Below are positions 1 through 64,000 of a stretch of 64,000 nt of DNA, piece after piece. Below the pieces are notes generated by a model that was not told where the DNA came from, did not search any database, and saw only the letters and a program-made list of their open reading frames with translations. Origin of the DNA: an uncultured Muribaculaceae bacterium (GTDB taxonomy: Bacteria > Bacteroidota > Bacteroidia > Bacteroidales > Muribaculaceae); NCBI GenBank assembly GCA_947525975.1, contig CANNVE010000006.1:62001-126000 (forward strand), given 5' to 3'. Each line of letters starts with the position of its first letter. Position 1 is the stretch's first letter. Both the position numbers and the translations under genes were made by a program.

Positions 1-532
1 GCGTGTCGGTATATTTCTTAAGCGCCCGGCGATACTGGGCGTATGCGGCAGCGTATTTTTCAAGCAGAGGCCCGTTTCCGGCAAGGCTGTCGATGATAGA
101 GAGCTGATAGTCATGGTCGGCCAGCAGCAGATTCTGATGCTGCGAGTGTATGTCTACAAGGCGCATGGCCACGTCATGCAGCAGCTGCAGGGTGACGGGG
201 GTGTCATTGATGAAAGCGCGCGAACGGCCCGAAGGCGAAAGCTCGCGGCGCAGTATGCACTGCTCCTCGTCCCAATCAATGTCGTTGTCTTCAAGGGTGC
301 GCCGCAGGCTGTCGAAGCCGCCGTTGTCGAAGATGGCCTCGATGATCGTCTTTTTCGACACATCGCGTATGGCTTTCATGTCGGCGCGTCCGCCAAGCAA
401 CAGCGAAAGCGCGCCGAGTATGATCGACTTTCCGGCTCCCGTCTCGCCGGTGATGATATTCAGCCCATTGTCAAACTTGATGTCAATCAGAGGTATGAGG
501 GCGTAATTTGAAATATGCAGTTTGCGTAGCAT
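1..532 (-). CDS. recN: DNA repair protein RecN (N-terminal part, truncated by window edge)
   Basis: SMC-like ATPase of recombinational double-strand-break repair, acting on cytoplasmic DNA. The visible 177 residues start MLRKLHISNYAL and carry a Walker A motif GETGAGKS at residues 29-36. This is followed by the RecN-type N-terminal lobe with VDIHSQHQNLLL, typical of RecN; the start of the coiled coil is reached at the window edge. The ATG at 532 lies 3 bp after the porD stop, so it is the last visible member of a dnaN-exonuclease-coaBC-porD-recN run. The 3' end is outside the window. Identification is firm. Confidence 0.95.
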   Translation of the reverse strand, partial: MLRKLHISNYALIPLIDIKFDNGLNIITGETGAGKSIILGALSLLLGGRADMKAIRDVSKKTIIEAIFDNGGFDSLRRTLEDNDIDWDEEQCILRRELSPSGRSRAFINDTPVTLQLLHDVAMRLVDIHSQHQNLLLADHDYQLSIIDSLAGNGPLLEKYAAAYAQYRRALKKYTDT

Positions 533-535
533 CTT

Positions 536-1447
536 CTATCTGTTGGATTCGTCACCTTTGCGTATCTTCTCAAGGCGCTGCGTCTCTGCCGGATATATGC
601 CCTGCAGCAGTTCGTAGGCGTCTTTGCGCTCGGTAGAAGTGGCTTTTGAGTATATATTGACGAGCTCGTCAAATTTAGCGTCGCTGAACATCGACAGCCC
701 CACCGACATGGAGTTGGCCTTGTACACGGCCTCGAGCGCCGACAAAGCCTTGTGTATGGCTCCGCGTCCGCGGTCGGGCGACACCGACATCTGATCGAGT
801 CCCTGCCGGTGATATTGATACAGGAGGTCGCGCAGCACGGAGGTGGAATTGTCGGTGAAAGCCGAAAGCACGGCGCTGCGGTTTTTGGTGTCTTCAAAAG
901 CCTTCCAGCCCACTTCGCCCGATGATTGCCCCTGCTGCACTATCTGCTTCAGACGCTCCCAATACGGCTCGCCTCCCTTTGGCGAAAAAGAGTCGAAATC
1001 TACCGCGAGAATCAGGTAGGCGTAGAAATTGAGTATCTGCGTGAGCTGGCTCTCCATCGAATTGACCGAATATGTCAGCGGCACGCCCTCCTCATATGCG
1101 AAGTCGATCTTCGTGTCCTTGAAATTTATGAGAGTGGTGGTGTACGCGCTGTTGTAGACAGGGCGAGTCGACTGCACCTGCAGATCGCCTTTCATCACCC
1201 TGTTCTCGTCATATTCCTTGATCGTGAAGAAAAGCACACAGTCAATCTTCTCGTTGGGAGAGAATTGCGCGTTGGTGAATATCGTGGTGTTCATATATTC
1301 CTGTATGGCCTGCTGCAGAGTCTCAAACACCGACTTGTTGGTGCCGGCGAGCTGCGACGCGTTGACCTCAACCCTGCAATTGAGCTCCTGCGCCACTGCG
1401 GCCATCGCGAAGACAAGGCTCACGAGGAATATAATGAATTTCTTCAA
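536..1447 (-). CDS. porD: PorD-like protein (DUF4835), type IX secretion associated
   Basis: Exported protein of 303 aa with a signal peptide (MKKFIIFLVSLVFAMAAVAQ) and the DUF4835 fold. The family includes PorD, linked to type IX secretion and gliding in Bacteroidetes. Its place between coaBC and recN is the usual Bacteroidales neighbourhood. The only start that gives an intact signal peptide is TTG at 1445-1447; no ATG or GTG lies upstream in frame. Directly upstream is a 9-bp tandem array (1457-1492) almost identical to the one before the DUF5103 gene. That three exported proteins here carry T9SS-like tails fits a working T9SS, but the biochemical role of PorD is not evident from sequence. 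Confidence 0.85.
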   Translation of the reverse strand: MKKFIIFLVSLVFAMAAVAQELNCRVEVNASQLAGTNKSVFETLQQAIQEYMNTTIFTNAQFSPNEKIDCVLFFTIKEYDENRVMKGDLQVQSTRPVYNSAYTTTLINFKDTKIDFAYEEGVPLTYSVNSMESQLTQILNFYAYLILAVDFDSFSPKGGEPYWERLKQIVQQGQSSGEVGWKAFEDTKNRSAVLSAFTDNSTSVLRDLLYQYHRQGLDQMSVSPDRGRGAIHKALSALEAVYKANSMSVGLSMFSDAKFDELVNIYSKATSTERKDAYELLQGIYPAETQRLEKIRKGDESNR

Positions 1448-1456
1448 CTTAAAATA

Positions 1457-1492
1457 ATTATAAGATTTATAAAATTTATAAGACTTATAAGA
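1457..1492 (-). repeat. Four tandem 9-bp units (TCTTATAAA-like) upstream of porD
   Basis: Read on the minus strand the units are TCTTATAAG, TCTTATAAA, TTTTATAAA and TCTTATAAT, ending 9 bp before the TTG start of porD. The same four-unit array, with three differences in about 38 bp, precedes the DUF5103 gene at 31033-31068 in the same orientation relative to the gene. Confidence 0.85.
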
Positions 1493-1501
1493 TTTGCAAT
1501 A

Positions 1502-2707
1502 TTACAACTTATCTATCGAAAACCTGATTATATCGGCGGCCACCTCGTCCTTCGACTTAAGCTCATAAGGATGCACGGCCCCGCCGGCCTCTATGATAGT
1601 GATCTTGTTGGTGTCGGTGCGGAAACCTGCGCCCTCGTCACGGAGCGAATTGAGCACTATGAAATCAAGATTCTTCTTGTTGATTTTCTCCACGGCGTTG
1701 CTCATCTCATGGTCAGTCTCGAGAGCGAAGCCGGCGAGTATCTGGCCGGGAGCCTTCATCTGGCCCAAAGTGGCGGCTATGTCAGGATTCTTGACAAGGC
1801 GCAACACCGGGGCCTCGCCATGCTCACGCTTTATCTTTGCGGACTCGACATGCTCGAGAGCATAGTCGGCAACCGCAGCGCACATGATCGACAGCCGGCT
1901 CGAAGGAAACGCCTCAACGCATGCCGCAAGCATCTCGCAGGCCGATTCCACCCTCACCACCCTCACACGCGGATGGTCTATAGTAAGGCTCACCGGGCCG
2001 CTCACGAGCACCACGTCGGCACCCATATCCGCAGCCTTGCGGGCCAGGGCATAGCCCATCTTGCCCGACGAATAATTGCCTATGAACCTCACCGGGTCAA
2101 TCTTCTCGTAGGTAGGGCCGGCGGTGATCAGCACCTGCTTGCCTGAAAGCGGCAAATCGGCCGGGTCGTCAAAGAATCGGTCGAGCACCTTCACTATATT
2201 TTCCGGCTCCTCCATGCGGCCTTTCCCCACAAGGTGGCTCGCAAGCTCGCCGGAGGCAGGCTCGATGATATGATTGCCATAGGAGCGAAGCTTTTCGATA
2301 TTGGCCTTAGTCGACGGATGCGCCATCATGTCGAGATCCATCGCCGGAGCCACAAACACCGGGGCCTTGGCCGACAGGTAGGTGGTGACCAGCATATTAT
2401 CGGCAATGCCGTTGGCCATCTTCCCTATCGTAGAGGCAGTGGCCGGGGCTATGACCATGGCATCGGCCCAAAGGCCTATGTCGACATGCGAATGCCACTC
2501 GCCCGTGTTGGCCGTGAAGAAATCGCATATCACCGGCTTTCCCGACAATGCCGACAACGTGACCGGAGTGATGAACTCCTTGCCGCTGGGCGTGATGACT
2601 ACCTGCACTTCAGCGCCGGCCTTCACCAGCAGCCGCAGCAACGTCACTGACTTGTAGGCGGCTATGCCGCCGGTGATGCCCAGCACTATGTGCTTGCCCT
2701 TCAACAT
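1502..2707 (-). CDS. coaBC: Bifunctional phosphopantothenoylcysteine decarboxylase / phosphopantothenate-cysteine ligase
   Basis: Coenzyme A biosynthesis: joins cysteine to 4'-phosphopantothenate and decarboxylates the product. At 401 aa it has the usual fused length. The N-terminal flavoprotein half (about 1-180) shows GITGGIAAYKS and the WHSHVDIG segment containing the catalytic His. The C-terminal ligase half (about 190-401) shows ITAGPTYEKIDPVRFIGNYSSG and a late KNLDFIVLN segment. The start MLKGKH follows the exonuclease stop by 5 bp, so the two are probably co-transcribed. Firm assignment. Confidence 0.97.
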   Translation of the reverse strand: MLKGKHIVLGITGGIAAYKSVTLLRLLVKAGAEVQVVITPSGKEFITPVTLSALSGKPVICDFFTANTGEWHSHVDIGLWADAMVIAPATASTIGKMANGIADNMLVTTYLSAKAPVFVAPAMDLDMMAHPSTKANIEKLRSYGNHIIEPASGELASHLVGKGRMEEPENIVKVLDRFFDDPADLPLSGKQVLITAGPTYEKIDPVRFIGNYSSGKMGYALARKAADMGADVVLVSGPVSLTIDHPRVRVVRVESACEMLAACVEAFPSSRLSIMCAAVADYALEHVESAKIKREHGEAPVLRLVKNPDIAATLGQMKAPGQILAGFALETDHEMSNAVEKINKKNLDFIVLNSLRDEGAGFRTDTNKITIIEAGGAVHPYELKSKDEVAADIIRFSIDKL

Positions 2708-2712
2708 CGTGA

Positions 2713-3477
2713 TTATTTCTTAAGGCGCAGCTTGATGCGCGTGAAGCAATCCTTGGTATTCTTGGTGAAGTCGCCCTTCATGATCCAGTCATAATAGCCG
2801 GTGTCACGGCGCAGCACTTCCTCGGCCACCTGGCCCTTGTATTTTCCGAAATTGATCACCTCGCGGCGGCTGTCGTCATAGATCAGTCTGCCCATGAAGT
2901 CAACATTGCGGTTCTGGCTCGAAAATTCGGCCAATTTCTCAATTTCCTGTGGAAGATCGGGATAATGATCGAGTTGGGCCTTAAGCACCTCGTATGTGGC
3001 TTCGGTGTCGGCATTGGCGCTGTGGGCAGCCTCAAGATCCTTGCCGCAATAAAACCGATATGCGGCCACCAGATTGCGCGGTTCTTTCTTGTGGAATATG
3101 GTCTGCACATCCACGAAGCGAGCCTTGGAAAAGTCGAAATCGACATCGGCGCGCTGAAATTCCTGGTCGAGCATAGGGATGTCAAACCTGTTGGAATTGA
3201 ATCCGGCGATATCAGAGCCTGCGAACATCTGCGCGAGCGACTTTGCCACCTGGCGGAATGTCGGCGCATCCTTCACGTCATCGTCAGTGATGTGGTGTAT
3301 GTCAGTCGATTCCTTCGGGATGGGCATTTCAGGGTTGATGCGGCGCGTGCGCCGTATCTCCTCGCCGTTGGGCATCACCTTAATCAGGGATATCTCCACG
3401 ATGCGGTCATGTGTGATGTTGACACCCGTGGTCTCGAGGTCAAAGAATATTATCGGCTTTTTGAGAGTCAGCTCCAT
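2713..3477 (-). CDS. DEDDh 3'-5' exonuclease (DnaQ/ExoX-like)
   Basis: A 254-aa nuclease with the DnaQ fold: FFDLETTGV gives the first DEDD acidic pair (D13, E15), and the Exo III region is the HSANADTEATYEVL segment. The C-terminal stretch (about 195-250) with INFGKYKG and YYDWI resembles the ExoX-like C-terminal domain. It lies 22 bp after dnaN and 5 bp before coaBC, so a role in replication proofreading or DNA repair is a fair inference. There is no polymerase domain, and it may be either a separate proofreading subunit or an ExoX-type repair nuclease. Confidence 0.88.
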   Translation of the reverse strand: MELTLKKPIIFFDLETTGVNITHDRIVEISLIKVMPNGEEIRRTRRINPEMPIPKESTDIHHITDDDVKDAPTFRQVAKSLAQMFAGSDIAGFNSNRFDIPMLDQEFQRADVDFDFSKARFVDVQTIFHKKEPRNLVAAYRFYCGKDLEAAHSANADTEATYEVLKAQLDHYPDLPQEIEKLAEFSSQNRNVDFMGRLIYDDSRREVINFGKYKGQVAEEVLRRDTGYYDWIMKGDFTKNTKDCFTRIKLRLKK

Positions 3478-3499
3478 ATCTCGCGTCGATTATTTTTTT

Positions 3500-4630
3500 T
3501 TAGAATTCGGTGACATTCATTGGCATGAGCAGCATCAGCAGGTCGGTGTTCTCGTCATTCTCGGTAGGACAGAACACGCCAGGACGGCTCGGATCGCTCA
3601 GGCGCACGATGATGTCCTGGGTGGTGAGCACATTGCATATCTCGATGAGGAAGGGTGCGCTGAAGCCTATCACGAGCTCCGCGCCTTCGTATTCGCAGTC
3701 GAGCACCTCGTTGCCGGCTGTGCAGAGGCTGGGGTCATTCGACTTCAGATATACGTTGTCGTTTGTGATCTTGAACTTCTCCATGCCATAGCCGGGATCG
3801 ACAAAGACGCCCACGCGGCGCACGGCATTGAGAAAACGCAGGCGGTCTACGCGCAGCGTGTAGGGGTTGTTCTTGGGGATGACGCGCTCATAGTCAGGAT
3901 ACGGGCCTTTAATGAAGCGGCAGTTGAATGTGAACGTGTCGCTCTCTATGGTGGCGCTCTTCGAGGTGAGAGTCACTGTGAGATTGTCGTCCTTCGAGAA
4001 TATGCTTTTCATCACCACAGCGGGCTTGAACGGCACGATGCAGCGCATCGTGAGCCCCGGAGCCACGTTTGCGTTGGTGTATTTCACGAGCTTGCGGGTG
4101 TCGGTGGCCACAAAGGTGATGTCATTGGGGTGCATATCGAAGAGTATGCCCATCAGACGCTGCTGGAAGTCATCAGTGCCAACGGCGAAGATGGTCTTGT
4201 CGATGCCTTTGAGTATAGGCTCGGCCTTTGTGACGAAAGTCTGCGGCTCCTCATCGGCCACTTCCTTCTTGTATTCGGGATACTGGTCGCCCGAGATGGC
4301 CATCATCTTGTATTGTCCGTTGCTGTATGAAATCTCGATCTCGAGGGTGGAATCGTCGATGGTGAACGTCAGCGGCTGGTCGGGAAGTTCCTTCAGAAGG
4401 TCTACTATGCGGCGTGCATCTACCAGAAAGCGGCCCTCGCCTTCAGAGTCTGCCACCTGCAGCCTGGCAGTCAGGGCGTTCTCGGCGTCTGAACCTGTGA
4501 TGCACAGATCTTCGTCCTTAAGCTCAAAAAGGAAGTTATTGAGGGCAGAAATAGTGTTTTTCGCATTGATCACCTTGCTCACCGATGAAGCTACCGAATA
4601 GAGTGTCTTGCTTGCTACGACGAATTTCAT
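3500..4630 (-). CDS. dnaN: DNA polymerase III beta subunit (sliding clamp)
   Basis: Ring-shaped processivity clamp that tethers replicative polymerases to DNA. At 376 aa it has standard length, starting MKFVVASKTLYS and ending LLMLLMPMNVTEF, the normal Bacteroidetes C terminus with the three repeated clamp domains between. It heads a minus-strand run dnaN - exonuclease - coaBC - porD - recN and is preceded by a very good promoter (4696-4726). No dnaA is visible in the window. Firm assignment. Confidence 0.98.
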   Translation of the reverse strand: MKFVVASKTLYSVASSVSKVINAKNTISALNNFLFELKDEDLCITGSDAENALTARLQVADSEGEGRFLVDARRIVDLLKELPDQPLTFTIDDSTLEIEISYSNGQYKMMAISGDQYPEYKKEVADEEPQTFVTKAEPILKGIDKTIFAVGTDDFQQRLMGILFDMHPNDITFVATDTRKLVKYTNANVAPGLTMRCIVPFKPAVVMKSIFSKDDNLTVTLTSKSATIESDTFTFNCRFIKGPYPDYERVIPKNNPYTLRVDRLRFLNAVRRVGVFVDPGYGMEKFKITNDNVYLKSNDPSLCTAGNEVLDCEYEGAELVIGFSAPFLIEICNVLTTQDIIVRLSDPSRPGVFCPTENDENTDLLMLLMPMNVTEF

Positions 4631-4695
4631 TGTATCTTGTTTTATGTTTTTTGTTGCTTGACGTAGGGTTAATCCCTGAAATGGGATAATTCATG

Positions 4696-4726
4696 CAAAT
4701 CTACGAAAAAAATCCCTTTTCCCAAA
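4696..4726 (-). promoter_or_regulatory. Bacteroidetes-type promoter of dnaN
   Basis: On the minus strand TTTG (4726-4723), 19-bp spacer and TAGATTTG (4703-4696) match the Bacteroidetes -33/-7 consensus exactly. The predicted 5' UTR of about 60 nt contains an imperfect palindrome GGGATTAACCC. Confidence 0.8.
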
Positions 4727-4789
4727 ATTTGAGCTGCAAATAAACCGCAAAACGCCGTGCGGCGCCAATGGCCTGCTCCGGAAAACAAG

Positions 4790-4835
4790 GGCAATGCTTG
4801 AAGCCCGTGCGTTTCGGAGAAACGCACCTCCACAT
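4790..4835 (+). repeat. Dispersed 46-bp hairpin repeat, copy 1
   Basis: Ungapped 46-bp match (41 identical positions) to 56111-56156. The last 27 bases are identical and contain a 7-bp stem, GCGTTTC GGA GAAACGC, followed by ACCTCC. It sits between purL and dnaN, 6 bp from the GC-rich hairpin at 4842-4877; the other copy is also followed by a terminator hairpin. No coding function is seen. Confidence 0.85.
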
Positions 4836-4841
4836 AAAGAA

Positions 4842-4877
4842 GCGGAGGCCGCCCGAACTATGTCAGACAGCCTCCGC
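4842..4877 (-). terminator. Hairpin downstream of purL
   Basis: Perfect 8-bp stem GCGGAGGC/GCCTCCGC with a 20-nt loop, about 20 bp after the purL stop. On the minus strand it is followed by TTCTTTAT, a weak U tract, so it is probably a purL terminator. Confidence 0.55.
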
Positions 4878-4896
4878 CCTTCATTTATTCACTTTT

Positions 4897-7800
4897 TCAC
4901 TTTTTGTTGGCTTCGATCCACTCGCGGGCATTGACAAACGCCTTGAACCAGGGCGTCACGTCATCATTGCGGCGGGCGCGCGGATAGTAGGCGCACTGCC
5001 AAGGCAGCAGGCTGCGCTCGGGGTGTGGCATGATGGCCACATGGCGGCCATCGGCCGACGCGATGCCGGCCACTGCCCCTACAGAGCCGTTGGGGTTGCC
5101 CGGATACTGCTTGTAGTTGTATCGGGCTATGACATTGTATTTGTCGAGGCCTTCGGGCAGCAGGAAGCGGCCTTCGCCGTGAGCCACCCATACGCCGGTG
5201 CGGGTGCCCGACAGATTGCCGAACATCACGGACTTGTTCTCCGGGATGGTCACGCCCACAAACTCTGACTCGAACTTGTGCGATATGTTGTGGTCCATGC
5301 GCGTGGGCTTCTCATGCTCGGGATTGATGAGCCCGAGGGCTATCATCAGCTGGCAGCCGTTGCATACGCCGAGGCTGAGGGTGTCGGTGCGCTTGTAGAA
5401 GTTGTCGAGAGCGCGCTTTGCGTTTTCGTTCCATACGAATCCGCTGGCCCAGCCCTTTGCCGATCCGAGCACGTCGCTGTTGGAGAATCCTCCGCAGAAT
5501 ACGATCATGTTCACATCCTCAAGGGTGGCGCGTCCGCTCATAAGGTCGGTCATGTGCACATCGACCACGTCAAAGCCGGCGAGATAGAGCGAATATGCCA
5601 TCTCTCGATCGCTGTTGACGCCCTTCTCGCGGATGATGGCCGCGCGCGGACGCTCGGACGCACCCGATCCGGCGCGCTTCTCTCCCTCGGGAGCGTAGGC
5701 CGAAAGCTTGCCGCTGAAGTCGGGGCGCAGGGCATAGCGCAGGGGTTGCTGCTTGTAGTTGTTGAAGCGCATGGCGGCGCACTTCTCGCCGCTCTGCAGG
5801 CAGTCGAGCATGTAAGAAGGCTCATACCACACGTCGCGCAGATAGTCGATGCCGAAGAGATGCTCGGCGTCGTCATGGGTCACCATGATCACGCGCTCTT
5901 GCTGCGGACAGCCGATGGGGAAGTATTTCACCCCGGCCTCGTCGAGCACTTTCTCCACATCTGCCTTCTGGCGATCGTCGGCCTGGATCACCACAGCGGG
6001 ATTCTCCGAGAAGAGAATCTTCACCAGGTCGGTCTCGCCGTACATCTTGAAGCCTTCGGTGTATATCTTCAGACCTCCGTCCTTGTTGGCGAACGTCATC
6101 TCAAGGAGCGTGGTGATAAGGCCTCCGGCGCTGACATCGTGCATGGCCAGGAGCTTGCGTCCCTTGACGAGCTGCTGCACAGCCGCGAATGCGTCGCGGA
6201 ATTTGCCGGCGTCCTTCACTGTGGGCACCTCGTCGCCCAGGCGGTTGAGGGTCTGGGCCAGGGCGCTGCCGCCGAGCTTGAGGGCGTCAGATGAGAAATC
6301 GATATAGTAGAGCTGTGAGTTGACGCTGTTTTTGATCACGGGCGAAAGGGTGCGGCGCACGTATGACACCTCGCCTGCAGCAGAAATGATCACAGTGCCG
6401 GGAGCGTACACCTTGTCCTGGCCGTATTTCTGCGTCATCGACAGAGAGTCCTTGCCTGTGGGGATGTTTATGCCAAGCTCGATCGCGAAGTCGCTGCAAG
6501 CCTGCACAGCCTTGTAGAGGGCTGCATCCTCACCCTTGTTCTTGCAGGGCCACATCCAGTTGGCGCTGAGCGACACGCTCTTGAGACCCTTCTTAAGATT
6601 GGCGCCTGCTATATTGGTAAGAGCCTCGGCCACCGCGAGCACAGAGCCTGCGGCAGAGTCTACGAGTGCGGCCTGCGGAGCATGGCCGATCGAGGTGGCG
6701 ATGCCGGCCTTGCCCTCATAGTCGAGAGCGACAACTCCGCAGTCGCTCAGCGGGAGCTGTATCTCGCCCTGGCATTGCTGGCGGGCTATGCGTCCGGTCA
6801 CAGAGCGGTCTACCTTGTTTGTGAGCCAGTCCTTGCAGGCCACAGCCTCAAGCGACAGCACGTCGCGCACGTATTGGTCGAGTTTGCTCGGATCTGTGTC
6901 TACGGGCTTGTATTTCACATCGACGGTGACATCCTCCATCACAGTCTTCGGCGAGTTTCCGAACATATCCTCCATGGCCAGGTCGATAGGCTTCACGCCG
7001 TCGGCCTGCTCGAATACGAAGCGATGGTCGTCGGTAGTCTCTCCCACCACATACATCGGGGCGCGCTCACGCTGCGCGATGCGCTCGATATAGGGGATGT
7101 CCTTGGCCTTCACCACCATGCCCATGCGCTCCTGGCTCTCATTGCCTATGATTTCCTTGGCCGACAGAGTGGGGTCGCCGATGGGCAGAGCCTTCATGTC
7201 GATGTGTCCGCCAGTGGCCTCCACGAGCTCAGAGAGAGCGTTGAGGTGGCCGCCTGCGCCATGGTCGTGGATAGAGATGATGGGGTTGTCGCCGCCCTCG
7301 GCCAGGGCGCGTATGACATTGCTCACGCGCTTCTGCATTTCAGGGTTGGCGCGCTGCACGGCATTGAGCTCGATGCTGTTTTCGTATTGCCCGGTCTCTA
7401 CTGACGAGACTGCGCCGCCGCCCATGCCGATGCGATAGTTGTCGCCGCCCATCAGCACCACCTTGCGGCCTGCTTCTGGCACACCCTTGATGGCATCCTT
7501 GGCTGCTGCGTAGCCTACGCCGCCGGCAAGCATTATCACCTTGTCGTATGCGTAGAGCTTGCCGTTCTCATCATGCTCAAATGTCAGGAGCGATCCGCAG
7601 ATCAGGGGCTGGCCAAATTTATTGCCGAAGTCGCTGGCGCCGTTGCTGGCCTTGATCAGGATCTCGGCTGGTGTCTGATACAGCCACACGCGCGGATTGG
7701 TGATCAATTCCCAGCGGTGCTCGGGCGAAAGGCGCGGATACGAGGTCATATACACAGCTGTGCCGGCCAGGGGCAGAGATGCCTTGCCGCCGCCGAGGCG

Positions 7801-8613
7801 GTCGCGAATCTCGCCGCCGCTGCCGGTGGCGGCGCCGTTGAAGGGCTCAACGGTGGTGGGGAAGTTGTGGGTCTCGGCCTTCAGCGATATTACGGTGTTG
7901 AGGGGCTTCTCTACGAATATTGAGGGCTCGTCGGCCTTTTCAGGAGCAAACTGCGTGATCCTGGGGCCTTTGACAAAGGCCACATTGTCTTTGTATGCCG
8001 ACACGAGTCCGTTAGGATTCTCTGCCGATGTCTTTTTGATGAGGCTGAAGAGCGACATAGGCTTCTCCTCGCCGTCGATGATGAATGTGCCACCGAAAAT
8101 CTTGTGGCGGCAATGCTCCGAATTGACCTGAGAGAATCCGAAAACCTCGCTGTCGGTGAGCGGGCGGCCCAACTTGGCTGCCAGATCGCGCAGATAGGCT
8201 TCCTCCTCGGGGCTAAGCGCCAGGCCCTCACGCTTATTGTATTCGCTGATGTCGTCGATGTATACAATCTCATCGGGTGTGCGGCTGATGTTGAATACAT
8301 TGCCGTCAAGCCCGTTGTACACCCTCTGCAGCATTTTGTCATAGGCGGGAGCTTCAGAATCGGCGTGCTCGAACTCCTCGATGCGGAGTATGCCCTCCAT
8401 GCCCATGTTCTGGGTGATTTCAACTGCGTTGGTGCTCCAGGGAGTGATCATCTCCTTGCGCGGGCCTACAAAAACGCCCTTCACCTGCTTTGAAGCCAAT
8501 GGGGTGGCACCGTCGAAAAGCCATGTGAGCTTTTCTTTGTCAAGGTCTGTCAGCGCAGACACGCTGTCTACTGCATAGATCTTGGAAGTACCTTTCTTAA
8601 AGAATGCGACCAT
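4897..8613 (-). CDS. purL: Phosphoribosylformylglycinamidine synthase (large, single-chain)
   Basis: Fourth step of purine synthesis: converts FGAR, ATP and glutamine to FGAM in the cytoplasm. At 1238 aa it is the long fused type with synthase plus glutaminase. Synthase motifs include ETHNFPTTVEPFNGAATGSGG and a long GGDNYRIGMGGGA segment. The C-terminal class I glutaminase shows the nucleophile in GVCNGCQLMI, then HGEGRF and PHPERS. The start MVAFFKKGTSK lies 62 bp after the TPR gene, so it may be read from the glnS-TPR transcript; I see no convincing promoter of its own. Firm assignment. Confidence 0.98.
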   Translation of the reverse strand: MVAFFKKGTSKIYAVDSVSALTDLDKEKLTWLFDGATPLASKQVKGVFVGPRKEMITPWSTNAVEITQNMGMEGILRIEEFEHADSEAPAYDKMLQRVYNGLDGNVFNISRTPDEIVYIDDISEYNKREGLALSPEEEAYLRDLAAKLGRPLTDSEVFGFSQVNSEHCRHKIFGGTFIIDGEEKPMSLFSLIKKTSAENPNGLVSAYKDNVAFVKGPRITQFAPEKADEPSIFVEKPLNTVISLKAETHNFPTTVEPFNGAATGSGGEIRDRLGGGKASLPLAGTAVYMTSYPRLSPEHRWELITNPRVWLYQTPAEILIKASNGASDFGNKFGQPLICGSLLTFEHDENGKLYAYDKVIMLAGGVGYAAAKDAIKGVPEAGRKVVLMGGDNYRIGMGGGAVSSVETGQYENSIELNAVQRANPEMQKRVSNVIRALAEGGDNPIISIHDHGAGGHLNALSELVEATGGHIDMKALPIGDPTLSAKEIIGNESQERMGMVVKAKDIPYIERIAQRERAPMYVVGETTDDHRFVFEQADGVKPIDLAMEDMFGNSPKTVMEDVTVDVKYKPVDTDPSKLDQYVRDVLSLEAVACKDWLTNKVDRSVTGRIARQQCQGEIQLPLSDCGVVALDYEGKAGIATSIGHAPQAALVDSAAGSVLAVAEALTNIAGANLKKGLKSVSLSANWMWPCKNKGEDAALYKAVQACSDFAIELGINIPTGKDSLSMTQKYGQDKVYAPGTVIISAAGEVSYVRRTLSPVIKNSVNSQLYYIDFSSDALKLGGSALAQTLNRLGDEVPTVKDAGKFRDAFAAVQQLVKGRKLLAMHDVSAGGLITTLLEMTFANKDGGLKIYTEGFKMYGETDLVKILFSENPAVVIQADDRQKADVEKVLDEAGVKYFPIGCPQQERVIMVTHDDAEHLFGIDYLRDVWYEPSYMLDCLQSGEKCAAMRFNNYKQQPLRYALRPDFSGKLSAYAPEGEKRAGSGASERPRAAIIREKGVNSDREMAYSLYLAGFDVVDVHMTDLMSGRATLEDVNMIVFCGGFSNSDVLGSAKGWASGFVWNENAKRALDNFYKRTDTLSLGVCNGCQLMIALGLINPEHEKPTRMDHNISHKFESEFVGVTIPENKSVMFGNLSGTRTGVWVAHGEGRFLLPEGLDKYNVIARYNYKQYPGNPNGSVGAVAGIASADGRHVAIMPHPERSLLPWQCAYYPRARRNDDVTPWFKAFVNAREWIEANKK

Positions 8614-8675
8614 TGTTGATAATGTATGTGATAGTGAATAATTATTGTCTTGTTATGCTTCCTGCCGGATATCCC

Positions 8676-10118
8676 TCACGACCAGTAAGCGAGCGGATCC
8701 CAATCGTCCCAGTCTGAGGGCAACGGCTTTTCTGACAGGCGCCTTTTGAAATTGGTCACTATGGCCATCACGCCGATGAACTCAAGCCTGTTGGCCACGC
8801 TGCGGTATTGGGTCACGTCGATGTTTTTCTCGATAAAGTCACACAGGGCTGCGGCCTTGGTAACCTCGCCGGTCTTGACCATGGATATCAGATGCACGGC
8901 AAGCACCGACGGGAAGTCGACCTCATTGCCCTGCACCCCCTTGATGTATTGGTCAAGACAGGATATGGCCTCACGGAAATTGCCTGCCAAAAACTCATCC
9001 TCAACGGCGAAGAGCGACGGTATCCTCTCTCCGGAATGGCGCTCATAGCATGCGAGGGCTTTATTGGCCAGGTCATTAAATCCCTGCATTGAAAGCTGCT
9101 GGGCCCACGAGGCCCACATCACCTGGGTGTTGTCTTCATTTAGCTTGTAGTAGCGGTCGAAGAGCTCGTCGGCGTTATCGGCGCCGTATGCGAGCAGGTC
9201 GGGGATGACCTCAATCTGCGGGGCTCCGTTGGCGATAGCCGCAATCATCACAGCCCGCGATTTCTCCGGCATGCCTTCGGCGGAGTATACCGAAGCAGTG
9301 TACCTGGCTATGTCGAGATTGTCGGGAGCCAACGAGGCGGCCTTATTAAGAAGCGGCACCACATCGGCCAGCGGACGCTCCATCGCATAGAGTATGCGGG
9401 CCTTCACCAGAAGCGACAGGGGAGCCTCGGGGTTGATAGCCAGGGAATAGTCTACGGCCGAAAGCGCCTTCTCTCCTTCGTTGGCCTCAAAATATTGCCG
9501 GGCGAGAGCCATCCAGAAGTATGAATTGAACGGCTCCGCCTCGGTGAGCTCTTCAAGAAGCTGTATGGCGAAGTCGTTGTCATGGCAGGTGTCGGCCGCA
9601 ACGGCCACCTCGTACGGAAGCACGTTGGCGTTGTCGCATTTCTCCCTCAGCATGGGCATATTGTCCTTGAGCCATTGCAATTGGCCCAGCGACGCGGCCA
9701 GCCCCACAAACTGTATTATCTCCTCGTCTGACAGATGGTCATATCGTCCTATCAGGCCATCGAGAGCCCGGGCTGCGTCATCGCCCTCGGGCATGGCGTC
9801 CTTCACGCGCAGAATCTCGATGATCATGCAGTCAGTCTCGGCGTTGTCTGACAGGAATGCCGAGCGGGCCTCATCGGAATACTGGGAATAGAATATGCCT
9901 CTGCGCTCCTGAAACAGCTCGCTGTCAGGATAGAAACGCGCAAGGCACATCATGGCTTCCATGCGCAGATAGTCATCCTGGATGTCTCCGGCGTAATCGA
10001 AAACATCCAAGAGGAAATCCTCGTCAAAGAATCTCTCTGACAAGGGCTTGCCGAGCTGCTGCCGAAATCTGGCCAGCACCTGGTCGCGATTGTCTACGTA
10101 CTGCTCGTCTTCGTCCAT
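8676..10118 (-). CDS. Tetratricopeptide-repeat protein
   Basis: A 480-aa protein without a signal peptide and with several TPR-like helical pairs, for example EPFNSYFWMALARQYFEANE, followed by GEKALSAVDYSLAINPEAP, in the central third. It ends in WDDWDPLAYWS. TPR domains mediate protein-protein contacts; the partner is unknown. It starts 3 bp after glnS stops, so the two are clearly co-transcribed. Similar TPR proteins are common conserved hypotheticals in Bacteroidales. Confidence 0.8.
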   Translation of the reverse strand: MDEDEQYVDNRDQVLARFRQQLGKPLSERFFDEDFLLDVFDYAGDIQDDYLRMEAMMCLARFYPDSELFQERRGIFYSQYSDEARSAFLSDNAETDCMIIEILRVKDAMPEGDDAARALDGLIGRYDHLSDEEIIQFVGLAASLGQLQWLKDNMPMLREKCDNANVLPYEVAVAADTCHDNDFAIQLLEELTEAEPFNSYFWMALARQYFEANEGEKALSAVDYSLAINPEAPLSLLVKARILYAMERPLADVVPLLNKAASLAPDNLDIARYTASVYSAEGMPEKSRAVMIAAIANGAPQIEVIPDLLAYGADNADELFDRYYKLNEDNTQVMWASWAQQLSMQGFNDLANKALACYERHSGERIPSLFAVEDEFLAGNFREAISCLDQYIKGVQGNEVDFPSVLAVHLISMVKTGEVTKAAALCDFIEKNIDVTQYRSVANRLEFIGVMAIVTNFKRRLSEKPLPSDWDDWDPLAYWS

Positions 10119-10121
10119 GTA

Positions 10122-11828
10122 TTATTTTTTCTGCTCCTTCTCCCAGCTGTCTTTAAGCGCGATGGTGCGGTTGAATACAAGATGATCGGGAGTAGAGCTG
10201 TAATCAGGCGTGAAGTAGCCTATGCGCTGGAATTGTAGCTTGGCTCCCTGCTTGGCTATCTCGGCGGCGTATGGCTCGATCTTGACGCCTTTCACCACTT
10301 TGAGCGAATCGGGATTGAGCATGTCGCGGAAGTCGCGATCAGGCTCGCCTGCGGGATTTTCCACGCTGAAGAGTCGGTCATACATCCTCGCTTCGGCGTC
10401 TACGGCATCCTTGGCCGACACCCAGTGGAGCGTGCCCTTCACCTTGCGGTTGGCGCCGGGCAGACCGCTGCGCGATTCGGGATCGATGGTGCAGCGGAGC
10501 TCTGTGACGTTGCCATCGGCGTCCTTGATCACGTCTTCGCATTTGATGATGTAGGCACCTTTGAGGCGCACTTCGCCGCCGGGGGCGAGACGGAAGAATT
10601 TCTTCGGAGGATTCTCCATGAAGTCTTCGCGCTCGATGTATATCTCGCGGCTGAAAGGCATCTGGTGCACGCCGCCGTTTGCATCTTCGGGGTTATTCTC
10701 CATCTCCACCATCTCAGTCTTGTCCTCAGGATAATTGGTCAGCACCACCTTGAGCGGATTGACCACGCCCATCACTCGGGTGGCTATGCGGTTGAGGTCG
10801 TCGCGCACGGCGTGCTCAAGCAGGCTGATGCTGTTGAGGGCCTCATACTTGGTGTATCCTATGGTGTCGATGAAATTGCGTATCGACTGCGGGGTGAATC
10901 CTCGGCGACGCATGCCTGAGATGGTGGGCATGCGCGGATCGTCCCAGCCGTCGACAAGGCCTTCCTTCACCAGCTGCAGCAGCTTGCGCTTGCTCATCAC
11001 GGTGTAGGTGAGGTTGAGGCGGTTGAATTCGATCTGGCGGGGGCAATACGTCTCATCGGCGAGCTCCTTGACGAAATATTCGTAGAGCGGGCGGTGCACC
11101 ACGAATTCCAGGGTGCAGATCGAGTGGGTCACGCCCTCGAAGTAGTCGCTTTGGCCGTGGGCGAAGTCATACATGGGGTATACCTTCCAGGTGGTGCCTG
11201 TGCGGTGATGCGGATGCTTGATGATGCGATACATTATAGGGTCGCGGAAGTGCATATTGGGCGAAGACATGTCAATCTTCGCGCGCAACACGCGCGCGCC
11301 TTCATCAAATTCACCGGCGTTCATGCGCATGAACAGGTCGAGGTTTTCCTCCACCGAGCGGTTGCGGTAGGGGCTTTCCTGTCCGGGAGTCGAGGGATTG
11401 CCTTTCTGCTCGGCTATCTGCTCTGAGGTCTGGTCGTCGACGTATGCCTTCCCTTCCTTGATCAGGCGCACGGCCAGATCAAAGAGCTGCGGGAAATAGT
11501 CAGAAGCATAGTAGAGGCGGTCGCCCCAGTCAAAGCCAAGCCAATGTATGTCTTCCTTGATCGAGTCTACGTATTCCACATCCTCCTTTACCGGATTGGT
11601 GTCATCGAAACGCAGATTGCACGTTCCGCCGAATTTTGCGGCTATGCCAAAGTCCATGCAGATGGCTTTTGCGTGACCTATATGCAGATACCCGTTGGGC
11701 TCAGGGGGGAAACGGGTGTTGAGCCTGCCTCCATTCTTGCCCTCACGCAGATCATTAAACACTATCTCTTCAACAAAGTTAAGGCCTTTTGCCTCCTCTG
11801 GAGCCGCTGATTTGATGTTTTCAGCCAT
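10122..11828 (-). CDS. glnS: Glutaminyl-tRNA synthetase
   Basis: Class I aminoacyl-tRNA synthetase that charges tRNA-Gln directly. At 568 aa it has the normal length for GlnRS. The HIGH motif is in [11 protein letters not shown] (HIGH at 49-52), and the KMSKS equivalent is VMSKRK near residue 277. The C-terminal beta-barrel anticodon-binding region ends [14 protein letters not shown]. It is the first gene left of the divergent intergenic region 11829-12160 and probably leads a glnS-TPR(-purL) transcript. Confidence 0.98.
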
Positions 11829-11856
11829 AATATTCTTTATATTGTGTAATTAATCG

Positions 11857-11864
11857 CAAAATTA
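11857..11864 (-). promoter_or_regulatory. -7 box for glnS
   Basis: Minus-strand TAATTTTG, an exact TAnnTTTG match, about 30 bp before the glnS ATG. No TTTG is seen at the right distance for the -33 element. Confidence 0.55.
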
Positions 11865-12009
11865 GCCAATTTCCGTCAAATAACGCATATCCGCAGGCTA
11901 TTTTTTTAGAAAACGCGCTCAGATAGCCTCACGCCCATTTGGCTGATGCGCCGGAAAGCGGCGGTACGGAGCCGTCTGGCACCGAATTTTCTACACGCGC
12001 AGCCCCCAA

Positions 12010-12123
12010 TGTAGATAAAAAGCCGGGGAATGTAGATAAGTCGGCCAAAATGTAGATAACTTTTATCCGATGTAGATATTTGCGGCCGATTGTCGATAAC
12101 TTTTGACCAAAGATGCCGATAAC
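12010..12123 (+). repeat. Six phased direct repeats TGTAGATAA
   Basis: Copies start at 12010, 12031, 12051, 12071, 12091 and 12114, spaced 21, 20, 20, 20 and 23 bp, that is two helical turns. The first three are identical TGTAGATAA. The others read TGTAGATAT, TGTCGATAA and TGCCGATAA, so they drift toward the promoter. The last copy ends one base before the -33 TTTG. Sequence between units is mostly unrelated, so this is an array of binding sites, not a simple tandem duplication. Confidence 0.9.
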
Positions 12124-12124
12124 A

Positions 12125-12156
12125 TTTGGGCACTAAAAAAATTTAGAGTAATTTTG
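12125..12156 (+). promoter_or_regulatory. Consensus promoter of the HU/SPOR gene, apparently leaderless
   Basis: TTTG at 12125-12128, a 20-bp spacer and TAATTTTG at 12149-12156 match the Bacteroidetes consensus exactly. The expected start of transcription, about 4-5 nt after the box, coincides with the GTG start codon at 12161. A stop codon in the -7 box itself (12149-12151) excludes any upstream start in frame. Confidence 0.8.
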
Positions 12157-12160
12157 CGGT

Positions 12161-13099
12161 GTGAATTCCCTGATTAGGCATATCGAATACTTGATGTCGC
12201 GCAACGACTGCGTGATCATCCCCGGCATCGGAGCCGTGCTGGCGCACTACCAAAGCGCCCGCATCGACTGCGACACCTTGACTATTATACCTCCATCAAG
12301 GGTATTCGCCTTCAACCCCGCCCTCAAGCAGTCTGACGGGCTGCTCGCCTGCTCGCTCGCGAAGGCCGAAGGCATCAGCTACGATGCCGCCAGCGCGATC
12401 GTGGCCTCATGCACCGAGGCGATGCTGCGACAGCTCTACTCCCAGGGCGAGCTGCCGCTTGGCCGGCTCGGCACCCTGTCTATAGCATCAGGAGCGCTCG
12501 CGCCTGAATTCCGCACCTTCGTGTCGCCGTTGTCGAGTGCCTCCACATGCGGGCTCCCGCTCTTTGATTTCAGCCCGGCCGCCTCAGCCGCCCGCGATCA
12601 AGCGCCTGCAGCCGTCGCCTCTGTGCGGGCATACTCGCCTGCAGGCAGGTTTGTGCGCGTGGCCGCATCCGTGGCCTTGCTTCTGGGCATCTGCATGGTG
12701 GCGTCCACTCCGATATCGGTCGACAACGCCACCCTCGCATCCCTCACCCCGTCGGTGCAGAAGACTCCGGTAGAAGCCCTTATGCCGGCCGATGCTCCCG
12801 CCGCGAAGCAAATGCCGTCGATCCTGCGCATCACAGGCAGCAACAGCCCCATTGCGGAGGCGGAGGAAGCCCCCCAGCCCAAAGAGCAGCCAAAATATCT
12901 GGTGATAGTGGGGTCATTCACCTCCACCGACGAAGCACGCCGCTTCATATCGCTCAACGACCCTTCCTGGCAGATCATCGAGGCCGAAGGCCGCATACGA
13001 GTATATTCCGAGGGCTTCGCCAATCAATCTGACGCCTACATGGCCGTGCGGCACGACCGCGAGAAATACGCCGGCGCCTGGGTCTACAGGGTGAAATAA
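12161..13099 (+). CDS. HU-CCDC81 / SPOR domain membrane protein
   Basis: A 312-aa protein. Residues 1-110 match the Bacteroidetes HU-CCDC81 pair (LIRHIEYLMSRNDCVIIPGIG at the start). One membrane helix lies near 167-188 (FVRVAASVALLLGICMVAS). A C-terminal SPOR-like domain follows a charged linker (KYLVIVGSFTSTDEARRFI to the end). SPOR domains bind denuded peptidoglycan at division sites, so a link between a nucleoid-like fold inside and the wall outside is inferred. The start is GTG; family homology begins within the first few residues, and the next ATG (12194) would remove conserved sequence. The mRNA seems leaderless. Confidence 0.85.
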   Translation: MNSLIRHIEYLMSRNDCVIIPGIGAVLAHYQSARIDCDTLTIIPPSRVFAFNPALKQSDGLLACSLAKAEGISYDAASAIVASCTEAMLRQLYSQGELPLGRLGTLSIASGALAPEFRTFVSPLSSASTCGLPLFDFSPAASAARDQAPAAVASVRAYSPAGRFVRVAASVALLLGICMVASTPISVDNATLASLTPSVQKTPVEALMPADAPAAKQMPSILRITGSNSPIAEAEEAPQPKEQPKYLVIVGSFTSTDEARRFISLNDPSWQIIEAEGRIRVYSEGFANQSDAYMAVRHDREKYAGAWVYRVK

Positions 13100-13165
13100 T
13101 CAGACAATGACACGCCCGAGGGGCGCGGCCCCTCACGTTTCACAATAGCCAAAACACGAATCGCC

Positions 13166-13711
13166 ATGGACAAAGACCTCAACAAACTGCTGTTTGAGCG
13201 CCACAGCATACGCCGATACACAGACCAGGAAATCAGCCCTGACACAATCAAGCAGATACTCGAAGCCGGGTTGCTGGCTCCGTCTTCAAAAAGCGCGCGC
13301 CCTTGGCAATTCGTGGTGGTCGAGGACAAAGCCATGCTTCAGGCTCTCTCGCAGTGCAAGCCATTCGGAGCCAAGCCTTTGGCAGGCGCCTCTCTGGCGA
13401 TAGCCATATGCGCCGACCCGGAAAAGAGCGACGCATGGATCGAAGACTGCGCCGTGGCCGCGACCTTGATCCACGTTCAGGCGGCAGCCCTTGGCGTAGG
13501 CTCATGCTGGATACAGCTTCGCGGACGCGACAACGAAGCCGGCGAGCCGGCGCAGGACACAGTGAAATCACTGCTCGGCATCCCCGACGCGATGCAGGTG
13601 CCGGTGATTCTGTCACTGGGCATAAGCGCCGAGCAGCGCAAGCCGGTAGACCCTGACAAACTTATGTGGGAGAAAGTGCACATCGGAGCATGGACGCTCG
13701 GCCAAGAATAG
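13166..13711 (+). CDS. Nitroreductase family protein
   Basis: A 181-aa FMN-dependent oxidoreductase of the nitroreductase fold. The N terminus FERHSIRRYTDQEIS carries the family's FMN-phosphate-binding R-S-R-R-like motif; LLAPSSKSARPWQFVVV and AAALGVGSCWIQLRG are further family signatures. The physiological substrate cannot be told from sequence. It starts 66 bp after the SPOR gene, and its end overlaps the start of the next gene by 22 bp, indicating one operon. Confidence 0.88.
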   Translation: MDKDLNKLLFERHSIRRYTDQEISPDTIKQILEAGLLAPSSKSARPWQFVVVEDKAMLQALSQCKPFGAKPLAGASLAIAICADPEKSDAWIEDCAVAATLIHVQAAALGVGSCWIQLRGRDNEAGEPAQDTVKSLLGIPDAMQVPVILSLGISAEQRKPVDPDKLMWEKVHIGAWTLGQE

Positions 13712-14463
13712 TATACATAGGTGCCGGAAACGTGGCTTGGAGCCTTGCGCCGGCCCTTGACGCTGTGGCCCGCGTGGTGCAGGTCTATTCCCCCACCCCG
13801 TCACATGCCGCAGCCCTGGCCTCTCGGCTGAGGGAGTGCAGCCATGTCAGCGACCTGTCAGCAATAGTGCCCGACGCCGACTACTACATAATATCTGTCA
13901 AGGACGACGCCGTGGCCTCTGTGGCCTCGGCCATGCCCAAAGTGTCGGGCATAATGGCCCACACCTCGGGCAGCGTGCCCGTCGAGGCCATAAGCCGCGA
14001 TTCAGCCCTGACCGGAGTATTCTATCCGCTACAGACATTTTCAAAGGCCGACGCCGTCGATGTGCGCAATGTGCCATTCTTCATCGAAGGGAGCACCAAG
14101 GAGGCTTTTGACAGCCTCACCGCCCTTGCGCGCATGATCAGCGACAAGGTCTACGCCGCTGACTCAGCCCACAGAGCCACACTGCACATCGCCGCCGTAT
14201 TCGCCTGCAATTTCGCCAACAACCTTTGGGCCATCGCAGCCGACCTGCTCGAAAAGGACGGATACGGCCTCGACGTGATGCGCCCGCTACTTGAGGCCAC
14301 CCTGGCCAAAGCCATGCGCATGCACCCTGACATGGCCCAGACCGGCCCCGCCGCGCGCGGCGATGGAAAGGTGATAGCCAAGCACAGGGAGCGCCTGCAG
14401 GGCGATGACCTCATCATATACGACACCCTTACCCAATCAATAGCAAACCACAAGAGGAAATGA
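13690..14463 (+). CDS. DUF2520 / Rossmann-fold oxidoreductase-like protein
   Basis: A 257-aa protein starting MDARPRIVYIGAGNVAWSLA, a dinucleotide-binding Rossmann motif (GAGNVA). It has the DUF2520 helical domain in the second half, as in ketopantoate-reductase- and ProC-like folds. MAHTSGSVPVEAI is the region typical of this family. The chosen ATG at 13690 begins right before the Rossmann strand; an upstream start at 13666 adds residues unlike the family. It overlaps the nitroreductase by 22 bp and the next gene by 4 bp (ATGA). The substrate is unknown. Confidence 0.85.
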   Translation: MDARPRIVYIGAGNVAWSLAPALDAVARVVQVYSPTPSHAAALASRLRECSHVSDLSAIVPDADYYIISVKDDAVASVASAMPKVSGIMAHTSGSVPVEAISRDSALTGVFYPLQTFSKADAVDVRNVPFFIEGSTKEAFDSLTALARMISDKVYAADSAHRATLHIAAVFACNFANNLWAIAADLLEKDGYGLDVMRPLLEATLAKAMRMHPDMAQTGPAARGDGKVIAKHRERLQGDDLIIYDTLTQSIANHKRK

Positions 14464-14984
14464 GCAGAATAGACTATGACCTCAACGCCCTGCGCGGCGT
14501 GGCATTCGACGTCGACGGAGTTTTGTCTCCATCCACCATTCCGATGGACGACCGCGGTGTGCCGCAGCGCATGGTCAACATCAAAGACGGATACGCCCTG
14601 CAGCTGGCCCGCAAGATGGGAATCGAAATCGCGATCATCACCGGCGCCAACACAGAGTCGATCGCGCACCGATACAACGCTTTGGGCATCACCGACATAT
14701 ATCTCAAAGCCGCCGATAAGCTGCCTGTGCTCGAAGAGTGGATGCGGCGCCGAGGGCTGACACCGCACGAGGTGGCTTACGTGGGAGACGACATCCCCGA
14801 TATGCTCCCCATGCAGAGTGTGGGCCTGCCCGTGGCCCCGGCCGACGCCGCCCCCGACATAAAAGCCGTGGCCTGCTTCATCACCAAAGCCAACGGCGGA
14901 TACGGCGTGGCCCGCGAGCTGCTTGAAGAGATGCTCAAAGCAAGAGGCGTATGGCTCACCCATGACGACGCTTTCGGATGGTGA
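14460..14984 (+). CDS. kdsC: KdsC-like HAD phosphatase (KDO 8-phosphate phosphatase)
   Basis: A 174-aa HAD-superfamily enzyme of the KdsC type, which removes phosphate from 3-deoxy-D-manno-octulosonate 8-phosphate in lipopolysaccharide synthesis. Motif I is FDVDGVLSP, motif II IITGAN, and motif III/IV KAADKLPVLEE with YVGDDIPDMLPM. The short length without a cap domain is typical. It starts inside the stop of the DUF2520 gene (ATGA) and ends 40 bp before maf. Other KdsC-like enzymes act on related sugars, so the substrate is a family inference. Confidence 0.88.
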   Translation: MSRIDYDLNALRGVAFDVDGVLSPSTIPMDDRGVPQRMVNIKDGYALQLARKMGIEIAIITGANTESIAHRYNALGITDIYLKAADKLPVLEEWMRRRGLTPHEVAYVGDDIPDMLPMQSVGLPVAPADAAPDIKAVACFITKANGGYGVARELLEEMLKARGVWLTHDDAFGW

Positions 14985-15024
14985 CACACTTCCCTATAGC
15001 CGACCATTTCAAAGACTGAAAAAA

Positions 15025-15633
15025 ATGGATTTAGGAACCCTCAACCCCACAGCGGCCCACATACTCCTGGCCAGCAACTCTCCCCGCAGACGCGAGCTGA
15101 TGGCCATGATCTCATCCGACTTCAGCATACCGCCCATGAGGGACGTGGACGAGACATATCCGACCGACATGGACGCCGCCATGGTGCCGGAATATCTGTC
15201 CAAGCTAAAGTCAGAAGCCCACGCATCGCTCCTTGCCCCTGGCATGATACTGCTCACAGCCGACACCGGAGTGATAGTAAACGCCGACGGGCGCAACATC
15301 ATGCTCGGCAAGCCAAAAGATGAAGATCAAGCCGTAGATATGCTCATGACCCTCAGCGGGCGAGAGCACCATGTGGTCACCGGCGTCACCATCGCGTCTC
15401 TCGCAGGCACAGAATCATTCTCCGAAACCACAGCGGTGCATTTCGCTGATCTCGATCCCGACCTCGCCCGCGAATACGTGTGCAGATTCCGCCCCTACGA
15501 CAAAGCCGGAGCCTACGGCATACAGGAATGGATCGGAGCCGCATCAATCCGCCGCATCGAAGGCAGTTTCTACAACGTGATGGGCCTGCCTGTGCACCAA
15601 GTCTACCGCCGGCTCCTAAATTTCAAATACTGA
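15025..15633 (+). CDS. maf: Maf-family nucleotide pyrophosphatase
   Basis: A 202-aa Maf/YhdE-type protein, hydrolysing non-canonical or modified nucleoside triphosphates (dTTP/UTP class). ILLASNSPRRRELM is the family N-terminal motif, TADTGVIV carries the catalytic Asp region, and KAGAYGIQEW is the conserved substrate-pocket segment. The ATG at 15025 is chosen because homology begins there; the open frame extends 34 codons upstream without similarity. It lies in the same operon as the KdsC-like gene. Confidence 0.92.
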   Translation: MDLGTLNPTAAHILLASNSPRRRELMAMISSDFSIPPMRDVDETYPTDMDAAMVPEYLSKLKSEAHASLLAPGMILLTADTGVIVNADGRNIMLGKPKDEDQAVDMLMTLSGREHHVVTGVTIASLAGTESFSETTAVHFADLDPDLAREYVCRFRPYDKAGAYGIQEWIGAASIRRIEGSFYNVMGLPVHQVYRRLLNFKY

Positions 15634-15640
15634 CAGCCGC

Positions 15641-15922
15641 ATGGCCCAGAAATTCATAGTCACGAACACCGGCCATTTCCGCTTCGGAAACGTCAACCTC
15701 CACCGCCAACTGCTCCTTCCCGGCGAAGATTGCCTCGGAGGCGGCTTTTACGAATTCGACTACGCAGGCGCCCGTATGCTGCTCTACGGCAAATCATACG
15801 ACTTCGGACGCCCCGCTTGGTCGCTGCTCTCCACCCTCACCATCCCGGCAGCCCTATCTTCACTCTCCATCACTTACGACGACATCCCCATACAAGACCT
15901 CGCCGACATACGCTTTGCCTGA
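15641..15922 (+). CDS. Small conserved hypothetical protein
   Basis: A 93-aa soluble protein starting MAQKFIVTNTGHFRFGNVNLH, with no signal peptide or membrane helix and no motif I can name. The tail LSSLSITYDDIPIQDLADI looks like a compact beta-rich domain. It follows maf by 7 bp and is probably co-transcribed. Coding character matches its neighbours, so I regard it as a real gene of unknown function. Confidence 0.7.
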   Translation: MAQKFIVTNTGHFRFGNVNLHRQLLLPGEDCLGGGFYEFDYAGARMLLYGKSYDFGRPAWSLLSTLTIPAALSSLSITYDDIPIQDLADIRFA

Positions 15923-15986
15923 CTCCCCGGCACCGCGCATCGCAATTATACCCGCCGTCAATGAGTGTTATTTCGCTTTTTTTCCG

Positions 15987-15994
15987 TACTTTTG
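15987..15994 (+). promoter_or_regulatory. -7 box immediately before the helicase start
   Basis: TACTTTTG, an exact TAnnTTTG match, ends 4 bp before the ATG at 15999, so the transcript would begin at or next to the start codon (leaderless). No good -33 box is visible. Confidence 0.6.
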
Positions 15995-15998
15995 CGAC

Positions 15999-17918
15999 AT
16001 GAAAGTGCAACAAGGCGACATCGTCAGCCCACAGGGGCATCTGCAGCGTCAGGCAATGCTGCTGCGCATGGAATACCTCTTTGAGAAGGAGGAATTTCAG
16101 CGCCAGACCGAGGCTATGGGCGTGATGCGCAAGGTGAAGCGGGGCATGGCATGGTTTCCGGTGCAGACAGGGCGATCATACTACAACTCGCTCAATCAGC
16201 TTGTGCTTGAGATCACCCGGTCAGCCGACACCGACATAGAGCACGGATTTGAATTCTCCCGCCCGGTATGCTTCTTCCGCCAGAACTCTGACGGCACCCT
16301 CTCATACTACAACTTCACAGCCACCGTGAGCTATGCCGACGAGCAGCGCATGGTGGTGGCAATGCCAGGAGCCGGAGCCATAGCCGATGTGCAGGGCGCC
16401 GAGATGCTCGGCGTGCAGCTGTATTTTGACGAAACGAGCTATCAAGCCATGTTTGAAGCGCTTAACGCCGTGTCAAATGCCAAGGGCAATCGGCTCGCCT
16501 CGCTGCGCGACTTGATGCTGGGGCGTCAGAAAGCGCAATTCCGCGACCTTTACCCGGTGAGGCTCCCTTGGCTCAATCCCTCGCAGGAATCAGCCGTCAA
16601 CAAGGTGCTGTCGGCTCGTGACGTGGCCATCGTGCACGGCCCTCCCGGCACCGGAAAGACCACCACCCTGGTCGAAGCCATATTCGAGACACTCCACCGC
16701 GAGCCACAAGTGCTGGTGTGCGCGCAGAGCAACACCGCTGTCGACTGGATTTCAGAGAAGCTCGTCGACCGGGGCGTGAGCGTGCTGCGCATAGGCAATC
16801 CGTCGAGAGTCGACGACAAGATGCTGTCATTCACCTACGAGCGCCGATTCGAGGCCCATCCGTCATATCCCGAGCTGTGGGCCATACGCAAAGAGATGCG
16901 CCAGTTGCGCTCGCAGGCCCGCAAACGGTCATACAGCGAGCGCGAATCCATGCGCTCGCGCCTCAGCCGGCTCAAAGGCCGCGCCGAAGAGCTTGAAATC
17001 TCCATCAACGCCGACCTTTTCAACAGCGCCCATGTGGTGGCGTCGACCTTGGTGAGCAGCAACCACCGGCTGCTCTACGGGCGTAAATTCGGTACACTCT
17101 TCATCGACGAAGCCGCGCAAGCCCTGGAGGCGGCCTGCTGGATAGCCATACGCAAGGCCGACCGCGTGGTGCTGGCCGGCGACCATCAGCAATTGCCTCC
17201 AACCATAAAATGCTTCGAAGCCGAAAAAGCCGGCCTCGGACGCACACTGATGCAGCATCTGGCGGAGACCCACGCCGAAGCCGTGACCCTGCTCGACACG
17301 CAATACCGCATGTCGAAGCCCATCATGAAGTTTTCGTCAGAATGGTTCTATGGAGGCATGCTGAAAGCGGCTCCCGAAGTAGAATGGCGCGGCATTCTCG
17401 ACATGGACGCGCCGATATCTTGGATAGACACCTCAGGCCTTGACTATAAGGAGCAATTCGTGGGCGAAAGCTTTGGCCGCATCAACAAACCCGAGGCCGA
17501 ATTGCTGCTGAGCAAACTGATGGAATACATCAGGCTTATCGGGCCGCAGAGGGTGCTCGACGAGCGCATCGACTTTGGCATCATATCGCCCTATAAGGCT
17601 CAGGTGCAATATCTGCGCTCATGCATAAAGCGGTCGCAGGAGCTGAAGCGGTTCCGCCATCTACTCACGGCGCACACCGTCGACGGATTCCAGGGACAGG
17701 AGCGCGACGTGATATTCATAAGCCTCGTGCGCGCCAATGATAGCGGACAGATAGGCTTCCTGAGCGATCTGCGGCGCATGAACGTGGCCATGACCCGCGC
17801 ACGCATGAAACTCGTGATCATTGGCGAGGCCGAGACCTTGAGCCGGCATCCATTCTACCGGAAATTGATTGAATATATCGTAGACTCGAATTCTCGATAT
17901 AACGATATAACGAAATAA
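15999..17918 (+). CDS. Superfamily 1 DNA/RNA helicase (IGHMBP2/Upf1-like)
   Basis: A 639-aa ATP-dependent helicase. Walker A is GPPGTGKTTT (residues 214-223), then CAQSNTAVDW (motif Ia), a DEAAQALEA Walker B (D370-E371), DTQYRM (motif III/IV region), TVDGFQGQERDV and NVAMTRAR (motifs V and VI). This matches the SMUBP-2/IGHMBP2 branch widespread in Bacteroidales. The ATG at 15999 is chosen because the -7 box lies just upstream; an extension to 15915 would be translated across it. The last codons run into an 8-bp tandem array. Confidence 0.9.
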   Translation: MKVQQGDIVSPQGHLQRQAMLLRMEYLFEKEEFQRQTEAMGVMRKVKRGMAWFPVQTGRSYYNSLNQLVLEITRSADTDIEHGFEFSRPVCFFRQNSDGTLSYYNFTATVSYADEQRMVVAMPGAGAIADVQGAEMLGVQLYFDETSYQAMFEALNAVSNAKGNRLASLRDLMLGRQKAQFRDLYPVRLPWLNPSQESAVNKVLSARDVAIVHGPPGTGKTTTLVEAIFETLHREPQVLVCAQSNTAVDWISEKLVDRGVSVLRIGNPSRVDDKMLSFTYERRFEAHPSYPELWAIRKEMRQLRSQARKRSYSERESMRSRLSRLKGRAEELEISINADLFNSAHVVASTLVSSNHRLLYGRKFGTLFIDEAAQALEAACWIAIRKADRVVLAGDHQQLPPTIKCFEAEKAGLGRTLMQHLAETHAEAVTLLDTQYRMSKPIMKFSSEWFYGGMLKAAPEVEWRGILDMDAPISWIDTSGLDYKEQFVGESFGRINKPEAELLLSKLMEYIRLIGPQRVLDERIDFGIISPYKAQVQYLRSCIKRSQELKRFRHLLTAHTVDGFQGQERDVIFISLVRANDSGQIGFLSDLRRMNVAMTRARMKLVIIGEAETLSRHPFYRKLIEYIVDSNSRYNDITK

Positions 17919-17934
17919 CGATATAACGAAATAA
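17895..17934 (+). repeat. Five tandem 8-bp units (CGATATAA/CGAAATAA) across the helicase stop codon
   Basis: Units CGATATAA, CGATATAA, CGAAATAA, CGATATAA and CGAAATAA run from inside the last helicase codons, over its TAA (17916-17918), to 8 bp before the ATG of the next gene. Change in copy number would alter the last few helicase residues and the intergenic spacing. Confidence 0.9.
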
Positions 17935-17942
17935 CGACCATT

Positions 17943-19082
17943 ATGATAAAGCCCCTATTATATCTCACGCTTGCCGCATCGCTGCTGACAGCATGCGCCG
18001 GACATCGGGATCAGCAACTCGATGACTATGACATCACCCTTTACACACCCACATACGCCGGCGGATTCGAAATAAAGACAGCCCCCGGCGCCGAAAGCAG
18101 CATACTCGTGTGCCGCACGCCCTGGCAGGGAGCCGGCGAGGATGACGCTTCGATGCTTTTCATAGCCCGTGACGGCGAGAAGGCCCCGGATGGATTCACC
18201 GGGCAGGTGCTCGACGCAGGCGAGGCAAAGCGCATCGTATGCATGTCGTCATCATACATAGCCATGCTCGATGCGATAGACGAGACTGACCGCGTGGCCG
18301 CCGTCTCCGGGAAGGGATTCATCAGCAATGAACGTGTCAAGGCACGCGCCGACGTGCCCGACGTAGGATTCGACAACAGCATTGACTACGAAGCCATAGT
18401 GGCCATCGACCCTGACCTCGTGCTCCTATATGGAGTGAACGGCTCCAATGCGCTTGAAGGGAAACTGCGCGAGCTCGGCATCCCATACGCATACATGGGC
18501 GAATATCTCGAAGAGCACCCTTTGGGCAAAGCCGAGTGGATCGTGGCCATAGGCGAAATCACCGGCCAAAGGCCAAAGGCGCAGCGCAGATTTGAAACAA
18601 TAGCGCCAGCCTACACGGCCCTGCGCGACATGGCCGACACCCTGTCCAGGCATCCTAAAGTGATGATAAACACCCCCTACGCCGATTCGTGGGTAATGGC
18701 CCCGACCACAAGCTACGTGGCCACGCTCATCAGCGATGCCGGAGCCGAATACGCATACTCAAAGACAGGCACCAACACATCGCTGCCAATCGACATCGAA
18801 GAGGCCTACCTGCTGACAGACGGCGCCGACTATTGGATCAACGTCGGGCAATACACATCGCTTGCCGAGATGCAGGCCGCTTTGCCTAAATTCAAGGCCA
18901 CCAAGCCCATGCGCGACAAGCAGGTGTGGAACACCACCCTGCGTGCAACCCCCGGCGGAGGCAACGATTATTGGGAGAGCGGAGTGGTCAACCCTGACCT
19001 CATGCTCACCGACCTGATAAAGATATTCCACCCGGGAGTGCTCGACTCTGTGCCATTCACCTATTATCAGCGCCTGGAATGA
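17943..19082 (+). CDS. Periplasmic substrate-binding lipoprotein of a BtuF/FepB-type ABC importer
   Basis: A 379-aa lipoprotein with a lipobox at SLLTACAG and the cobalamin/siderophore-binding fold (TroA-like helical-backbone class). Signatures are the AKRIVCMSSSYIAMLDAI start of lobe 1, YEAIVAIDPDLVLLYG, and the lobe 2 segment near VMINTPYADSWVMAP. It stands first in a substrate-binding/permease/ATPase operon and overlaps the permease by 4 bp. The ligand (cobalamin, heme or an iron siderophore) cannot be decided, and no cobalamin riboswitch is seen upstream. Confidence 0.88.
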   Translation: MIKPLLYLTLAASLLTACAGHRDQQLDDYDITLYTPTYAGGFEIKTAPGAESSILVCRTPWQGAGEDDASMLFIARDGEKAPDGFTGQVLDAGEAKRIVCMSSSYIAMLDAIDETDRVAAVSGKGFISNERVKARADVPDVGFDNSIDYEAIVAIDPDLVLLYGVNGSNALEGKLRELGIPYAYMGEYLEEHPLGKAEWIVAIGEITGQRPKAQRRFETIAPAYTALRDMADTLSRHPKVMINTPYADSWVMAPTTSYVATLISDAGAEYAYSKTGTNTSLPIDIEEAYLLTDGADYWINVGQYTSLAEMQAALPKFKATKPMRDKQVWNTTLRATPGGGNDYWESGVVNPDLMLTDLIKIFHPGVLDSVPFTYYQRLE

Positions 19083-20083
19083 AATCAAGGCCCGCGATAC
19101 TATTTGCTCTCCTCGGAGCCGTAATCATGGTCCTGCTCACCGCCGACATGATGACCGGCTCGGTGAGCCTAAGCCCGGGGCAGATATGGGATGCGCTCTG
19201 CGGGCGGGGCGACAGCGCCACAATCTCAATAGTGCGCCGCATCAGGCTGATAAAGGCCTTGGTGGCCATAGTCTCCGGAGCCGCCCTGTCGGCAAGCGGC
19301 CTGCAGATGCAGACTCTCTTTCGCAATCCGCTTGCCGGCCCCTACGTGCTCGGCATCACATCCGGAGCAAGCCTTGGCGTGGCCATCTTCCTGCTGGCGG
19401 TGCCGGCGTTCGGCCTCCAAAGCGCTGCATTGAGCCAGATGGGCATTGCCGGCGCTGCATGGATAGGCTCGGCAGCCGTTCTCGCGGTGATAGCCGCAGT
19501 AGGGCGCCGCATAAAAGACATCATGGTGATCCTGATTCTCGGCATGATGTTTTCATCGGGAGTGGGCGCAGTAGTGCAGATATTGCAATACCTCAGCCAT
19601 GAAGACGCGCTGAAAAGCTTCGTGATGTGGACCATGGGTTCGCTTGGCGATGTCACAGTCTCCCAGATGTGGCTGCTCATCCCTGCCGTGGCCGCTGGCC
19701 TCGTGATAAGCGTGGCCGTCATAAAACCCCTCAACCTGCTCCTCTTCGGAGAGCAATACGCAGTGACCATGGGCCTCGACCTGCGCCGCTCGCGCGCCAT
19801 GATATTCCTGTCGACCACGCTTCTCGCCGGCACTGTCACCGCTTTTTGCGGCCCAATCGGATTCATGGGCCTCGCAGTGCCCCACGTGGCAAGAGCCGCC
19901 TTCGCGACGTCTGACCATCGGGTGCTGATGCCGGCCACAATCCTCACAGGCATAGCCCTTATGCTCGCCTGCGACATAGCCTCGAAATGCCTCGTGCTCC
20001 CCATCAACTCCGTAACCGCCATGCTTGGCATTCCCATCGTGATATGGATAGTACTGAAAAACAACAGCATAACCCGGCGGTAA
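19079..20083 (+). CDS. FecCD/BtuC-family ABC transporter permease
   Basis: A 334-aa inner-membrane permease with about ten hydrophobic segments. Family signatures are GAALSASGLQMQTLFRNPLAGPYVLG near residues 60-90 and FCGPIGFMGLAVPHVAR in the second half, the region contacting the ATPase. It starts at the ATGA overlap with the binding-protein gene, and the ATPase gene begins inside its 3' end. Forms the membrane channel of the importer together with the flanking genes. Confidence 0.95.
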   Translation: MKSRPAILFALLGAVIMVLLTADMMTGSVSLSPGQIWDALCGRGDSATISIVRRIRLIKALVAIVSGAALSASGLQMQTLFRNPLAGPYVLGITSGASLGVAIFLLAVPAFGLQSAALSQMGIAGAAWIGSAAVLAVIAAVGRRIKDIMVILILGMMFSSGVGAVVQILQYLSHEDALKSFVMWTMGSLGDVTVSQMWLLIPAVAAGLVISVAVIKPLNLLLFGEQYAVTMGLDLRRSRAMIFLSTTLLAGTVTAFCGPIGFMGLAVPHVARAAFATSDHRVLMPATILTGIALMLACDIASKCLVLPINSVTAMLGIPIVIWIVLKNNSITRR

Positions 20084-20850
20084 GGCTGCGAGGCCTCACC
20101 GTGGGATACGGCAGCCGGCTTCTGATAGAGAATGCCGACGCCGACTTCATGCCGGGGCGGCTCGTAGGCCTCATCGGACGCAACGGCACCGGCAAATCGA
20201 CTCTTCTGCGAGCATTGGCCGGCCTCGACAAGCCCTTGGCCGGAGAGATAGATCTGACCGACGGAGTTGGGCTTGCATCCATCTCGCAGATGACTTTGGA
20301 GCAAAGGGCGCGCACCGTGGCGTTCGTGACCACCAAGAAAGTGAGAATCCCCAACATGCTCGCCCGCGATGTAGTGGGCATGGGCCGCGCTCCATACACT
20401 GACTGGATAGGGCGTCTTTCTGACGCGGACCGTGACGCAGTCGACCAATCGCTGGAGATGGTGGGAATGGAGGCTTACGCCGACCGACCGCTCGACCGCA
20501 TGAGCGACGGCGAATGCCAGCGCGTGATGATAGCGCGGGCCCTCGCCCAAGATACACCTGTGATGCTGCTTGACGAGCCAACATCGTTTCTCGACATGCC
20601 CAACCGCTATGACTTATGCTCGCTCCTGGGCCGGCTCGCCCGCGAACGCGGAAAATCGATCATATTCTCCACCCACGAACTCGACATAGCCCTCTCGCTC
20701 TGCGATGACATAGCCCTGATCGACAGTCCGAGGCTTATAGCGATGCCCGCAGACCGTATCGTGGCCGAAGGTCACATCCAGCGCCTGTTCGCAAGCAGCT
20801 CTGTCGCCTTCGACCCCTCGACAATGCGCATGCAGTTTAAGCAGCAGTGA
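20044..20850 (+). CDS. FecE/BtuD-type ABC transporter ATP-binding protein
   Basis: A 268-aa ATPase powering the uptake system. Walker A is GRNGTGKST (45-53), the Q-loop lies around ISQMTLEQRART, the signature is MSDGECQR near 153 (an LSGGQ variant), and Walker B is VMLLDEPTSFLD. The H-loop is ISTHE-like (IIFSTHELD). The ATG at 20044 overlaps the permease end by 40 bp; homology begins shortly after. It ends 2 bp before the convergent GH25 gene, with no clear terminator between. Confidence 0.93.
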   Translation: MDSTEKQQHNPAVRLRGLTVGYGSRLLIENADADFMPGRLVGLIGRNGTGKSTLLRALAGLDKPLAGEIDLTDGVGLASISQMTLEQRARTVAFVTTKKVRIPNMLARDVVGMGRAPYTDWIGRLSDADRDAVDQSLEMVGMEAYADRPLDRMSDGECQRVMIARALAQDTPVMLLDEPTSFLDMPNRYDLCSLLGRLARERGKSIIFSTHELDIALSLCDDIALIDSPRLIAMPADRIVAEGHIQRLFASSSVAFDPSTMRMQFKQQ

Positions 20851-20852
20851 GA

Positions 20853-21869
20853 TCACCGGTCAGCCTTCAGGCGCATTTTGCGGTCGAAGGAGGCGCGGTT
20901 GCCGTCGTAGAAGTTTAGGTCGAGGGGGCGGGAGTAGCCACGCACCTTTCCGTTCTCACTGAATTGCCACACATACCACGGATGTATGTCGGGCTCCAGA
21001 TAGTGATAGCGCGACACCCATAGCGTGTATCCTTTCAGCCTGGCGAGGTCGAGATATTCCTTGGCGAAGTTATTGTTAGTGTATATCACAGGCTTGATGC
21101 CTGTCTTTTTCTGGAAATAGCGCAGGAAGCGGTCCACAATTTTCGGCACATTCTGCTTTCCGGCCTTTGCTATCTGGTTTTTGAGCATCTCGATGTCGAT
21201 GACCGGCACAAGGTCGTCGTCCTTGAAACCGTTGCATTGCTTTATGAAGTTGTCGGCCTGCGCCTCCGGGTCAGAGTTGTAGCAAAGCAGGTGGTAGCTG
21301 CCCTTTGGCAGGCCATAGCGCTTCGCCTGCTCTGAATATCTTGCGTAGAGAGAATCCTGGTCGGTGGAGCCTACCGTGGCCCTGACATAGACAAACTGCA
21401 CCGGCTGCAGATATCGGCGGCTCTTGACGTCGGCGCGGCTGGCCTTGTCGCCGTGCACCAGGCCGTTGCGGTCGGTGTAGATGGCCACTTGCGAAAGGTC
21501 GACACCCTTGTTGTAGGCCGAAAGATCGATGCCGTAGATCAGATCTCCGGGATTGAATGTCTGATCTTTTGGCTTGCGCCAAAGCCCCTCATCAAACTCC
21601 CCGAACTCAACGGTGCCGTCAGCCCTGACCCATTTGCCGAGGCCCTGCTTGTAGCCGCGAGAGAAATGCCCGGTATAGTGACTGCCGGCATGCTTGCCCT
21701 TGTCATAGCGCAGGAAGCCGAAGCCATCAGGCTGACCATCGACGAGATTGCCTGTGTAGACGGCGTCATCGGTGAGCTTGTGGTCGTCAACCCATTCGGC
21801 CTGAGCACTCAGACTCGCGGCCAGACTCAAGGCCAGACACAATATTTTGATGAAATGATACGTTTTCAT
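20853..21869 (-). CDS. Secreted GH25 muramidase with N-terminal MORN repeats
   Basis: A 338-aa exported protein. A signal peptide (MKTYHFIKILCLALSLAASLSAQA) is followed by two MORN-like repeats at about 38-85 (VYTGNLVDGQPDGFGFLRY; HYTGHFSRGYKQGLGKW). A glycoside hydrolase family 25 domain (YGIDLSAYNKGVDLSQV, VPVIDIEML with the catalytic DxE) follows to the end. GH25 enzymes cleave peptidoglycan between MurNAc and GlcNAc. The start at 21869 is picked for the signal peptide; a longer frame to 22100 crosses the promoter region and lysA. MORN plus GH25 is a known but uncommon Bacteroidales combination. Confidence 0.9.
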   Translation of the reverse strand: MKTYHFIKILCLALSLAASLSAQAEWVDDHKLTDDAVYTGNLVDGQPDGFGFLRYDKGKHAGSHYTGHFSRGYKQGLGKWVRADGTVEFGEFDEGLWRKPKDQTFNPGDLIYGIDLSAYNKGVDLSQVAIYTDRNGLVHGDKASRADVKSRRYLQPVQFVYVRATVGSTDQDSLYARYSEQAKRYGLPKGSYHLLCYNSDPEAQADNFIKQCNGFKDDDLVPVIDIEMLKNQIAKAGKQNVPKIVDRFLRYFQKKTGIKPVIYTNNNFAKEYLDLARLKGYTLWVSRYHYLEPDIHPWYVWQFSENGKVRGYSRPLDLNFYDGNRASFDRKMRLKADR

Positions 21870-21892
21870 AGTCGAAATAAATTGAGTGAACA

Positions 21893-21900
21893 CAAAGTTA
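21893..21900 (-). promoter_or_regulatory. -7 box for the GH25 gene
   Basis: Minus-strand TAACTTTG, exact TAnnTTTG, about 23 bp before the start codon. Its -33 region overlaps the divergent lysA -7 box (21924-21931), so the two promoters probably interfere. Confidence 0.6.
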
Positions 21901-21923
21901 CTATAAAATAACAGAAAAAACAG

Positions 21924-21931
21924 TACCTTTG
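21924..21931 (+). promoter_or_regulatory. -7 box for lysA
   Basis: TACCTTTG, exact TAnnTTTG, 31 bp before the lysA ATG. The leader is AT-rich (TTATTATAATTTTTATAATA). Confidence 0.55.
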
Positions 21932-21962
21932 CTTTTATTATAATTTTTATAATACGTTTACA

Positions 21963-23114
21963 ATGAAACACGACAGATACGCCCTGCCCATAGACAGTTT
22001 CGCCGACAGGCCAACTCCATTCTACTATTATGACCTGCAGCTGCTGCATGACACTCTTTGCGCCGTGAAGGAGGCCATGCCTGCCAACGGCCACATGCAC
22101 TACGCCCTGAAAGCAAACAGCAATCCGCGCGTGCTGCAGATGATATCGTCGTCGGGCTTAGGAGCCGACTGCGTGAGCGGCGGCGAAATATCCACGGCCA
22201 TCGCCAACGGCTTCGCGCCGGCTTCGATAGCCTACTCAGGCGTGGGCAAGACAAACCGCGAGATTGCCCTCGCCCTGCGCGTGGGCATCGGATGCTTCAA
22301 TATCGAATCGATCGAGGAGCTTTACATCATGAGCGAGATCGCCGTGCAGATGAATAAGATAGCGCCGATAGCCCTGCGCATCAATCCTGACATCGACGCG
22401 CACACCCACCATTTCATCACCACCGGCCTGAGCGAGAACAAATTCGGTATTGACATGCGCATGCTCGACCAGGCCCTCGACACGGCCAGCGTGCTCCCGG
22501 GCCTGAAACTCAAGGGCCTGCATTTCCACATAGGCTCGCAGATCACCATCACAGAGCCGTTCGCCCTCCTCTGCGAGCGCATAGCCGGGATTGTAGACAA
22601 ATGTGAAGAAAAAGGCATCTCAATCGAGCACATCAACGTGGGCGGCGGCCTTGGTATCGACTATGACGACCCGGTCACACACCCAATCCCTGATTTCAAG
22701 GCTTATTTCGATTGCTTCAGCCGTGGACTCTCCCGTTTTTCCGACAAGGCGCTGCATTTCGAGCTCGGGAGAGCCATAGCAGGCCAATGCGGCTCGCTGA
22801 TCTCCCGGGTGATATACGTGAAAAAGGGCACCAGCAAACAATTCCTCATCATAGACGCGGGCATGAACGACCTCATACGCCCCGCCCTCTACGGCGCCCA
22901 CCATCATATAGAAAACCTCACCAGCTTCGCCCCGAAGGAGGTCTACGACGTGGTTGGCCCTATCTGCGAAACTTCCGACACATTTGCCGAGGACTACTCG
23001 CTCCCATCGTCACGCAGAGGCGACCTGATAGCCATACGCTCGGCCGGAGCATATGGAGAGTCGATGTCGTCGACCTACAACATACGCAAGCTAATATCAA
23101 CCTATTCGTATTGA
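21963..23114 (+). CDS. lysA: Diaminopimelate decarboxylase
   Basis: PLP-dependent fold-type III decarboxylase making lysine from meso-diaminopimelate. At 383 aa it is slightly short but complete. YALKANSNPRVLQ holds the PLP-binding lysine, followed by GLGADCVSGGE, LHFHIGSQI, and the glycine-rich NVGGGLGIDY. The C-terminal part has ICETSDTFAED, the conserved C-E-x-x-D motif, and GAYGESMSSTYN. It is followed at 10 bp by a NUDIX gene. Firm assignment. Confidence 0.96.
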   Translation: MKHDRYALPIDSFADRPTPFYYYDLQLLHDTLCAVKEAMPANGHMHYALKANSNPRVLQMISSSGLGADCVSGGEISTAIANGFAPASIAYSGVGKTNREIALALRVGIGCFNIESIEELYIMSEIAVQMNKIAPIALRINPDIDAHTHHFITTGLSENKFGIDMRMLDQALDTASVLPGLKLKGLHFHIGSQITITEPFALLCERIAGIVDKCEEKGISIEHINVGGGLGIDYDDPVTHPIPDFKAYFDCFSRGLSRFSDKALHFELGRAIAGQCGSLISRVIYVKKGTSKQFLIIDAGMNDLIRPALYGAHHHIENLTSFAPKEVYDVVGPICETSDTFAEDYSLPSSRRGDLIAIRSAGAYGESMSSTYNIRKLISTYSY

Positions 23115-23124
23115 TCCTTCAGCC

Positions 23125-23673
23125 ATGAACGAAAACATGAAATGGAGCGTCGAGAAGAGCGAATACCTCTTCCGCCGCCCGTGGCTCACAGTGAGGCGCG
23201 ACACCGTAGTGCTCCCCGACGGAAGAGTCAACCCTGAATTTTACATACTCGAATACCCTGCCTGGGTCAACGTCATCGCCATCACCGAGGCCGGAGACTT
23301 CGTCATGATCGAACAATACCGCCACGGCCTGCGCGACGTTTTTTTCGAAATAGTGGCAGGCGTGGTCGAGCCCGGCGAAGACACCCTCGACGCCGCCAGG
23401 CGCGAACTCGCCGAGGAGACCGGCTTCGGAGGCGGAGACTGGGAGCTGCTATCAGTCATCTCAGGCAACCCGTCGGTCACCAACAACCTCACCTACTGCT
23501 ATCTGGCCACCGGCGTCAGCCGCATCGGCGAGCAGGCCCTCGACGCCACCGAAGACATCAGGGTGCACATAATGAAGCCCGAGCAAGTGCTCGGCCTGCT
23601 TCAGCGCGATGAAATCAAGCAATCGCTCATGGCCGCGCCCCTGTGGAAATATTTCTACAACAACAGGGGCTGA
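23125..23673 (+). CDS. NUDIX hydrolase (ADP-ribose pyrophosphatase-like)
   Basis: A 182-aa cytoplasmic NUDIX protein. The Nudix box reads GVVEPGEDTLDAARRELAEE, followed by TGF, near residues 90-112. The upstream EQYRHGLRDVFFEIVAG matches the ADP-sugar pyrophosphatase group. An alternative start at Met5 (MKWSVEK) is possible. It is 10 bp after lysA, so likely co-transcribed, though I see no functional link. Confidence 0.9.
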   Translation: MNENMKWSVEKSEYLFRRPWLTVRRDTVVLPDGRVNPEFYILEYPAWVNVIAITEAGDFVMIEQYRHGLRDVFFEIVAGVVEPGEDTLDAARRELAEETGFGGGDWELLSVISGNPSVTNNLTYCYLATGVSRIGEQALDATEDIRVHIMKPEQVLGLLQRDEIKQSLMAAPLWKYFYNNRG

Positions 23674-23713
23674 AAGCTTGATTCCGCTTCCAGCCCCCGG
23701 TATCGTTCGTGGC

Positions 23714-24958
23714 TCAGCGCGCCACATCGTAGCCCAGAGACTCGATCTTGGCCTCCACCTTGCCTCGGTCTACATGGCCGCGCACCCTGGCTATGCCCTT
23801 GCCGAGATCGACCTCTACGTCCTCGACTCCTTCAAGCGATGAGATTCCGTCGCGCACAGCTCCCTGGCAGTGGGCGCACATCATGCCCTCGACCTTGATC
23901 TCCATCACCTCGCCGCATGCGGCTCCATCGCAGCATCCATGGCCATGAGCCGCGCCCTTGCGGTGACGCACATAGGCGTTGACCAGAAGGCCGACCAGCA
24001 CCACCGAGCAGACAGTGTCGAATACGCTGATGGCATGATGGCCGCCTGGGGCGAGAATCGAAGCATCAGGCACAAACCAAGACGCCGGCAGCAGATAGTC
24101 GATCAACAGGCCGAACGCAATGGCTGTGACCACGACCGACAGCACGTAGAGCACGGTGCCGCGTGTGCCAAGCTCCTTGCGGAGCACCATCACCGAAGCG
24201 AAGTTGGCGGCAGGCCCGGCCATCAGCAGCACGAACCCCACCCCGGGGGTAAGTCCCTTGAGCATCAGCGACAGGGCAATCGGTATTGAGCCGGTGGCGC
24301 ATATATACATGGGCACGGCCACCGCCACCATCAGAAGCATGGCAAGCAGCGGATACTCTTTCAGCCGCAGGAAAATCTCGTCAGGCACAAACACTGTGAT
24401 GCAGGCCGCTATCAGCAGCCCCACCACAAGCCATTTGCCCACGCTCGCCACCATGTCGACCATACCATAGCGCAGGGCGTCGAGACAGCGGGCGCCGAAT
24501 GTAGGCTTGCGGCTATCGGGCTGGGCCATCACCACCTCTGTGGCACTCTCCTTGTCGCCCGCGCCCACAAGCGCGCCCCCAAACACCGAGCCCACGAGCG
24601 CCGCCACGGGCCTTAACACGGCGAATGGAGCTCCCAGCAGCGACCAAGTGGCCGCAATAGAGTCAACGCCCGTCTGGGGAGTGGCTATCAGGAACGACGC
24701 TGTCGCGCCCTTCGATGCTCCGGAGCGCCTGAGCGACACAGCGGTGGGGAGCACACCGCACGAGCATAGCGGCAGCGGTATGCCGAAAAGGGCCGCCTTG
24801 ACTATCGGCCCGAATCCTCGGCCCGATAGATGGCGGCTCATCACCGACGGATTGCAGAAAGCGTGCAGAATGCCGGCTATCAAAAAGCCGAGCAAAATAT
24901 AGGGGCTCATGGCATTGAGAATGCCCAGGAGCGTATGAAACAAATGCGTAAAATCCAT
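23714..24958 (-). CDS. Metal-efflux permease (SO_0444 type) with C-terminal heavy-metal-associated domain
   Basis: A 414-aa membrane protein with about eight to ten hydrophobic segments and the permease signature PLPLCSCGVLPTA near residues 57-70 (paired Cys). A cysteine/histidine linker (GHGCCDGAACG) then leads to a C-terminal HMA domain with MMCAHC and a ferredoxin-like fold ending ESLGYDVAR. The family is linked to copper or zinc efflux; the metal here is an inference. A consensus -7 box (24980-24987) and an 8-bp palindrome AACCGGTT at 25003-25010 lie upstream. Confidence 0.88.
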   Translation of the reverse strand: MDFTHLFHTLLGILNAMSPYILLGFLIAGILHAFCNPSVMSRHLSGRGFGPIVKAALFGIPLPLCSCGVLPTAVSLRRSGASKGATASFLIATPQTGVDSIAATWSLLGAPFAVLRPVAALVGSVFGGALVGAGDKESATEVVMAQPDSRKPTFGARCLDALRYGMVDMVASVGKWLVVGLLIAACITVFVPDEIFLRLKEYPLLAMLLMVAVAVPMYICATGSIPIALSLMLKGLTPGVGFVLLMAGPAANFASVMVLRKELGTRGTVLYVLSVVVTAIAFGLLIDYLLPASWFVPDASILAPGGHHAISVFDTVCSVVLVGLLVNAYVRHRKGAAHGHGCCDGAACGEVMEIKVEGMMCAHCQGAVRDGISSLEGVEDVEVDLGKGIARVRGHVDRGKVEAKIESLGYDVAR

Positions 24959-24979
24959 ATCATTATTATTTTGTCACCG

Positions 24980-24987
24980 CAAAGATA
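24980..24987 (-). promoter_or_regulatory. -7 box for the metal permease
   Basis: Minus-strand TATCTTTG, an exact match, 21 bp before the ATG. The palindrome AACCGGTT lies about 15 bp upstream of the box, where a repressor or activator could bind. Confidence 0.5.
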
Positions 24988-25150
24988 GGCATTTTATGGC
25001 GCAACCGGTTATCAAAATGGCAAAACATATTTAAACATCATCGCCCGGCGGCTATGCCGCGCAATATGCATTTTTATACGCAGCCGACACAATAAAGGAA
25101 TCGGGGCGGCGTTAAGAAAATAGTGTATCACAAACCGTAAATCATTGCCT

Positions 25151-25309
25151 ATGGACAAAACCTCTACCCTGCACCACTCACGCTTCAACCGTCCTGAAGC
25201 AAAAGAAAACGTGACAAAAGGCACCCGACGCAGCACTTTGGCTTTCATACGCCAATTCGCCCGAACATACATGGCCGTGGACAAAATGCCGGGCCTAATA
25301 CTTAACTGA
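25151..25309 (+). CDS. Small 52-residue basic protein
   Basis: An ATG-to-TGA frame of 52 codons encoding a basic peptide starting MDKTSTLHHSRFNRP and ending VDKMPGLILN. The middle RRSTLAFIRQFARTY could form an amphipathic helix. I recall similar short proteins with an F-x-R-Q-F-A-R-x-Y core and an L-x-L-N end in Bacteroidales, but cannot verify this. It lies 12 bp before the RNase D-like gene in the same orientation, and codon use resembles its neighbours. The function is unknown. Confidence 0.6.
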   Translation: MDKTSTLHHSRFNRPEAKENVTKGTRRSTLAFIRQFARTYMAVDKMPGLILN

Positions 25310-25321
25310 TCGCATCAGGCC

Positions 25322-25960
25322 ATGTCTGACAACATAAGCGTTTCAATCCCAAAGTCTGAGATTTCGTCACTTCCCGTTGAGTCATTTCAGGGGGAAGTGG
25401 TGCTGATCGACAAGCCCGAGGACGTGGCTCCCGCCATCGAGAGGCTGAAGGTGTGCCCTGTGATCGGCTTCGACACCGAGACAAAGCCTTCGTTCAAGAA
25501 GAACCACGCCAACAAGGTAGCCCTGATGCAATTGTCGACCGACAGCGTGTGCTATCTTTTCCGCCTCAACAAGATTGGCATGCCCCTGGCCCTGCAATCG
25601 CTCATAGAGAGCAAGGATGTGCTCAAAATCGGGCTTTCAGTGCATGATGATTTCAACGTAATGCACCGCTCATCGCAGTTTGAGCCCGGCGGATTCGTAG
25701 AGCTTCAGCAGATGGTGAGGCAATTTCACATCACCGACCTCTCTCTACAGCGCATCTACGCCATCCTGTTCGGGAAAAAAATATCGAAACAACAGCGCCT
25801 CACCAACTGGGAAGCCTCATCCCTAACTCCTCAGCAGCAGAGATACGCCGCCACTGACGCATGGGCTTGCCTCAAGATATACAGATACCTGCTTTCGGGC
25901 GATTTTCACCCCGAGACATCGCCCTACAGGCTCCCCGCTGACGCCGACACCAATGCATAG
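25322..25960 (+). CDS. RNase D-like DEDDy 3'-5' exonuclease
   Basis: A 212-aa nuclease. Exo I is IGFDTETKPSF (D51, E53), Exo II is LKIGLSVHDDF, and Exo III is YAATDAWACLKIY, whose Y-x-x-x-D order marks the DEDDy class. It lacks HRDC domains, so it is the short single-domain type found widely in Bacteroidetes. Whether its substrate is RNA or DNA is not known. It is flanked by two small genes in the same direction. Confidence 0.88.
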   Translation: MSDNISVSIPKSEISSLPVESFQGEVVLIDKPEDVAPAIERLKVCPVIGFDTETKPSFKKNHANKVALMQLSTDSVCYLFRLNKIGMPLALQSLIESKDVLKIGLSVHDDFNVMHRSSQFEPGGFVELQQMVRQFHITDLSLQRIYAILFGKKISKQQRLTNWEASSLTPQQQRYAATDAWACLKIYRYLLSGDFHPETSPYRLPADADTNA

Positions 25961-25968
25961 AAAATAAC

Positions 25969-26196
25969 ATGAAACTTCGCATAAAACGCCACATCCTGAT
26001 CCCGGCTGTGCTTCTGGCATACCTTGCCGTCATGAGCATCATGGCCTACCCTGACTACCGCTCGGGCGTGCATTCCGCCCTCTTCTACTTCGGAGTCATA
26101 GGCACCACCCTGGCTGTGATAATCTTGCTATTCTTCTTTATGCGCAAGCGCGACAGGCTCCGCTCAGAGAGGATGGACGATATGCGTCGGCACTGA
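25969..26196 (+). CDS. Small two-helix membrane protein
   Basis: A 75-aa protein with a basic N terminus (MKLRIKRH), a hydrophobic helix at about 9-28 (ILIPAVLLAYLAVMSIMAY), and a second at about 40-61 (FGVIGTTLAVIILLFFFMR). A strongly charged tail (RKRDRLRSERMDDMRRH) is probably cytosolic. It starts 8 bp after the exonuclease. No function can be assigned. Confidence 0.75.
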   Translation: MKLRIKRHILIPAVLLAYLAVMSIMAYPDYRSGVHSALFYFGVIGTTLAVIILLFFFMRKRDRLRSERMDDMRRH

Positions 26197-26268
26197 AGCC
26201 CGACACGAAAAAAAACGACTGATTCCAACACAAACACCGCAAAAAGTTACATTTTTTCAACAAAACTA

Positions 26269-26299
26269 TTGTTTATATGAAAAATTGTTTCTAATTTTG
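26269..26299 (+). promoter_or_regulatory. Promoter of candidate small RNA
   Basis: TTG at 26269-26271, 20-bp spacer, TAATTTTG at 26292-26299. The predicted start is near 26303. Confidence 0.55.
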
Positions 26300-26302
26300 C
26301 AT

Positions 26303-26371
26303 AGTGTTTTTCATGGTATTAGATTTAAGGTTAATTAAGATTGGTTGTCGTGACGACAATCAATTTTTTTT
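26303..26371 (+). ncRNA. Candidate short RNA or attenuated leader upstream of TPM/LemA
   Basis: About 69 nt lie between a consensus promoter and a strong intrinsic terminator (11-bp stem with one G-U pair, 3-nt loop, T8). No start codon with a reasonable frame lies inside. It could be an independent small RNA or a leader that terminates before the TPM gene; a separate -7 box for TPM lies downstream, favouring the first reading. Confidence 0.4.
26340..26371 (+). terminator. Intrinsic terminator with T8 tract
   Basis: Stem ATTGGTTGTCG/CGACAATCAAT (26340-26350 and 26354-26364), loop TGA, then eight T. Confidence 0.8.
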
Positions 26372-26455
26372 GTCCCTATCTAAGGCCTGACCCAAAATCA
26401 GCGACAAAACTGACAAAATCAGTATTAATTTAGTGTCAGGCACAAACTTTTTCCT

Positions 26456-26463
26456 TATTTTTG
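26456..26463 (+). promoter_or_regulatory. -7 box for the TPM-lemA operon
   Basis: TATTTTTG, an exact TAnnTTTG match, 53 bp before the TPM ATG. The -33 position has no TTTG. Confidence 0.5.
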
Positions 26464-26516
26464 CATTGTTAATGGTAACGGCCCATCACAATCAATCCCG
26501 GCCATTGCCCTAATTT

Positions 26517-27788
26517 ATGAAACGCTTCATCTATTGCATAGTAAGTCTCATCATCGCCTCGGTATGCGCCACGGCGGCCAAGTACACGGTCGACAATGTG
26601 CCGAATGTGCAGACAACCGACTACCACAAGCATCTTTCAAATCCCGACGGCATACTGTCGGATGCGGCCAACGCCCGCATCGACTCGCTGCTTTTCGACG
26701 TGCGCAAGCGCACATCGGCCGAAGTGGCTGTGGTGGTGGTAGACGACATCGACCCGACTGACATTGACGACTTCTCGACCCGCCTCTTCGACAAATGGCG
26801 CCTCGGCAAGAAAGACAAGGACAACGGCGTGCTTATGGTGCTGGCCAAAGAGCCGCGAAAGGTCACCATACGCACAGGCTACGGAGCCGAAGGCCTCCTG
26901 CCCGACGTGATATGCAGCCACATCATACGCAACATCATGATCCCGCGCCTCAAGGCCGAAGATTATGACATGGCAGTGGTCGACGCCGTCACAGAGATTC
27001 ACCGCATCACCACCGAGCCCGGCGCGGCCGAAGAACTCAGATCGCAGATACTCGACAGACAAAACACCCCCGAGGAGGGATTCTTCTCGCTATATGTCAC
27101 CATGGCCCTGCTGGCCATGGCAGCCATGATTGCATGGATATTATATTACTGCTACGCGCACCGACGCGAAAACGACTTTGAGAAATACGTGGGCACAAGC
27201 CGCACGCAACGTATTTTCTGGATCATCACCGTCTTTTTCATCGGCATCCCCATCGTGGCATCGGGCGGCCTGTGGCTCCTGCGCAGGCATTGGCGCGAGC
27301 ATCCGCGCAAATGCGCCAATTGCGGCGCAGCCATGCGCAAGCTCGACGAAGACACCGACAACCGCTATCTCTCCCACGCGCAAGACCTCGAAGAGAGGAT
27401 CAAGAGCGTGGACTACGATGTATGGCTATGCCCCAAATGCGGCGAGACCGACATATACACATTCGTCAATCCCACGTCAGGCTACCGTGTGTGCGCCAAC
27501 TGCCACGCCCATACGCTAAAGCTCACCGGCACCCGCGTGCTCAGGCAGCCCACATACCGGCAGGAGGGCCTTGCCGAGAAGCAATACGTATGCGTCAACT
27601 GCCACCACACAGAGTCAAAGCCCTACTCGCTCCCGAAGAAGCAGGCGCCCGTGGTGATCCTGCCCATGGGAGGCGGCGGACGCGGTCACGGAGGCGGAGG
27701 CTTCGGTGGCTTTGGCGGAGGCGGCTCGATAGGAGGCGGATTCGGCGGCGGCATGACCGGCGGCGGAGGAGCCTCGGGCAGCTGGTGA
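26517..27788 (+). CDS. TPM-domain membrane protein with zinc-ribbon segment and glycine-rich tail
   Basis: A 423-aa exported membrane protein. A signal peptide is followed by a TPM (YgcG-type) domain at about 40-170 (LSNPDGILSDAANARIDSLL, VRTGYGAEGLLPD-like core). Two membrane helices lie near 188-206 and 232-252. A cysteine-rich zinc-ribbon stretch follows (CANCGAAM, CPKCGETD, CANCHAHT, CVNCHHTE), and the tail is almost pure glycine/phenylalanine/serine. TPM proteins are often paired with LemA, as here (52 bp downstream). The biochemical role of the pair is unresolved. The four CxxC pairs are visible and unusual for an enzyme-type TPM. Confidence 0.85.
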   Translation: MKRFIYCIVSLIIASVCATAAKYTVDNVPNVQTTDYHKHLSNPDGILSDAANARIDSLLFDVRKRTSAEVAVVVVDDIDPTDIDDFSTRLFDKWRLGKKDKDNGVLMVLAKEPRKVTIRTGYGAEGLLPDVICSHIIRNIMIPRLKAEDYDMAVVDAVTEIHRITTEPGAAEELRSQILDRQNTPEEGFFSLYVTMALLAMAAMIAWILYYCYAHRRENDFEKYVGTSRTQRIFWIITVFFIGIPIVASGGLWLLRRHWREHPRKCANCGAAMRKLDEDTDNRYLSHAQDLEERIKSVDYDVWLCPKCGETDIYTFVNPTSGYRVCANCHAHTLKLTGTRVLRQPTYRQEGLAEKQYVCVNCHHTESKPYSLPKKQAPVVILPMGGGGRGHGGGGFGGFGGGGSIGGGFGGGMTGGGGASGSW

Positions 27789-27840
27789 GGCTATCGAAAT
27801 CAACAGACATCGACTTTAAAACCAAAAACAATAAGAAAAC

Positions 27841-28464
27841 ATGAAATCATTAGGCAAAGGCACAATCATTTTCGCCATTTTCGTGGTGCTGGTGCTCGCA
27901 TTAGGCGCCAACGGCTGCTCCACCTACAACAAGCTCGTGACAGCAGAGACACAGGTGACCCAGGCATGGAGCCAGGTCGAAAACCAATATCAGCGCAGGT
28001 TTGACCTCATCCCCAATCTCGTGGAGACCGTCAAAGGATACGCAAAGCACGAAAGCGAGACCTACGAAAAGGTGACCCAGGCACGAGCAGGCCTCAGCTC
28101 GGCCTACGGCCAGGCACAAGCCATGGCATCGGACAGCGTGCCCGCCTCAAACCAGGCTTATCAGAACTACAGCCGCTCGCAGGCCGACCTGCAGAAGGCG
28201 CTCAGCATCTATGTAAACGCCGTCAAGGAGGCATACCCTGACCTAAAGGCCGATCAGCAATTTCTCAACCTGCAGGCTCAGCTCGAGGGCACTGAAAACC
28301 GCATCGCCACCGAGCGCGGACGCTTCATTGAGCAAGTGACGGCCTATAACCTGATGGTGCGCCGCTTCCCCGGCAGCATCTGGGCCGGAATGTTCGGATT
28401 CCAGCAGCGTCCGCAGTTCGAGGCTGACCGCGAAGCGCAGACCGCGCCGCGCGTCTCTTTCTGA
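27841..28464 (+). CDS. lemA: LemA family protein
   Basis: A 207-aa membrane-anchored helical protein. One N-terminal hydrophobic segment (TIIFAIFVVLVLALGANGC) may also serve as a lipoprotein signal. The LemA core follows: TQAWSQVENQYQRRFDLIPNLVETVKGYA. Its place after the TPM gene is the usual association. Function is unknown; the family is implicated in envelope biology in several bacteria. Confidence 0.93.
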   Translation: MKSLGKGTIIFAIFVVLVLALGANGCSTYNKLVTAETQVTQAWSQVENQYQRRFDLIPNLVETVKGYAKHESETYEKVTQARAGLSSAYGQAQAMASDSVPASNQAYQNYSRSQADLQKALSIYVNAVKEAYPDLKADQQFLNLQAQLEGTENRIATERGRFIEQVTAYNLMVRRFPGSIWAGMFGFQQRPQFEADREAQTAPRVSF

Positions 28465-28480
28465 TTTTTTCACACCCGCC

Positions 28481-28615
28481 GCAAGAACTTTTCCAGGCTG
28501 CCGTCTGTTCTTATAGTCACAAGCGGCTTCAGACGTCTGGCTTAAAGACCTTAGGCAAGGCTGCCGCTCGGTCGGATACGAGTCGGCAAAGACCTTGCTG
28601 AAGCGCCGATCAAAC
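28481..28615 (+). ncRNA. Structured intergenic RNA candidate between lemA and the TlpA-like gene
   Basis: Two strong foldable elements occur. The first, GCAAGGCT GCCG CTCG (28555-28570), pairs in order with CGAG (28579-28582), CGGC (28584-28587) and GACCTTGC (28591-28598), giving a long interrupted hairpin. The second is an arm at 28479-28525 (GCCGCAAGAAC with GTTCTT and GCGGC, plus an alternative GTCTG/CAGAC). An intrinsic terminator follows directly. I see no promoter inside, so it may be a 3'-UTR-derived RNA of the TPM-lemA transcript. It does not match a motif I can name. Confidence 0.4.
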
Positions 28616-28653
28616 AAATCCAACCGCCAATCTCCGGACGGTTGGATTTTTTT
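28616..28653 (+). terminator. Intrinsic terminator
   Basis: Stem AAATCCAACCG (28616-28626) / CGGTTGGATTT (28639-28649) with a T7 run. The end of the T run (TTTG, 28651-28654) is also the -33 box of the next promoter. Confidence 0.9.
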
Positions 28654-28681
28654 GTGTTTACGCCAAAAAATCGTAAATTTG
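28651..28681 (+). promoter_or_regulatory. Promoter of the TlpA-like gene, overlapping the terminator
   Basis: TTTG at 28651-28654, 19-bp spacer, TAAATTTG at 28674-28681: an exact Bacteroidetes promoter whose -33 box lies in the terminator T tract. Confidence 0.8.
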
Positions 28682-28724
28682 CGGTAACAGAAATATACAC
28701 TGACTGACAATAAATCAAAAAGAA

Positions 28725-29738
28725 ATGAAGCTTACAATCATCATTGCGGCCGCATTGGCCGCGCTCTCTGCGTCGGCCCAGGCACCCTACAAAGCCATAG
28801 TGCCCATGCCCGGCCTTGAAGCCGGCTCAAAGGTGTATCTCTATAACTTCGACAACGGCGAAAAGCTCGACAGCGCCGCTGTGAAGGACGGAGCCGCCGT
28901 ATTCAAGGGCGAGATCGACGAGCCATGCGTGGTGCGCATCATCGCCGACGACCAGCGCTACGGCTCATTCATCCTGGAGCAGGGCACCACTGCCTTCAAC
29001 CAGACCATGCGCAGGGGCGTAGGCTCGATGTACAACGACATGTACAACGTGCTGGCCGATTCAGCGTCAACCTACGAAAAGAAATATTCCGAAACCAAGG
29101 ATGATGCCGCCCGCGAAAAGATATTCACCGACTACCTCGCATTCCTGAAGGGCGCTATCGAGGAAAACATCGACAATCCCATCTCGCTGATATTCTTCAC
29201 CGATTACGCCTACTATATCGAGGTACCGGAGATGCTGGCTTTCGTGGAGAAGCATCCCGAGCTCAAAGAATACGCACGTGTGCGAAAGCTCATGGAAGGC
29301 GCCAACCGCAAGCTGGCCACGTCGGCAGGCAAGCCTTTCGCTGACTTTGAGTCCACGCACGACGGCGTGACAAAGCGTCTGAGCGACTATGTGGGCAAAG
29401 GCAACTACGTGCTGGTCGATTTCTTCGCCAGCTGGTGCGGCCCCTGCATGCGCGAGATCCCGGTGATAAAGGAGATACGCCAGAAATACGCCGACAAGGG
29501 CCTGCAGGTGCTTGGCGTGGCTGTCTGGGACAAGCCCGAAGACACCCTCGGCGCCATCAAGCGCATGCAGATACCTTGGGATTGCATGCTCAACACCGGC
29601 AACACAGCCACCGACCTTTACGGCATCCCGGCCATTCCTTGCATCATGCTCATCAACCCGGAGGGAACTATCGTATTCCGCGACCTGCAGGGCGAGGAGC
29701 TGAAAGCCGCCGTTGACCGCGAGATGGAGGGAAAGTGA
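28725..29738 (+). CDS. Secreted TlpA-type thiol-disulfide oxidoreductase with DUF4369 domain
   Basis: A 337-aa periplasmic protein. After a signal peptide (MKLTIIIAAALAALSASAQA) comes a DUF4369-like beta domain (about 25-110) and a helical linker. The C-terminal thioredoxin fold has FFASWCGPCMREIPVIKE (catalytic Cys at 238 and 241) and the cis-Pro region GIPAIPCIML. Such proteins reduce or isomerise disulfides in the envelope. VanZ follows with a 1-bp overlap (TGATG). Confidence 0.93.
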   Translation: MKLTIIIAAALAALSASAQAPYKAIVPMPGLEAGSKVYLYNFDNGEKLDSAAVKDGAAVFKGEIDEPCVVRIIADDQRYGSFILEQGTTAFNQTMRRGVGSMYNDMYNVLADSASTYEKKYSETKDDAAREKIFTDYLAFLKGAIEENIDNPISLIFFTDYAYYIEVPEMLAFVEKHPELKEYARVRKLMEGANRKLATSAGKPFADFESTHDGVTKRLSDYVGKGNYVLVDFFASWCGPCMREIPVIKEIRQKYADKGLQVLGVAVWDKPEDTLGAIKRMQIPWDCMLNTGNTATDLYGIPAIPCIMLINPEGTIVFRDLQGEELKAAVDREMEGK

Positions 29739-30136
29739 TGATATCACGAATCATACTGAATTTCTGGCCCTCAATCATCACATTGGGGGTCATTCTTTAT
29801 GCCACGTTGGCCTCTGATCCGCTGCCCGACACGAATCTCACGCCCATCCCGCATATCGACAAGGCCATACACGCCGTGATGATGGGAGGTCTCGTGGGCG
29901 CGGTGGCATTCGATTTGCAGCGGCGGAGGCGCAGCCGATACATCCTCACATTGAGGCTCATGGCCTGCATCTGGCTCGGAGTGGCCATCTTTTCTGTGCT
30001 CGATGAGATAGCCCAGGCCACACTCACTTCAGCGCGCAGCGGCGACCCTCTCGACCTGGCCGCCGACCTGGCCGGAGCCACAGCAGCCGTGTTTCTCGCG
30101 CCTCCGGCCATACGCCGGGTGCTCCGCGTGAGATGA
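29738..30136 (+). CDS. VanZ family membrane protein
   Basis: A 132-aa protein with four hydrophobic stretches and the VanZ layout: DKAIHAVMMGGLVG after the first helix and SVLDEIAQATLTSARSGDPLDLAADLAG, the family's conserved E-x-x-Q / D-x-x-D-x-x-N-like core. Start ATG at 29738 overlaps the upstream stop by one base. VanZ-like proteins are known from glycopeptide-resistance clusters, but this isolated copy should not be read as a resistance gene. Confidence 0.85.
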   Translation: MISRIILNFWPSIITLGVILYATLASDPLPDTNLTPIPHIDKAIHAVMMGGLVGAVAFDLQRRRRSRYILTLRLMACIWLGVAIFSVLDEIAQATLTSARSGDPLDLAADLAGATAAVFLAPPAIRRVLRVR

Positions 30137-30150
30137 AGCCAACCAAACAT

Positions 30151-30189
30151 AAAAAGGGCAGGCCGATATAGCTGTCGGCCTGCCTTTTT
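30151..30189. terminator. Bidirectional terminator between VanZ and tRNA-Arg
   Basis: Stem GGCAGGCCGA (30157-30166) / TCGGCCTGCC (30175-30184) flanked by A5 on the left and T5 on the right, serving both convergent units. Confidence 0.9.
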
Positions 30190-30192
30190 CAG

Positions 30193-30264
30193 TACGCCCG
30201 TGGGGAGTCGAACCCCAATCGATGGAACCGGAATCCATTATTCTATCCATTGAACTACGGGCGC
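30193..30264 (-). tRNA. tRNA-Arg (anticodon CCG)
   Basis: A 72-nt cloverleaf without encoded CCA. The acceptor stem GCGCCCG pairs with CGGGCGT (first pair G-U). The D arm has GTTC/GAAT, the anticodon arm is ATGGA TTCCGGT TCCAT with anticodon CCG (reads CGG), and the T arm is TGGGG TTCGACT CCCCA. A TATCTTTG -7 box (30284-30291) sits 19 bp upstream. Confidence 0.95.
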
Positions 30265-30283
30265 GTTTTTATCTGAAGATGTG

Positions 30284-30291
30284 CAAAGATA
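30284..30291 (-). promoter_or_regulatory. -7 box for tRNA-Arg
   Basis: Minus-strand TATCTTTG, an exact match, placing the transcript start about 16 nt before the tRNA. It lies back to back with the -7 box of the uracil-DNA glycosylase gene. Confidence 0.6.
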
Positions 30292-30304
30292 CGACTTTTT
30301 TTTG

Positions 30305-30312
30305 TAATTTTG
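30305..30312 (+). promoter_or_regulatory. -7 box for ung
   Basis: TAATTTTG, an exact match, 36 bp before the ung ATG; no TTTG at the -33 position. Confidence 0.5.
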
Positions 30313-30348
30313 CGTATCTCACGAAATAAATTTGAATTCTCAACCCCT

Positions 30349-31011
30349 ATGGACGTCCGCATAGAAGACTCATGGAAGAGCAAACTGGCTCCGGAATTTG
30401 AAAAGCCATATTTCAAGGCTCTCACCGACTTTGTGAGGCAGGAATACGCCACAAAGCAGATATTCCCTCCCGCCGGCAAGATTTTTTCAGCCTTTGATGC
30501 TTGCCCGTTTGACAAGGTCAAGGTCGTCATCCTCGGTCAAGACCCCTACCACGATGTCGGGCAGGCCAACGGTCTCTGCTTCTCTGTGGCTGAAGGCATG
30601 CCTTTGCCCCCTTCGCTGGTCAATATCTATCGGGAAATCGAATCTGACCTCGGCAAGCCTGCACCCGCTTCGGGCGATTTGAGCCGATGGGCCGGCCAAG
30701 GCGTGCTTCTGCTCAACGCCACCCTCACCGTCGAAGCCCACCGCGCCGGATCGCATCAAGGCCGAGGCTGGGAGACCCTTACTGATGAGGCCGTGATGCG
30801 CCTCGCAAAAGACAGGGAGGGGATTGTGTTCATGCTTTGGGGCAGCTACGCCATACGCAAGGGCGCCTTCATCGACCGCACCCGGCATCTTGTGCTCACG
30901 GCTCCCCACCCTTCCCCCTTGTCGGCCTATCGCGGATTTTTCGGCTGCAAGCACTTTTCGCAAGCCAACGCCTACCTGACAGCCCGGGGCGAGACACCGA
31001 TCGAATGGTAG
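30349..31011 (+). CDS. ung: Uracil-DNA glycosylase, family 1
   Basis: Removes uracil from DNA as the first step of base excision repair. At 220 aa it has the usual length. The water-activating motif is VVILGQDPYHDVGQANGLCFS and the minor-groove motif is TAPHPSPLSAYRGFFG. The ATG at 30349 (MDVRIEDSWK) is chosen because family homology begins with the D-W-K segment; an extension to 30310 would start within the promoter. Firm assignment. Confidence 0.97.
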   Translation: MDVRIEDSWKSKLAPEFEKPYFKALTDFVRQEYATKQIFPPAGKIFSAFDACPFDKVKVVILGQDPYHDVGQANGLCFSVAEGMPLPPSLVNIYREIESDLGKPAPASGDLSRWAGQGVLLLNATLTVEAHRAGSHQGRGWETLTDEAVMRLAKDREGIVFMLWGSYAIRKGAFIDRTRHLVLTAPHPSPLSAYRGFFGCKHFSQANAYLTARGETPIEW

Positions 31012-31032
31012 GATTCCAGGCAAAAATATAAT

Positions 31033-31068
31033 TCTTATAAATCTTATAAGTTTTATAAATCTTATAAA
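31033..31068 (+). repeat. Four tandem 9-bp units (TCTTATAAA) upstream of the DUF5103 gene
   Basis: Units TCTTATAAA, TCTTATAAG, TTTTATAAA and TCTTATAAA. Same unit, copy number and orientation relative to the gene as the array before porD (1457-1492). The array ends with an in-frame stop for the downstream gene at 31065-31067. Confidence 0.9.
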
Positions 31069-31100
31069 ATACAATCGATATCAGACGTTTAGCGATCATA

Positions 31101-32336
31101 TTGGCCTTTATGTCGGCGGCTCTGTGCGCCCGCCCGATGGATACGCTCACCGGCGTATTCAACGAGCGTGTGAAATCGCTGCAAGTGCGCCTGGCGTCAG
31201 ACGAGACAGCTCCGCCCGTGATCATGATCGATACCGGCGACCAACTTATTTTTTCGTTCGATCATCTGGCCGAGGAGCGTTCCTACCTCAGATACAGGCT
31301 GATACACTGCAATGCCGACTGGCAGCCATCGATACTCGTCGACTCTGAGTTTCTTGACGGATTCAACGAGGGGCGCATCGATGACTACGCCTTTTCGCAG
31401 ATGACGACCACACACTATGTGCACTACTCGCTCACAATCCCAAATCAAGAAGTAGCGCCTAAAGTGTCGGGCAACTATCTGCTGCAGGTATACAGCGAAG
31501 ACGACCCTTCCGCCCCCTGGCTTCAATGCCGCTTCATGGTGTCGGAGCAGACAGCCGGAATACGCAGCGATGTGACGTCGCGCACAGACGTGAGCATCAA
31601 CGAAAGCCACCAGCAACTGTCGGTCATCGTCGATGCCGAGCGCTCGGGCGTGGCTGACCCCTACAATGACATGGTGCTTCAAGTGCAGCAGGATTCGCGC
31701 CTTGACAATGAAGCCACGCTTAAGCATCCGTTGCGCATGAGCGGGCGCAGGGAGGCCGTATACGAGCACCAGCCCCAGCTGATATTCGAGGCCGGCAATG
31801 AATACCGCAGGTTTGAGACGGTGTCGGTGACATACCCGGGCATGAAAGTAGATGAAATCTCTTACAGCGAGCCGTACTATCATGCCACTCTCACCACCGA
31901 CTTGCCGCGATCCGAAGGCCGATACGAATATGACCAGACACAATTCGGCCGATTCAAGATCAGGGAATTCAATTCTGACCAAAGCGACATCGAGGCCGAC
32001 TATGTGGTGGTGCACTTCACTCTCGACATGCCTCAATTGCCTGACGGCATGATATTCATCGACGGCGACATGGTCAACCGGCGTTTCGACCCCGAGGCGC
32101 TGATGACATTCAACCGCGCCACCGGACGCTATGAGCGGAGCATGCTCCTTAAGCAGGGAGCCTACAACTACCAATACCTGTTTTTGCCTAAAGGCAAAAA
32201 CACAGCCACACCCGCTCCGGTTGAAGGCAACTACCATGAGACTTCCCACGAATACCTGATCAAGGTCTATGCGCGAAGCCCGGGCGAGCGCTACGACAGG
32301 CTGATAGGCGTATCCTCCATCAGGCCCGCTTTTTAG
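31101..32336 (+). CDS. DUF5103 domain-containing exported protein
   Basis: A protein of about 411 aa belonging to the DUF5103 family of Bacteroidetes, with beta-rich segments such as YLRYRLIHCNADWQPSILVD and GNYLLQVYSEDDPSAPWLQCRF. The function is unknown. The start is uncertain: from the annotated TTG the signal peptide lacks its basic n-region, while the frame continues upstream to 31068 and encodes IRRLAIILAFMSAALCARP, a perfect signal peptide. That stretch has no ATG, GTG or TTG before it, only ATC/ATA codons (31074, 31080). The true start is probably a rare codon near 31074. Confidence 0.8.
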   Translation: MAFMSAALCARPMDTLTGVFNERVKSLQVRLASDETAPPVIMIDTGDQLIFSFDHLAEERSYLRYRLIHCNADWQPSILVDSEFLDGFNEGRIDDYAFSQMTTTHYVHYSLTIPNQEVAPKVSGNYLLQVYSEDDPSAPWLQCRFMVSEQTAGIRSDVTSRTDVSINESHQQLSVIVDAERSGVADPYNDMVLQVQQDSRLDNEATLKHPLRMSGRREAVYEHQPQLIFEAGNEYRRFETVSVTYPGMKVDEISYSEPYYHATLTTDLPRSEGRYEYDQTQFGRFKIREFNSDQSDIEADYVVVHFTLDMPQLPDGMIFIDGDMVNRRFDPEALMTFNRATGRYERSMLLKQGAYNYQYLFLPKGKNTATPAPVEGNYHETSHEYLIKVYARSPGERYDRLIGVSSIRPAF

Positions 32337-32370
32337 ATTTTAGAGTAGAAATTCTTAAAACACTGACAAA

Positions 32371-32952
32371 ATGCTACAGATACAAGACGCTCTCGTCTCG
32401 CTCGACGTAGTGGAGAGATTTTTTTGCTGCGACCTCGACAAGTGCCTCGGCGCCTGCTGCATCGAGGGCGATGCCGGAGCACCCGTCACGGAGGCGGAGG
32501 TAGAGGAGATACGCAAAGCCCTGCCTGAAATATGGGACGACCTGCTCCCGGCGGCCAAAAAGGCGATCGAGGAGGAAGGGCTCTCATATCTTGACCCCGA
32601 GGGAGAGCTTGTGACACAGATAGTGGATGGGAAAAATTGTGTATTCTCCACCTACGCCGAGGGCGGCATGTGCATATGCGCGCTGGAGAAAGCATACCGC
32701 GAAGGCCGAATATCATTCTACAAACCGATATCATGCCATCTCTATCCGCTCAGGCTCACAGAGCACAAGACTTTCACCGCTGTCAACTACCACAGCTGGA
32801 AGATATGCAAATGCGCCGAAGTGATGGGCCGGGCCAAGGGACTGCGCGTATACGAATTCCTGAAGGAGCCGCTGATACGCCGATTCGGCCAGGAATGGTA
32901 CGACGAGCTCGCCCTCACCTGCCGCCAATACATCAACCAATATCTATCATAG
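32371..32952 (+). CDS. DUF3109 cysteine-rich protein
   Basis: A 193-aa soluble protein of the DUF3109 family. Cysteines cluster in FFCCDLDKCLGACC near the N terminus, CVFSTYAEGGMCIC in the middle, ISCHLYPLR and KICKCAEV. This pattern resembles the YkgJ-type zinc or iron-sulfur binding proteins. No catalytic role is known to me. It lies 34 bp after DUF5103 and 80 bp before clpP. Confidence 0.88.
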   Translation: MLQIQDALVSLDVVERFFCCDLDKCLGACCIEGDAGAPVTEAEVEEIRKALPEIWDDLLPAAKKAIEEEGLSYLDPEGELVTQIVDGKNCVFSTYAEGGMCICALEKAYREGRISFYKPISCHLYPLRLTEHKTFTAVNYHSWKICKCAEVMGRAKGLRVYEFLKEPLIRRFGQEWYDELALTCRQYINQYLS

Positions 32953-33032
32953 TCAAAATCGGTGCGATATTTGTTATAATAATTCACATACACCTTACGT
33001 TAAACATAAAAAATACATACTTGCTATAAAAT

Positions 33033-33722
33033 ATGAACAACGACTTCCGCAACTACGCGCTCAAGCACCTCGGCATGAACGGCCTCGCGCTTGACCAATA
33101 CGTATCGGCAACCAACGCCGACATCCGCGCAAGCTACATCTCGCCCACAATCATCGAAGAGCGCCAGCTCAACGTGGCTCAGATGGACGTCTTCTCCCGC
33201 CTCATGATGGACCGCATCATCTTCCTCGGCACCGACGTAAACGACTACACCGCCAACGTGATACAGGCTCAGCTGCTCTACCTCGACTCGGCCGACCCCG
33301 GAAAAGACGTTTCGATCTACATCAACTCGCCCGGCGGCAGCGTATACGCCGGCCTCGGCATCTACGACACAATGCAGTACATCAGCAGCGACGTAGCCAC
33401 CATCTGCACAGGTATGGCCGCCTCGATGGCCGCAGTGCTCCTCGTGGCCGGACAGAACGGCAAGCGATTCGCGCTGCCCCACTCGCGCATCATGATCCAC
33501 CAGCCCATGGGCGGCGCGCAAGGTCAGGCAAGCGACATCGAGATCACCGCCCGCGAAATCCAGAAGCTCAAGAAAGAGCTATACACCATCATCGCCAACC
33601 ACAGCGGCCAACCCTTCGAAAAAGTTTGGGCCGACAGTGACCGCGACTACTGGATGACCGCCGAAGAAGCCAAAGACTACGGCATGATCGACAAAGTGCT
33701 CATCAGGGAGATCAAGAAATAA
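33033..33722 (+). CDS. clpP: ATP-dependent Clp protease proteolytic subunit
   Basis: A 229-aa serine peptidase of the Clp system in the cytoplasm. The catalytic triad is Ser131 in [12 protein letters not shown], His156 in [10 protein letters not shown], and Asp205 in [28 protein letters not shown] is the family glycine-rich loop. Sequence resembles the main Bacteroidetes ClpP, yet it is not flanked by tig or clpX, with which it commonly forms an operon. A strong terminator follows, so it appears monocistronic. Confidence 0.96.
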
Positions 33723-33750
33723 GCCCCGCCTACACACAGGAAAAAACGAT

Positions 33751-33790
33751 GGATTGCTCCGTAACAGACAGCGGAGCAATCCTTTTTTTT
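33751..33790 (+). terminator. clpP terminator
   Basis: Stem GGATTGCTCCG / CGGAGCAATCC (33751-33761 and 33772-33782) followed by T8. Confidence 0.92.
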
Positions 33791-33899
33791 GTGCCGTCAC
33801 GGGCGCGATGTTACGCGTGAAAAGAGATTTGTTGCATATCAGACTCCGACAGGAATATATATGTTACTCCCCCTTTGCCCCTAAATGTGTGTTTTTTCC

Positions 33900-33907
33900 T
33901 ACCTTTG
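33900..33907 (+). promoter_or_regulatory. -7 box for the GH3 gene
   Basis: TACCTTTG, an exact match, with TTTG at 33874-33877 (22-bp spacer, slightly long). The predicted 5' UTR includes the 13-bp triple repeat. Confidence 0.6.
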
Positions 33908-33917
33908 CATATTCCAT

Positions 33918-33956
33918 ATACAATACCATTATACAATACCATTATACAATACCATT
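33918..33956 (+). repeat. Three perfect 13-bp tandem repeats in the GH3 leader
   Basis: Three identical copies of ATACAATACCATT lie between the -7 box and the ATG at 33979, probably inside the 5' UTR. Perfect identity suggests recent expansion. Confidence 0.92.
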
Positions 33957-33978
33957 CAAAATCATATCATTGTCACAA

Positions 33979-36312
33979 ATGAAGAAAATCACGACTCTTT
34001 TTTGCGCAGCAGCCATGCTCTCGGCCTGCGCAGGCAGCCACGAAGACGATGTGGACGCAAAGGTAGACGCTCTTTACGAAAACATGTCGCAGGAAGAGCG
34101 CATCATGCAGCTGCGCGGCTGTATGATGGATGTCCTTTTCGATGAAAACGGCAACCTCGACCCGGCGAAGTGTGATTCGCTGATACCCAACGGCATAGGT
34201 CACTTTTGCCAATACGCGAGCCAAAAGCCTCTCGATCCCGACGTGCTTCGCGACAAGGTGGCAGCTTTGCAGGATTGGCTGATGCACAATACGCCCAACG
34301 GCATTCCGGCCCTCTTTCACGAAGAAGTGCTCTCGGGCATCAACACCCTCGGAGCCACCATATATCCGCAGCAGATAGGCCAGGCCGGCTCATTCAACCC
34401 CGAGCTGATGGAGACTAAGACACGCCAGACCGCCACCGCCATGCGCCGGATGGGCGGAGTGCTGTCGCTATCGCCCATGGTCGACGTGTGCCGCAATCCT
34501 TCGTTCAACCGACTTGAAGAATCATACGGCGAGGACGACTATCTGTCGGCCGTCATGGGCACAGCCTTTGTCAACGGCTTGCAGCAAGGCGACCTCAAAA
34601 AAGGCGTGGGCACATGCGCCAAGCATTATCTCGGATATGGCGGCGGTGGCGATGCGAGCGAGAAAGAAATGCTCGAAGAGATACTCCTGCCTCATGAAGC
34701 CATGATCAGAGTGGCCGGATGCAAGGCCGTGATGCCCGGCTATCACGCCGTCAACGGCACGAACTGCGTGGCCAACGACTACATCCTTCAGGATATACTT
34801 CGCGGATACGTAGGATTTGACGGCATGGTGGTGAGCGACTACACAGCCATCGATCAACTGCCCGCCGCAGACAATGCCGAAAAGGCCGCGATGGCCATAA
34901 ACGGCGGCAATGACGTGGATTTCCCGCACGGCAATTGCTATGCCAGCCTGCCTGAAGCCCTGGAGCGGGGCCTAGTGAGCGAGGAGACACTGGAGAGGGC
35001 CGTGAAGAATGTGCTCAGATATAAATTCCGCGCGGGCCTATTCGATGACGACGCCTATCTCTACGACACAGCTCACATCACGCACGACACCCCCGAAGAG
35101 CGGCAGACGGCCTACGACATAGCATCGCAGTCGGTGGTGCTTCTGCAAAATGACGGCTCGCTCCCTCTCAAAGGCAAAAAGCTGGTGTTCGTCACCGGCC
35201 CCAACGCCAACTCGATCTGGGCCATGTGCGGCGACTACACCTTTCCCTCGATGAATTATTTTTGGAAAGGAAACACCGCAGAGGTGGAAAGTCCCCGCAT
35301 CGTGAAGCTGCTCGACGGCATGGAATCTCGCCGACCCGCCGACATCGACATCACCTACTCGAGAGGTTGCGACTGGACCGACACCATAGAGACGAAATAT
35401 TCGCAGGCAGGCGACGAGCGCGCTTGGGAATACGGCCTGCTCCACCGCAAGGTGGACTTTGGCGAGAAGGCCGACCGCGCCGAAGCCCTGCGCATGGCCA
35501 AGGATGCCGATGTTATCATAGCCGCCATGGGCGAAAATGTGATGCTCTGCGGCGAAAACCGCGACCGGCAGGGCCTTAAGCTGCCCGGCAGCCAGGAAAA
35601 ATACGTCAACGAACTGCTGGCCACCGGCAAACCCGTGGTGCTGGTGCTCTTCGGCGGCAGGGCGCAAGTGATCTCAAGCATAGCCGACCGATGCGCGGCC
35701 ATCATCCAGGCCTGGTATCCGGGAGAGGAGGGTGGCAACGCCGTGGCCGACATCCTCTACGGCAACGTATCGCCATCGGGCCGTCTGTCGGTGAGCTACC
35801 CCAACGAGGAGGTCTATGCCCCCCTGTGCTATATGTATTCAGCCGATAAGGACTCTCGCGTGGCATGGCCGTTCGGCCACGGCCTCAGCTACACCGACTT
35901 CGTCTACGATAACCTCGACGCCGAGAGCGGAGCGTCAACCTCATCTGAAGGCATAGCAGTGTCATTCACCGTGACCAATACCGGCAAGGTCAAGGCCGAC
36001 GAGGTGGCGCAAGTCTACATCTCTCCCGCTGAAGCCGACAGCCCCTTGCGCCCGATCAAGCTGCAGGGATTCGCTAGAGTGCCGCTCGCTCCGGGCGAGA
36101 CCCGAAAGGTGACCGTCACGCTCCGCCCCGACCAATTCGGATACTACACCAACGACGGCCGGCGCCGATGGAACATCGATCCCGGCCAATACATCGTGAA
36201 AGTAGGCTCATCATCAGACGACATCAGACTGCAGCGCGAAATCACCCTCCAAGGCAAAAAAGTGACCAAGCCCATCCGCGACCGCTACTTCTCCGCGACG
36301 CAGGTCGAGTGA
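33979..36312 (+). CDS. Glycoside hydrolase family 3 lipoprotein (beta-glucosidase/xylosidase type)
   Basis: A 777-aa exported glycosidase. The signal peptide ends in a lipobox (AAMLSACAG). The GH3 N-terminal barrel shows GVGTCAKHYLGYG and the nucleophile region FDGMVVSDYTAID. The C-terminal alpha/beta sandwich has AAMGENVMLCGENRDRQGL, and a fibronectin-like domain closes the protein (SFTVTNTGKVKADEVAQVYI). The substrate (beta-glucosides or xylosides) cannot be told. The ATG at 33979 is chosen for the signal peptide. No SusC/SusD genes lie nearby, so it is not in a recognisable PUL. Confidence 0.92.
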   Translation: MKKITTLFCAAAMLSACAGSHEDDVDAKVDALYENMSQEERIMQLRGCMMDVLFDENGNLDPAKCDSLIPNGIGHFCQYASQKPLDPDVLRDKVAALQDWLMHNTPNGIPALFHEEVLSGINTLGATIYPQQIGQAGSFNPELMETKTRQTATAMRRMGGVLSLSPMVDVCRNPSFNRLEESYGEDDYLSAVMGTAFVNGLQQGDLKKGVGTCAKHYLGYGGGGDASEKEMLEEILLPHEAMIRVAGCKAVMPGYHAVNGTNCVANDYILQDILRGYVGFDGMVVSDYTAIDQLPAADNAEKAAMAINGGNDVDFPHGNCYASLPEALERGLVSEETLERAVKNVLRYKFRAGLFDDDAYLYDTAHITHDTPEERQTAYDIASQSVVLLQNDGSLPLKGKKLVFVTGPNANSIWAMCGDYTFPSMNYFWKGNTAEVESPRIVKLLDGMESRRPADIDITYSRGCDWTDTIETKYSQAGDERAWEYGLLHRKVDFGEKADRAEALRMAKDADVIIAAMGENVMLCGENRDRQGLKLPGSQEKYVNELLATGKPVVLVLFGGRAQVISSIADRCAAIIQAWYPGEEGGNAVADILYGNVSPSGRLSVSYPNEEVYAPLCYMYSADKDSRVAWPFGHGLSYTDFVYDNLDAESGASTSSEGIAVSFTVTNTGKVKADEVAQVYISPAEADSPLRPIKLQGFARVPLAPGETRKVTVTLRPDQFGYYTNDGRRRWNIDPGQYIVKVGSSSDDIRLQREITLQGKKVTKPIRDRYFSATQVE

Positions 36313-36344
36313 AACACACCACACAGTAACCCTGATATGAAAAA

Positions 36345-36384
36345 GCTCCTCATGTGCCTACGCATTTGTGCGAACATGAGGAGC
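36345..36384. terminator. Hairpin between convergent GH3 and TPR genes
   Basis: Stem GCTCCTCATGT / ACATGAGGAGC (36345-36355 and 36374-36384). On the minus strand it is followed by T5, so it chiefly ends the minus-strand WG/TPR unit. Confidence 0.8.
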
Positions 36385-36412
36385 CAGTCTATTTGTGCCG
36401 TATGCTTACAAT

Positions 36413-37186
36413 TTAGTATCCTACTGTGACATTCTCCCATCGAGATTGTTTAATAGTTACTCCATTCTTTGCTGCTTTAGTTCGTATATTTTTCATTTCA
36501 CGCTGAGCCTCACGCAAAGAACGCTTCATCTGTACATAATTACCAGATGACATACCTTGTCCGGTACTGCCACGCTTTCGTCCAGACTTGGATGTCGCAG
36601 AATAACCTGTATTCGTCAAGGATTCGTAACACTGTTCAGCTCGTCGTTCCCAATTACGATATTGAGCCTCAAAATTTCCGGAAGCACCACCATGATAATC
36701 TTGAACTCCATAATTACCTGATAAAGAATATTGAGGTGTATAATATCCATCTGAAGATTGCCCTGTTATCTGCATCAGTGCATTAGAAAAGTCTCCGAGT
36801 GCATCCCAAACAGAATAATTTACATTATCATTTTCCTCAACATAATTCGATTCTTCAAGTTTAACAAGGATGTCGTGTTTAAGTCCTAATGCATATTCTT
36901 CATCAGGCCAATATTCAAGACATATTTCTGTTGCAGTAAGAGCTTCTTCATACATACCAAGATTATACAGACATGTTGCATAATTTTCAAACGCAGCATT
37001 CTCTTCAGGCTTGAGCATCATTAATTGCTTCAGAATATCCATAGATTGTGCGTACTGCTCGTTCATAAATAAACTTTCAGCCTTATCCCACAATTTATTG
37101 AACGCATATTCACTAATTTCCCCATCAGTCTGGCTATATAGCCATCCATCATGCCCCACCGGATTATACATATCCATATACGCCAT
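36413..37186 (-). CDS. TPR protein of an AT-rich patch
   Basis: A 257-aa protein without a signal peptide. Two TPR-like units lie at about 27-95 (AFNKLWDKAESLFMNEQYAQ; NYATCLYNLGMYEEALTATE), then a low-complexity Tyr/Ser/Gly stretch. A basic C-terminal region (YVQMKRSLREAQREMKNIR) ends QSRWENVTVGY. I recall similar C-terminal tails on Bacteroidales WG/TPR proteins, which I cannot confirm here. It overlaps the end of the WG-repeat frame by 23 bp, suggesting coupled translation or an originally joined gene. Base composition is far more AT-rich than the flanks, suggesting transfer. Confidence 0.7.
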   Translation of the reverse strand: MAYMDMYNPVGHDGWLYSQTDGEISEYAFNKLWDKAESLFMNEQYAQSMDILKQLMMLKPEENAAFENYATCLYNLGMYEEALTATEICLEYWPDEEYALGLKHDILVKLEESNYVEENDNVNYSVWDALGDFSNALMQITGQSSDGYYTPQYSLSGNYGVQDYHGGASGNFEAQYRNWERRAEQCYESLTNTGYSATSKSGRKRGSTGQGMSSGNYVQMKRSLREAQREMKNIRTKAAKNGVTIKQSRWENVTVGY

Positions 37187-38210
37187 TTAAATCATCATGC
37201 ACTTTTATCACACCTTCAGACACCTGATCCCCAATTTCTATATTATTGGGATAGTGATACTCTTTACCATTTTTGTCTATAAGAAATTTCAAACCATCTC
37301 TACTAACTACAGCGACGCCCTCGTTAAACCCTTCTAACGCAACTCTATCAAAAGGTCCAAATTGTCTAATATTATAAATATCACAGATGTATTGTTTTTC
37401 CGATAGAGGATTAGTATAGATTATAAATTCCCCTGATAATGTTGGATGTTTAACATTATTCTTAATGGAATTTGACACAGAGAAGTACAATTTATAAGTA
37501 GCATCATTTGCATAAATTCCGTCTGTGACTGAAGCCCACGATGCTCCTTGCAGGCTTTCCAATTCTAATCCACTATAATCATAATATTTCATCAGTGAAT
37601 CATTAAAAAAATCATTTGGATCTCGTGAACTTATAAAGTCCTTATTAAAAAAATATGTCTTGTCTTTAGCTCCACGGAACAATTCTTCTCCATCTTCATT
37701 TACTATCACGCTGATATAATTCAATTCCGGACTAATACTGTCATGAAGTTCCACTACATTATTAACCCAAAAGACTTTGTAAGAGTTCGATTCTCGTAAT
37801 TTATATTTCGGTTCTACTACAATCTCATTAGTTATTGTGTTTCTTATGCCCCAAAGTTTTTTTGTCTCATCCAAAAAGACTTCATGTTTTTTGGAACTTA
37901 ACTTTAATTTTTCTGGATTAATAGGCTCTCCCTTAAATGTAAACAAATTATATTCACCTGTTTTATTATTAACAACCACATATCCTATATTGCCATATTC
38001 TATCACTACAGAATTTGGATAATAATTACCTGACAATACATTTATCACACCTTTGGGGCCATTTGCATAATCTGCTGAACTAAAACTGAGGAAAGGGTAT
38101 TGTCCATAAAAATTTATGTAGTCAAATTCGAAACCAGTAAGAAAGTTTCTACCATCAAAGAAGGCTGTTTTACCATCAGATTCTCTCACAATCTTATACC
38201 ACCCAGGCAT
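37164..38210 (-). CDS. WG-repeat protein, downstream part (frameshifted from the upstream signal-peptide part)
   Basis: A 348-aa frame with degenerate WG-like repeats, for example FPFLSFSSADYANGPKGVIN-type blocks, LWGIRNTITNEIVVEPKYKL and VAVVSRDGLKFLIDKNGKEY. The first Met lies inside a WG unit (MPGWYKIVRESDGKTAFFDG), and there is no export signal, so this is not a natural N terminus. The frame in front of it (TAT ATA TAT GAT TTT GAT GAA) joins the upstream ORF if one AT is removed from the (AT)5 tract at 38223-38232. WG proteins are usually exported or membrane proteins of unknown role. Confidence 0.7.
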   Translation of the reverse strand: MPGWYKIVRESDGKTAFFDGRNFLTGFEFDYINFYGQYPFLSFSSADYANGPKGVINVLSGNYYPNSVVIEYGNIGYVVVNNKTGEYNLFTFKGEPINPEKLKLSSKKHEVFLDETKKLWGIRNTITNEIVVEPKYKLRESNSYKVFWVNNVVELHDSISPELNYISVIVNEDGEELFRGAKDKTYFFNKDFISSRDPNDFFNDSLMKYYDYSGLELESLQGASWASVTDGIYANDATYKLYFSVSNSIKNNVKHPTLSGEFIIYTNPLSEKQYICDIYNIRQFGPFDRVALEGFNEGVAVVSRDGLKFLIDKNGKEYHYPNNIEIGDQVSEGVIKVHDDLNGVYGYV

Positions 38211-38530
38211 TTCATCAAAATCATATATATATCATAATCGCCTGGTTTTAAGGTATAATTACCTTTTGTGTCAATAATTCCTTCTTTGTGATTTTGATCA
38301 GTAACGATTGCTGTTCCTCGACATAAATCACCTGCTGATTTAAAACTATATGGAATCACTAGTTTTCCATTACCATTCACATAGCCATGTAGTTGAACTT
38401 TTGTAGAGTAAGAAGGAGTAAAGCCCTCATGGAAATCGGTTCCTGATACACCATACAACGCCCAATCAGGAGTTGTTGCTTTTACCGTAAAGACGATAAA
38501 CACTAACAAAATAAATAGGAAATTCTTCAT
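38186..38530 (-). CDS. WG-repeat protein, upstream part with signal peptide (truncated by frameshift)
   Basis: A 114-aa frame. The signal peptide MKNFLFILLVFIVFTVKA is followed by two WG-like units (LHGYVNGNGKLVIPYSFKSA; AIVTDQNHKEGIIDTKGNYT). It ends in out-of-frame residues after the dinucleotide tract. Removing one AT gives a continuous frame of about 455 aa with the next ORF. Together they form either a recent pseudogene or a phase-variable exported protein; a sequencing slip is a third possibility. Confidence 0.7.
   Translation of the reverse strand: MKNFLFILLVFIVFTVKATTPDWALYGVSGTDFHEGFTPSYSTKVQLHGYVNGNGKLVIPYSFKSAGDLCRGTAIVTDQNHKEGIIDTKGNYTLKPGDYDIYMILMKCLGGIRL
38223..38232. repeat. 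(AT)5 tract at the frameshift point
   Basis: Ten bases of alternating A and T at the junction of the two WG frames. Four units instead of five would restore one open frame. Confidence 0.9.
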
Positions 38531-38656
38531 TATTGCAATTTTTTTGATTGGAATTAGTTTACAAACAGAATTGTCATTTCTTTGACAAGAAAAAAGGTAT
38601 CTTTCACATAGGCCTTAAATTATCACATCCGAATGGCTCATCTCAACTCGGAAAAC

Positions 38657-38757
38657 AAAAAAATTGCGTGAGAGCAATACCATTACCCATCCTACGATTT
38701 GAGGCTCTGACATTGCCCTTCTTGGCAGAATGAGCAACGAGCAGAGACCTCACGCAA
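38657..38757 (-). ncRNA. Candidate structured RNA with intrinsic terminator (minus strand)
   Basis: On the minus strand a perfect 9-bp outer stem TTGCGTGAG (38757-38749) / CTCACGCAA (38672-38664) is followed at once by T7. Inside are the nested pairs CTCTG/CAGAG and TGCC/GGCA. This closed structure of about 95 nt ending in a U tract looks like a small RNA or a terminated leader of the WG gene, which starts 127 bp downstream. It matches no family I recognise. Confidence 0.4.
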
Positions 38758-39079
38758 ATATGTAAACACACGTCAAGATCATCCTTTTAACGATCATTGA
38801 CGCAAATACATATCGAGAAAGGCATCTACCATTGCTTCAATCTTGACCAAGATAACGAATTTGTCAGATTTCAAATCGTCAAGAAAAAGCGTTTAGTAAA
38901 CGCAATCCATTATGTCTACACCCAAACTGAACGAAAAAATACATTAAGTCTGAATGTCACCACAAATATAAATATTTATTTTCAAAAAAAGATACCTTAT
39001 CTCGTTTTTTATGTAAACCTTATACAAATTCATACATATTTTTGGTGGCGGGCGGGACGGGAATGTCGTTTTTTTTCGC

Positions 39080-39087
39080 TATTTTTG
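39080..39087 (+). promoter_or_regulatory. -7 box for the M23 peptidase gene
   Basis: TATTTTTG, an exact match, 13 bp before the ATG at 39101, giving a very short leader of about 10 nt. Confidence 0.55.
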
Positions 39088-39100
39088 CCATTGGAAATGT

Positions 39101-40060
39101 ATGGCAAGGAAAGTCTATTATAAATACAATGCCGCCACTGACAGCTATGAGCGCGTCTACCCATCGGCCAAAGAGCGCTGGTGGGCGGTGGTGCGTCAAT
39201 TCATCATTGGCGTGGGCATAGGGGCCGTGATCTTCGCCACTGTGTATTATTTCTTCGACTTTCCCAAGGAAAAGGCTCTGCGGCATGAGAATGACCGCTT
39301 GCGCCTGCGCTATGAGATGCTCGCCAAGCAGGCCGACGAAGCCTTCGCGGTGATGCAGGACATAGCCGCCCGCGACAATAATTTCTATCGCGTCATGCTC
39401 CAGGCCGAACCCATAACGGCGGCACAGAGATATGCCGGAGCCGAGATCTCCGCCTCCGACACGCTTAACGACGAGGCTTTGGTTAAATCAGTCTCCGACC
39501 GCCTCAACACCCTCGACCGCCAGGTGTATTCACAAATAAAATCGTTTGACTTCCTTCGGCAGGAGGCCTTGAAACAGAAAGACAGGCTTGAACACGTGCC
39601 GGCCATACAGCCGGTGTCGGAGAGCAAACTGCGGCAGATGGCCTCGGGATACGGCTACCGCGTAGACCCGATCTACGGCACCAAGCGCCTACACGAGGGC
39701 ATGGACTTTTCAGCGCCGGTGGGCACCGACGTCTACGCCACAGGCCGCGGAAAAGTGGTTTTCGCCGGATGGAAGAGCGGATACGGAAACCTCATCGAGA
39801 TAGACCACGGATACAACTACCTTACCCGCTTCGCTCACCTCTCGAAAATCGACGTGAGGCAGGGCCAGACCGTGGAGCGCGGCGAAAAAATCGGAGAAGT
39901 GGGCAACACCGGCAAAAGCACGGGCCCGCACCTGCACTATGAGGTGCGCCTGCGCGGAGTGCCGCAGAACCCGGTGAACTACTATTTCTATGACCTCACC
40001 CCCGAGGAATACGACGAGATGATACGCATGGCCGAGAATGCCGGCCACATGATGGATTAA
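39101..40060 (+). CDS. M23-family peptidoglycan metallopeptidase
   Basis: A 319-aa inner-membrane-anchored endopeptidase. One N-terminal helix lies at about 31-51 (FIIGVGIGAVIFATVYYFF), then a coiled-coil-like linker. The LytM/M23 domain has HEGMDFSAPVGTDVYA (zinc H-x-x-x-D) and HLHYEVRLRG (H-x-H). All zinc ligands are present, so it is predicted active on cell-wall cross-bridges. It is followed at 18 bp by a MerR regulator, then ruvA. Confidence 0.94.
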   Translation: MARKVYYKYNAATDSYERVYPSAKERWWAVVRQFIIGVGIGAVIFATVYYFFDFPKEKALRHENDRLRLRYEMLAKQADEAFAVMQDIAARDNNFYRVMLQAEPITAAQRYAGAEISASDTLNDEALVKSVSDRLNTLDRQVYSQIKSFDFLRQEALKQKDRLEHVPAIQPVSESKLRQMASGYGYRVDPIYGTKRLHEGMDFSAPVGTDVYATGRGKVVFAGWKSGYGNLIEIDHGYNYLTRFAHLSKIDVRQGQTVERGEKIGEVGNTGKSTGPHLHYEVRLRGVPQNPVNYYFYDLTPEEYDEMIRMAENAGHMMD

Positions 40061-40078
40061 CTTATCACGCCCGCCACA

Positions 40079-40468
40079 ATGCCTGAAAGCATAGAAAAGA
40101 AATATTTCAAAATAAGCGAGGTGTCGGAGTTGCTCGGCATCTCCCAGCCCACCCTGCGCTTCTGGGAACAGCAATTCACCATCATCAAGCCCCGCCGCAA
40201 CGACAAGGGCACGAGATTCTACACCAACGAAGACATCGAGAAGATAAAGATGGTGCGCTATCTGGTGAAGGAGCGCGGCCTGAAACTTGAAAAAGCGCAG
40301 GAGATCATCACCCACAACCGCTCGGGAGTGAGCCGCCACTATCAGGCCATCGAGAGGCTAAAAACGATAAGGGCCGACCTCGTGAGGCTGCTGCAGGCCA
40401 TAGACAATGGCCGGCGCTTAGGCAAAAAGACAACCCCACCACCCGTAACCGACCTACCAAATGATTGA
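40079..40468 (+). CDS. MerR-family transcriptional regulator
   Basis: A 129-aa protein with a winged helix-turn-helix of MerR type: KYFKISEVSELLGISQPTLRFWEQQF, then RRNDKGTRFYTNEDI and KIKMVRYLVKERGLKLEKAQ. The short C-terminal region lacks cysteines, so metal sensing is unlikely. The inducer is unknown. It overlaps ruvA by 8 bp and follows the peptidase gene; the M23-MerR pairing is common in Bacteroidetes. Confidence 0.92.
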   Translation: MPESIEKKYFKISEVSELLGISQPTLRFWEQQFTIIKPRRNDKGTRFYTNEDIEKIKMVRYLVKERGLKLEKAQEIITHNRSGVSRHYQAIERLKTIRADLVRLLQAIDNGRRLGKKTTPPPVTDLPND

Positions 40469-41045
40469 ATACATAAAAGGAAAATTTATTGACCTGACGC
40501 CGGCCACCGTCGTTGTTGAGACTCCCGGCGGCGTGGGCTACCTGCTCAACATCACCCTGCCCACCTTCGAGGCCCTGCAAGGGCAGACCGAGGGGAAGCT
40601 GCTGGTGCACGAATCGATACGCGAGGATGCGTGGGTGATGTTCGGCTTCGCCAACGACTGGGAGCGCGCGCTCTTCCGCGAACTCATCGGTGTCTCGGGC
40701 GTGGGCGCAGGCACAGCCCGCATCATCCTCTCATCGATTCCCGCCGCAGAGCTTGAGATGGTAATAGCCAACGGCGAGGAGGCCAGGCTCAAAGCAGTAA
40801 AGGGAATAGGGCAAAAGACCGCCCAGCGCATCATCGTAGACCTGAAAGGGAAAATCAAGCTCACCGACGATGATGCAGCCGGCGCCGACACCCCGAAGAG
40901 CGATGAATTTGACAACGCCCTCGCCGCGCTTGTGGCGCTCGGATTCCCGCGCCCCGCAAGCCAGAAAGCCCTGAAGAAGATATTCGACGCCGACCGGTCC
41001 ACAAAGGCCGAGGTGGCCATCAAGAAGGCCTTCACCATGCTCTGA
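40461..41045 (+). CDS. ruvA: Holliday junction branch-migration protein RuvA
   Basis: A 194-aa subunit that binds Holliday junctions and recruits the RuvB helicase. It starts MIEYIKGKFIDLTPATVVVE (OB fold). Tandem helix-hairpin-helix motifs include GVSGVGAGTARIILSS and AVKGIGQKTAQRIIVDLKGK. A C-terminal UBA-like domain follows (ALAALVALGFPRPASQKALK). Length and layout are standard. The start overlaps the MerR gene by 8 bp. Firm assignment. Confidence 0.97.
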   Translation: MIEYIKGKFIDLTPATVVVETPGGVGYLLNITLPTFEALQGQTEGKLLVHESIREDAWVMFGFANDWERALFRELIGVSGVGAGTARIILSSIPAAELEMVIANGEEARLKAVKGIGQKTAQRIIVDLKGKIKLTDDDAAGADTPKSDEFDNALAALVALGFPRPASQKALKKIFDADRSTKAEVAIKKAFTML

Positions 41046-41092
41046 GCATATAAATCAACCAATCAGAATAATCACCAAAAGCCTTAAATAAA

Positions 41093-43177
41093 ATGAAGAT
41101 CAAGCATCTCATGGCCGCTGCCATGTCGGTCATCTCCGCATCGTGGTGCGGAGCGCAGTCATGGACTGCCGACAACGGCAACGGCACATTCACCAACCCG
41201 CTATTCTACGATGAATATTCCGACCCCGACATCCTGCGCGTGGGCGACGACTATTACCTGGCAGGCACCACCATGCACACAGTGCCGGGCGTTAACATAC
41301 TCCACTCTAAGGACCTTGTCAACTGGGAGCAGATAAGCTACTGCTTCGACAGATATGAGTTTGACGATCCGGCCTTCTCGCTCCAGGACGGCAAGCACAT
41401 CTACGGCCAGGGCATCTGGGCGCCCTGCATCAGATACAATGACGGGAAATTCTACGTCTTCTCAAATGTCAACGGCAAGGGACTGCAAGTCTATGTGGCC
41501 GAAGACCCCAAGGGCCCATGGAAGCACATCAACATGAAGGGCAACATCTATGACCTTTCAGTGCTTTTTGACGACGACGGAAAGGTATACGCCATCCATG
41601 GCTATGGCACAGTGAAATGCACCGAGCTGAAGCCTGACCTCTCGGAGCCAATCTACGAGACCGAGCGCGTGATCATACCCGAGGGCAACGCCGTGGGCGA
41701 GGGCCATCACATGTACAAGATCGACGGCATGTACTACCTTATCTCCACCGATTATATGCCCAACGGACGCACCCTCTGCTCTCGCTCCGAATCAATCTGG
41801 GGCCCTTACGAGACCATCACCATCACAGCCGACGAGACATACGGCTACCACCCTGCAGGCCTGACGCAATGGAAGGGCGGCATCGTGCCCGACGGCAGCG
41901 AATTCCGCCTGCCCGATCCTGACATCCACGCCACAGCCGCTACCAACGCCCATCAGGGAGGCATCGTGTCTACCCCCGACGGACAGTGGTGGGCCCTGCT
42001 GATGCAGGATTTCCACTCAATAGGCCGCACCGTAGACCTTATGCCGATAACATGGGTCGACGGATGGCCGATGATAGGCCTTCCGGGCAATCTCGGACGC
42101 GCTCCGCGCACATGGCTGAAGCCTGACGTGAAGGCTGAGGTAGAGCCTCATGCTCCTTACGACCGCAACGAAAACTTCGACGGAAAGACCCTCGGACGCA
42201 TATGGCAGTGGAATCACAACCCCGACGAAAAGATGTGGAGCCTCGAAAAAGGCAGGCTGAAACTGAAGACGATGCCCGCCGACCAACTGATGTGGGCGCG
42301 CAATACCCTCACCCAGCGCGTGATTGGCCCGAAATCGATAGTCACCGTCGAACTCAATGTCAGCAACCTCAAAGACGGCGACGTAGCCGGACTCGGCAAC
42401 ATCAACGTGCCTTGCTCTTGGGCCGGCATCGTTAAAGAAGGCAAGGACAAGACCATACTCCGATGCTTCGAGCAGGCTCACAATGACACCATCGACATCC
42501 CTGTCACCCTCAAGGACGGTAACATCTGGCTCAGGCTCGTGGGCGACTACGACAATGACCGCGCGCAATACGCCTACTCGCTCGACGGCAAGGAATTCTC
42601 CCCCCTTGGCATGCCCATGAAACTCACATATCAGCTGTGCACATTCCAAGGCTCGCGCGCATCGCTCTTCGCCTTCAACCACAAGGGCGCAAAAGGCGGA
42701 TACGCGCTGTTCGACAATTTCACTGTCGACGAGCCTATGGCCGACCGATCGGGCAACATCCCCTTCGGCAAGAAATTCCGCATGATCAACCTTGCCACCG
42801 ACCGCCCTGCCAAGGCTCTTCCCCACGGTCTCATGCACGACTCCGGAGCCGGCGACAAGTCGGAGCAGACGCAATTCTCGGTTGAAGACCGCGGCAACGG
42901 ACAGGTGGCGCTCAAATGCGCCGACGGCAGATATGTGCGCATCGCCGGCCACGGCATCCCGGGCGACGTGCGCTTCACTCCCGACGCCGGGAAGGCCACC
43001 GTATTCATGTGGCAGGACTATCTCGACGGCCAGTTCATGCTCATGTCGATGGACACCCACACCTATCTGGGCATGAGCCCCACCACCGGCAGCAGCTACA
43101 GCTGCGACTTCAAGGGACCCGACCCTGCCCGCGTCAACGGCTCGGTATTCCGCTGGGAAGAAATTGGAGCCCGATAA
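41093..43177 (+). CDS. Secreted glycoside hydrolase family 43 protein
   Basis: A 694-aa exported enzyme. A signal peptide is followed by a five-bladed GH43 propeller: YSDPDILRVGDDYYLAGTT holds the general base Asp (D44 or D46 region), YDLSVLFDDDGKVYAIHGYG the pKa modulator, and NAVGEGHHMYK the acid Glu. A C-terminal concanavalin-like sandwich (about 360-560) and a final beta-trefoil-like region with repeated TSGxY-type motifs (KCADGRYVRIAG; MDTHTYLGM) follow. Activity on xylan or arabinan side chains is likely for the family. It stands alone, without SusCD. Confidence 0.9.
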   Translation: MKIKHLMAAAMSVISASWCGAQSWTADNGNGTFTNPLFYDEYSDPDILRVGDDYYLAGTTMHTVPGVNILHSKDLVNWEQISYCFDRYEFDDPAFSLQDGKHIYGQGIWAPCIRYNDGKFYVFSNVNGKGLQVYVAEDPKGPWKHINMKGNIYDLSVLFDDDGKVYAIHGYGTVKCTELKPDLSEPIYETERVIIPEGNAVGEGHHMYKIDGMYYLISTDYMPNGRTLCSRSESIWGPYETITITADETYGYHPAGLTQWKGGIVPDGSEFRLPDPDIHATAATNAHQGGIVSTPDGQWWALLMQDFHSIGRTVDLMPITWVDGWPMIGLPGNLGRAPRTWLKPDVKAEVEPHAPYDRNENFDGKTLGRIWQWNHNPDEKMWSLEKGRLKLKTMPADQLMWARNTLTQRVIGPKSIVTVELNVSNLKDGDVAGLGNINVPCSWAGIVKEGKDKTILRCFEQAHNDTIDIPVTLKDGNIWLRLVGDYDNDRAQYAYSLDGKEFSPLGMPMKLTYQLCTFQGSRASLFAFNHKGAKGGYALFDNFTVDEPMADRSGNIPFGKKFRMINLATDRPAKALPHGLMHDSGAGDKSEQTQFSVEDRGNGQVALKCADGRYVRIAGHGIPGDVRFTPDAGKATVFMWQDYLDGQFMLMSMDTHTYLGMSPTTGSSYSCDFKGPDPARVNGSVFRWEEIGAR

Positions 43178-43197
43178 TTAAAAAGGCACTGAAAGAT

Positions 43198-43220
43198 AAA
43201 GCCCGCTGCGAGCGGGCTTT
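43198..43220. terminator. Shared terminator between GH43 and YiiX-like genes
   Basis: Stem AAAGCCCGC (43198-43206) / GCGGGCTTT (43212-43220), loop TGCGA, symmetrical and positioned between convergent genes. Confidence 0.85.
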
Positions 43221-43226
43221 ACTTAT

Positions 43227-43823
43227 TTATATCTTTTTCAGGGCCGGGGAGGCGGCTATGGAGTTGGGGTTCGTGCCGGGCGCTCCCTGGGGGATCGGCT
43301 TGCCCAGGTCATGGAAAAGGTCGATCCAGAATTGAGGCATAGTGTCGGCAGCCATGAAATTCATGGGGATTGACTCAAACACGGGCCTGCCCTCGCGGTC
43401 AAGATACGCGCACTGCACCAGCTCGGAGCAATACATCTTGCCGTTGGCGCAGTCAAACTCCCAGTCGTAGGGCATGCCGATCATCATCCTGGCCCTCTTG
43501 ACCGCCTCTCGCGCATCGGCCACACCGGGGTCGACTCGCATGGCTACCACAGGCTCAAGCATAAACGAATCAAGGGGCGTGGCCACCACGCCCCTTCTCG
43601 TATTCGCCTCTATCACCACCTCTCGGCCATCAATCACATCGTAGATCCCGACATGGGAATATTGCGTGGCTCCGGCTGTGGCTCCGTTGATAGCATCAAC
43701 GAAATCAGACGACCCGCATGTCTGGAACAGCAGGTCGCCTGATCTCAAATCGTCGTTTTCGGCGCATGACGGCGACACGATGGCCGCCGTCAACGCCGCT
43801 ATGATTGATAATTTCAAATTCAC
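43227..43823 (-). CDS. YiiX/YebB-like NlpC/P60-type amidase lipoprotein
   Basis: A 198-aa exported protein with a likely lipobox (AIVSPSCAEN) and the permuted papain-like YiiX fold. LRSGDLLFQTCGSS, then YSHVGIYDVIDG (catalytic His region), and later DCANGKMYCSELVQCAYL (catalytic Cys region). The family is thought to cleave amide bonds in lipids or peptidoglycan. It starts at a 4-bp ATGA overlap with the DUF3298 lipoprotein gene, so both form one operon. Confidence 0.85.
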   Translation of the reverse strand: MNLKLSIIAALTAAIVSPSCAENDDLRSGDLLFQTCGSSDFVDAINGATAGATQYSHVGIYDVIDGREVVIEANTRRGVVATPLDSFMLEPVVAMRVDPGVADAREAVKRARMMIGMPYDWEFDCANGKMYCSELVQCAYLDREGRPVFESIPMNFMAADTMPQFWIDLFHDLGKPIPQGAPGTNPNSIAASPALKKI

Positions 43824-44632
43824 GGTTCGCTCACGTATTGGGCAAATTCAGGATTCAGGAGATTGTGCACATCAAAGAGGCTGAGCACGCATGTAGGCAT
43901 GCCGGCGCTGTAAGGCGCGATCTCATATTGCTGGTAGGTGAAGGCCACGCCGTCAGCAGTCACATAAGGCGGGCAGGCCGGGAGCTTCACCTCGCCTACG
44001 GGCACCAGTATGTCCTTTTCCATAGCCGAAGCGTCGGTCACCTTGAAATACTGCTTGGCGATGGCGTCAACCACCATGCGGCGCAAGTCCTCCATCTTGT
44101 CCTGGGCAAACATGTCGTAGCCCCACTGCTTGCCGTCGGCAAGAGTGAACGTGGCGGCATCGAACACTGACATGCCGTGGGCACCGCCCTCGTAGGCATA
44201 GGCCGTGTCGGTGTAGGTCACATACTTATTGGTGAAATGCACCGGAGACACATTCCAAGAATAGGTGTAAGGCATCGGCTCGTCGTATCCACCGGCTTTC
44301 AGGCTCTCGATGTTTGACTTGATGCTGTCGATGTATTCATTGCCGATAGTCTCCATAAGCTTGCGCACAGGCATCTTCGACTGCTCGCCCTTGGCTCCGA
44401 GGCGGGCTGCTATCCACTTTTCTACAGATTCATAAACGGTGCTGCTTTCCTTGGGGACAGTGACCGCTATGTCTACGTTTGATACCATCTTGCCTGATAC
44501 GACTGAGTCAGACCACTGGAATTGCTGGGTGGAGATGTCAAAATCCATCACTTTTTCCTGTTTGGGCTGGCAACTCATAAGCGAAACGACCGCCGTAGCG
44601 GCAATCGCCATCACTGGCATGTAAGTTTTCAT
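43820..44632 (-). CDS. DUF3298 / RsiV-like lipoprotein
   Basis: A 270-aa lipoprotein: MKTYMPVMAIAATAVVSLMSC forms the signal with its lipobox. A DUF4163-like N-terminal part (DFDISTQQFQWSDSVVSGKM) and a DUF3298-like C-terminal domain (EGGAHGMSVFDAATFTLADGK, then LPACPPYVTADGVAFTYQQYEIAPYSAG) follow. The domain also occurs in RsiV, a lysozyme-binding anti-sigma factor, but no sigma gene lies nearby. An extended frame to 44815 is rejected in favour of the signal peptide. Confidence 0.85.
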   Translation of the reverse strand: MKTYMPVMAIAATAVVSLMSCQPKQEKVMDFDISTQQFQWSDSVVSGKMVSNVDIAVTVPKESSTVYESVEKWIAARLGAKGEQSKMPVRKLMETIGNEYIDSIKSNIESLKAGGYDEPMPYTYSWNVSPVHFTNKYVTYTDTAYAYEGGAHGMSVFDAATFTLADGKQWGYDMFAQDKMEDLRRMVVDAIAKQYFKVTDASAMEKDILVPVGEVKLPACPPYVTADGVAFTYQQYEIAPYSAGMPTCVLSLFDVHNLLNPEFAQYVSEP

Positions 44633-44688
44633 AATTATCTTTTTTCGTTTACTATACAGAGATAAAACGAACATGGGCAAAATAATGT

Positions 44689-47619
44689 TCAGAACGCATG
44701 CTCGCCGGCCTGCAGCTCTACAGGCTTTTCTGCGCCGGGAAGCACCAGAGTGGCCACAGTGCCCTCGGGCACCACAAACCTGTAGCTGACCTTGCCGTCG
44801 TCGCCCACGCGCCATTCGCTCTCGATGCGCCCCAGGCGCGTGTCGACATGCCCCTTGGCCCAGGAGATGGCTCCTGTGGTGTCAGGCTCAGGCTGCAGCG
44901 TGAATCGGCTGAAGCCCGGCTGCGCTGAGTCGCGGCAGATGCCGAGGCTGCGCTCTATCAGCCAAGAGCCCACCGAGCCAAACGAGTAGTGGTTGAAGGA
45001 ATTCATGGAGTTTCCGGCAGGATATCCCTCTCCCTCCACGTATGCGTTGAGGCGCTCCCAGATGGTGGTGGATCCCTGTCTCACCGAATACAGCCATGAC
45101 GGGTACTTGTCATTGGCCAGCACCCGATAGGCTATGTCAGGCCTTCCGATCCTGGAGAAAGCCTCGCATATCCACGGCACGCCCACGAATCCTACATTCA
45201 GGGCGTAGTCATTGTCCTCCACGAGCTTCACCAGATGCGAGGCCATCCGGCGCGTGGTGGCTTCGTCGCAAAGGCCCAGGGCTATGGGCAGCACGTAGGA
45301 TGTATACGTGCCTATGGGTTGGCCTTGGCGCTTGCCGTCGCCAAAAGCGCTGTGCACCGTGCGGCCCTCGGCGTCGACATAAGTGCGGCGGAAGAAAGCG
45401 CGCCTGTCGGCAGCCAGGGCTGCGTATTCAGCCGCATCCCCGCTCTTGCCGAGCGCCTCGGCTATCGATGCCATAATGTCGAGATCGTAGATGTAGTATG
45501 CCTCCCAGAGCAGGCTGTTGTCGTTAAGGTCGTTTTCGGGGCTGAGCCAGTCACCGAGGTCGCCCCAAGAGGGATATGACTGCACGATCAGCCCGGTCTC
45601 GGGGTCGATGGCGTTGTCGCGTATGAAATCCATGTATCGGCGCATGGCGGGATAGTGCTCAGCGAGCATCTCCTTGTCGCCCCATTGCCTCCACATCTGC
45701 CAAGGCACCACAATTCCGGCGCTGCCCCACAGCAGGCCGCCGAAGCCTTCGCCGCGCATCGGGGCTATGTCGGGGAAGCGTCCGTTTTCGGCCTGGCAAT
45801 CCCTGATCGCCAGCAGATGACGCCGCAGGAAAGCCTCCACGTCGGCCAGATACACAGCCGTGTGGCTGAATACGTTGATGTCTCCGCTCCAGCCCATGCG
45901 CTCGTTGCGCTGCGGGCAATCGGTGGGTATCGACACGAAATTTCCGAGCATCGACCAGCATATGTTGCTCCAAAGTTTGTTCACGGCAGGGTCGCTGCAT
46001 TGATAGTCAGCCTTAATGCCGTCGACAGACGACAAGGCCGCCGTGCGCACATCCGCCGGCTCTGGAGGCGTGTCTGTGCCGGTGATCTCAAGGTATTTGT
46101 ATCCGTGCATTGTCTGCCTGGGCGAGAAAGTCTCCTCTCCGCCTCGGCAGATGTATTTGTCCTGCACATGGGCGCTGCGCAGATTTTCGGTCAGGATCTC
46201 GCCCTGGAGATCGCCGAATTTATCAAGGTCGGGATACAGCACTTCGGCGTAGCGGAATGTCAGTTCGGTGCCCGGCTTTTGTCCGCGCAGCGTCACTAAA
46301 GGCACGCCCGCGCAATTCTGGCCCATGTCATACACCCACACACCCGGACGCACCTCCCGGCGATTCAGCGCCACGAGCGTGTCTACGGGGTGCACCGGCG
46401 GGTCGGTCTGCTTCACAAAGTCTACGCCGGAGAAATCGAATTGCGGGTATGCGCCTTCATTATCGGCTATCGCGGCTGCCGGCATCCAGTCTCCGTCATC
46501 AGCCAGATAAGGCCTGCGGCCATCGATCACCTCGCCCTGCATCATCGACGAATACAGGCGAGAGCCGTCGGTGCACACCTGCCAATCTCCCGGAGAGGTG
46601 ACCACCTCTTGGCGCGAGCCGTCGGCATAGTCTATCACGAGGCGGCCGATGAAGGCCTGCCTGTCGCCGAAATAGTTCCATCCCTCCACATAATATGTCG
46701 AGGGGCCTGACCACCAACCCTCTGACAAGGCCACATTCATGGTGTTGGCGCCTTGTCGCATCAAGTCGGTGACGTCATATTCCTGATACGGCTGCGTGCG
46801 GTCGTATTGGGCGGAACCCGGAGCGAAGTATGCGTCGGGGGCCACCGGCGCTCCATTGACGTATGCGTCATATATGCCGCGGGCTGTGGCATAGAGCGTG
46901 GCCTTCGCCACAGGCTTAGCCACCTTGAATGAAGTGCGCAGCATCGGCGATGATTTCAAGCCTGAATCCTTGTCGAAATCGGCCACCACCGAGTGGGGTG
47001 CGCGGTAATTGCTGACGCGAAGCCCCTTCGCGTTTTCTGATCGTTCTACCTTTCCGAGCACCGGATAGGGCAGATATTCGGCTGTCTTCCACTGCTTTTT
47101 CGCCACAGGGCCCAACTGCGGATTGAGGTTGACCGTGCCGGCTATGGAATCATCGACCACTATGTCGGCGTATCCGTAGGTCACGTCGAGCCTTAGTCTG
47201 TGGGAGCCCGGCAATGACAGGGCGCCGGCCGGAATCTCGGCCTGCACGTCGGCTCCGCTTTCTCCTTTGGCGTATCCGCTGCGGTATATGCGCACCACTC
47301 CGTCGGAGGCATCGGGCACCACACGTATGTAGATGGAATCGGGATGAGATGAAAGGTGCCAGATGTTGCGGTAGGGATGAACGAGTCGCGGGTCGGCGCC
47401 GCCGAATTTCACCCACGAATGCGTCCCGGCCTCAACATCCCACCCAAGGCGGAAAGATGGCAAATACTCCGGATAGAAAGTCAGATGATCGGCGTCGGCC
47501 CCCACCCACACGGCATCGGCGAATACGTCGGCCTGCGAAGCAGGAGCGCAATGCCCGTCTAAAGGCTTTAATGCACACACAGTCAACACCAGGCCTATTT
47601 TGAAAAGATTGAATCGCAT
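44689..47619 (-). CDS. Secreted GH78 alpha-L-rhamnosidase
   Basis: A 976-aa exported enzyme. A signal peptide (MRFNLFKIGLVLTVCALKPLDGHCA) is followed by beta-sandwich domains with VALSEGWWSGP and the alpha-rhamnosidase concanavalin-like part. The (alpha/alpha)6 barrel starts near 560 with TDCPQRNERMGWSGDINVF, the family signature around the catalytic Glu, and LLWGSAGIVVPWQMWRQWGD. It probably removes rhamnose from plant polysaccharides or flavonoids. The family assignment is firm; no PUL partners lie beside it. Confidence 0.93.
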   Translation of the reverse strand: MRFNLFKIGLVLTVCALKPLDGHCAPASQADVFADAVWVGADADHLTFYPEYLPSFRLGWDVEAGTHSWVKFGGADPRLVHPYRNIWHLSSHPDSIYIRVVPDASDGVVRIYRSGYAKGESGADVQAEIPAGALSLPGSHRLRLDVTYGYADIVVDDSIAGTVNLNPQLGPVAKKQWKTAEYLPYPVLGKVERSENAKGLRVSNYRAPHSVVADFDKDSGLKSSPMLRTSFKVAKPVAKATLYATARGIYDAYVNGAPVAPDAYFAPGSAQYDRTQPYQEYDVTDLMRQGANTMNVALSEGWWSGPSTYYVEGWNYFGDRQAFIGRLVIDYADGSRQEVVTSPGDWQVCTDGSRLYSSMMQGEVIDGRRPYLADDGDWMPAAAIADNEGAYPQFDFSGVDFVKQTDPPVHPVDTLVALNRREVRPGVWVYDMGQNCAGVPLVTLRGQKPGTELTFRYAEVLYPDLDKFGDLQGEILTENLRSAHVQDKYICRGGEETFSPRQTMHGYKYLEITGTDTPPEPADVRTAALSSVDGIKADYQCSDPAVNKLWSNICWSMLGNFVSIPTDCPQRNERMGWSGDINVFSHTAVYLADVEAFLRRHLLAIRDCQAENGRFPDIAPMRGEGFGGLLWGSAGIVVPWQMWRQWGDKEMLAEHYPAMRRYMDFIRDNAIDPETGLIVQSYPSWGDLGDWLSPENDLNDNSLLWEAYYIYDLDIMASIAEALGKSGDAAEYAALAADRRAFFRRTYVDAEGRTVHSAFGDGKRQGQPIGTYTSYVLPIALGLCDEATTRRMASHLVKLVEDNDYALNVGFVGVPWICEAFSRIGRPDIAYRVLANDKYPSWLYSVRQGSTTIWERLNAYVEGEGYPAGNSMNSFNHYSFGSVGSWLIERSLGICRDSAQPGFSRFTLQPEPDTTGAISWAKGHVDTRLGRIESEWRVGDDGKVSYRFVVPEGTVATLVLPGAEKPVELQAGEHAF

Positions 47620-47644
47620 GAGGATTTTAAGGTTAGTTTGATTG

Positions 47645-47652
47645 CAAAATTA
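47645..47652 (-). promoter_or_regulatory. -7 box for the GH78 gene
   Basis: Minus-strand TAATTTTG, an exact match, 26 bp before the GH78 start, in a 111-bp divergent region. Confidence 0.55.
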
Positions 47653-47695
47653 GTCATTTTTGGCCAAAAATTGAAATTATTCAAATATAAAGCAT

Positions 47696-47703
47696 TAACT
47701 TTG
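47696..47703 (+). promoter_or_regulatory. -7 box for the beta-helix protein gene
   Basis: TAACTTTG, an exact match, 27 bp before the ATG at 47731. Confidence 0.55.
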
Positions 47704-47730
47704 TCTCAAATTCTATGAATTAATCCGCTT

Positions 47731-49191
47731 ATGAATATTACATCTAACCAAGCATACTTTTTGGCCGCCATCATGGCTGCCGCTCCTGCTGCGATGATGG
47801 CAGCGGAATACACCGCCCCTGTCAGCATCAGCCAGTACACTATGGCTTCATTGGCTAAAGACGCCGCCACAGGCGTGACTGAAACTGCTCCTGGCGTATT
47901 CACGATGACCAAGAGCATCACCATCCCTGCCGGAAACACATTCAGCATCAGCGGAGCCAAGGAAATACGCATGGCCAACGGCGTGAGCCTAACTCTCGAA
48001 TGCAAGGCCGACCTCAAAGCCGGCAGCCGCGTCACCATCACCCGCTCCTCGGCCACTGCCGCTCCGAAGGGCATCGTGATAGACTGCCCCACATCACTGG
48101 GCGAGAACACCAAGTTGGCCAACATCGACTTTGAATATGTCGCCCTCCGCAACATCGGCACATTGGGAATGGATGTCGACAACTGCACATTCTCATACGC
48201 CAACGGAGCGCTCAACAACATGGCCGCCCTCGGCACAGGCCCGTCGGGAGCCACATACAACATCACCAACTGCGAATTCTCGCACTGCACGGTGCCTGCC
48301 ATAGGCGGAGCCGTCAACTATTTCTGCGGGCTCAACATCAAGGGGTGCAAATTCACCGACAACAACACCTCCAACACCAATAAGCCGCAGATAAACATCA
48401 CTGTAGGCGGAAACCTGCCCGTTGTGGTCGAGGACTGCACATTCATCGGCGCCAAGCGCAACATGGTGGGAGCCATAGGCGTCGGCAACCTCGCCATGGG
48501 CAAAGGAGAGAACAGCGTGATCATACGCAACTGCGATATCCGCGACCACCGATACGGCATCACCGGCACAGGCCCGATGTACATGGAAATCAGGGACTGC
48601 AACATCGTTGACAACAATCATGAGACCAACCCCATGGCAGGCGGCAGCGGCATCAACCTCGCCGGATACAACTACGGCCTCGACGCGATAGTGTCGGGCT
48701 GCCACATCGAAAACTCCCTGTGGGGAATCACGCTGGTCGGATGCCGCGTGGTCAGCCTTGGCGAGGTCGGCAACCCGTCCAGCCCCGGTGGAAACGTATT
48801 CGTCAACAACGGAAACGGAGGAGTGCCATACGACCTCTACAACAATGGATCGACCGACATCATGGCACAGAACAACACTTGGAGCGTGCCGTCGCAGACA
48901 GCCGAGAACATCGAAACCGTGGTCTTTCACCAGCCCGACGATTCAAATCTCGGCCTCGTCACCTACATGCCGGCAAAAGACAATGCCGGGATAGCCGACA
49001 TCACGGCCTCGCCATCGGGAATAGCCTTTGACGGATACACCATCTCGGCGCAAGGCCCCGTGAGCGTATACAGCATCACAGGCCAGAGGATAGCCTCCTC
49101 GGCAACAGGCTCATATGACGCCACCCGCCTCCCCGCAGGCATATACATAGCCCGATGCGGCAAGTCGGCCATCAAATTCGCCAAACATTAA
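47731..49191 (+). CDS. Secreted right-handed beta-helix protein with T9SS-type C-terminal tail
   Basis: A 486-aa exported protein. The N-terminal signal is near MAAAPAAMMAAEY. Many parallel beta-helix coils with recurring N-C-x-F and I-x-D-C-like turns lie at about 110-400 (for example VDNCTFSYANGALNN; EDCTFIGAKRNMVGA; IRNCDIRDHRYGITG). The last 45 residues read VYSITGQRIASS ... LPAGIYIARCGKSAIKFAKH, a type A T9SS sorting domain. Pectate-lyase-like helices often bind or cleave polysaccharides, but no catalytic residues are recognisable. The kinase gene follows at 21 bp. Confidence 0.82.
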   Translation: MNITSNQAYFLAAIMAAAPAAMMAAEYTAPVSISQYTMASLAKDAATGVTETAPGVFTMTKSITIPAGNTFSISGAKEIRMANGVSLTLECKADLKAGSRVTITRSSATAAPKGIVIDCPTSLGENTKLANIDFEYVALRNIGTLGMDVDNCTFSYANGALNNMAALGTGPSGATYNITNCEFSHCTVPAIGGAVNYFCGLNIKGCKFTDNNTSNTNKPQINITVGGNLPVVVEDCTFIGAKRNMVGAIGVGNLAMGKGENSVIIRNCDIRDHRYGITGTGPMYMEIRDCNIVDNNHETNPMAGGSGINLAGYNYGLDAIVSGCHIENSLWGITLVGCRVVSLGEVGNPSSPGGNVFVNNGNGGVPYDLYNNGSTDIMAQNNTWSVPSQTAENIETVVFHQPDDSNLGLVTYMPAKDNAGIADITASPSGIAFDGYTISAQGPVSVYSITGQRIASSATGSYDATRLPAGIYIARCGKSAIKFAKH

Positions 49192-49212
49192 TCATCATCC
49201 AATACCCCCACC

Positions 49213-50751
49213 ATGCATCTGAAGCCAGGCACAAAAATCGAAGGCAACGACTACTCCTACACCATAGTCAAGACCTTAGGCCAGGGAGCATTCGGCATCA
49301 CCTATCTGGTGATGTCGAGGATCAAATCAGATCCTGACGCCGGAGCGCGCACCATGGCCCTGAAAGAATATTTCATCAAGGACGTGAACGGAAGGCAAAA
49401 TGACATGGTGACGTGCGCCTCCGAAGGAGGCATCTTCGAGAGGATGCGATCGCGCTTCCTTGGCGAGGCGCGCAACCTCGAAGACTTCAACTCCGGAGGC
49501 ATCGTCAAGATCTACGAGGCATTTGACGCCAACAACACCTCGTATTTCTCGATGGAATACATCACCGGGGGCAACCTCGAGGCATACATCCGCGAACGTG
49601 GCCCGCTGACTCCGTCGGAGGTCAAGTCATTCGCCAGGCAGCTGGCCATGTCGCTGCGCACCATGCACCGCAAAAATATGCTTCACCTCGACATGAAGCC
49701 CGCCAACGTGATGATGCGAGACGACTCTCAGCTCGTGCTCATTGATTTCGGCTTTTCAAAGCGATTTGACGATGACGGCACTCCGGCCTCATCCTCTACC
49801 CTGGGCGGAGGCACCGACCTATACCGCCCCCTTGAGCAGCAGACCTACAAAAGGGCTTACGCCGACGGCCTGCCCACCACGCTCGACGTATATTCCCTCT
49901 CGGCCACCATCTACAAGATGGCCACCGGACGCGACCCCCTGCCCCAAAGCACATTTGACGAGCAATTTCCCTACGAACTGCTGAGGCTGACGGGCGCCTC
50001 CGAGCAATTGATCGAAATGCTCCGGAAGGGGCTCGCCCTGCGCCCGAAAGAGCGCATCCACGACATGGACGAATACCTCGGTCTGATCGAGATGCTCCCC
50101 GAGGGAGACGACCGGCACGAAACCGTCGCGGGGAATCCTCCGCCTTCCGATCCGGGAGACACACCCGTTGACGCAGATGGCGAAGCAGACGCAGAGGAGA
50201 TGCCGCAGCCGCCGCGCAAGGATGAGAACAATGGCCGCAAAGGCCCGGCGCGAGCCATCATTACAGCCTTGGCCATTATTGCCGCCCTTGCGCTGATTTC
50301 GGTGGGATTCATAGCCTACAAAAACCACAGCCGGCAGACAGCCGCCGCTGATGACTCCACCGAAGAGCCGGCTCCCGTCAACCGCCACTATGCCGAAGAC
50401 ATTGAATTCACCAACACCGCAGGCGAGACATTCCTCTACACCGGCGACCTCGACAGCACATACTCCACCCCCATGCCCCACGGCATGGGAGCAGGCTCTT
50501 ACTCTACCGGCTCATACAAAGGCGAATACCGACACGGCATGCGCCACGGCGACGGAGTGTTTGACTTCAGCGCCAACGGGAACTCCCACCATTATGAAGG
50601 CCTCTTCGCCAACGACCTTTATTCTTCCGGACGCCTCACCCTGCCCGAAGGCACATGGTTTAAGGGCACCTTCCGCGACGGACAGCCTTACACTGGCACA
50701 TGGTACAATGCCGACAACACCGTATATTGCAAGATAAAAAATGGGAAATAA
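49213..50751 (+). CDS. Membrane Ser/Thr protein kinase with extracytoplasmic MORN repeats
   Basis: A 512-aa PknB-like kinase. The P-loop is GQGAFG (23-28), the ATP-binding Lys K51 in MALKEYF, the catalytic loop HLDMKPANVM (D160), and DFG is at 178-180. The residue before the catalytic Asp is Leu, so it is a non-RD kinase. An acidic proline-rich linker leads to one membrane helix (about 346-366) and then MORN-like repeats to the end (YKGEYRHGMRHGDGVFDF; GTWFKGTFRDGQPYTGTWYN). Predicted topology puts the kinase in the cytoplasm and MORN in the periplasm. It overlaps the WG/Sel1 gene by 11 bp, so the two are likely functional partners. Substrates are unknown. Confidence 0.88.
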   Translation: MHLKPGTKIEGNDYSYTIVKTLGQGAFGITYLVMSRIKSDPDAGARTMALKEYFIKDVNGRQNDMVTCASEGGIFERMRSRFLGEARNLEDFNSGGIVKIYEAFDANNTSYFSMEYITGGNLEAYIRERGPLTPSEVKSFARQLAMSLRTMHRKNMLHLDMKPANVMMRDDSQLVLIDFGFSKRFDDDGTPASSSTLGGGTDLYRPLEQQTYKRAYADGLPTTLDVYSLSATIYKMATGRDPLPQSTFDEQFPYELLRLTGASEQLIEMLRKGLALRPKERIHDMDEYLGLIEMLPEGDDRHETVAGNPPPSDPGDTPVDADGEADAEEMPQPPRKDENNGRKGPARAIITALAIIAALALISVGFIAYKNHSRQTAAADDSTEEPAPVNRHYAEDIEFTNTAGETFLYTGDLDSTYSTPMPHGMGAGSYSTGSYKGEYRHGMRHGDGVFDFSANGNSHHYEGLFANDLYSSGRLTLPEGTWFKGTFRDGQPYTGTWYNADNTVYCKIKNGK

Positions 50752-52264
50752 ATTCATCATAGCGGCCGCGTGCCTGCTCATCGGCGCGGCATCATACGCC
50801 CAGTATACCCCCGTGAAGCCACCCACTTCGTCCCAAAGCCAACAGGCTGCGCCCACTCCGGCTCCCGCCCCTGCGCCTCAGCCCAAGCCCGTGAGCGCAT
50901 CTTTGGCGTGCATCGGACCGAACGGGGAGCGAGAGTCTTTTTCCATAAAAGACTGGACAGCCATGCCTAAAGCCGAAAGGAAGAAATACGGCAAAGCCGG
51001 CATCGAAGTGCTCGGCCCCGAAGAGCACTTCACAATTGGCTTGCGAGACCTCCCCGGAGTGACATCGGCCTACGCCCGAGGCCAAGTGCCCACTCCCGCC
51101 CAATGGAGCATCATAATAGAGAATGCCGAAACCATCAATAATGCCCTCGAAGCAGCCGGCGGCGACACCGTCGACCCCGCCGCAGCATACTGGAGCAAGG
51201 GCGAAGAAGGCGACGGGCTCAAAACAGCCCGCCTGTGCGCACAGGGAGCCTCACCCTACGGCGAGACTGTGATGACTCCCGGCGGCAGCGAAACTTACGA
51301 GACGGTCGGAGAGACGATCGACGGCATCACAGTGGGCATATGCGGAGAGAGATACGGCTATGTCGATGCCGATGGCCGATGCGTGGTGCCGGCCAAATAT
51401 GAATACCTGTCGGTCTACGGAGCAGCCTGCGACAACGGCCTATACGGCATGATCGACCTTAAGGGCGAGGTGAAGGCGCCATTCGTCTATGACGGCATGA
51501 TAGCCGGAAAGCACCTCACTGTAGTCTACCAGGAGGGCGACTGCGGCGCCTTGGACCGCGAGGGGCGCGTGGTCATACCGATTGAATTTCAAGACATAGT
51601 GCCGGGCCGCACAAGCCCTGTGGCGATGGCTTGCCTTGACGGCGCCTACGCCCTGACCGACGCTGCTGGACGCAAGCTGACTCCGCACACATACGACCGC
51701 GTGGTATCAGCACAAGACTACGGCTTCGCCGTGAGCCGCGACGGAAAGAGCATATATCTCGGCATCGACGGCAAGGAATATGGCAACGCTGACGATATGG
51801 CCATCGGCGTGCTCGAAAAGAACGCATCGCCCGAAGGCCGGCACGCGCTGGCACGCCTGCTCTACGACCGCAAAAGCTATTTCGAGGCTATGAAGCACGC
51901 CGAGGCTGCCGCATCGGCCGGATACGCCCCCGCCCAATGCCTCATGGGCCATTTCTACGCCAATGGCCGTGGAGCGGCGGCAAAGTCTGACACAAAGGCA
52001 TTCGAATGGTATGAGAAAGCCGCCCGGCAAGGCTGGGATGAAGCCTGCTATCACCTGGCGCTGATGTACGAGAAAGGCCGAGGCGTATACCGCAACCCCA
52101 AACTCGCCGCCGAATGGTACGAAAAAAGCAACGGATACCTCGACGCCAATGAAAGGATGCAACAACTCGACCCGGCGCAAAAGCCAACAAAGACGGTCAA
52201 AGCAAGCGTTAATGCCAAAATAGAAGTCCGCACCCAAGTCAACCGCAACTCATACTGCAAATAA
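50741..52264 (+). CDS. Exported WG-repeat / Sel1-repeat protein
   Basis: A 507-aa protein. A signal peptide (MGNKFIIAAACLLIGAASYA) is followed by a Pro/Gln/Ala-rich linker (about 24-50). WG-type repeats lie near 195-335 (RYGYVDADGRCVVPAKYEYL; GLYGMIDLKGEVKAPFVYD), then a spacer. Sel1-like repeats lie near 370-480 (APAQCLMGHFYANGRGAAAK; EACYHLALMYEKGRGVYRN). The start overlaps the kinase end by 11 bp. Such repeats typically form ligand- or protein-binding solenoids. A periplasmic partner of the kinase's MORN domain is an inference from operon overlap alone. Confidence 0.85.
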   Translation: MGNKFIIAAACLLIGAASYAQYTPVKPPTSSQSQQAAPTPAPAPAPQPKPVSASLACIGPNGERESFSIKDWTAMPKAERKKYGKAGIEVLGPEEHFTIGLRDLPGVTSAYARGQVPTPAQWSIIIENAETINNALEAAGGDTVDPAAAYWSKGEEGDGLKTARLCAQGASPYGETVMTPGGSETYETVGETIDGITVGICGERYGYVDADGRCVVPAKYEYLSVYGAACDNGLYGMIDLKGEVKAPFVYDGMIAGKHLTVVYQEGDCGALDREGRVVIPIEFQDIVPGRTSPVAMACLDGAYALTDAAGRKLTPHTYDRVVSAQDYGFAVSRDGKSIYLGIDGKEYGNADDMAIGVLEKNASPEGRHALARLLYDRKSYFEAMKHAEAAASAGYAPAQCLMGHFYANGRGAAAKSDTKAFEWYEKAARQGWDEACYHLALMYEKGRGVYRNPKLAAEWYEKSNGYLDANERMQQLDPAQKPTKTVKASVNAKIEVRTQVNRNSYCK

Positions 52265-52303
52265 CATCATCAGCCTCAATAAAATAAATCACCGAAAGAT
52301 ATC

Positions 52304-52996
52304 ATGAAATCAATTCGCTTTATCATCGTGAGCCTGGTCCTCACGTTAGCCCTCGCGGCTTTCGGCCAGAAAAAAGTGTCGGTTCTGGGAGATTCCTACT
52401 CCACATTCGGCGGAGCCGTGCAGCCCGAAACCAACCTTTGCTGGTACAACGGCCCCGACAGCGGATGGGACAAGAACAACGATGTCAAGGAACTCGACCA
52501 AATGTGGTGGGACATCCTTTGCAAGCAAAACGGATGGGTGATGGAGCGCAACAATTCATATTCAGGCTCTACGGTGAGCTGCACCGGATACAGCAAGAAG
52601 GACTATAGCGACCGCGCCTTCATCACCCGCGTGCTCAACCTCGGAAACCCCGACATCATCCTCGTCTTCGGAGGCACCAACGACTCCTGGGCCAAAGCCC
52701 CCGTGGGCGAATACAAATACGCCGACTGGACAAAAAATGACCTCTACTCGTTCCGCCCGGCCTTCGCCTACATGATCCACCACCTGAAGGAAGCCTACCC
52801 CCGGGCGCAGATCTACAACATCACAAACTCGCAGCTGAGCGACGCCGTGACCCAATCAATGGACACCATCTGCCGCCGATACGGAATCACCAACGTGCGC
52901 CTCCACGACATCGACAAGCAAATGGGCCACCCCTCCCAAGCCGGCATGAAAGCGATCGCCGCCCAAGTCTCAGCCGCAATCAACGCCCGCCCATGA
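52304..52996 (+). CDS. Secreted SGNH/GDSL hydrolase
   Basis: A 230-aa exported esterase-like enzyme. The signal peptide (MKSIRFIIVSLVLTLALAAFG) is followed by block I VSVLGDSYSTFGG (catalytic Ser), block III VFGGTNDSW with the oxyanion Asn, and block V DIDKQMGHPSQAGM (Asp-His pair). It could deacetylate polysaccharide or peptidoglycan; the exact substrate is unknown. It lies 39 bp after the WG/Sel1 gene in the same orientation. Confidence 0.9.
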   Translation: MKSIRFIIVSLVLTLALAAFGQKKVSVLGDSYSTFGGAVQPETNLCWYNGPDSGWDKNNDVKELDQMWWDILCKQNGWVMERNNSYSGSTVSCTGYSKKDYSDRAFITRVLNLGNPDIILVFGGTNDSWAKAPVGEYKYADWTKNDLYSFRPAFAYMIHHLKEAYPRAQIYNITNSQLSDAVTQSMDTICRRYGITNVRLHDIDKQMGHPSQAGMKAIAAQVSAAINARP

Positions 52997-53073
52997 TTCA
53001 ACCACAAATAACAGATACACATTCACACATATTTCCAGACCTCAACAAATCAACCTATAATTTTTAAGATTAA

Positions 53074-53544
53074 ATGAAGACCTATTTGTGTTTTTGTCTT
53101 TTGGCGATAGGCTTATTGACCTACGCCAACGAGGCAACAAATCTAAACGTATGGGCAAAAGATGGATCAAAAGTAACCTATGCCCTTAACGAAAAGCCCC
53201 GTATCTCATTTACAGAAGATGGAGTTACGATCCAAACGGAGTCTTATGTGTTCAACCATCCGCTCGACCAGTTTAAATGCATCACATATGCCGTAGATCA
53301 ATTAAACGGCATATCAACACCTGGAAATGACCGCGTGGAGCCTTTTATCATCGAAGGCGACGCTATTGTTTTCTCGTCTGTCAACGAGTCTTTCGACATA
53401 GCCATTTATACTGTGGACGGCAAATCTGTTCATCATAGCCGTATTCAAAAGGGTGAATCTACCACAATTACACTGAAAGACTACAAAACCGGGATGTACA
53501 TCATCTCTGCCAATGGTTTAACCTATAAGTTTGTAAAGAGATGA
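53074..53544 (+). CDS. Small exported protein with T9SS-like tail
   Basis: A 156-aa protein with a signal peptide (MKTYLCFCLLAIGLLTYA). A beta-rich module (LNVWAKDGSKVTYALNEKPR, then ISFTEDGV) resembles the KDG-type segments of many Bacteroidales exported proteins. A C-terminal sorting-like domain follows (FDIAIYTVDGKSVHHS ... KTGMYIISANGLTYKFVKR). It shares a 4-bp ATGA overlap with the next gene, so the two are translationally coupled. The pair is more AT-rich than its neighbours. The function is unknown. Confidence 0.75.
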   Translation: MKTYLCFCLLAIGLLTYANEATNLNVWAKDGSKVTYALNEKPRISFTEDGVTIQTESYVFNHPLDQFKCITYAVDQLNGISTPGNDRVEPFIIEGDAIVFSSVNESFDIAIYTVDGKSVHHSRIQKGESTTITLKDYKTGMYIISANGLTYKFVKR

Positions 53545-55445
53545 AAAACGTAATCGCTCTGATTCTGCTTGTTGTATCATTGAACGGCATCAATGCACAG
53601 AAATATGTGCATTACTATATGAACGACGGAACATTCAATGGATTCTATACCGACAATGTATCGGAAATAAGCCATGACTCAAATACTGACAACAGCTTCA
53701 TTTCTTCATTCACGAAAAACGGCATCACCCACAACATACTTGTACAAAATATTGACAGCATAGTTGTTGAGGACGCACTCGTTTACGGCGACTCAAATAC
53801 CGATTACCGCATCTACGAAATCGAATATGAGGATCAACCCTTCAAACGCGTGATCGCTGACACAAGAGCGCATTTGCTGGCCAGCAAAAATGGTGATTTC
53901 GGAGCAAACGATACTATCCTATACATATCCGCATACAACAATGAGAAACTGTTGCTGACAACAGACGACAACGGTAATCTAATGAATGTATTCACCGGTA
54001 CGCAGCTGTTTTATTATGATTACTCTGAAGGCAAACTTGACAACATCATCGAAATCACAAAAGATGGCTACATCGAACGCAGGGACATGATGAACGAGGC
54101 AATGCGCATGCGTAAACATATAAATGCGGTAGCGCCTATGAGGTGTGCCGGACAAATCGCCGGATTAGTGGTTGATTTAGGCATGATGGCAGCCAATAGC
54201 GGCATGGGAAAATTCGCAAGCAATATAGCCAACGCCGAAAATCACAACGGTCTTCTCGCTGTAGACGGATTACTTATTGCCGGTGATATAGCCGGCATAA
54301 TTGGCTCGGTTGCGGCAATCCCTGTCTCTGGAGGCCTGTCACTCATAACAGCCGGTCTCGGCATTGCTTCACTTGTAAACGATCTTGGAAAATTGCTGAA
54401 TGACCTATTCCCTGACAGTGAAACAATCAAGAAATATAAAGAATATTACGCCACTAAATACGGCATAAATGTATTCAGTCAAACAGCGGAAAACGTAACA
54501 GTCAACAGCGCCGACCTAAAAGGATACTTGACAAGCAGCAATGGGCGTGACGGCGAGTCTTATCGCGGAGATTTATATTTTGAGTTGACAAGCGAAGATG
54601 ATCTCGACAAAGAAACTTACACCCCTCGAATGATTTCAGCCAATTCCAAAAAAGATAATAATGATGGTTTTGACGCAACGGGCAATGCCAACAATCTTGA
54701 AATAGACAAATGGTATTGCTATATTTTAAAATATGTTGTGAAGATAAGCCGTTTCACTTTTGAATTCAAATCAGATGTAAGCAGTTTCCGCACCAAAGCC
54801 CCCGGCACGATCACGGGGGAGGTAGTCAAACTCACAGAAGAATCCGCATCTGTAAAGGTCTCTTTTTCCGATGTTCCTTCCGGAGCGCGATGCGGCGTGA
54901 AATATTTGGAGACAGGCGACCTCAACAATAACTATAAATATGTTTGGGGAGAAGCAAAAAATGGAGAACAGGAAATAAATATCACAGGCCTTGAACCTAT
55001 AATGGACTACACATATTGCGCCATTATCGAATATGACAACAAAAACAATATGGGTGAGGGCAAATATTTCACAACCTTGCCTCCCGACCTATCCGGAACA
55101 TGGAAATGCGAGGAAAAGACTACTGACAGTTTTGGTAATGAAAAAATAGAATCTTATAACATCACCTTGACCAAAGGCGGCGGAGTGAGCACCACCAAAA
55201 ATGACATATCAGTGCTCCAAGGCTCATGGTCCGTAACCAGACTTGGAGTCAAAGGGCGTGTCGTTATCAATATAATTGATTTCATAACACCCACGGGATC
55301 ATATTATCATGGTTATGAATGGGGTGGCGTTCTGAATGATTTGAAGAATCCGACATCAATAACCGGCTCTGTCGCTGGATGGAACTACAACGATGTGAGC
55401 GGCTATCACATGGGTGACGGATACGAAATGACACTGACAAAGTAA
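53541..55445 (+). CDS. Large exported protein with central hydrophobic glycine-rich hairpin (unknown function)
   Basis: A 634-aa protein starting with a signal peptide (MKNVIALILLVVSLNGINA) and a short beta module (YVHYYMNDGTFNGFYTDNVS). A central segment near 235-285 is rich in Gly/Ala/Ile (LLIAGDIAGIIGSVAAIPVS; GGLSLITAGLGIASLVND) and could insert into membranes as a hairpin. A fibronectin-like module follows (about 415-520, with CGVKYLETG and YTYCAIIEYDN), and a final beta-barrel-like domain begins GTWKCEEKTTDS. No enzyme motif is seen. The hydrophobic core in an otherwise soluble protein suggests a membrane-active role, which is inference only. Confidence 0.75.
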   Translation: MKNVIALILLVVSLNGINAQKYVHYYMNDGTFNGFYTDNVSEISHDSNTDNSFISSFTKNGITHNILVQNIDSIVVEDALVYGDSNTDYRIYEIEYEDQPFKRVIADTRAHLLASKNGDFGANDTILYISAYNNEKLLLTTDDNGNLMNVFTGTQLFYYDYSEGKLDNIIEITKDGYIERRDMMNEAMRMRKHINAVAPMRCAGQIAGLVVDLGMMAANSGMGKFASNIANAENHNGLLAVDGLLIAGDIAGIIGSVAAIPVSGGLSLITAGLGIASLVNDLGKLLNDLFPDSETIKKYKEYYATKYGINVFSQTAENVTVNSADLKGYLTSSNGRDGESYRGDLYFELTSEDDLDKETYTPRMISANSKKDNNDGFDATGNANNLEIDKWYCYILKYVVKISRFTFEFKSDVSSFRTKAPGTITGEVVKLTEESASVKVSFSDVPSGARCGVKYLETGDLNNNYKYVWGEAKNGEQEINITGLEPIMDYTYCAIIEYDNKNNMGEGKYFTTLPPDLSGTWKCEEKTTDSFGNEKIESYNITLTKGGGVSTTKNDISVLQGSWSVTRLGVKGRVVINIIDFITPTGSYYHGYEWGGVLNDLKNPTSITGSVAGWNYNDVSGYHMGDGYEMTLTK

Positions 55446-55462
55446 TTGCCATATCGTGAATT

Positions 55463-55505
55463 ATCCTACTTAATGGTGAATACAAAAATTACCATTAAGT
55501 AGGAT
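55463..55505 (+). terminator. Terminator after the exported-protein pair
   Basis: Perfect 15-bp stem ATCCTACTTAATGGT / ACCATTAAGTAGGAT (55463-55477 and 55491-55505), then TTTAATTTC and further T runs. Confidence 0.85.
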
Positions 55506-55541
55506 TTTAATTTCTTTTTTGCTTTTTTTTTGCTTTTATGC

Positions 55542-55572
55542 TTTGATTTTTGACATTTAATGGTTACTTTTG
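55542..55572 (+). promoter_or_regulatory. Consensus promoter of the small membrane protein gene
   Basis: TTTG (55542-55545), 19-bp spacer, TACTTTTG (55565-55572). The predicted leader is about 50 nt. Confidence 0.75.
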
Positions 55573-55624
55573 TGGAAATTATGTAAGCGGCCTATATAAT
55601 GGCCATTATCAACAATCTCCTCTC

Positions 55625-56065
55625 ATGAAAGCAAAATTGACTAAGGCGGGGGCTTTTGGCCTGTCATGCCTTTTCTCGATCCTGTTGTTTATGATCGTCT
55701 GCTGGTCGGCAGCGTTTCATGACACAACACCTTACTGGATCGAAAGCATCGGTTTTTTCCTGCTCACCTACATCTGCATTGACCGGTTTTCAAAACGCAT
55801 CACAGGCATAAATCCCTGGATGATAGGCCTCGCCGTGATTCTTGGCCAATTGATCTTCCATATCCCTGCCCGCGCCACAGATTTCTCTGGATCGCTGGGA
55901 TCTCTCATGATCGTAGTTTCGTGCATAATCGCGATAATCCTCGCCGTATTCTGCTACACCCAGAAGCGCGCGTATGCGTTCGTCATCTCCTATATCGTCA
56001 TTTCTCTCTTCAACTCATTTGTAGCTGAAGCGTGGAGCGATTATGTTTTAGGATTGATGCGCTGA
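55625..56065 (+). CDS. Small multi-pass membrane protein of unknown function
   Basis: A 146-aa protein starting MKAKLTKAGAFGLSC, with four to five hydrophobic helices (LFSILLFMIVCWSAAF; IGFFLLTYICI; WMIGLAVILGQLIF; LMIVVSCIIAIILAVFCY; AFVISYIVISLFNSF). No recognisable motif. The start at 55625 is chosen because the consensus promoter ends at 55572; a frame opening at 55550 would begin inside the promoter. Confidence 0.75.
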   Translation: MKAKLTKAGAFGLSCLFSILLFMIVCWSAAFHDTTPYWIESIGFFLLTYICIDRFSKRITGINPWMIGLAVILGQLIFHIPARATDFSGSLGSLMIVVSCIIAIILAVFCYTQKRAYAFVISYIVISLFNSFVAEAWSDYVLGLMR

Positions 56066-56110
56066 GCACAGGCTATCGGGATTCCAAGTCTTGTTTTGGG
56101 GCGTCCTCGC

Positions 56111-56156
56111 GGCAATGCGTTAGCCCCGAGCGTTTCGGAGAAACGCACCTCCACAT
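56111..56156 (+). repeat. Dispersed 46-bp hairpin repeat, copy 2
   Basis: 41 of 46 bases match 4790-4835 without gaps. Here too a GC-rich hairpin terminator follows (56177-56217). The last 27 bases, including the GCGTTTC/GAAACGC stem and ACCTCC, are identical. Confidence 0.85.
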
Positions 56157-56176
56157 CCGGCATATTTTTATGTGAG

Positions 56177-56217
56177 CGGATGCTGTCTAAAGATCGTTTG
56201 GCAGCATCCGTTTTTTT
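56177..56217 (+). terminator. Intrinsic terminator after the small membrane protein
   Basis: Stem CGGATGCTG / CAGCATCCG (56177-56185 and 56202-56210) followed by T7. Confidence 0.9.
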
Positions 56218-56262
56218 ATCCATGCGATAGATGCAGTCAGATGAAATATTACCGTGCCAAAT

Positions 56263-56293
56263 TTTGTTTTTCATCATTAATTAGCTAACTTTG
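56263..56293 (+). promoter_or_regulatory. Consensus promoter of the fumarase gene
   Basis: TTTG (56263-56266), 19-bp spacer, TAACTTTG (56286-56293), 36 bp before the ATG. Confidence 0.8.
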
Positions 56294-56329
56294 CCAAAAG
56301 TATAGACTATAAAACCAATCAAAAATATT

Positions 56330-57979
56330 ATGGCTACTAAACCGTTCAAGTACCAGCCGATGTTCCCCCTTGGGCCCGACACCACTGAGTACTATCACCT
56401 GACATCAGACTACGTAAAGGTAGAAAACTGGGGCGGACACGAATTTCTCGTGGTTGACCCCGAGGCGCTGACCGTCCTCGCACGCCAGTGCACCCACGAC
56501 AACGCCTTCATGCTGCGCCGCGAGCACAATCAGATGGTGGCAAAGATCCTCTCTGATCCCCAGGCCAGCGAGAACGACAAGTTTGTGGCTCTCACCATGC
56601 TTCGCAACGCCGAGGTGGCTTCGAAAGGCCAGCTTCCCTTCTGCCAGGACACCGGCACGGCCATCTGCCACGCCGAGAAAGGCCAGCGCGTATACACAGG
56701 CTGCGACGACGAGGAGAAGATCTCGAAAGGCGTGTATGACACATACACCACCGACAATCTCCGCTACTCGCAGAATGCCCCCCTCAATATGTACGACGAG
56801 GTGAACACCGGCTGCAACCTGCCCGCTCAGATCGACATCCACGCCACCGAGGGCGACGAATACCACTTCCTCTTCGTGGCAAAGGGCGGCGGATCGGCCA
56901 ACAAGACCTACCTCTATCAGGAGACCAAGGCGCTCATCAACCCCAAGACACTGCTTCCTTTCCTCGTGGAGAAGATGAAGTCACTGGGCACAGCGGCCTG
57001 CCCTCCCTACCACATCGCTTTCGTCATCGGCGGCACATCAGCCGAGATGAACCTCGCCACCGTGAAGAAGGCTTCGGTGAAATATTACGACAATCTCCCC
57101 ACCGAGGGCAACGAGCTCGGCCACGCTTTCCGCGACATCGAGCTTGAGAAAGAGCTTAAGAAGGCGTCGGAGGAAATCGGCCTCGGAGCGCAGTTCGGCG
57201 GCAAATACTTCGCACATGACATACGCGTGATACGCCTCCCCCGCCACGGCGCATCTTGCCCCGTGGGCCTGGGCGTGAGCTGCTCGGCTGACCGCAACAT
57301 CAAGGCCAAGATCAACCGCGAGGGCCTTTGGATCGAGAAACTCGACTCCAACCCCGCTGAGCTAATCCCTGAAGAATACCGCAAAGCCGGCGAAGGCGAG
57401 GTGGTTAAGATCGACCTCAACCGCCCCATGCCGGAGATTCTGGCAGAGCTCACCAAATATCCCGTATCGACTCGCCTCTCGCTCAACGGCACCATCATCG
57501 TGGGCCGCGACATCGCACACGCCAAGATCAAGGAGCGCCTCGACAATGGCGAGCCCATGCCCCAATATCTCAAGGATCACCCCATCTACTACGCAGGTCC
57601 CGCGAAGACTCCCGCCGGGATGCCGTCAGGCTCATTCGGCCCCACCACAGCCGGACGCATGGACTCATACGTTGACCTCTTCCAGGCCAACGGCGGCTCG
57701 ATGGTGATGATAGCCAAGGGCAACCGTTCGAAGCAAGTGACCGACGCCTGCCATAAGCACGGCGGTTTCTACCTCGGATCAATCGGCGGCCCGGCTGCCG
57801 TGCTGGCGCAGAACAGCATCAAGAAGGTGGAACTGCTCGAATACCCCGAACTCGGCATGGAGGCTATCTGGAAAATCGAGGTGGAGGACTTCCCCGCATT
57901 CATCCTCGTCGACGACAAGGGCAACGACTTCTTCACCCAGATATCAGAAAAGTGCAAGGGCTGCGCCCTCAACAAGTAA
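56330..57979 (+). CDS. Fumarate hydratase, class I (iron-sulfur)
   Basis: A 549-aa oxygen-sensitive fumarase interconverting fumarate and malate in the reductive succinate branch. Cysteines that may hold the [4Fe-4S] cluster lie in [24 protein letters not shown] and the C-terminal [20 protein letters not shown] and [12 protein letters not shown] are in the N-terminal domain, and [20 protein letters not shown] belongs to the swivelling C-terminal domain. It is monocistronic, with its own promoter and terminator. Confidence 0.96.
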
Positions 57980-58023
57980 GGCTCCAGCCCCTGAATAGGG
58001 GACATCGATCCTATTGAAAAAAC

Positions 58024-58074
58024 GAATCCGCCGGAAGCGCCTATCCCAGGCTCTGCCGGCGGATTCCTGTTTTT
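58024..58074 (+). terminator. Fumarase terminator
   Basis: Stem GAATCCGCCGG / CCGGCGGATTC (58024-58034 and 58056-58066) followed by CTGTTTTT. Confidence 0.88.
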
Positions 58075-58154
58075 CAGGATAATAAAGTCAAATTAGCGCA
58101 TATTTTGCACGGATGGGCAATTTTTATGCCCTACCGTGGCATTATCTTTGCATC

Positions 58155-58236
58155 ACTGACATACGCAGAGACAAACCTTTATCTTTTACATAAGCGTAGG
58201 CCCCGCAGGCTGCCAAATTGGCCCGCGGGGCCGCAT
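58155..58236 (+). ncRNA. Candidate small RNA with GC-rich terminator hairpin
   Basis: A TATCTTTG box at 58143-58150 is followed after about 45 nt by stem GGCCCCGC / GCGGGGCC (58199-58206 and 58225-58232) and then GCATTTTG. No frame of note lies between. The U tract is weak and no -33 box is seen, so this is tentative. Confidence 0.35.
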
Positions 58237-58306
58237 TTTGATACAAATGTTTCACGGCGTTAGGCTTATGTTACGCCGCCGGGGTATTATAACAAACTAA
58301 TAATCC

Positions 58307-58314
58307 TAATTTTG
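58307..58314 (+). promoter_or_regulatory. -7 box for the carbohydrate-binding-like protein gene
   Basis: TAATTTTG, an exact match, 48 bp before the ATG at 58363. Confidence 0.55.
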
Positions 58315-58362
58315 CGGAAATCTAACACCAAAAACAAATCAACACTTAAATCATTGTGTCCT

Positions 58363-59442
58363 ATGGTGAAACATCTACTCACTCTCGCCTGCGCCACAGC
58401 CGCTTTGTCGGTCGGCGCCACATCTGTAGTCGACTACACGATAGACTACTCCACCTACACTGAATTTCCGTTCTATGTGATGGGCTACACTCCCACCTTC
58501 TCTGACGGTGTGATGAAAGCGTCATATCCCGGCGAATGGTATCAATTCTTCGCGGCTGACGGCTACTCGCTCAATTCGGTCTACACCTACACCGTGACCG
58601 TCAAAGTGAAAAGCTCTAAAGCAGGGTCAATCGGCCTCAACGTGGGCTGGGGCTGGGGCGACGGCGAGCAAATCAACTCATCGATGAACGTCACCACCGA
58701 ATGGTCGGAGCAGAGCGTCGACTTCCACAACGTAGGCACCGCATCCGCCGCCAATGTGGTGATGCAGCCCGGCACGTTTGACGGCGACCTTGAATTCGCG
58801 TGGCTAAAAGTCTCGCACGAAGACACCTCGCTCGATCCCGCCCTGCAATGCATGATAGCCGACAATCTGCCCCAGGATGCCACGCTCAACGTCTGGGACT
58901 GCTGCGCGCAGTACAACTTCCCGTCGGCTGTCGAAGCCGGCACCTACACGCTCAAATATGACGTCTACGGCCTGGAGAACGGCACAGGATCAATATGGGG
59001 CACTGTAAGCGACGCCGGATGGTACGGCGGGGGCGATTTTGACATAACAGCCAACAAATGGACTGCCGTGTCAAAAACATTCACCACCGATGGCCCGATG
59101 ACAATGCTGCAATTCGTATTCGGCGGCAAATACACGGGCAAGACCCTGTATTTCGACAACATCTCGCTCACAAAAGAAGGAAGCACCGAAAACCTGATCG
59201 AAAACAGCGATTTCAAGACAGCCGACCTCGGCCACTGGTCGCGCCCGAGCTGGCTGAAATATGACTTATTTGTAGGAAATGGCCCGGCCAATACTCTCGG
59301 CATAGGGGAAATTGAGGCTGACGCCAACGCCGCGCCCGCATACTACAATTTGCAGGGTCTGCGCATGCCGGAAGGCAATCTCCCCGCCGGCATCTACATC
59401 AAGGTGACCGGATCAAAGGCAGAGAAGGTGGCCATACGCTGA
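58363..59442 (+). CDS. Exported protein with carbohydrate-binding-like domains and C-terminal tail
   Basis: A 359-aa protein: signal peptide MVKHLLTLACATAALSVGA, then a jelly-roll-like domain (about 25-160; YTVTVKVKSSKAGSIGLNVG) and a second similar one (about 165-300; GTYTLKYDVYGLENGTGS, TLYFDNISLTKEG), as in CBM4/9-type modules. The C terminus (APAYYNLQGLRMPEGNLPAG, then IYIKVTGSKAEKVAIR) is a sorting-like tail common in Bacteroidales exported proteins. No catalytic site is visible. The ATG at 58363 is chosen for the signal peptide; a frame opening at 58312 starts inside the -7 box. Confidence 0.78.
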   Translation: MVKHLLTLACATAALSVGATSVVDYTIDYSTYTEFPFYVMGYTPTFSDGVMKASYPGEWYQFFAADGYSLNSVYTYTVTVKVKSSKAGSIGLNVGWGWGDGEQINSSMNVTTEWSEQSVDFHNVGTASAANVVMQPGTFDGDLEFAWLKVSHEDTSLDPALQCMIADNLPQDATLNVWDCCAQYNFPSAVEAGTYTLKYDVYGLENGTGSIWGTVSDAGWYGGGDFDITANKWTAVSKTFTTDGPMTMLQFVFGGKYTGKTLYFDNISLTKEGSTENLIENSDFKTADLGHWSRPSWLKYDLFVGNGPANTLGIGEIEADANAAPAYYNLQGLRMPEGNLPAGIYIKVTGSKAEKVAIR

Positions 59443-59449
59443 CCCCCGG

Positions 59450-60793
59450 TCAGGCTTTGCGCACATAGAGCTGGGCGTTTTCAAAGCGCTCGGCTCTTAT
59501 TTTTGTGCGCGCCTCGATGTAGCCGCTGAGCGAGACAGCGTCGAACTCCTCGCCCTCGATGCTTATCTTTCCGGCAGGACGCAGGTCGGTCACAGCATCT
59601 CCTTCCTTGCCCACGAAGCGGGCGATGGAAGCGTCGACGCCGATGTATCCCTCCGATACCCTCAGGTCGGTCTCAAGGGTGGCTATGCGCCTGGCCCATC
59701 GCGGACCTCGCTTTGACGTGAGATAGGCCACCGACGCCACCGCGAGCACAAGGCCCGCCGCCGAGATGACAATGGCATGAGTGAAATCCACGGCGTAGAC
59801 CCCGTTGATAGAATCCAGATTGAGCATGCCGCCCACCAGTGCGGCCAATATCGCCAATATGCCGGCCACGCCACAGACGCCGAAGCCCGGGATGACAAAC
59901 AGCTCCAAAGCCATGAGCACTATGCCAAGGATGAACACAACTACCACCCAGGGAGCCATCGTGCCGGTGACAATCGTGGGCAGGAAATACAGCACTGCCG
60001 ACACGAAGGCCACGCCGCCGGCGAAGCCGAGGCCGGGCGTCTGCATCTCGAAATATATGCCTCCGAGGATGAGCATTATCAGGATAGCCCGCACGCCGGC
60101 GCTTGCCAGGAAACCGATGATGTGGTCAGTGGCCGTGGACTCGAATCGCTCCACGCGGTAGTCCCCTTCGATGTGATGGCGTATCACTTCGTCGACCGAA
60201 GACGCCTGCCCCTCGGCATAGCCCACGGCCATTGCCTCCTCGGGCGTGAGGGTGATTACGCTATCGGGGTTGACGAATCCCTCGGCGATAGCCGGGTCGC
60301 GGCGCCAGGCCCAGGACGAGTCAGCCTCGCTCCATACCTTGCCGTGGCTCTCGGCTGTGGCGCGCATGATCGACTTCATGTATGACTGATACTTGTCGGG
60401 CATGATCTCACCGGCCTGATTCACCACCGAACTCGCTCCGTAGCTGCCACCGGGCGCCATGTATACAGAGTCGCAGGCGAGGGTGATAAGCGACCCGGCA
60501 GAGGCTGCATTCGGGTCGACAAACGCCACCGTGGGGATCGGCGCGCGCATGATGGCCGTGCGTATGGAGTCCGCCGCATCCACGGCTCCGCCGTAGGTGT
60601 TGATGCGCACCACCATCAGGTCGGCGTCGACAGACTTAGCCTCGTCGATGGCGCGGCGTGTCTGCATCCACATCTTGGCGTCGACCTCTTCGTTGAGATC
60701 AAGCACATACACCACCGGCTCATGTGTCATAGCCGCGATAGAGGCCAATGCTCCGGCAAGAAGAGCGGCGAACAAGGCATAAATCTTTTTCAT
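59450..60793 (-). CDS. NfeD-family membrane serine protease (long form)
   Basis: A 447-aa long-form NfeD. A signal segment (MKKIYALFAALLAGALASIAA) leads to a ClpP-like protease domain: LMVVRINTYGGAVDAADSIR, DPNAASAGSLITLACDSVYM with the catalytic Ser, and the GGSYGASSVV segment. Four to five membrane helices follow (about 230-345), then a C-terminal OB-fold NfeD domain ending ERFENAQLYVRKA. The protease part may clip stomatin-like partners, but no stomatin gene lies adjacent. It runs convergently with the preceding plus-strand gene (7-bp gap). Confidence 0.93.
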   Translation of the reverse strand: MKKIYALFAALLAGALASIAAMTHEPVVYVLDLNEEVDAKMWMQTRRAIDEAKSVDADLMVVRINTYGGAVDAADSIRTAIMRAPIPTVAFVDPNAASAGSLITLACDSVYMAPGGSYGASSVVNQAGEIMPDKYQSYMKSIMRATAESHGKVWSEADSSWAWRRDPAIAEGFVNPDSVITLTPEEAMAVGYAEGQASSVDEVIRHHIEGDYRVERFESTATDHIIGFLASAGVRAILIMLILGGIYFEMQTPGLGFAGGVAFVSAVLYFLPTIVTGTMAPWVVVVFILGIVLMALELFVIPGFGVCGVAGILAILAALVGGMLNLDSINGVYAVDFTHAIVISAAGLVLAVASVAYLTSKRGPRWARRIATLETDLRVSEGYIGVDASIARFVGKEGDAVTDLRPAGKISIEGEEFDAVSLSGYIEARTKIRAERFENAQLYVRKA

Positions 60794-60830
60794 AATGCGG
60801 GAAATATTGGTAGGTTCAGGGCTTATGAAG

Positions 60831-61871
60831 TCATGACGCCTGCGGCGTCTGATTCTTTTTTCGGCGGAAATATGTGGTGAGTATGGGCACACCAACCACC
60901 AGATAGATATAATAGGTGATGAGGCGCCATATCAGGGCTATCACCAGCGCCAGGTTAGGCGCCGATATCAGATCTCCGTAATACTCTGTGAATATCCATT
61001 CGCTCAATCCCGAGCCGCCGGGCGTGGGGCTTACCATAAGCACCACCCACACCACGAGCTGGCGCCCGAAAACGAGCAGGGGCGACACCCCGGGCAGAAA
61101 TGCCCAGAACAATGCGTTGACTATCAAGAAACGGCAGAACCACGAGAGCACCGTGGCGAAGAATACATTGGCCCACCATCGGGCAGAGCAAGTCTTGATC
61201 CACTCTGACGTGGCCACGATATTGTCGCCCACTTTCGTCACATTGCCTTGCCATCGGCGCAGCACCGGAAGAGAAAACAGCCGTATGAGCATATCCCTCA
61301 CCCATTGCGGCTTAAGCAGGATGCCGGTGAAGAGAATCGCCGTCCACACCACGATGCCCGCATACACGAGCCAGAACGCTATCTCAAGCCCTTGGAGGAA
61401 AGCCCCCCGGTCGAGACCACCGAACAGCTGCTCGAATGGCAGGCATAGCACCATGACCGGGCATACGATCACGAAGAAAAGCTCGTCGAGAAACAGGGTG
61501 GTGAGGGTCAATGCCGTGGCCCGGCCCACCTTCACGCCCTCGGTGTTGAGAAAGAATATCGCCAATGCGCTTCCGCCCACAGCCGAGGGGGTTATCGCCG
61601 ATGTGAAAGCGCACATCAGATCCACTTTCAGCGACTTTCGCCACGATAGCGAAGGCTTGGCTATGGTGTGAAACCGCCATGTGAGGCCGAAGTCCCTGCC
61701 TGCGACAAAGACCAGGGCCAAGGCTATGCCCAGAATCTCGCGCCATCCGAATGAGATTTTGGCGAGGTCGTCGATTGAAAATTCATCCTTGAAAAGCCAC
61801 ACTGCCACACCGACTCCGATAGCTATCGGAATCACCATCTGCCACAGCAGCCTTTTTAGATTGTCGAGCAC
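60831..61871 (-). CDS. Flippase-like / lysylphosphatidylglycerol synthase TM-region family protein
   Basis: A 346-aa protein of the UPF0104/AglD-like membrane family, with about seven to eight hydrophobic helices. Signatures are FTSAITPSAVGGSALAIFFL and VLMVSPTPGGSGLSEWIF, the P-x-x-G-G motifs of the family. Members are proposed lipid or glycolipid flippases; the cytosolic synthase domain of MprF is absent. It lies 37 bp upstream of the NfeD gene in the same orientation and could be co-transcribed with it. Confidence 0.88.
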   Translation of the reverse strand: MLDNLKRLLWQMVIPIAIGVGVAVWLFKDEFSIDDLAKISFGWREILGIALALVFVAGRDFGLTWRFHTIAKPSLSWRKSLKVDLMCAFTSAITPSAVGGSALAIFFLNTEGVKVGRATALTLTTLFLDELFFVIVCPVMVLCLPFEQLFGGLDRGAFLQGLEIAFWLVYAGIVVWTAILFTGILLKPQWVRDMLIRLFSLPVLRRWQGNVTKVGDNIVATSEWIKTCSARWWANVFFATVLSWFCRFLIVNALFWAFLPGVSPLLVFGRQLVVWVVLMVSPTPGGSGLSEWIFTEYYGDLISAPNLALVIALIWRLITYYIYLVVGVPILTTYFRRKKNQTPQAS

Positions 61872-61912
61872 CCTTGATTCTGTTTTTAGATTAGCGATCA
61901 GAGATTATTGCA

Positions 61913-62503
61913 TCAGCGTGCATTAGGGGTTAGAGCCGACAGATAGGCAGCGGTGGTCTCCACCGGATCGACGCTGTCGGCGATGGGCCTTCCCACGGCC
62001 ACGCCGCTGACTTTTGCGGCGAGCAAGGCGGGGATGTCGGCAAGAGAGAAGCACCCATCGGCCACGATAGGCAGCTCAAGCCCCGCTCCGCGCGAGGCCG
62101 AGACTTTCTCGGCAATCTTGTCGATGCCCCATCCTTCGGGAAAAGACACGTAATCCACGTCCTGCCCTTTTATGGCTATGGCAGAGACCGCCGAAGGCGC
62201 CTCCACGCCGATGATGGCCTCCGCCCCAAGAAAGTCGCGCACCTCCATCGGGCTTTTGGCGTATTTGCGCAGATGCACACCGTGCAGGCCCAGCTCCTTG
62301 GCCATCTCTATGTGGTTGTCAATGGTGAGGATAGTGCCGTTTTCCCTGCACAGGGGTATCAGCTCGGTGAGCAGCTCGCGCAGGTCCTCGTCGGTCATAT
62401 CTCCGGGCGACAGCCTCACCCACGCGCACCCGCCCTCGATGGCCATTTGGGCAAGCTCGGGCATAGTGTATGTCTCGTTGGGGGTCAGTATGAATTGCAA
62501 CAT
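61913..62503 (-). CDS. Divergent ThiE-like (thiamine phosphate synthase family) protein
   Basis: A 196-aa TIM-barrel protein with the ThiE outline: GGCAWVRLSPGDMTDEDLRE near the first half, GLHGVHLRKYAKSPMEVRDF, IIGVEAPSAV, and VADGCFSLADIPALLAAKVS with GVAVGRPI. Several residues that canonical ThiE uses for pyrophosphate and Mg binding are replaced: Q-L-R-x-K is V-R-L-S-P, and the G-Q-x-D after GVHL is R-K-Y-A. No other thi genes or TPP riboswitch lie near. It may have another barrel activity. Confidence 0.7.
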   Translation of the reverse strand: MLQFILTPNETYTMPELAQMAIEGGCAWVRLSPGDMTDEDLRELLTELIPLCRENGTILTIDNHIEMAKELGLHGVHLRKYAKSPMEVRDFLGAEAIIGVEAPSAVSAIAIKGQDVDYVSFPEGWGIDKIAEKVSASRGAGLELPIVADGCFSLADIPALLAAKVSGVAVGRPIADSVDPVETTAAYLSALTPNAR

Positions 62504-62529
62504 GGTGATTTCTCTTTTATTGTATTACG

Positions 62530-62537
62530 CAAATTTA
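62530..62537 (-). promoter_or_regulatory. -7 box for the ThiE-like gene
   Basis: Minus-strand TAAATTTG, an exact match, 27 bp before the start codon. Confidence 0.5.
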
Positions 62538-62620
62538 CGAAAAAAATTATGATAATCGCGGTTTGGGGGATGATTAAAGATTTTTTTGGTTAAAAATGCT
62601 TTCGTTTGTGGGGAAATTAG

Positions 62621-62628
62621 TATCTTTG
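62621..62628 (+). promoter_or_regulatory. -7 box for pta-ackA
   Basis: TATCTTTG, an exact match, 80 bp before the pta ATG; the leader is pyrimidine-rich. A good -33 box is not visible. Confidence 0.5.
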
Positions 62629-62707
62629 CTAATTAAATCTTTGCCGCGTCAGCCATACGCGACATATCAGATGCGAGAATACATTTTCTTAATTCACCAT
62701 ACACGCA

Positions 62708-63718
62708 ATGGACTTATTTGAAAAACTGACAGCCAATGCGAAGGCAAAGCCACAGCGCATTGTGCTCCCCGAAGGCACAGAGCCACGCACGCTCACTGCC
62801 GCCGACCGTATCATCGCCGACAAGATAGCGGAAATCATACTGATCGGCGACCCCGTTGAAATCAAAAACCTCGCAGCCGAGCTCAAGCTCGACCACATAG
62901 CCCAGGCCACCATCGTCGACCCGTCGGACGAGAAAGTCATCGACCGCTACGCTCCCCTGCTCTACACCCTGCGCAAAAGCAAGGGCATGACCCAGGAGGA
63001 GTCACGCCTGACCGCATCCAACCCCCTCTACCTCGGATGCCTCATGATCAAGAACGGCGACGCCGACGGCCAGGTGGCCGGAGCACGCAACACCACAGGC
63101 AATGTGCTGCGCGCGGCATTCCAGGTGATCAAGACCATGCCCGGAATCGAAGTGGTTTCAGGAGCCTTCATCATGCTTCTGCCCGAGGGGCTGCCCTACG
63201 GCACTGACGGCATCCTGGTATTCGCCGACTGCGCCGTAGTCCCCGATCCGTCGGCAGCCGAGCTGGCGCAGATAGCAGTGGCCGCCGGAAAGACAGCCCG
63301 CGACATAGCAGGCATAGAGCCGCGCGTGGCCCTTCTGTCGTTCTCTACCAAGGGCAGCGCATCCCACCCGGCGGTGGACAAGGTGGTGAATGCCCTTGAG
63401 ATAGCCCGCAAGCTTGATCCGACCCTCATCATTGACGGCGAGCTGCAGTCTGACGCCGCCATAGTGCCTTCAGTGGCAGCCCTCAAAGCTCCAATGTCTC
63501 CGCTGAGCGGCAAGGCCAATGTGCTCGTGTTCCCCTCGCTCGAGGTCGGCAACATCGCCTACAAGCTGGTGCAGCGCCTCGGCGGCGCGCAGGCTGTGGG
63601 CCCGGTGCTCCAAGGCCTCGCGGCTCCGGTCAACGATCTCTCTCGCGGATGCTTCCCGGAAGACATCTACAAGACCATCATCATCACCTGCAACCAGGCC
63701 ATCGGCATGAAAAACTAA
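62708..63718 (+). CDS. pta: Phosphate acetyltransferase
   Basis: A 336-aa enzyme that converts acetyl-CoA and phosphate to acetyl phosphate, the first step to acetate and ATP. It is the short form without the N-terminal DRTGG regulatory domain. Family motifs are [34 protein letters not shown] and [16 protein letters not shown], with the C-terminal [20 protein letters not shown]. acetate kinase follows 24 bp downstream. Firm assignment. Confidence 0.97.
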
Positions 63719-63742
63719 ATGACAAACCTTAAATAAAGAAAA

Positions 63743-64000
63743 GTGAAAATATTAGTTCTGAACTGCGGCAGCAGCAGTGTTAAATACAAACTCATCGACA
63801 CAGCCGACGAAAAGACTCTGGCTGAAGGCGGAGTGGAGAAAATAGGCCTTGACGGAGGATTCCTGAAATTCAAGAAGGCCGACGGCTCGAAGGAAATCAT
63901 CGAACTCGGCCTCACCGACCATAAAGGCGCCGTAAAGGCTGTGCTCGACCTGCTCACAAGCGAAGACAACGGCGTGATCAAGAGCTACGACGAAATCGGA
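63743..64000 (+). CDS. ackA: Acetate kinase, N-terminal part (truncated by window edge)
   Basis: The visible 86 residues begin at a GTG with KILVLNCGSSSVKYKLIDT, the acetate kinase N-terminal phosphate-binding signature. The enzyme makes ATP and acetate from acetyl phosphate produced by pta, 24 bp upstream; AGTG follows an A-rich stretch rather than a Shine-Dalgarno sequence. The 3' end is beyond the window. Firm assignment. Confidence 0.95.
   Translation, partial: MKILVLNCGSSSVKYKLIDTADEKTLAEGGVEKIGLDGGFLKFKKADGSKEIIELGLTDHKGAVKAVLDLLTSEDNGVIKSYDEIG

Follow-up and report, generated by a model that had tools for sequence, protein, structure and literature searches.

The window analysed here is a stretch of 64,000 nucleotides, positions 62001-126000 of contig 6 in a 2.90-Mb assembly with 56 contigs. 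Within it, a 332-bp gap separates glnS (10122..11828 on the minus strand, assigned by Pfam) from a divergent gene at 12161..13099 on the plus strand, which we call HU/SPOR. The HU/SPOR protein has an HU-CCDC81_bac_1 domain, a weaker HU-CCDC81_bac_2 match and a weak SPOR match (the latter two just below the Pfam cut-offs), with a hydrophobic stretch between the HU-CCDC81 and SPOR parts. Because it combines these elements the protein may tie DNA to the envelope, and from its domains we regard it as a probable membrane-anchored DNA-binding protein. Two plus-strand motifs ahead of the gene, TTTG at 12125..12128 and TAATTTTG at 12149..12156, resemble the elements TTTG and TAnnTTTG, which we take to be the Bacteroidetes -33 and -7 promoter elements. 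The promoter reading is helped by the word GTAATTTTG, found in 12 of 30 HU/SPOR upstream regions compared with 0.1 expected. The -7-like element ends 4 bp ahead of the GTG start codon (window 12149-12163), so the transcript of HU/SPOR may have almost no leader.

A phased array of 9-bp boxes in the glnS–HU/SPOR gap

Six direct 9-bp boxes occupy 12010..12122 on the plus strand, at steps of 21, 20, 20, 20 and 23 bp. The first three (12010..12018, 12031..12039 and 12051..12059) all read TGTAGATAA, and they are followed by TGTAGATAT at 12071..12079, TGTCGATAA at 12091..12099 and TGCCGATAA at 12114..12122. A poorer inverted box, TGTAGAAAA on the minus strand (plus-strand letters TTTTCTACA), lies at 11987..11995, and TTTTCAACA occupies roughly this position in the nearest relative, genome G036. 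Direct reading of the letters thus confirms the six direct 9-mers at 20-23 bp spacing, and the inverted one, that an earlier sequence-only reading of this DNA had picked out. Since the last box is 2 bp from TTTG and TAATTTTG is 4 bp from the start codon, the array sits where an operator would.

To assess statistical significance, we counted matches to TGTAGATAA with at most one mismatch: the window contains 14, compared with 6.1 expected, and none of 100 shuffles reached 14. Six of these 14 matches fall in 11987-12099. The pattern TG[TC]NGATA occurs 6 times in the 332-bp gap, whereas 5000 first-order random copies of it averaged 0.054 and never exceeded 2. When the array word was sought as a tandem pattern, the 2.9-Mb assembly gave three matches, all of them inside the array, and the control gave none. 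The array is real, and a chance origin is excluded. The word YGTWGATAA is not enriched genome-wide (73 occurrences compared with 67 in the control), and three or more copies within 300 bp are present at only three places in a list read by eye: the HU/SPOR array, the region upstream of a fimbrillin-like gene on contig 31, and a gap beside nadA on contig 19. A comparison with phages gave no DNA match to the gap that holds the array.

The contig 31 cluster (locus L055, 16626-16677) is a second phased array of the word, reading TGTTGATAA, TGTTCATAA, TGTAGATAA, TGTAGATAA and TGTTGATAA at steps of 10-11 bp. It is directly upstream of the fimbrillin-like (Mfa_like_1) gene. We rejected it as an origin candidate; it sits between a DUF5119 gene and the fimbrillin-like gene, which point in the same direction.

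Recurrence of the word in related genomes

The first four boxes of G036 keep the register of those in this genome. The box letters are identical at 35 of 36 positions and the spacer letters at 19 of 34, and glnS is likewise divergent, about 1.4 kb from HU/SPOR. A record titled Clostridium sp. (JAMPBQ010000001.1), which is probably mislabelled, holds the nearest relative of the locus, with a 94% identical glnS.

We searched for the word TGTNGATAA upstream of HU/SPOR in 30 loci including our own, drawn from 42 genomes with a match to the gene; one truncated locus was omitted and the most divergent ones are absent from the set. The word is present within 250 bp in 14 of the 30 genomes, compared with 0.33 expected and at most 3 in 300 randomisations. 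In 10 of these 14 it is a single site. In three genomes (G006, G013 and G015), where the 6 kb upstream contain no glnS, one or two boxes lie 53-76 bp ahead of HU/SPOR. The sequence-only reading had proposed looking for the array upstream of the orthologous gene in related genomes. G036, the only relative examined that has the glnS/HU-SPOR divergence, keeps the array and so does not refute the proposal that it marks an origin; 16 of the 30 upstream regions have no TGTNGATAA within 250 bp and 10 have only one, which counts against that proposal. Position at a promoter and retention in relatives are characteristic of a DnaA-box cluster outside oriC, and the HU/SPOR array has both.

The same word recurs before the partitioning gene parA, where TGTNGATAA is present within 250 bp in 15 of 30 fetched loci (own included), compared with 0.26 expected, and lies at -92 to -98 in 13 of the 15. 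Our own parA has no TGTNGATAA within 250 bp, as is the case for 15 of the 30 parA upstream regions in all. In G151, a genome from another family, the word lies between parA and surE. In 25 of 30 parA upstream regions (L146-L175) a conserved CGTGGAACA, resembling half a parS site, is also present no more than 250 bp from the gene. Tandem pairs of the word number 37 in 49 congeners, compared with 5 in the control; order-wide, many tandem pairs are inside genes.

The HU/SPOR and nadA gaps as candidate replication origins

The sequence-only reading proposed that the array marks the chromosomal origin, at a switch of gene strand. The list of open reading frames agrees with its description of gene orientation around the gap, but only locally: the 20 kb immediately left of the window (contig 40001-60000) returns to plus-strand genes, with 19.0 kb of ORFs on the plus strand and 0 kb on the minus strand. 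The switch of strand is thus confined to a single short block. Its suggestion of checking GC skew together with gene strand, followed up at contig scale, gave no sign switch independent of gene strand at the gap. Raw skew is negative on both sides (left of 60 kb in 14 of 15 bins, right of 76 kb in 15 of 15), and at fourfold sites the sign of skew tracks gene strand in all six contig bins with genes on both strands. Averaged over the two strands, the fourfold-site skew steps down near 80 kb, from -0.07, +0.02 and +0.01 in the bins to 80 kb to -0.14, -0.15 and -0.14 beyond, with its sign unchanged. We covered our own contig 6, 32 stretches of contig 11 of G036, and 20 kb on either side of nadA in 8 relatives and of HU/SPOR in 10 relatives; the 8 relatives have no skew switch at nadA. 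We therefore set skew aside as an origin marker, because both raw and corrected for gene strand it is noisy and marks neither HU/SPOR nor nadA. Separately, window 36001-39000 has a GC content of 34-40%, a skew of -0.22 and three minus-strand ORFs whose Pfam matches are weak or absent, and is possibly an acquired segment.

Several features do suit an origin at HU/SPOR. The boxes cluster in a divergent gap, dnaN is 7 kb from the array, G036 retains the array together with the glnS/HU-SPOR arrangement, and the mean skew has the step described above. In another relative, G021, dnaA (contig 6, L262 15893-17254) is 2.7 kb from the HU/SPOR gene, which starts just past that locus. The dnaA of our own genome is on contig 27, which by itself says little because oriC and dnaA are commonly far apart in Bacteroidetes (PMC4755523). 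Similarly, in a study of mouse-gut strains that include two Bacteroidetes, origins were assigned from parS and skew and backed by read coverage, and they were not always near dnaA (PMC10197239). The region upstream of our dnaA was itself rejected as an origin; there is no TGTNGATAA there. Against the HU/SPOR gap stand the skew and the local nature of the strand switch, the congeners with few or no boxes, a base composition less AT-rich (42% GC, lowest 60 bp 27%) than that of the nadA gap (32% GC, lowest 60 bp 18%), and, as a weak point, the lack of parS on the HU/SPOR contig in any of 29 genomes (1.09 expected, P of zero 0.30). We conclude that the array is very unlikely to be oriC, and that replication more likely starts elsewhere.

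A better, though itself tentative, candidate for oriC is the AT-rich gap where nadA and an Xaa-Pro aminopeptidase-like gene diverge (L188 8069-8568 on our contig 19). Its box cluster has gaps of 11, 200 and 43 bp, identical numbers in G036, and the 43-bp gap is present in 9 of 24 parsed nadA loci. De novo, TGTTGATAA is the top non-promoter word before nadA, in 17 of these 24 loci compared with 0.5 expected. The count covers 24 of 31 loci, the other seven having no parsed start; TGTNGATAA is missing from six of these seven loci as fetched, and the seventh has one distant site, so TGTTGATAA is present in at least 17 of the 31. Of 30 fetched nadA loci, 8 are without a box near the gene. We also searched for parS, which is present in 45 of 49 congeners (single copy in 40). 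It adjoins an mnmG-like gene in the six loci inspected, with an apt-like gene on the opposite side in five (these gene names were tested for one locus), and no exact parS was found in our own genome. The nadA contig carries parS, at a distance of 10-46 kb, in 6 of 32 genomes, compared with 1.18 expected (P = 0.0004). Both parS P values are post hoc because parS had already been seen in two nadA flanks; they refer to the genomes in which parS is present and the contig size known (32 for nadA and 29 for HU/SPOR), omitting G025 (ten parS) and using rounded genome sizes. Against nadA as oriC count the lack of a skew switch there in the 8 relatives, the nadA loci with no near box, the lack of an exact parS in our own genome, and large clusters elsewhere in two distant congeners: G005 has 8 mixed-direction sites by an S41 peptidase gene (L094 1342-2141), on the same contig as parS and 65 kb from it, and G011 has 13 mixed-direction sites by proA (L101 806-1829). 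It is possible that these clusters are moved origins.

Candidate binding proteins and the function of the array

The array word is one letter from the DnaA box TGTGGATAA, and the two words share clusters at L116 and, in another family, at L197 between proline dehydrogenase and oxidoreductase genes. The resemblance to a DnaA box noted by the sequence-only reading holds insofar as the word family forms the conserved nadA cluster and recurs before HU/SPOR and parA, but not for the Escherichia coli R-box consensus TTWTNCACA (PMC4585315), from which the array departs at position 6 (boxes 1-5 have T or G there and box 6 has G, when read as TTATCNACA). That consensus is for E. coli, and the box may vary by lineage. 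If the word of the nadA cluster is the DnaA box, then the HU/SPOR gap contains several sites of the lineage's box word. We aligned our DnaA with E. coli domain IV (1j1v), using a residue numbering assigned in this analysis. Of the eight base-contacting positions named in PMC5043019 (399, 423, 432-435 and 438-439), five differ: our protein keeps R399, R432 and H434, but P423, D433, T435, L438 and H439 are replaced by V, T, A, N and Y, respectively. In the only other DnaA examined, that of G021, D433 is kept, and the single parA box of G021 is TGTGGATAA; if residue 433 helps to set the box letter, this one case is in the expected direction. Comparing the fourth box letter between nadA and HU/SPOR in the nine genomes that have boxes at both, we found full agreement in five, partial agreement in three (our own, G036 and G035) and disagreement in one (G034). 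Shared ancestry may be behind part of the agreement.

The explanation that we consider the most probable, though far from secure, is that the array is a helically phased cluster of the lineage's DnaA boxes (YGTWGATAA), outside oriC, that controls HU/SPOR. DnaA would occupy successive boxes along one face of the DNA, because neighbouring boxes are about two helical turns apart, and the bound DnaA would set HU/SPOR expression, either repressing or activating it, which would couple that expression to the initiation cycle. In congeners the word before parA may couple segregation in a similar way. A multi-site operator, which the sequence-only reading held as its competing model, is the better fit of the two models in that reading. 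Comparable arrangements are described in the literature. The E. coli mioC promoter has five DnaA boxes outside the core origin (PMC4585315), and like it the array has several boxes in or near a promoter, only some of them perfect; it differs in its target gene, its even one-direction phasing and R-box position 6. Box clusters apart from the origin are also known near oriC in Bacillus subtilis and Streptomyces, and as datA and DARS in E. coli (PMC4585315), but the HU/SPOR sites, unlike those, stay at one promoter in congeners. In Epsilonproteobacteria (PMC5043019) there is similarly a group-specific preferred box letter with changes in DnaA helix 5; there T at position 5 is special and binding was demonstrated, whereas in our case most boxes have A or T at position 6 and DnaA is a putative binder.

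The binder could instead be another regulator, or the HU/SPOR protein acting through its HU-type domains, with nadA, parA, HU/SPOR and the fimbrillin gene as targets. We regard this as possible but doubtful. Promoter position, single direction and spacing would suit any operator, the HU/SPOR protein does have HU-type domains, and the phased array at the fimbrillin gene fits a DnaA regulon less well, so that it counts against the DnaA reading, as do the lack of TGTNGATAA before our own dnaA, the HU/SPOR and parA upstream regions without this word, the mismatch to the E. coli R-box and the absence of a genome-wide excess of YGTWGATAA. A regulator of metabolism or of the envelope, however, accounts poorly for parA and for the multi-box, AT-rich nadA clusters that are near parS in several genomes. 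A special form of this idea, to which we give little credence, is that the HU/SPOR protein itself binds YGTWGATAA at its own promoter, nadA and parA, as a DNA tether bound to membrane and septum that would hold the region of the origin at the envelope. PMC10197239 found no known condensin for M. intestinale and B. caecimuris.

Two further explanations do without control of HU/SPOR. The cluster could mainly titrate or re-set DnaA, in the manner of datA, DARS and the Bacillus clusters; with six boxes in 113 bp it is one of the three places in the genome where YGTWGATAA is densest, as would suit such a sink, but sites in congeners remain at the HU/SPOR promoter even where they are single (10 of 14), which suits a promoter function better and makes a sink improbable. 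A functionless local tandem duplication of a short unit would explain the regular 20-21 bp step, but we find it scarcely credible: the spacers vary among copies and have diverged between relatives while the boxes have not, and the word is found singly before HU/SPOR in congeners. The array also resembles plasmid iterons in being direct repeats about two turns apart. It differs from them in that no initiator gene lies beside it among the ten neighbouring proteins tested, which all belong to other Pfam families, and in that its chromosomal context is kept in G036.

The origins and DnaA targets of Bacteroidales are little described. We found no paper on a YGTWGATAA box in this order in the part of the open-licence literature searched (subscription journals were mostly outside the search), and nothing direct in the open-licence literature on CCDC81/SPOR proteins, DnaA contact residues or HU/SPOR with DnaA. 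If our preferred explanation is correct, namely that these boxes bind DnaA and regulate HU/SPOR, it would provide a box word that can be tested, the gap before nadA as a candidate oriC, and HU/SPOR and parA as a small set of candidate DnaA targets, and these two targets would connect the initiation of replication with segregation and division.
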